Of a stretch of DNA of 16,873 bases, positions 1-16,873 are shown piece after piece (within the stretch, counting starts at the first letter, position 1; every line of letters begins with the position of its first letter). A program made the translations under genes and the position numbers. The DNA is from Chloroflexota bacterium (GTDB taxonomy: Bacteria; Chloroflexota; Dehalococcoidia; UBA2979): the NCBI GenBank assembly GCA_947446155.1, contig CANFFZ010000043.1, positions 1-16,873 on the forward strand, given 5' to 3'. Below the pieces are notes generated by a model that was not told the DNA's origin, did no database searches, and saw only the letters and a list, made by a program, of their open reading frames with translations.

Positions 1-577
1 GCAGCGGACCACGCGCCAGCGGGATCGTGATACGCCGAAAGACGTGCGCGCGCGACGCTCCGAGGGTGCGTGCGATCGCCTCGAGTTCCGGGTCGACAGC
101 CTCGAAGCCTGCGCGCGCGGCACGGACGTAGAGCGGCGCAGCGACGAAGGTCTGGGCGACGATGACGGCGAGCATGGTGAAGGGGAGCGCGAACCCGGTG
201 AACGCCTCGATCGGCTCGCCGAGCAGGCCGCGGCGCCCGAAGGCGGTGAGCAGCGCGACGCCCGCGACGGTGGGCGGCAGGACGATCGGCAGGTCGAGCA
301 GGGCATCGAGCACCGCACCACCGGGGATCTGGCGGCGGGCGAGGAGGTAGGCGACGGGTGTGCCGAACAGCAGGCTCAGAGCGACCGAGATGAGCGTGGT
401 GATCAGGGAGACCCGCAAGGCGGTGCCGACGACGGGATCGCCGAGTGCCTCGCGCGCCCTCGGATCCTCGATGGCCCGCCAGATCAGACCGGCGAAGGGC
501 AGGAGAAAGAACAGCGCGAAAACGGTCGCCAGCAGGGCGACGGCGAGGGTGATCCCGGAAGGACGGCGGAGCGTCAT
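1..577 (-). CDS. modB: Molybdate ABC transporter permease ModB (partial, 3' end beyond the window)
   Basis: Inner-membrane permease of the molybdate (possibly tungstate) ABC importer; it would pair with ModA and with a ModC ATPase expected just left of the window. I translated the minus strand from ATG 577: 192 codons are visible, starting MTLRRPSGITL and followed by a first membrane segment. The residues near the edge, LEAIARTLGASRAHVFRRITIPLARGPL split over positions 38 to 1, match the EAA loop of binding-protein-dependent permeases that docks onto the ATPase. The ATG overlaps the modA stop as ATGA and no Shine-Dalgarno is visible before it (the bases ahead are ccatcccgcctcg), so translation probably depends on reinitiation after modA. 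The other strand also shows long open frames here, but they have no family resemblance. Confidence 0.93.
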   Translation of the reverse strand, partial: MTLRRPSGITLAVALLATVFALFFLLPFAGLIWRAIEDPRAREALGDPVVGTALRVSLITTLISVALSLLFGTPVAYLLARRQIPGGAVLDALLDLPIVLPPTVAGVALLTAFGRRGLLGEPIEAFTGFALPFTMLAVIVAQTFVAAPLYVRAARAGFEAVDPELEAIARTLGASRAHVFRRITIPLARGPL

Positions 578-1452
578 CGAGGCGGGATGGTAAAGCCACG
601 CTTCGTCAGGAAGGCCTGACCCTCGGCGCCGCGGACAAAGGCGACGAAGGCGGCAGCGGTGTTGGCGTTCTTCCCGCCGGTAAGCGGGGCGATGAAGTAC
701 TCGGCGGTCACGTTGTAGGCGTTCGGGATCGCGACGGGCTCCACCTCGGGTGCGGTCGCGATATCCGTGCTGTAGATGATGGCGGCGTCCGCCTCGCCGA
801 GTTGGACCTTGGTAAGGACGGCGCGGACGTTCGCCTCGCGGCTCTTCACGTTCGCCATCACCTTCGCCTGGAAGCCCGCACCAAACGCGACGGACTTCTC
901 GGCCGCGGCGAGCGACTGGATGGCATAGCTCCCCACGGGCACCCCGTCTGCGGCCAGGATCACCTTCAGGTTCGGCTTCGCGAGGTCGGCGTAGGTCGCG
1001 ACCGCAGTCGAACCCTTCGGCTTCGCGATCAGGAGACGGTTGAGGGCGAAGACGGCACCGGCAGCAGACTTCCGCTCCGTCTTTACGGCGTCCATCTGCG
1101 CCCGGTCAGCGGAGGCGAAGACATCCGCCGGAGAGCCCTCGTTGACCTGGGTGGCGAGCGCGGCCGAGGACGCGAAGTTCAGCGTGACTTTGGTCCCGGC
1201 GTACTTCACCTCAAAGGCCTTCGCGGTGTCGGTGAACGCCTCGGTCAGTGACGAGGCCGCCGAGACGATGATCTCGCCCGTGACGGGAGGTGCCGTGGCC
1301 ACCGGCGCGCTCGACCCCGCAGACGTGGTTGCACTCGGGGTGGCGGGCGCTGCGGTGTCGCCACCACAGGCCATCGCGGCGAGTGCCGCGAGCGCGACCG
1401 CGAGGACTACGAAGCGGCGCGTGAGCGCGGTCGTGTGTGCGTGTCGAGCCAT
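574..1452 (-). CDS. modA: Molybdate-binding lipoprotein ModA
   Basis: Periplasmic or surface-anchored substrate-binding protein of the ModABC system, 292 aa. Residues 12-28 form a hydrophobic signal ending AAMAC, so Cys29 is the likely lipidated residue. An Ala/Thr/Ser/Pro-rich linker (30-58) follows, then the mature domain from IIVSAASSLTEAF. Family anion-binding features are present: AASS (66-69), the NFASSAALA stretch with Ser95/Ser96, SPADVFASAD (107-116) and the IIYSTD segment with Tyr227. The length suits ModA plus a lipoprotein linker. The start ATG 1452 lies inside the end of the upstream padR gene (46-base overlap) and is preceded by GAAGGGG about eight bases upstream. That supports this start and coupled expression. 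Specificity between molybdate and tungstate cannot be read by eye. Confidence 0.94.
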   Translation of the reverse strand: MARHAHTTALTRRFVVLAVALAALAAMACGGDTAAPATPSATTSAGSSAPVATAPPVTGEIIVSAASSLTEAFTDTAKAFEVKYAGTKVTLNFASSAALATQVNEGSPADVFASADRAQMDAVKTERKSAAGAVFALNRLLIAKPKGSTAVATYADLAKPNLKVILAADGVPVGSYAIQSLAAAEKSVAFGAGFQAKVMANVKSREANVRAVLTKVQLGEADAAIIYSTDIATAPEVEPVAIPNAYNVTAEYFIAPLTGGKNANTAAAFVAFVRGAEGQAFLTKRGFTIPPR

Positions 1453-1946
1453 GCCAGTACCCCTTCAGCGGCGGTTAGCCGCGACTCCCAGACCAAACGT
1501 TCGAAGCCCTCGGCGGTCTCGAGGTGCGCGCGGGCGTCGTCGATGTAGGTGCGGCAGACCTGAGCCTGAGCGCGGATGAACGCACGCTCGGCGGCGGGAT
1601 CGATCTGACGCAGGAAGAACCACTTCAGCAGGAAGTCCTGGCGCACCTCGCGCATGCGGGACACCGGCTGCTTCAGCCAGGCGCGCAGGACAGACCAGCC
1701 GTCCTCGTTCGGGACGTAGATCCGACGCGGCGGACGGCGACCGACGCGCACCTCGTCCCAATCGACGAGGGCACGGCGTTCGAGGCCGCGCAGGTAGGTG
1801 TAGATGGTGCTCTGGTCGGCTGGCGCGATCAGCGCGAGCGGTGACGCATCCCAGCGGCGGGCAACCTCGTACCCGTGGCCAGCCTCGATCGCGAGGAAGG
1901 CGAGGGCGGCGTATTCGCCGGACTGGAGGTCGGTCGGTGCTGCCAT
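1407..1946 (-). CDS. PadR-family transcriptional regulator, first gene of the mod operon
   Basis: DNA-binding regulator, 179 aa. The N-terminal winged helix covers about residues 8-80: GEYAALAFLAIEAGHGYEVA (helix 1 and the GYE motif), the recognition region STIYTYLRGLERRALVDWD and the wing with RPPRRIYVPNEDG. The C-terminal half (about 85-170) is helical and charged, as in PadR dimerisation domains such as Vir-type PF10400. It is the promoter-proximal gene of padR-modA-modB and overlaps modA by 46 bases, so it probably controls this operon autogenously. Most described mod operons are controlled by ModE (LysR-type HTH plus Mop domains), and nothing here resembles a Mop domain. The effector, perhaps molybdate or tungstate, is inference. 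No Shine-Dalgarno precedes ATG 1946; see the promoter entry. Confidence 0.88.
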   Translation of the reverse strand: MAAPTDLQSGEYAALAFLAIEAGHGYEVARRWDASPLALIAPADQSTIYTYLRGLERRALVDWDEVRVGRRPPRRIYVPNEDGWSVLRAWLKQPVSRMREVRQDFLLKWFFLRQIDPAAERAFIRAQAQVCRTYIDDARAHLETAEGFERLVWESRLTAAEGVLAWLDTHTRPRSRAAS

Positions 1947-1952
1947 GTGCCG

Positions 1953-1981
1953 AAGGTACTCACCTGTTGATTATTTGGCAA
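1953..1981 (-). promoter_or_regulatory. Probable promoter of the padR-mod operon, leaderless geometry
   Basis: On the minus strand a -35 TTGCCA (1981-1976), a 17-base spacer and a -10 TACCTT (1958-1953, fitting TANNNT) end only six bases before ATG 1946. A transcript starting the usual distance after this -10 would begin at or next to the ATG, and there is no Shine-Dalgarno. This is the leaderless arrangement common in Actinomycetota and some other phyla. The surrounding 1965-2000 stretch is clearly more AT-rich than the rest of the window and could also hold the PadR operator; it has TATTT repeated at 1972-1976 and about 1987-1991. Confidence 0.45.
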
Positions 1982-2083
1982 GAAAGTATTTCACGCGAGA
2001 ATGAGACGGCGCCCTCGAGCGGAAGGGCGGAGGACAGCGTCAGGCGCTGGCTCGTGACCCCCGGAGCCTCGCACATCGAGGGG

Positions 2084-2089
2084 TATCAT
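2084..2089 (+). promoter_or_regulatory. Possible -10 box upstream of the fused CoA transferase
   Basis: TATCAT matches five of six bases of the TATAAT consensus and lies 52 bases before the preferred start at 2142. No convincing -35 is seen 16-18 bases upstream. A small inverted repeat (CCTCG, five-base loop, CGAGG, 2067-2081) lies just before it and could be an operator. Weak evidence. Confidence 0.25.
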
Positions 2090-2128
2090 CCGCCCGCAGC
2101 CGAGGGGCCCTGCTGACAGGGTGGCTGC

Positions 2129-2134
2129 GGAGGG
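2129..2134 (+). promoter_or_regulatory. Shine-Dalgarno GGAGGG that fixes the start at ATG 2142
   Basis: GGAGGG is followed by seven bases and then ATG 2142. An in-frame GTG at 2121 would add seven residues (MAAEGRA) with no homology value and would place this ribosome-binding site inside the gene, so ATG 2142 is preferred. Confidence 0.7.
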
Positions 2135-2141
2135 CCGAGCA

Positions 2142-4583
2142 ATGCTCGAAGACGTGCGCGTGGTGGATCTCTCGCGAGAGCCGGGCGCCACCTACGCAGC
2201 GCGCCTGTTCGCGCTGCTGGGCGCCGACGTCGTTAAGGTCGAGCCGCCCGATGGCGACCCGGCCCGGCGGCGCGGCCCTCGGCGCGGCGACGACGGCGAG
2301 ACGAGCGCGCTGTATGCCTACCTGAACGCGGCGAAACGATCGGCCGTCCTCGACCCGAGCGACGAGGCGCAGCGCGCGACGCTCCTCCGCCTGATCGAGC
2401 GCGCCGACGTGGTATTCGAGGACGGCGCGCCAGGGTGGTGGAAGGCGCAGGGCATCGACCTCGACGCGCTCGTGGAGACACACCAACGGCTCGTGGTGGT
2501 CTCGGTCACGCCGTTCGGGCAGGACGGGCCGCGCGCGGGGTGGCGAGCGACGGCGCTGACGGCGCACGCGTCCGGCGGGCAGTTAATGCTGTGTGGCGAG
2601 ACCGACCTGCCGCCGCTGAAGGTCGTGGGCCAGCAGGCGTACTACCAGGCCGGGCTGCACGCGTTCTCCTCCGCACTCACCGCGATGTACGCAGTGCGCC
2701 GAGACGGCCTCGGCGACCGCATCGACCTCTCGATCCAGGAAGTGCAGAACGCCAGCCTCGAAGGCGCAGGGCCGGGCGCGATGGTGCGCGGGTTCGACCT
2801 CGAACGGGTGGGGAACCAGGCGCGCGCGGTGTGGGGGATCTACCCGTGCGCAGACGGCTACGTCGGTGTGGCCTCGATGGCGCGGCAGACAGGGTCGGTC
2901 TACCGCTGCATCGAGCACCCCGAACTCGCCGAGGACCCGCGGTTCGCCGACCTCATCGGCAATCCGGAGATGAACGAGATCGCCACGCTGCTGATCAACG
3001 AGTGGACGATGGCCCGAGGCGCGCACGAGATCTTCGAGGAGTCCCAGCGGCACCGCGCGCCCTTCTCACTGATCCCGACACCGCGCGACCTGCTGAAGTG
3101 GGCACCGCTGGAACAGGCGAAGTTCTGGACTGAGGTCACCCACCCACGTCTCGGGAAGCACGCGCTGCCGGGCGCGCCGTTCACGCTCAACGGCGAACGT
3201 GCGCGCGCCTCGGGCCCCGCGCCACTCCTCGGCCAGCACACCGCCGAGGTGGTGGCGGAGGCCGCTGAGCCGGGTGCGCCCGTCCGCGCCGCCACAGGCA
3301 GTCGCGCGCGACTGCCGTTCGAGGGGCTGCGCGTGCTCGATCTATCGCAGGTGTGGGCAGGGCCGTACGCCGCTCGCTTCCTCGCGGACATGGGGGCGGA
3401 CGTCATCCACATCGAGGGGCCGCAGTTCCCGGATGCGGTGCGCGGCGTCGGACGCGGAGATGACCCGCGGGCATTCAACAAGGCTGCCTACTTCAACGAG
3501 TACAACCGCAACAAGCGCGGGCTAGCGCTCGACCTGCACCAGCCGGAGGGCATGGAGGCGTTCAAGCGCCTCGTCCCACTCGCGGATGTGGTGCTGGAAA
3601 ACTGGAGCGTGGGCGTCGCGGAACGCCTCGGCATGGGGTACGAGGACCTGCGAGCGCTGAACCCTCGGATCTCACTCGTGCAGATACCAGGCTTCTCGAA
3701 GGAACTACCGGAGTCGGAACGCGTCGGCTTCGGCCCCACCATCGAGCAGATGGGCGGGCTCGTTGCGCTGCAGGGCTACGAGGGCGGGCCACCGCACAAG
3801 AGCGGAATCTCGTACGGTGATCCCATCGGCGGGATCATCGCGGCGGGTGCCACGGCGCTTGCGCTATGGCGTCGCGAGAGCGGCGCCGGCGAGGGCTGTC
3901 ACATCGTCGTCTCGCAGCGCGACAATGTGATCGGGATGGTGGGGGAGTTCATGGTGGCCGAGTCGCTGGGCCTCGACTATCCCGTACGCGAGGGCAACCG
4001 CGACCGGGACGCTGCACCGCACAACGTCTACCGCACCCGCGACGACGAGGGCCGCTGGCTGGTCGATGTCTCGTTCAAGCGCGTGTCGGAGTACCACGAC
4101 ACCTGGGTCGCGATCGCCGTGGACTCGGACGAGGCGTGGCAGGCGCTTCGAGGTGTGGTGCGAGATGTGCGCCTCGATCTCCCGGCGTACGCGACGCTGG
4201 ATGGACGAAAGGCCGGCGAGGCCGCGATCGATGCGGTGCTCGGCGAGTGGGTGCGAGACCGTGATGGGACCGAGGTAGCCGAGGCGCTGCAGGCGGTTGG
4301 TGTCGCCTCGAGCCCGGTGCTATCGGCGCTGATGCTGGTGTCCGACCCACACATGGTGGCACGCGCGAACTTCCCGACGACGGTCCACCCCGAGGCGGGT
4401 GAAGTGCTGACGTCTCGCCCCGTGTGGCGGATGAAGCGCCGGCCCACGCCTCGACCGAACGCGGGGCCGACGTTCGGCCAGCACAACCGTGAGGTGATGC
4501 GCGACCTCGCGGGGTACTCGGACGCCAAGGTGGACGCGTTCGAGGCGAGCGGGCTGCTCGCGACCGTGCCGACGCGCGCATGA
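2142..4583 (+). CDS. Double-domain class III (CaiB/BaiF/Frc) CoA transferase, N-terminal half lacking the catalytic Asp
   Basis: Cytosolic family III CoA transferase: it moves CoA between acids through an aspartyl-CoA thioester. At 813 aa it is twice the usual 380-420. Half 1 (about residues 1-365) starts MLEDVRVVDLSREPGATYAA and has the GADVVKVEPPDGDPARR and QDGPRAGWRA motifs. A linker (about 366-390) follows. Half 2 (391-813) starts LPFEGLRVLDLSQVWAGPYA and has GADVIHIEGP, YNRNKRGLALDLHQPEG, ADVVLENW and NPRISLVQIPGF. Half 2 keeps the catalytic Asp in SYGDPIGGIIAAG (Asp560, codon 3819-3821). The aligned position in half 1, VVGQQAYYQAGLHAF, is Gln164 (codon 2631-2633), so half 1 is probably structural or substrate-binding. 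Class III enzymes are interlocked dimers, so the fusion may form one active site per chain. Substrate unknown. Its stop overlaps the cobO start. Confidence 0.9.
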   Translation: MLEDVRVVDLSREPGATYAARLFALLGADVVKVEPPDGDPARRRGPRRGDDGETSALYAYLNAAKRSAVLDPSDEAQRATLLRLIERADVVFEDGAPGWWKAQGIDLDALVETHQRLVVVSVTPFGQDGPRAGWRATALTAHASGGQLMLCGETDLPPLKVVGQQAYYQAGLHAFSSALTAMYAVRRDGLGDRIDLSIQEVQNASLEGAGPGAMVRGFDLERVGNQARAVWGIYPCADGYVGVASMARQTGSVYRCIEHPELAEDPRFADLIGNPEMNEIATLLINEWTMARGAHEIFEESQRHRAPFSLIPTPRDLLKWAPLEQAKFWTEVTHPRLGKHALPGAPFTLNGERARASGPAPLLGQHTAEVVAEAAEPGAPVRAATGSRARLPFEGLRVLDLSQVWAGPYAARFLADMGADVIHIEGPQFPDAVRGVGRGDDPRAFNKAAYFNEYNRNKRGLALDLHQPEGMEAFKRLVPLADVVLENWSVGVAERLGMGYEDLRALNPRISLVQIPGFSKELPESERVGFGPTIEQMGGLVALQGYEGGPPHKSGISYGDPIGGIIAAGATALALWRRESGAGEGCHIVVSQRDNVIGMVGEFMVAESLGLDYPVREGNRDRDAAPHNVYRTRDDEGRWLVDVSFKRVSEYHDTWVAIAVDSDEAWQALRGVVRDVRLDLPAYATLDGRKAGEAAIDAVLGEWVRDRDGTEVAEALQAVGVASSPVLSALMLVSDPHMVARANFPTTVHPEAGEVLTSRPVWRMKRRPTPRPNAGPTFGQHNREVMRDLAGYSDAKVDAFEASGLLATVPTRA

Positions 4584-5179
4584 CATCTGAGACGCCTCGG
4601 GAGCAGACGCCCGAGGAAGCCGAGGAGTACCGCCGTTCACTGCGGAAGGAGAACCGAAAGAAGGGTCTCCTGATCGTGAACACGGGCACTGGCAAGGGGA
4701 AGACAACGGCGGCATTCGGCCTCGCGATGCGCGCGCGCGGTCGAGGGATGCGCGTCGCGATGATCCAGTTCATCAAGCCCGGCACGGCCAACTTCGGCGA
4801 GATCCGCGCGGCGCGCGAACTCGGCATCGAAGTGCAGGGCATGGGCGACGGGTGGACGTGGCGCAGCAAGGACCTCGACGAGTCGGCGGAACTCGCGCGG
4901 GTCGGTTGGGCGCGCGCGCAGGAGGTGATCGCCGCCGGCGAGCACGACCTGGTGGTCCTCGATGAGTTCACCTACCCGATGCACTACGGCTGGCTGGACA
5001 CCACGGAAGTGCTCGCGTGGATCGCCGCGAACAAGCCCTTGATGCTCCACCTGGCGATCACCGGCCGGTACGCTCCGGACGCGCTGATCGAGGCGGCCGA
5101 CCTGGTGACGGAGATGCGGCTGATCAAGCACCCATTCAAGGAACAGGGCATCCGCGCCCAGCCCGGCATCGAGTTCTAG
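4580..5179 (+). CDS. cobO: Cob(I)yrinic acid a,c-diamide adenosyltransferase (CobO/BtuR type)
   Basis: Transfers the 5'-deoxyadenosyl group of ATP to Co(I) of corrinoids, giving adenosylcobalamin precursors; cytosolic. The 199-aa length is typical of CobO/BtuR/CobA. Visible signatures: P-loop GTGKGKTT (36-43), AMIQFIKPG (60-68), the GDGWTWRSKD segment (89-98), LVVLDEFTYPMHYGWLD (124-140, Walker-B-like), AITGRYAPDALIEAADLVTE (159-178) and the C-terminal KHPFKEQGIRAQPGIEF. The ATG overlaps the preceding CoA transferase stop as ATGA and no Shine-Dalgarno is visible ahead of it, so it should be translated by coupling. Its only visible partner is the fused CoA transferase; no other cobalamin gene lies nearby. 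This suggests supply of adenosylcobalamin to a B12-dependent mutase acting on CoA esters elsewhere, which is inference. Confidence 0.95.
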   Translation: MTSETPREQTPEEAEEYRRSLRKENRKKGLLIVNTGTGKGKTTAAFGLAMRARGRGMRVAMIQFIKPGTANFGEIRAARELGIEVQGMGDGWTWRSKDLDESAELARVGWARAQEVIAAGEHDLVVLDEFTYPMHYGWLDTTEVLAWIAANKPLMLHLAITGRYAPDALIEAADLVTEMRLIKHPFKEQGIRAQPGIEF

Positions 5180-5196
5180 CCGGCCTTCGCTCTCGG

Positions 5197-5385
5197 TTAG
5201 CCCTCGCGGACGCCGGGGGCCTCCGGGCCCGTCGCGGCGAAGCCAGCAGCGATAAGCCCGTCGATCTTCGTCTGGTCGACGCCAGCCTTGCGCAGGAAGT
5301 CGACCGTGTCGGCGCCGGGCTTCGGCGCGCCGCGCTCGGCGCCGCCGGGGGTGCGCGAGAGTTTCACCGGGGTGTTGGCATCTCC
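5197..5385 (-). pseudogene. 3' remnant of a class III CoA transferase
   Basis: Reading the minus strand in the frame ending at TAA 5199-5197 gives about 61 codons: DANTPVKLSRTPGGAERG, then APKPGADTVDFLRKAGVDQT and KIDGLIAAGFAATGPEAPG. This is the family III C-terminus, where an xxPVKLSRTPG segment is followed by APxxGxxTxxxLxxAGxxxxxIxxLxxxG. There is no start codon and no upstream domain: at about 5385 the sequence switches, in a different frame, to an enoyl-CoA hydratase. Intact members are about 400 aa, so roughly 85 percent of the gene is gone. The 656 bases between cobO and the next gene contain only this remnant, its partner and promoter-like sequence. Confidence 0.75.
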
Positions 5386-5597
5386 TTCAGGTCGCCGCCG
5401 GCGCAGAACGCCTTCTGGCCGGTGCCCGTGAGCACGATGGCCCGCACCTCCGAATCCGCCTCGGCTCGATTCATCGCCTCGGCGAGTTGGAGGCGGAGGA
5501 GGTACGAGAGGACGTGGTAGCGGTCTGGCTGGTTCAGGCTGATGAGCGTGACCGGGCCGTGGCGCTCTTCGAGGACGAACTGCGGGGTGTCAGTCAT
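5364..5597 (-). pseudogene. 5' remnant of an enoyl-CoA hydratase/isomerase (crotonase family)
   Basis: From ATG 5597 the minus strand encodes MTDTPQFVLEERHGPVTLIS, a segment beginning LNQPDRY, then VRAIVLTGTGQKAFCAGGDL-KE. These are the crotonase N-terminal strand, the NxP region and the oxyanion-hole motif AFCAGGDLKE (residues 63-72). The frame then hits TGA at 5366-5364 after 77 residues, against about 260 in intact family members, so the second oxyanion glycine and the active-site acid regions are missing. The homology break coincides with the start of the CoA transferase remnant, which indicates a deletion joining two neighbouring genes rather than a point mutation. A promoter-like -35/-10 remains upstream, so a truncated product might still be made. 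Confidence 0.8.
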
Positions 5598-5665
5598 TCG
5601 CGCTGTCTTTCGGGTGGGCCGGCCTCGAAACCGATTGGCACCGAGGCGGGACGACGTGTCCCCGG

Positions 5666-5695
5666 TGTCTACTCCGACGCCGTTCGAGGTGTCAA
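5666..5695 (-). promoter_or_regulatory. Promoter-like -35/-10 upstream of the crotonase remnant
   Basis: On the minus strand a perfect -35 TTGACA (5695-5690), an 18-base spacer and TAGACA (5671-5666). It leaves a leader of about 60 bases to ATG 5597. It abuts the palindrome at 5697-5710, so a repressor there would cover the -35. Confidence 0.4.
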
Positions 5696-5696
5696 C

Positions 5697-5720
5697 GGCA
5701 ACCGGTTGCCTCGGCCGAGG
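5697..5720 (+). promoter_or_regulatory. Two overlapping perfect palindromes, candidate repressor operator
   Basis: GGCAACCGGTTGCC (5697-5710) and CCTCGGCCGAGG (5709-5720) are both perfect inverted repeats sharing two bases. They sit between the minus-strand promoter of the crotonase remnant and the plus-strand promoter of the CoA transferase operon. AACCGGTT cores occur in operators of LacI/GalR-type repressors, and TetR-type sites are also palindromic. No such regulator gene is in the window, so the binder is unknown. Confidence 0.4.
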
Positions 5721-5760
5721 AAGCCGCCGTCCCGTACTAGAGTCGACCTGCTGCACGCGA

Positions 5761-5789
5761 TTGCGAGGGGTTGCGGGCGGGCGTAGTGT
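5761..5789 (+). promoter_or_regulatory. Candidate promoter of the scoA-scoB-SDR-SDR operon
   Basis: TTGCGA (5761-5766, four of six), a 17-base spacer and TAGTGT (5784-5789, fits TANNNT). A transcript from here would have a leader of about 40 bases carrying AGGAG before the CTG start at 5836. Confidence 0.35.
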
Positions 5790-5823
5790 CCGGCGCGCTC
5801 TCGATTCCCCAGCCGTCGAGGGC

Positions 5824-5838
5824 AGGAGCCACCGCCTG
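5824..5838 (+). promoter_or_regulatory. Shine-Dalgarno AGGAG seven bases before a CTG start codon
   Basis: AGGAG (5824-5828) is followed by seven bases and CTG 5836-5838. Translation from this CTG begins (M)INKVVATFDEAVADMQDG, matching the usual N-terminus of class I CoA transferase A subunits. The next in-frame alternative, GTG 5848, has a 19-base gap to the same site and would cut off INK. No in-frame ATG exists between 5545 and the conserved domain. Confidence 0.55.
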
Positions 5839-6597
5839 ATCAACAAAGTGGTCGCCACGTTCGACGAGGCCGTCGCTGACATGCAGGACGGCGCCACGAT
5901 CCACTTCGGCGGGTTCGCATCGCCGTTCAACACCCCGTCCTACCTCGTGGCTGCTGTCGCGCGACGCGGCGTGACCGGGCTGACGGCGATCTCGACCTCG
6001 ATGGGCCGAGGGGTGAAGCACCGCGACTCGCAGTCGCCGTGGTTGCCGCCCGAATTGCGCCCGCTCGACTTCTTCGACGTGGCACTCATGGCCGAACTCG
6101 GGCAGCTGAAGAAGGGGATCACCACCTTCGCCGTCGGCGCGCGCCACGACCTCATCTACCCGTTCGAGGAGCGGCTGACCGAGGGCAGCGTGGAGGTCGA
6201 GGTGCTCGGCCAGGGCTCGCTCGCCGAGCGGATCCGATGCGCGCGTGCGGGGATCGCCGCCTTCTACACGCCGGTCGGGCCGGGGACGGACGTGGCGAAC
6301 GGCAAAGAAGTCCGCGACTTCGACGGCGTACCGCACGTCCTCGAAACCGCGCTCCACGCTGACTTTGCGCTGATCCGGGCGTGGAAGGCGGACCGCTACG
6401 GCAACCTGATCTTCCGAGGGCCTCGGTCGTTCAACGAGACGATGGCGGGCGCCGCGCGGATCACCATCGCGGAGGTGGACGAGGTGGTGCCGCTGGGCGA
6501 TCTGAAGCCCGAGCAGATCCATACCGCCGGTATCTATGTGCAGCGCGTCGTCGTTCGGCCCGCGGCGCCGGTCACCTCCTGGGAGGTGCCACAGTGA
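5836..6597 (+). CDS. scoA: Class I (3-oxoacid type) CoA transferase, subunit A
   Basis: Alpha subunit of a heteromeric family I CoA transferase (ScoA/AtoD/PcaI type), which with subunit B transfers CoA from an acyl-CoA such as succinyl-CoA or acetyl-CoA to a 3-oxo or other acid. From the probable CTG start it is 253 aa. Visible signatures: INKVVATFDEAVADMQDGAT at the N-terminus, IHFGGFASPFNTPSYLV (glycine-rich CoA-binding turn), GQGSLAERIRCARAGIAAFY, TPVGPGTDVANGKEVRDFDG, LETALHADFALIRAWKADR, YGNLIFRG and ITIAEVDEVVPLGDLKPEQI followed by HTAGIYVQRVV. All are standard for the AtoD/ScoA branch rather than the cholesterol IpdA branch. The stop overlaps the subunit B start as GTGA. The natural acid is not deducible; scoA is used as a family label. 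Confidence 0.9.
   Translation: MINKVVATFDEAVADMQDGATIHFGGFASPFNTPSYLVAAVARRGVTGLTAISTSMGRGVKHRDSQSPWLPPELRPLDFFDVALMAELGQLKKGITTFAVGARHDLIYPFEERLTEGSVEVEVLGQGSLAERIRCARAGIAAFYTPVGPGTDVANGKEVRDFDGVPHVLETALHADFALIRAWKADRYGNLIFRGPRSFNETMAGAARITIAEVDEVVPLGDLKPEQIHTAGIYVQRVVVRPAAPVTSWEVPQ
6573..6588 (+). promoter_or_regulatory. Hairpin that can mask the Shine-Dalgarno of subunit B
   Basis: CACCTCC (6573-6579) and GGAGGTG (6582-6588) are exact inverted repeats; allowing a four-base loop gives a six-pair stem CACCTC/GAGGTG. The right arm contains the GGGAGG ribosome-binding site (6581-6586) of the GTG start at 6594. A ribosome finishing subunit A would melt it, so the structure could enforce coupled, equimolar A and B synthesis. 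Confidence 0.45.
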
Positions 6598-7289
6598 GCG
6601 CCGGCGAGCCCGAGCGGCTGCATCCGACGGTCATGGCGATGATCGTGACGCGAGACTTCCAGGACGGCTTCGCCGTCAACCTCGGCGTGGGATTGCCCCT
6701 CGAGTGCGCGAACGCGATGCCGGCCGGGCGGGAGATCCTGCTGCACTCCGAGTTGGGGCTGCTCGGCTTCGGCCCGGTCATCAGCGACCACACGAAGGCC
6801 GACCCCTACGTGACGATGGTGGGGAATCTGCCGGTCGAGGCGCTCCCCGGGATGGTCTTCCTGAGCCACGACGAGTCGTTCGCGATGATCCGCGGCAAGC
6901 ACCTAGACGTCTGCGTCCTCGGGGGTCTCCAGGTGGATGTGGAGGGGAACCTCGCGAACACGCAGTTCGAGGGGAAGCCAGCCGGGAACCTCGGTGGCGC
7001 CCCAGATCTCGCCTACGGGGCGAAGCGGACGGTGGTGATGATGCACCACACCACGCACGACGGGACGCCGAAGGTTGTGACGCGCTGCACATTGCCGCTC
7101 ACGGCACCTCGATGCGTGTCCCGCCTCGTGACGGACGTGGGGGTGTTCGACATTGCGGATGGGCGCATCGTTCTCCGGGAGGTTGCGCCAGGGTGGGACC
7201 CGGAACGAATCCAGCGGATCACCGAGGCGCCCCTCGAAATCGCGGCAGACGTACACGAAGTCACCCTCATAGAGACCGCCCTGATGTAG
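6594..7289 (+). CDS. scoB: Class I (3-oxoacid type) CoA transferase, subunit B (catalytic Glu subunit)
   Basis: Beta subunit carrying the glutamate that forms the glutamyl-CoA thioester. With the GTG start at 6594 (GGGAGG seven bases upstream, GTGA overlap with subunit A) it is 231 aa, a normal length. Signatures: MIVTRDFQDGFAVNLGVGLP, then ILLHSELGLLGFGPV, where Glu53 (codon 6750-6752) occupies the SExG catalytic position (usually SENG), then FLSHDESFAMIRGKHLDVCV, LGGLQVDVEGNLANT, GGAPDLAYGAKRTVVMMHHT, TRCTLPLTAPRCVSRLVTDV and GVFDIADGRIVLREVAPG. A longer open frame beginning at an ATG at 6381 is rejected because its first 71 residues lie over subunit A in another frame. It forms a heteromer with scoA and is transcribed ahead of the two SDR genes. 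Confidence 0.92.
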   Translation: MSAGEPERLHPTVMAMIVTRDFQDGFAVNLGVGLPLECANAMPAGREILLHSELGLLGFGPVISDHTKADPYVTMVGNLPVEALPGMVFLSHDESFAMIRGKHLDVCVLGGLQVDVEGNLANTQFEGKPAGNLGGAPDLAYGAKRTVVMMHHTTHDGTPKVVTRCTLPLTAPRCVSRLVTDVGVFDIADGRIVLREVAPGWDPERIQRITEAPLEIAADVHEVTLIETALM

Positions 7290-7297
7290 GGTGCGGA

Positions 7298-7315
7298 CGC
7301 CGGCCGGCTCCGGCG
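7298..7315 (+). other. GC-rich stem-loop between scoB and the first SDR gene
   Basis: CGCCGG (7298-7303), six-base loop, CCGGCG (7310-7315). There is no U-run, so it is not a canonical terminator; it could attenuate or mark an mRNA-processing boundary inside the operon. Confidence 0.3.
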
Positions 7316-7345
7316 AGGCAACGAAGATGGACAGAGAGGCACAGC

Positions 7346-8248
7346 ATGGGTCACCTGGACGGAAAAGTGGCGATCATCACCGGCGGCGCCGGGGGCATCG
7401 GCACTCAGATCAGCAAAATGTTCGCCGAGCAGGGCGCGAGCGTAATCGTCGCGGACACCGGCGCGGACGTTGAAGGCCGCATGGGCGTCGACCCCAGCCG
7501 CGTGAACGCGGTGGTGGACGACATCAAGGCGAAGGGCGGCACTGCGATCGCGGCGGTGGGCGACATCGCCGAGATGGACGTGGCCGAGGGCCTCGTACGC
7601 ACGGCGCTCGACACCTTCGGGAAACTCGACATCCTGGTGTCTGCGCACGGCATCTTGCGCGAGCGGATGATCTTCAACATGACCGAGGACGACTGGGACG
7701 GCGTCGTGCGGTCGCACCTCAAAGGGTGCTTCACCATGGCGAAGTTCGCCTCCATCCACTGGCGCCAGACGCGCGCTGGCGGCCGCATCATCTTCTTCAC
7801 CTCTGGCGCAGGCGTACGAGGCAGCGCAGGCCAGCCGAACTACGCCGCCGCGCAGGCTGGCAAGATCGGCCTGATGCTCTCGTGCGCGAACGCCCTCGGG
7901 CGGTACGGGGTAACGGCGAACTGCATCTCGCCCAGCGCATCGACGCGCATGACAGACCGCTTCCGCGAGGAGAACCAGGCGATCCAGAGCGGTTCGAGCG
8001 AGGGCACCGACCGCGACCCGAAGAACATCGTGCCGCCGATCGTCTACCTGGCGTCGGACGCCGGTGCTGACGTGACGGGCCGCGTGGTGCAGGTCCAGGG
8101 CCACCGGATCGCGATCTGGCGGGAGATGTACGCCGAGAAGACGATCTACTCGCGCACACCGGTCTGGGACATCGACACGTTGTTCGAGGTCATGCCGGAG
8201 ACGCTGGCCGCGGAGCCGGACGTACTCATGCCGCCCCGTCGCGGGTAG
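7346..8248 (+). CDS. MFE-2-like short-chain dehydrogenase, catalytic Lys replaced by Gln (paralog 1)
   Basis: SDR-fold protein, 300 aa, cytosolic. The N-terminus GKVAIITGGAGGIGTQISKM has the TGxxxGIG dinucleotide loop (12-19). The long ADTGADVEGRMGVDPSRVN insert after strand 2 and the RMIFNMTEDDWDGVVRSHLKG region resemble the (3R)-hydroxyacyl-CoA dehydrogenase domain of multifunctional enzyme 2. Ser153 and Tyr166 of the catalytic centre are present. The Lys four residues after Tyr is Gln170 (NYAAAQAGK, codon 7853-7855), and the NNAG motif reads VSAHG (98-102). The C-terminus has a tail of about 45 residues beyond the usual end and lacks the DGG close (VQVQGHRIAIW). ATG 7346 follows AGAGG by six bases. 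Dehydrogenase activity is doubtful without Lys. It is a tandem paralog of 8307-9227. Confidence 0.88.
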   Translation: MGHLDGKVAIITGGAGGIGTQISKMFAEQGASVIVADTGADVEGRMGVDPSRVNAVVDDIKAKGGTAIAAVGDIAEMDVAEGLVRTALDTFGKLDILVSAHGILRERMIFNMTEDDWDGVVRSHLKGCFTMAKFASIHWRQTRAGGRIIFFTSGAGVRGSAGQPNYAAAQAGKIGLMLSCANALGRYGVTANCISPSASTRMTDRFREENQAIQSGSSEGTDRDPKNIVPPIVYLASDAGADVTGRVVQVQGHRIAIWREMYAEKTIYSRTPVWDIDTLFEVMPETLAAEPDVLMPPRRG

Positions 8249-8270
8249 GCAGCGGTTCAGGTCACATCCT

Positions 8271-8284
8271 CCCGCCGCGGCGGG
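8271..8284 (+). other. Perfect 14-base palindrome between the two SDR genes
   Basis: CCCGCCGCGGCGGG is a perfect inverted repeat in the 58-base gap, nine bases ahead of the GAGGAG ribosome-binding site (8293-8298) of the second SDR. It has no U-run. It could be a repressor site or a weak hairpin that sets relative expression of the paralogs. Confidence 0.35.
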
Positions 8285-8306
8285 ATCAGTACGAGGAGTA
8301 ACTGGC

Positions 8307-9227
8307 ATGGCCCAGCATCTGACAGGCAAGGTCGCAGTGATCACCGGCGGCGCCGGTGGTATTGGGACGCAGATTTCGAAGGTCTTCGCGGAGCAGGGGG
8401 CGAAGGTCATCGTCGCCGACACCGGCGCGGACGTGGAAGGCCGCATGGGCGTCGACCCGACGCGCGTGAACGCGGTCGTCGATGACATCCGCAAGGCCGG
8501 TGGGGAGGCCGTCTCCGCCATTGGTGACGTGTCCGAAATGGATGTCGCCGAGGGCATCGTCCGGCAGGCGATCGACACGTACGGGAAACTGGACATCGTC
8601 GTCGCGGCTCACGGCATCCTGCGCGAGCGGATGATCTTCAACATGACCGAGGACGACTGGGACGGCGTCGTCAAGGCGCACCTCAAGGGGTGCTTCGCGA
8701 TGACGAAGTTCGCCTCGATCCACTGGCGCGCGGAGCGCAACGGTGGGCGGATGATCTACTTCACCTCCACGGCCGGCATCTTCGGCTCAGCCGGACAGCC
8801 GAACTACGCCGCCGCGCACATGGGCAAGATTGGCCTCATGCGCTCGACGGCGCAGGCACTCGGCCGCTACGGCGTGACGACGAACTGCATCGCCCCGGGC
8901 GCCAGCACTCGCATGACGGACCGAGGCCGCAACGCGGTTGAGAACGCCAGCGCGAGCGCGGAGGGCACCTCGCGTGACCCGAAGGCGGTCGTGCCGGTGA
9001 TCGTGTACCTGGCCTCTGACCAGGGCGCGAACATCAACGGCCGCGTCTTTGGCGCGTCCGGCCACAAGATCACCCTCTACAAGGAGCCGACCCTGGAGCG
9101 CGTCATCTTCAACGATGAGCCGCTCTTCAACGTCGACGAGTTGTTCGAGGAGTGGCCGAACAGCCTCGGCGTCGGCGGTTACGAGATGGAGCGGCAGCCT
9201 GGCCAGCCGGTTCAGCCAACTCAGTAG
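8307..9227 (+). CDS. MFE-2-like short-chain dehydrogenase, catalytic Lys replaced by His (paralog 2)
   Basis: 306-aa paralog of the preceding gene, co-linear over nearly the whole length apart from the last 20 residues. It has the TGxxxGIG loop (13-20), the same GADVEGRMGVDPTRVN insert, AAHG (100-103) where SDRs have NNAG, the AHLKG segment, Ser154 and Tyr167. At the Lys position it has His171 (NYAAAHMGK, codon 8817-8819). That two diverged paralogs both lack this Lys but keep Ser and Tyr argues for selected altered chemistry rather than decay. The start ATG 8307 has GAGGAG eight bases upstream. It is the last gene of the operon, followed by the strong hairpin at 9253. Candidate roles are a 3-hydroxyacyl-CoA-handling enzyme with weakened redox function, or a partner forming a heteromer with paralog 1. 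Confidence 0.88.
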   Translation: MAQHLTGKVAVITGGAGGIGTQISKVFAEQGAKVIVADTGADVEGRMGVDPTRVNAVVDDIRKAGGEAVSAIGDVSEMDVAEGIVRQAIDTYGKLDIVVAAHGILRERMIFNMTEDDWDGVVKAHLKGCFAMTKFASIHWRAERNGGRMIYFTSTAGIFGSAGQPNYAAAHMGKIGLMRSTAQALGRYGVTTNCIAPGASTRMTDRGRNAVENASASAEGTSRDPKAVVPVIVYLASDQGANINGRVFGASGHKITLYKEPTLERVIFNDEPLFNVDELFEEWPNSLGVGGYEMERQPGQPVQPTQ

Positions 9228-9252
9228 CACACGCACGGCCTCAGTAGTCGTC

Positions 9253-9279
9253 AAGAGGCGGGCCTTTGGCCCGCCTCTT
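9253..9279 (+). terminator. Strong 12-bp hairpin ending the CoA transferase-SDR operon
   Basis: AAGAGGCGGGCC (9253-9264), loop TTT, GGCCCGCCTCTT (9268-9279): twelve perfect pairs with a three-base loop, 25 bases after the stop of the second SDR. The 3' side ends CTCTT then CCG, so the U-run is minimal, as often seen in GC-rich genomes. Confidence 0.75.
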
Positions 9280-9426
9280 CCGATCCGCCGGGGTGACAAC
9301 GAGAGGTCGTGAACGCTCGGGGGAGGCCTCCGGGAATCTAGCCGCCGAGGCGTCAGGTTCGCCCGGAACAACTGCCGCACCGCCAGCGTTCCACTCACAA
9401 CGGGAGTCATCACGCCGGAGGATCAC

Positions 9427-10403
9427 ATGTTCGGTCAGCTCATCCGCCAGATTCAATCCCGCGTTGGATGGCCGGTGGCGCTCGCTGTCACTGTCACCGT
9501 CCTCGCCTTCGGCATCGCCACAGCGTTCGTCGCGCAGCGCTCGGACGAGACATCGACGATCGGCATCGCGACCTCCGGCGGTAGCGCGGGCGACATGGCG
9601 GGCGGCCTCGTCGCGCCCGAGGAGCGGATGAAGGCAGGAACCACTGCCGCCGCCCCGGCGCCCGGCCAGTCGGCGAACGGCTTAGACGGCGGCACGGGCA
9701 CCTCGATCCCCGCACTCGAAGCCGGTCGCGACGTGGTGCGTACCGGCTCCGTCGACATCGAGGTGCGCTCGGTGACCGAGTCGTTCGAGCAGGTGCGCAC
9801 GATTGCGACCGGCGCCGGCGGCTTCGTCGCCGACTCGATGTTCGTGGGTGGTGGGGGCGACCACTCAGCGCGGCTGACGCTGCGCGTCCCGGCCGACCGC
9901 TTCGGCGAGGTGGTGACTCAGCTGCGAGGGTTGGCCACGGACGTCCGCTCGATCTCGAGCAACTCGCGCGATGTGACCGGTGAGACCAACGACCTCGAAG
10001 CGACGCTCAAGAACCTCCGGGCCGTCGAAGCGCAATACGCGACGCTGCTCGGCCGGTCAGGGAGCATCGGCAACATCCTGCAGGTGCAAGAGCGCCTGAA
10101 CCAGGTGCGGCTGCAGATCGACCGCACAGAGGCTCGACGCGCGCTTATCTAATCCCAGACAGAGATGTCGACCCTGAGCGTGGCGCTGTTGCCGGAAGGC
10201 ACCGGCGTAAGCGGTACGGGGCCGCGCGCCGCCGCTTTCGAGGCGTGGGAAGCCTCCCTCGAGACCCTGGAGAACATCGCGACGGCAGCGATCGTGGTGG
10301 CGGTCTACTCCTGGTGGATCGTGCCGCTGATCGTGCGGGGGTGGTGGTCCTGCGCCGCCGCACCAACCGCCGACCCGCGATCGAGGCGCCACCGGCGGCC
10401 TAG
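9427..10403 (+). pseudogene. DUF4349-type membrane protein gene with an in-frame TAA and a probable frameshift
   Basis: The first 241 codons encode an N-terminal membrane segment (about 14-36), an Ala/Gly/Pro-rich spacer and a DUF4349 domain: VRTGSVDIEVRSVTESFEQV, GGFVADSMFVGGGG, LTLRVPADRFGEVVTQL and the coiled-coil region ATLKNLRAVEAQYATLLG, IGNILQVQERLNQVRLQ. The frame stops at TAA 10150-10152 after EARRALI, yet the very next codons in the same frame continue the domain (SQTEMSTLSVALLPEG) and then the C-terminal membrane helix (IATAAIVVAVYSWWIVPLIV). At the G5 run 10337-10341 a second shift is likely: the alternative frame gives the expected basic tail VVLRRRTNRRPAIEAPPAA and TAG 10401-10403 just before a hairpin. 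Either a decaying gene or two sequence errors. GGAGG lies five bases before ATG 9427. Function of DUF4349 unknown. Confidence 0.75.
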
Positions 10404-10424
10404 CCCTCGCTCGACAGTTCACAC

Positions 10425-10452
10425 CGAGGCGGGTCCTAACAGGCCCGCCTCG
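10425..10452 (+). terminator. Hairpin downstream of the DUF4349 gene
   Basis: CGAGGCGGG (10425-10433) and CCCGCCTCG (10444-10452) pair perfectly; CCT/AGG can extend the stem across a bulged T. The stem shares the GAGGCGGG/CCCGCCTC core with the hairpin at 9253-9279. No U-run follows. Its place 22 bases after TAG 10401-10403 supports that codon as the original end of the DUF4349 gene. Confidence 0.6.
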
Positions 10453-10523
10453 TACGTTGCCCGAAAGGAAGTGGGCGGTAAACTCGCGCCACCTCGCAGA
10501 TTCCGGCGAGCCTCTGATGCATC

Positions 10524-10543
10524 GAGGAAGGTTGACCCGAGTG
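10524..10543 (+). promoter_or_regulatory. Shine-Dalgarno GAGGAAGG that favours GTG 10541
   Basis: GAGGAAGG (10524-10531) lies nine bases before GTG 10541. Upstream in-frame candidates (TTG 10457, ATG 10517) lack a ribosome-binding site, and TTG 10457 sits five bases after the preceding hairpin, so GTG 10541 is the likelier start. Confidence 0.5.
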
Positions 10544-11875
10544 GGCGACGATCCCCCGCAGTCCGGCCTTCGCCGCTCCGTCGATCGCACCATCCGGCCG
10601 CAGGGTCGGGTGTTCTACGGTTGGTGGATGGTCGCTGCCGGCGCCGGGGCACAGGCCGTCATCGGCGTGCTCTTCAACCAGGCGTTCAGCACGTACGCGG
10701 CTGTCCTCAGGAGCGAGTTTGGCTGGAGCCGGAGCGAGCTCTCCGCCGCCTTCGCGATGGCGCGTGTGGAGAGCGGCCTGCTCGGCCCGGTCGAGGGGTG
10801 GCTGCTCGACCGCTTCGGCCCGCGGCGGGTGATGGTCCTCGGGATCATTCTGCTGGGGACGGGGCTGATCGCCTTCTCGTTCATCAACTCATTGCTGTTC
10901 TTCTACCTGTCGTACTTCCTCATGGCGATCGGGGCGACGCTCGGCGGCTTCCTCGCGATCACGGTCGGCCTCGTCAGTTGGTTCAACCGCCACCGCGCGA
11001 AGTCACTCGCGATCACCCAGATGGGGTTCGCCACCGGCGGCCTGATGATCCCGATCACGGTGGCCGCCATCGAGCAGTTCGGGTGGCGTCCGACGGCGTT
11101 CGTCTCCGGCTTCATTATCTGGGGCCTCGGCATCCCGCTCGCGATGATGATGCGGCACCGACCGGAGATGTACGGCGAGACACCGGACGGCCTTCCCATC
11201 ACCGCTGCCAACGACGCCGGCGGTGGCGGGCACCACTCACGCCACGCGGTGGCGATGGACGGTTCCGAGGACTTCACGGCGCGTCAGGCGGTCCGGACAT
11301 CTGGCTTCTGGTTGATCTCACTCGGACACGCCTCGGCGCTGCTCGTCGTGTCGGCTGTGATGGTGCATGTGGTGCTCCACCTGACGGAGGGGCTGAGGTA
11401 CACGCTCGGCGGAGCGAGCCGGGTGATCGCGCTGATGACGGGGATGCAGATCGTGGGACAGATCAGCGGCGGCTTCCTCGGTGACCGCTTCGACAAGCGC
11501 ATCCTCGCCACCGGGTGCATGGTGCTGCACGCCGTCGCACTGGTGCTCCTCGCTTTCGCGACAAACGTCGCGATGGTGATCGCGTTCGCGATGCTGCACG
11601 GCCTCGCATGGGGCACCCGAGGCCCGCTGATGCAGGCGATCCGCGCCGACTACTTTGGCACGTCGAACTTCGGCAAGATCATGGGGCTTTCGTCGATGAT
11701 CGTGACGATCGGGAACACGACCGGACCGCTGCTCGCCGGAGTCGTCGCAGACAAGACGGGGAACTACGAGGTCGGCTTCACGATTCTCGCCGTGGGGGCG
11801 CTCCTCGGATCACTGTTCTTCGTGGCTGCCCGAAAGCCGACACCGCCGCAGCGGGCGACCGTCGAGGCCATCTAA
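10541..11875 (+). CDS. MFS transporter, OFA/monocarboxylate-like
   Basis: Cytoplasmic-membrane secondary transporter of the major facilitator superfamily, 444 aa from GTG 10541, with about twelve hydrophobic segments. After a short basic N-terminus comes VFYGWWMVAAGAGAQAV (helix 1), then FGWSRSELSAAFAMARVESG and GPVEGWLLDRFGPRRVMVLG, with the loop 2-3 motif DRFGPRR (90-96). A hydrophilic central loop, rich in Gly and His, separates two six-helix halves. The GWW start and FGWSRSE segment resemble oxalate:formate antiporter and monocarboxylate carriers, so a small organic acid is a reasonable guess and would suit the CoA transferases nearby. The substrate is inference. The gene faces the response regulator gene with four bases between their stops, so no separate terminator fits. 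Confidence 0.85.
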   Translation: MGDDPPQSGLRRSVDRTIRPQGRVFYGWWMVAAGAGAQAVIGVLFNQAFSTYAAVLRSEFGWSRSELSAAFAMARVESGLLGPVEGWLLDRFGPRRVMVLGIILLGTGLIAFSFINSLLFFYLSYFLMAIGATLGGFLAITVGLVSWFNRHRAKSLAITQMGFATGGLMIPITVAAIEQFGWRPTAFVSGFIIWGLGIPLAMMMRHRPEMYGETPDGLPITAANDAGGGGHHSRHAVAMDGSEDFTARQAVRTSGFWLISLGHASALLVVSAVMVHVVLHLTEGLRYTLGGASRVIALMTGMQIVGQISGGFLGDRFDKRILATGCMVLHAVALVLLAFATNVAMVIAFAMLHGLAWGTRGPLMQAIRADYFGTSNFGKIMGLSSMIVTIGNTTGPLLAGVVADKTGNYEVGFTILAVGALLGSLFFVAARKPTPPQRATVEAI

Positions 11876-11879
11876 CGGC

Positions 11880-12602
11880 CTAGCGGATCACGTAGCCTGC
11901 GCCTCGGATCGTTGCGATGAGACCGGACGCACCCGCCCGGTCGAGTTTCGCGCGTAGTCGGGAGATCTGTGCCTGGACGAAGTTCGGCGAGCCGTACGTC
12001 TCGTAGTGCCAGACCTGGCGGGAGATCGTGTCAGCGCTCAGCACCTCGCTCCGGTGGTCGAGAAGCAGGCGCAGCACGAAGAACTCGGTCGCGGTGAGAT
12101 TGAGCGCGGCTCCCCGGATGGTGACCTCATGCGCGGCACGCTTCATCACTAGGCCGTACGGCTCTCCGACGTGATGCGTCTCCTCGCCTGGCCGCGCCCG
12201 GCGCAGCAGGGCTGCCACTCGCGAGGCAAGTTCGGCAGGCTCGATATCGCCAGAGACGACATCGTCCGCACCAAGGTCGAAGCCGCGGTCGAGGATCTCG
12301 GGGCCGCCGCGGGTGATGACGATGACCGGGACGTTGCCGAGCCGGCGTGTCTCGGACAGGACGGTCATGCCGAACACGTCCGGCAACCGCTCACCCAGGA
12401 CGACGAGGTCGAACGAGGAACGCCGAAGCAATTCGATCGCGCCTCGGCCTGAGCCGACGCTGACGAACTCGGCACCCTCACATCGCATCGATTCGCGGAG
12501 CGCGGACCAGTAACGGTCAGGGGCGCCCGCGAGGAGCACGAGGGCCCCCGCAAACCGCGCGACGGCCGACGGCACAGGATGCGTAGACAGCTCAAGAATC
12601 AT
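11880..12602 (-). CDS. OmpR/PhoB-family response regulator with a degenerate receiver domain
   Basis: 240 aa. Residues about 18-135 have the shape of a receiver domain: SSFDLVVLGERLPDVFGM, VPVIVITRG and LGADDVVSGDIEPAELASRV. The phosphorylation chemistry is gone: the acceptor Asp position is Gly70, the N-terminal acidic pair is absent (LVLLAGAPDR), and the KP pair after GADD is replaced by SGD (Gly118). Only the switch Thr97 remains. Residues about 148-240 are an intact winged helix with the transactivation and recognition features LTATEFFVLRLLLDHRSEVL, DTISRQVWHY, FVQAQISRLRAKL and the wing TIRGAGYVIR. It likely binds DNA without a histidine kinase, and none is nearby. ATG 12602 has AGGAAG upstream. 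It follows the 140-aa unknown gene on the same strand after 101 bases. Confidence 0.88.
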   Translation of the reverse strand: MILELSTHPVPSAVARFAGALVLLAGAPDRYWSALRESMRCEGAEFVSVGSGRGAIELLRRSSFDLVVLGERLPDVFGMTVLSETRRLGNVPVIVITRGGPEILDRGFDLGADDVVSGDIEPAELASRVAALLRRARPGEETHHVGEPYGLVMKRAAHEVTIRGAALNLTATEFFVLRLLLDHRSEVLSADTISRQVWHYETYGSPNFVQAQISRLRAKLDRAGASGLIATIRGAGYVIR

Positions 12603-12695
12603 CGCGGACTACTTCCTCGTCGCAGGATGGATGGACAGAACCTCGGCGGCCGGGGTGCGTAGGCGGTACACACCCCGGCCGTTCGAGGCGGGAGC

Positions 12696-12715
12696 GTGCT
12701 CGCCTAGACGAGCAC
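12696..12715 (-). terminator. Stem-loop over the end of the unknown 140-aa gene
   Basis: GTGCTCG (12696-12702) and CGAGCAC (12709-12715) pair around a six-base loop that contains the stop codon of the minus-strand gene. No U-run follows in the minus direction. It might reduce read-through into the response regulator gene; weak evidence. Confidence 0.25.
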
Positions 12716-13126
12716 CTCGGCCTGACGGTGGGGCTGATACCACTGTGCCTTGCGACCAGCGACGTGGGCCACACCCAACGTGACGCAGTCGGCGGTCACG
12801 TCCAGCATGAACCGCACCTGGCGACGACGCGCGAAGGTCAACGGGCCCTCTGGCGCGACAGACTCGAAGGCAAAGGTCTTCCCGCCGGCCTCAGCCAGCG
12901 CGAACGCCATCACGATCTGCGCACCCATGATGGACGGCAGCTCGCGGAATTCATCGCGCAATTCAACCGCCGTGCCCTCGTCCAGGTACGAGGCGAGCAA
13001 TTCGCACACCTCGGCACCTTCGACGGGCCGCGTGGCCAACTCCAACATCTTCAGACGGAGGTCAGACTCCGCGCCAAGAACCCTCGTAACCTCAGCCGTA
13101 ATCTGACGACACTGCGGAAAACTCAT
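12704..13126 (-). CDS. Protein of unknown function, 140 aa
   Basis: I do not recognise a family. From ATG 13126 (GGAAAGGG six bases upstream; a TTG at 13129 is also in frame) it encodes a soluble protein beginning MSFPQCRQITAEVTRVLGAE. The first half is helical and acidic (LRLKMLELATRPVEGAEVCE, LLASYLDEGTAVELRDEF). The second half reads like alternating strands (GKTFAFESVAPEGPLTFA, VRFMLDVTADCVTLGVAHVA) and ends in a basic tail, QWYQPHRQAEVLV. No signal peptide, membrane segment or cofactor motif is seen. Codon use is that of a real GC-rich gene, and it has a ribosome-binding site. It lies between a divergent regulator (13210) and the response regulator on its own strand, so it may be a small partner or sensor for one of them. 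That is inference only. Confidence 0.65.
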   Translation of the reverse strand: MSFPQCRQITAEVTRVLGAESDLRLKMLELATRPVEGAEVCELLASYLDEGTAVELRDEFRELPSIMGAQIVMAFALAEAGGKTFAFESVAPEGPLTFARRRQVRFMLDVTADCVTLGVAHVAGRKAQWYQPHRQAEVLV

Positions 13127-13209
13127 CAAGCACCCTTTCCTGCACTACGAGTCATAGAGTTCGCACAAATCACCGGGATCGGCCACGTTGCTTAGGTACT
13201 TGACTACGT
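13127..13209. promoter_or_regulatory. Divergent intergenic region between the unknown gene and the LuxR-type gene
   Basis: 83 bases, more AT-rich than its surroundings, must hold the starts of both divergent transcripts. No -35/-10 pair with good spacing stands out in either direction. The LuxR-type ATG at 13210 has no Shine-Dalgarno, so a leaderless start is possible. A TACGTA palindrome (13205-13210) overlaps that start. Confidence 0.3.
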
Positions 13210-15087
13210 ATGGTTGACGAACGTGATGACGCCGTGAGGGTCGCCTGGCGCTTGTTGAAGGAACACGCCACTGAACTCCCTGATTCTGGACATCCGTCTA
13301 CTGAAGCGCCCTGGAATCTTCGTTTCGGCACGGCGCGTACCGGGGTAGGCCTCGCGATCTTCGCCGCAGCGTCCCTTGAGTCGCAGGGGAAACCCGGTAT
13401 GGCCGTAACACACCTGAATGACGCCATCGCTGTGTTCTCATCGGATCGTGCGGCGCGGGCTCAACTCCTTGCCGGACGCGCACTAATCGAGTCGCTTAAC
13501 GGGACTCCCGATGCGTCCGAAAGTCTCCAACAAGCCCGCCGGGGTGTCCGATCCTTTGAGCCAGAAATAGTCTTCGAGCTGGATGTCTACACCGCGATTG
13601 TCGGGGTCATCCAACTTCGGCCGGGTAGCATTGAGCAGGCGGAGCGGAATCAGGCAACGGCCGAGCGCCTCTCCGGGTTCGGCATGTCAGCAGGAATGAA
13701 GCCGTGGACCATCACGGCGATGCATGCATTCGGAATGGCTGAACGCTCGGCGATCTGGATCACGTCACTCGCGGCCTTTTCCGAAGCGGCCAAAGACACC
13801 TTCCGCCGAGCCGACGTTGCCGCGCTCGATTACTCGACGCAAGCACGATCTTCGCTGATCGAGCCTGACGGGGACGCGCTGGCTACCGCGCCGCTCAACA
13901 CCAGCGCGATGGCGGGTCGAGGTGACTCGGCTCTGCTCAGGCGCGACCGCGAGGCCGCGAAGGCCTCAATCGCGGCGCTACAGAGCCTCGACGAGCGGAT
14001 GAACCCGATCTGGCGGGCGGGCATCCCGTGCTACGAGGCGGCGCGCGAGGCGTGGTTCGAGGATGGCACCGACGCGGTGTTCCCCTCTCCGCCTGAGTCG
14101 GTGTCAGCGATCACGTTGCCGGCAGGCCTCGCGGGTTTGAACGCATCGAGTCAGGCGGGGAGCCAGGACGAGGCGGTGCTGTGGCGACGGTGGGCGGACG
14201 CGAGCCTGCCGGCGCACATCCAGTCATCGCTCGGCTGGCCCGTCTCGATCGACCGGCTGATGGGGTTGAGCGACATCCGGCTGGGGCGGGTGGAGCGCGC
14301 ACGTCAGCGCTTCCAGCGAGCGGCGCGCTGGGCGGAGGCCGGCGGCTACACCATCGGGCGTGCGATCGCCCTCCTACAGCTCGCCGAACTGGCGACGCTC
14401 GCGGGGCTCCAGCCGACGCGTGATCGCTGGCAGATCCTGCGGCGGCGCGGTCGTGACGAGTTGAGCGCGCTGGGCCTCGACCCCGACCCGCTCGCGTACC
14501 AGGTCGCGCGGGCGCTCGCGCTCGGTCGCACCTCGGACTTCTCGCCGAAGTTGACGCCACGTGAGGTGGAAGTGCTGTCGCTGTTGGCCCGCGGGCTCAC
14601 ACACCGCGAGGTGGGGGCCAGCCTCGGGATCTCGTGGCGCACGGCGCAGGTCCACGCAGCGAGCGCCTACGGAAAGCTCGACGCCTCGACGCGCATTGGC
14701 GCGATCACACGGGCGCGGGAACTCGGACTGCTCGGGTCGCCCCGAGGTCAGCCGCCAGCGATCTTCACGCGGTGGCCAAGGGCGGTCAGTTTCGCCTCGA
14801 TCTTCTCGCGGTGGTCGCCCTGGATCTCGAGGGTGGTACCCTCGCGCGTACCGCCGGCGCCACAGTGCTGCTTCAGCACCTTCAGCAGCGCCTCCAGGTC
14901 GCGTTCGTTACCGGGCAGTCCGGCGACGATCGTGACCGTCTTACCGCCTCGGCCCTTCGTCTCGCGCAGCAAGCGGACGAAGCCGTCAGCAGGGAGCGGT
15001 GGCCGAGCCGCGGGACTCGCCGCCGGGCGGGGTGCGCGCGAGGGCTTCGCAGTGACGCGACCGGCCTCGGAACCGTCGGTGGAGTAG
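13210..15087 (+). CDS. LuxR-family regulator with helical-repeat N-terminus; frame runs antisense through yciH
   Basis: The open frame encodes 625 aa. Residues about 40-420 are helix-rich with TPR-like pairs (LQQARRG, RARQRFQRAARWAEAGGY, AIALLQLAELATLAGLQPTR), as in the C-terminal part of MalT/LAL regulators. The LuxR helix-turn-helix is at 447-508: KLTPREVEVLSLLARGL, THREVGASLGISWRTAQVHA, YGKLDASTRIGAITRA. No P-loop ATPase is present, so it is a short form of the LAL type. Homology should end near residue 512, GLLGSPRG. The last 112 residues are the antisense of yciH and are low-complexity, rich in Ser, Arg and Pro, so the true functional C-terminus is probably about 14745 even though no stop occurs there. 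The first 670 bases look less GC-rich than the rest. The start lacks a Shine-Dalgarno. Confidence 0.8.
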   Translation: MVDERDDAVRVAWRLLKEHATELPDSGHPSTEAPWNLRFGTARTGVGLAIFAAASLESQGKPGMAVTHLNDAIAVFSSDRAARAQLLAGRALIESLNGTPDASESLQQARRGVRSFEPEIVFELDVYTAIVGVIQLRPGSIEQAERNQATAERLSGFGMSAGMKPWTITAMHAFGMAERSAIWITSLAAFSEAAKDTFRRADVAALDYSTQARSSLIEPDGDALATAPLNTSAMAGRGDSALLRRDREAAKASIAALQSLDERMNPIWRAGIPCYEAAREAWFEDGTDAVFPSPPESVSAITLPAGLAGLNASSQAGSQDEAVLWRRWADASLPAHIQSSLGWPVSIDRLMGLSDIRLGRVERARQRFQRAARWAEAGGYTIGRAIALLQLAELATLAGLQPTRDRWQILRRRGRDELSALGLDPDPLAYQVARALALGRTSDFSPKLTPREVEVLSLLARGLTHREVGASLGISWRTAQVHAASAYGKLDASTRIGAITRARELGLLGSPRGQPPAIFTRWPRAVSFASIFSRWSPWISRVVPSRVPPAPQCCFSTFSSASRSRSLPGSPATIVTVLPPRPFVSRSKRTKPSAGSGGRAAGLAAGRGAREGFAVTRPASEPSVE

Positions 15088-15113
15088 ACGAGGCGGGAGT
15101 TGGGGTCAGGCAC
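14748..15113 (-). CDS. yciH: YciH, SUI1/eIF1-like translation factor
   Basis: 121-aa bacterial homologue of eukaryotic eIF1, thought to influence start-codon fidelity. The N-terminus VPDPNSRLVYSTDG matches the (M)SDxNSRLVYST opening of E. coli YciH. The SUI1 domain is complete: DGFVRLLRETKGRGGKTVTI, VAGLPGNERDLEALLKVLKQ, HCGAGGTREGTTLEIQGDHR and the end KLTALGHRVKIAGG. An Ala/Pro/Arg-rich stretch (about 17-42) separates the two. The start is GTG 15113 with AGGAGGG five to six bases upstream. All but its first 26 bases lie antisense inside the open frame of the LuxR-type gene, so the two transcripts would be complementary over about 340 bases. YciH is the conserved member and is certainly the real gene of the pair here. 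Confidence 0.94.
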   Translation of the reverse strand: MPDPNSRLVYSTDGSEAGRVTAKPSRAPRPAASPAARPPLPADGFVRLLRETKGRGGKTVTIVAGLPGNERDLEALLKVLKQHCGAGGTREGTTLEIQGDHREKIEAKLTALGHRVKIAGG

Positions 15114-15177
15114 GCGGCACCCTCCTGCGGCACAATCGTAGCGGGCGAATCACTCGAAGCTCGACGGCGTCATTCCC

Positions 15178-15186
15178 TGCTATTGT
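15178..15186 (+). promoter_or_regulatory. Extended -10 promoter candidate for the monooxygenase
   Basis: TGCTATTGT forms an extended -10 (TGN plus TATTGT) about 27 bases before GTG 15213. A TCGACG at 15161-15166 is too close for a standard -35, but extended -10 promoters tolerate this. The divergent yciH promoter must share the 99-base gap; a TACGAT on the minus strand at 15141-15136 is a possible -10 for it. Confidence 0.35.
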
Positions 15187-15212
15187 CCGGCGATTCGAGT
15201 TCGGAGTGCCAC

Positions 15213-16873
15213 GTGAGCCAAGCCGACGCCTACCTCCCCATCACTGCTAGCGACGAGGAACTGCGGGCGACCTTGGAGACGGCGCACGTGCCGTCGTTGA
15301 TGAACGCGCTGGTCCACCTCAGCGGGGACATCGGCCACATCCGAGGTGACATCAAGCCGATCGCCGCGCTGTTCCAGGACCCCCAGGGCGGCATCCCGCC
15401 AGCCGATCAGGCACGCGCCCGCGCCATCGCCCTCGATGTCCTCCGCGCGTATCGCGACGAGGGCAGCCGCCTCCCGGCTCGCCCTTCGGACGAGGCGATC
15501 GAGGAGATGACGGACTACCTGATCGGTGAAGGGGTGCCGCGCGACTACAAGGACTTCCTCCACGCCGAACTCGGCATAGAGGGGCAGGATCCGTACGCGC
15601 ACGCCTCGTTCGAGGGAATCCCGATGGCCGCGCGGGCGGCGTTCCACGTCGTGATCATCGGTGCGGGGATGTCCGGCATCCTCGCGGCAATCCGCTTCGA
15701 CCAGGAGCACATCCCGTACACGATCATCGAGAAGAACGCCGAGGTTGGCGGGACGTGGTGGCAGAACCAGTACCCCGGCTGCCGCGTGGACAACCAGAAC
15801 CACATCTACTCCTACTCATTCGAGCCGTACGACTGGCCGTTCTGGTACTCCAACCGTCAGGTGCTGTTCGACTACTTCAACCACTGCGCTGACAAGTACG
15901 GCATCCGCTCGAAGATCCGCTTCAACACGATGGTGGACTCGGCGCGGTTCGATGAGACCACGGGCCGTTGGGCCGTGACGGTGCGTCCGCAGGGCGGCGC
16001 GCCCGAGGAGATCGAGGCGAACGCCGTGATCAGCGCCGTCGGGCAGCTGAGCCGGCCACGCTTACCCTCAATCACGGGCCGCGAGTCATTCGAGGGGGCC
16101 GCGTTCCACTCCGGTGAGTGGCGCCACGACATCGACCTCACGGGGAAGCGGGTCGGCGTCGTGGGGACGGGCGCGAGCGCGTTCCAGTTCGTGCCAGAGA
16201 TCGCCCCGCTGGCGAGCGAGGTGGTGATCTTCCAGCGGACGCCGCCGTGGATGGCGCCTCAGCCGATCTACCGGCAGCCGATCCCGGACGGGAAGCACTG
16301 GCTGCTCACGCACGTGCCGTTCTACCGGCAGTGGTATCGCTTCTCGCTGTTCTGGCGGAGCAGCGAGGGCATGCTGAAGTCGGTGACCGTGGACCCCGAG
16401 TGGGCGGAGGCGGGTTCGGTGAGCGCCGCGAACGAACGGATGCGCGCCACGCTCACCTCGTACATCACGCGCACGCTGCAAGATGCACCCGAGGTGCTGG
16501 AGCACGCGATCCCGGACTACCCACCGGGTGGGAAGCGGATGGTGGTCGACGACGGCAACTGGCTGCGCGCCCTGCAGCGCGACAACGTGCGCATCGAGGT
16601 TGACCCGATCGCCTCGATCACCCCGACGGGGATCTCGACGGTGAGCGGCCATACCGAGGCGTTCGACGTCATCATCTACGCGACGGGATTCCAGGCGAGC
16701 GCGTTCCTCATGCCGATGGCCGTCTACGGCGTCGACGGGGTCGAGCTGCACGATCACTGGGCGGGGACAGCGCGCGCGTATAAGGGCATCAGCATCCCCG
16801 GGTACCCGAACCTGTTCACGCTCTACGGGCCGAACACGAACATCGTGGTCAACGGAAGCACGATCTTCTTCGC
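15213..16873 (+). CDS. Baeyer-Villiger-type flavin monooxygenase, HAPMO-like (partial, 3' end beyond the window)
   Basis: FAD/NADPH-dependent class B monooxygenase that would insert oxygen into a ketone to give an ester or lactone; 553 codons visible. A helical N-terminal extension of about 140 residues, as in 4-hydroxyacetophenone monooxygenase, precedes the FAD Rossmann motif VVIIGAGMSGILAA (Gly150-Gly155). Then come EVGGTWWQNQYPGCRVD, the Baeyer-Villiger fingerprint FEGAAFHSGEW (293-303), the NADPH loop VVGTGASAFQF (Gly318) and FDVIIYATGF. The residue after the fingerprint Trp is Arg304 where Pro or Asp is usual. GTG 15213 has GGAG six bases upstream. No stop or frame break is seen before the edge. 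The substrate is unknown; the CoA-ester genes upstream could process the product, which is inference. Confidence 0.92.
   Translation, partial: MSQADAYLPITASDEELRATLETAHVPSLMNALVHLSGDIGHIRGDIKPIAALFQDPQGGIPPADQARARAIALDVLRAYRDEGSRLPARPSDEAIEEMTDYLIGEGVPRDYKDFLHAELGIEGQDPYAHASFEGIPMAARAAFHVVIIGAGMSGILAAIRFDQEHIPYTIIEKNAEVGGTWWQNQYPGCRVDNQNHIYSYSFEPYDWPFWYSNRQVLFDYFNHCADKYGIRSKIRFNTMVDSARFDETTGRWAVTVRPQGGAPEEIEANAVISAVGQLSRPRLPSITGRESFEGAAFHSGEWRHDIDLTGKRVGVVGTGASAFQFVPEIAPLASEVVIFQRTPPWMAPQPIYRQPIPDGKHWLLTHVPFYRQWYRFSLFWRSSEGMLKSVTVDPEWAEAGSVSAANERMRATLTSYITRTLQDAPEVLEHAIPDYPPGGKRMVVDDGNWLRALQRDNVRIEVDPIASITPTGISTVSGHTEAFDVIIYATGFQASAFLMPMAVYGVDGVELHDHWAGTARAYKGISIPGYPNLFTLYGPNTNIVVNGSTIFF

Follow-up and report, generated by a model that had tools for sequence, protein, structure and literature searches.

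SDRs are among the largest enzyme superfamilies, and the lysine of their YxxxK motif, which binds the nicotinamide ribose and reduces the pKa of the catalytic tyrosine, serves for their recognition and annotation. Classical members combine a Rossmann SDR fold with TGxxxGxG, NNAG (NxAG in a subgroup) and YxxxK motifs, and are canonically spaced with 13 residues from the active-site Ser to the Tyr, 17 from the Ser to the Lys, and 17 from the residue at Tyr+4 to the Tyr of a downstream YGV motif. In complex SDRs and ketoreductase domains the motif reads YxxxN and the lysine is supplied from helix alphaE. FabL (3oic), with Ser141-Tyr151 and Ser141-Lys158 spacings of 10 and 17, uses the Lys of a Y-x6-K motif to hold the nicotinamide ribose, according to PMC9260719. 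BbsCD, the (alpha-hydroxybenzyl)succinyl-CoA dehydrogenase of anaerobic toluene degradation, is one enzyme made of two SDR subunits, and its pathway begins with a CaiB-type two-part CoA-transferase (BbsEF); it is reported to hold inactive pseudoenzyme subunits (title cited in PMC10818641).

The window, by which we mean the whole stretch of DNA analysed, is 16,873 nt long (contig CANFFZ010000043.1 of GCA_947446155.1, positions 1-16,873, forward strand) and encodes two SDRs in tandem on the + strand, the upstream paralog SDR 1 (P0001, 300 aa; 7346..8248; PF00106 at 1.9e-36) and the downstream paralog SDR 2 (P0002, 306 aa; 8307..9227; PF00106 at 5.4e-35). Both have the Rossmann SDR fold and a TGxxxGxG motif, in the form TGGAGGIG, with Ser and Tyr in place (S153 and Y166, codon 7841..7843, in SDR 1; S154 and Y167, codon 8805..8807, in SDR 2), and both lack NNAG/NxAG and YxxxK. 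The lysine of YxxxK is replaced by Gln170 in SDR 1 (7853..7855; QK type) and by His171 in SDR 2 (8817..8819; HK type), and in both proteins a lysine occurs three residues further on, at Tyr+7 (K173, 7862..7864; K174, 8826..8828). The NNAG site reads SAHG in SDR 1 (residues 99-102), where His101 (7646..7648) stands for the Ala of NxAG, and AAHG in SDR 2 (residues 100-103; His102, 8610..8612). In all of these points, reading frames and TGxxxGIG loop included, a first-pass annotation made from the same DNA was accurate. Where MFE-2 / 17beta-HSD4 and ChsB1 carry YxxxK and NxAG, the present pair thus has Yxxx[QH]xxK and, across its group, [ACS]A[HQ]G, which we refer to as the switched motif.

Counted manually, the Tyr lies 13 residues and the Lys 20 residues after the Ser in both SDRs, and the Tyr of the downstream YGV motif follows the Gln/His at a distance of 17. 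Because the Ser-Tyr and YGV spacings are canonical, a hidden indel that would restore the lysine to its usual frame is ruled out, and the lysine sits at Tyr+7. FabI and FabL share Tyr-x6-Lys with the pair (Y166/K173 and Y167/K174), but FabL reaches this spacing by a moved Tyr (10 and 17 residues from the Ser), whereas here the Lys has moved (13 and 20). We therefore regard the pair as a variant of MFE-2-like SDRs that lies outside the divergent group.

An AlphaFold model of SDR 2 (mean pLDDT 87.5) was compared with solved chains, and the nearest relatives by both sequence and structure are MFE-2, ChsB1 and 3qlj, so the assignment to MFE-2-like SDRs, already made in the first pass, holds. The C-terminal tail, which had been called non-standard, turned out to be in line with the group: NCBIfam NF005861 (300 positions) aligns with residues 1-288 of SDR 1, under its cut-off at 260.9 vs 373 bits, and the solved relatives are of similar length (7lg9, ChsB1, 317 aa; 3qlj, 322 aa).

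The switch is a trait of a clade. In a first protein set (n = 122) made up of the two window SDRs and the best 120 of 4800 homologue hits, His or Gln at Tyr+4 (position 171 in SDR 2) and Lys at Tyr+7 (position 174) are found in 122/122, with His in 84 and Gln in 38; AHG replaces NAG in all of them, as [C/A/S]AHG at positions 100-103, and TGxxxGxG, Asp38, Ser154 and Tyr167 are likewise each present in 122/122. The canonical sister group, sampled as the best 120 of 8000 for one query, has the switched motif in 0/120 and NVAG together with K171 in 120/120, position 174 being Ile in 119 and Val in one; K171 without K174 was also found in all 26 SDRs from 20 hand-picked regions (43-57% identity). 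Across all fetched loci, where switched sequences were defined by His/Gln at +4 plus Lys at +7 and matches covering <220 residues were dropped, we recovered 81 non-redundant switched sequences, 76 with AHG and five with AQG. The 76 other sequences from these loci carry Lys at 171 in 72 cases, Ser in three and Ala in one, and none has K174. The two exchanges are thus coupled, and among the locus rows neither the His/Gln at +4 nor the Lys at +7 occurs singly.

In order to place the switch, a tree of a thinned set of 105 rows was built by a quick method from an alignment with the motif columns removed, with SH-aLRT as its only support measure. A single branch with support 100 separates the 59 switched rows, so that proteins with Gln or His in this column form a clade, a point the earlier annotation had put forward for checking, and the switch has a single origin. 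Within it the genes split by position into an upstream and a downstream set, each of 28 rows and each with support 98, SDR 1 and SDR 2 belonging to the respective sets; exceptions are both copies of locus L109, which fall in the downstream set, and the triple array of locus L114, which lies outside both. One branch of switched rows that contains two paralog clades implies, most simply, that the lysine was lost once, before the duplication, and that both copies would then have been co-retained. Of the shared loss in diverged paralogs described previously, the part that stands is thus that the loss is common to both; a pair of separate losses gives way to one ancestral change. In L114 the three switched SDR genes are arranged in tandem (157-3581).

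Tandem occurrence, which the first pass had also named as a point to check, is close to universal in the genomes examined. In a class sample of 294 genomes (class and phylum assigned by record title), counted from the matches listed at ≥60% identity, 38 genomes contain a match and 37 of these have adjacent copies; the one exception is G234, whose match is a fragment cut off by the beginning of its contig. Among the matches listed, the second copy in the 37 paired genomes is at least 58% identical, and one genome (G115) carries three. The switched motif is present in every copy fetched from all 38 genomes, the NAG site of G234 lying outside its fragment. In a phylum sample, matches at E 1e-100 or better occur in 4/400 genomes, all four of them within the class sample. 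The fetched loci with switched genes, some of which overlap, hold two copies in 64/65 cases and three in one, and the 64 two-copy loci (again with some overlap) comprise 25 H-H, 24 Q-H and 15 Q-Q pairs. Distances within the upstream and downstream sets correlate at 0.91 (17 pairs), as expected from co-inheritance. Two adjacent paralogous SDR genes, long co-retained, are what would be expected of a BbsCD-like system.

Conservation was compared in 54 paired rows from loci other than L109 and L114, 28 of them from the upstream and 26 from the downstream set. All 54 share TGxxxGxG, Ser, Tyr and K174, as well as Asp38, which we take as a sign of preference for NAD over NADP. Position 171 swaps between His and Gln at least six times on the tree and position 102 at least twice, which makes an essential acid or base role improbable for either; among the new residues of the switch, K174 alone is both charged and invariant. 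The positions that distinguish the paralogs are 155, which adjoins the catalytic Ser, 179, and ten within 231-283, none of them catalytic or in the NAD motif. Position 179, which lies further along the same helix as K174, is Leu in 28/28 of one set and Arg in 26/26 of the other. Purifying selection is evident from comparison with L001 (contig CAMBFG010000001.1), pieces of which are 91.6-94.1% identical to the window: the 29 codon differences, 24 in SDR 1 and five in SDR 2, are without exception synonymous.

Upstream of the pair, the window encodes a fused double CaiB/BaiF (class III) CoA-transferase (2121..4583, +) whose N-terminal half best matches 9fn0_A and whose C-terminal half best matches 9fn0_B, the chains labelled as the two subunits of benzylsuccinate CoA-transferase. 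The GD motif, the Asp of which is presumably catalytic, is present in the C-half and absent from the N-half; the fused halves differ in this motif, while the switched SDR paralogs keep the same residues. A cob(I)yrinic acid a,c-diamide adenosyltransferase (4580..5179, +; TIGR00708, 191.1 bits, over the cut-off) lies between the CoA-transferase genes, and the subunits A (5857..6597, +) and B (6594..7289, +) of a 3-oxoacid CoA-transferase, both with approximate starts, follow. The steroid ring hydrolase IpdAB was considered for these two genes and rejected: the scores of subunit A against SCOT-type chains reach 147 bits, vs 25 for 6co6, labelled 'Probable CoA-transferase alpha subunit' and which we take to be IpdA, and those matched by subunit B are of acetate/SCOT type, with no 6co6-like chain among the matches listed. 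A short enoyl-CoA hydratase fragment is found at 5364-5627 on the - strand, and at the equivalent place L001 has ~1.6 kb extra, where the hydratase frame is longer and another CaiB gene is present. The L001 contig also carries a second switched pair ~11 kb on. It is preceded by two separate CaiB genes and by a flavoprotein similar to a Baeyer-Villiger-type synthase (164 bits, a score far short of the cut-off of that model).

Neighbours were surveyed at 25 loci, with one representative per cluster scanned; since related genomes share synteny, the following counts are not independent. CaiB genes were recognised at six loci, hydratases at six, acyl-CoA dehydrogenases at seven, thiolases at four, luciferase-like monooxygenases at nine, and at five an HpaB-type monooxygenase accompanied by a glyoxalase/dioxygenase-type gene. 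One locus, L099, holds a near-complete gene set: besides two CaiB genes and CoA-transferase A and B it encodes acyl-CoA dehydrogenases, a thiolase whose partner is a ChsH2-type zinc-ribbon/OB protein, and two hydratases. No SDRs were found there besides the switched pair. Because the neighbours vary by locus, the context does not fix the substrate and we claim no single one. A FadB-type dehydrogenase (PF02737) is encoded elsewhere in 10/10 genomes over the cut-off (strongly in nine, weakly in G153), which speaks against a pathway-hole argument. At L110, L111, L112, L113 and L115 (for L115, representatives were scanned) the vicinity of the switched pair includes an HpaB-type monooxygenase and a member of the glyoxalase/dioxygenase superfamily, a hint that the substrates there may be aromatic compounds or steroid rings.

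Taken with the near-universal pairing, the fixed new lysine points to a functional enzyme of two parts whose active site has been rearranged, and away from a pair of dead proteins. The reading we prefer, to which we assign a probability of about 0.5, is that the two genes encode an obligately heteromeric NAD(H)-dependent 3-hydroxyacyl-CoA dehydrogenase of MFE-2/ChsB1 type with a relocated lysine, which would occupy the slot that BbsCD fills. The two proteins would be subunits of one SDR and would act at the 3-hydroxyacyl-CoA dehydrogenase step in a module that degrades CoA esters of the benzylsuccinate type, a putative substrate class. With Tyr and Ser unmoved, NAD(H) would still be bound; the Gln or His at the old lysine place may hydrogen-bond the ribose, and positive charge would come from the lysine one helix turn on, together with the new His/Gln in the former NNAG loop. 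K174 would then aid ribose binding and electrostatics from further along the helix. The pair would resemble BbsCD in being two SDR subunits of one enzyme alongside a CaiB-type two-part CoA-transferase; its sequences are closer to MFE-2 types than to BbsD. We found no characterised member of the switched clade.

Calculations on an ideal helix, which take in neither packing nor cofactor, count against this relocated-lysine dehydrogenase. With Tyr chi1 at 180 the amine of a lysine at Tyr+7 stays at least 5.2 Å from the Tyr hydroxyl, whereas one at +4 can reach 1.4 Å; the Tyr+7 amine approaches some canonical Tyr+4 amine positions to 0.7 Å, with a median closest distance of 4.7 Å. With chi1 at -65 neither lysine comes near the Tyr. 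This poor reach would fit an active dehydrogenase in which Gln/His does the whole job and the Tyr+7 lysine is structural, for example in an interface salt bridge within the heteromer's alphaE/alphaF bundle. An interface role would be natural for genes that come in pairs, and position 179, on the same helix, separates the paralogs. Against it, K+7, H/Q+4 and H/Q102 arise together on one branch, which suits one remodelled site; Gln supplies no charge, and His and Gln swap repeatedly at the position that would have to do the work. We consider a purely structural lysine unlikely on this balance.

Rather improbable, in our view, is a non-redox enzyme or NAD-binding pseudoenzyme pair (a lyase, hydrolase or scaffold) that has lost hydride transfer. 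The usually 'essential' lysine is indeed absent in 122/122 of the set formed by the window SDRs and the best 120 of 4800, and there is precedent for SDRs without a catalytic residue in the halohydrin dehalogenases, SDRs in which one has been lost. A Tyr-to-Leu SDR is also described, in PMC11614110. However, the NAD motif, Ser and Tyr are invariant throughout that same set and in both paralogs, and comparison with L001 reveals zero nonsynonymous changes. Nor does either copy display one-sided decay of the BbsC kind: BbsCD is reported to have inactive subunits, whereas the switched paralogs both keep the same residue set, and the pattern of one dead and one intact subunit is not found. The invariant motifs in both paralogs and the synonymous-only changes speak against dead proteins, and decay into pseudoenzymes was accordingly rejected as the leading reading. 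The altered chemistry or pseudoenzyme pair suggested in the first pass is thereby borne out in part, a displaced lysine being favoured and a dead pair disfavoured.

An enoyl-CoA reductase of FabL/FabI type is very improbable, since its Tyr-x6-Lys, although formally identical, belongs to a divergent SDR frame in which the Tyr has moved, with a Ser-Lys distance of 17 against 20 here, and the best solved relatives of the pair are MFE-2-type dehydrogenases.

Ketoreductases resemble the switched pair in that the lysine is gone from YxxxK and supplied elsewhere, but they carry it at the Asn site of alphaE, where the switched pair has His in 53/54 paired rows. In the open-licence PMC literature we found no SDR clade with Gln/His for the lysine and a Lys at Tyr+7, an absence that weighs little because subscription papers are mostly outside that collection. 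We tentatively propose, at somewhat less than even odds, that the clade represents a third natural solution to the placement of the SDR lysine, next to the displaced Tyr of FabI/FabL and the Lys/Asn exchange of ketoreductases. In this proposal the lysine moved to Tyr+7, the Gln/His and the NNAG-loop His would compensate, and both subunits of an obligately two-subunit dehydrogenase, found across CoA-ester pathways of Dehalococcoidia, would be active. As the lysine was exchanged on one branch and a close canonical sister exists, its role can be tested by residue swaps in both directions. In a proposal on recalcitrant organic matter (PMC5395668), Dehalococcoidia/SAR202 SDRs are taken as ordinary alcohol dehydrogenases; SDRs so annotated may include members of unproven chemistry.

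Other SDR arrays were observed among the fetched loci. A different tandem pair occurs at L042 (6537-8457), L043 (6274-8235) and L045 (6467-8428), in which one protein has YAAASxxQ, lacking Lys at both +4 and +7, and its partner has YxxxK, so that the pair looks active/inactive. At L091 (4510-8577), in one class genome, four canonical (YxxxK) SDR paralogs are encoded in tandem.
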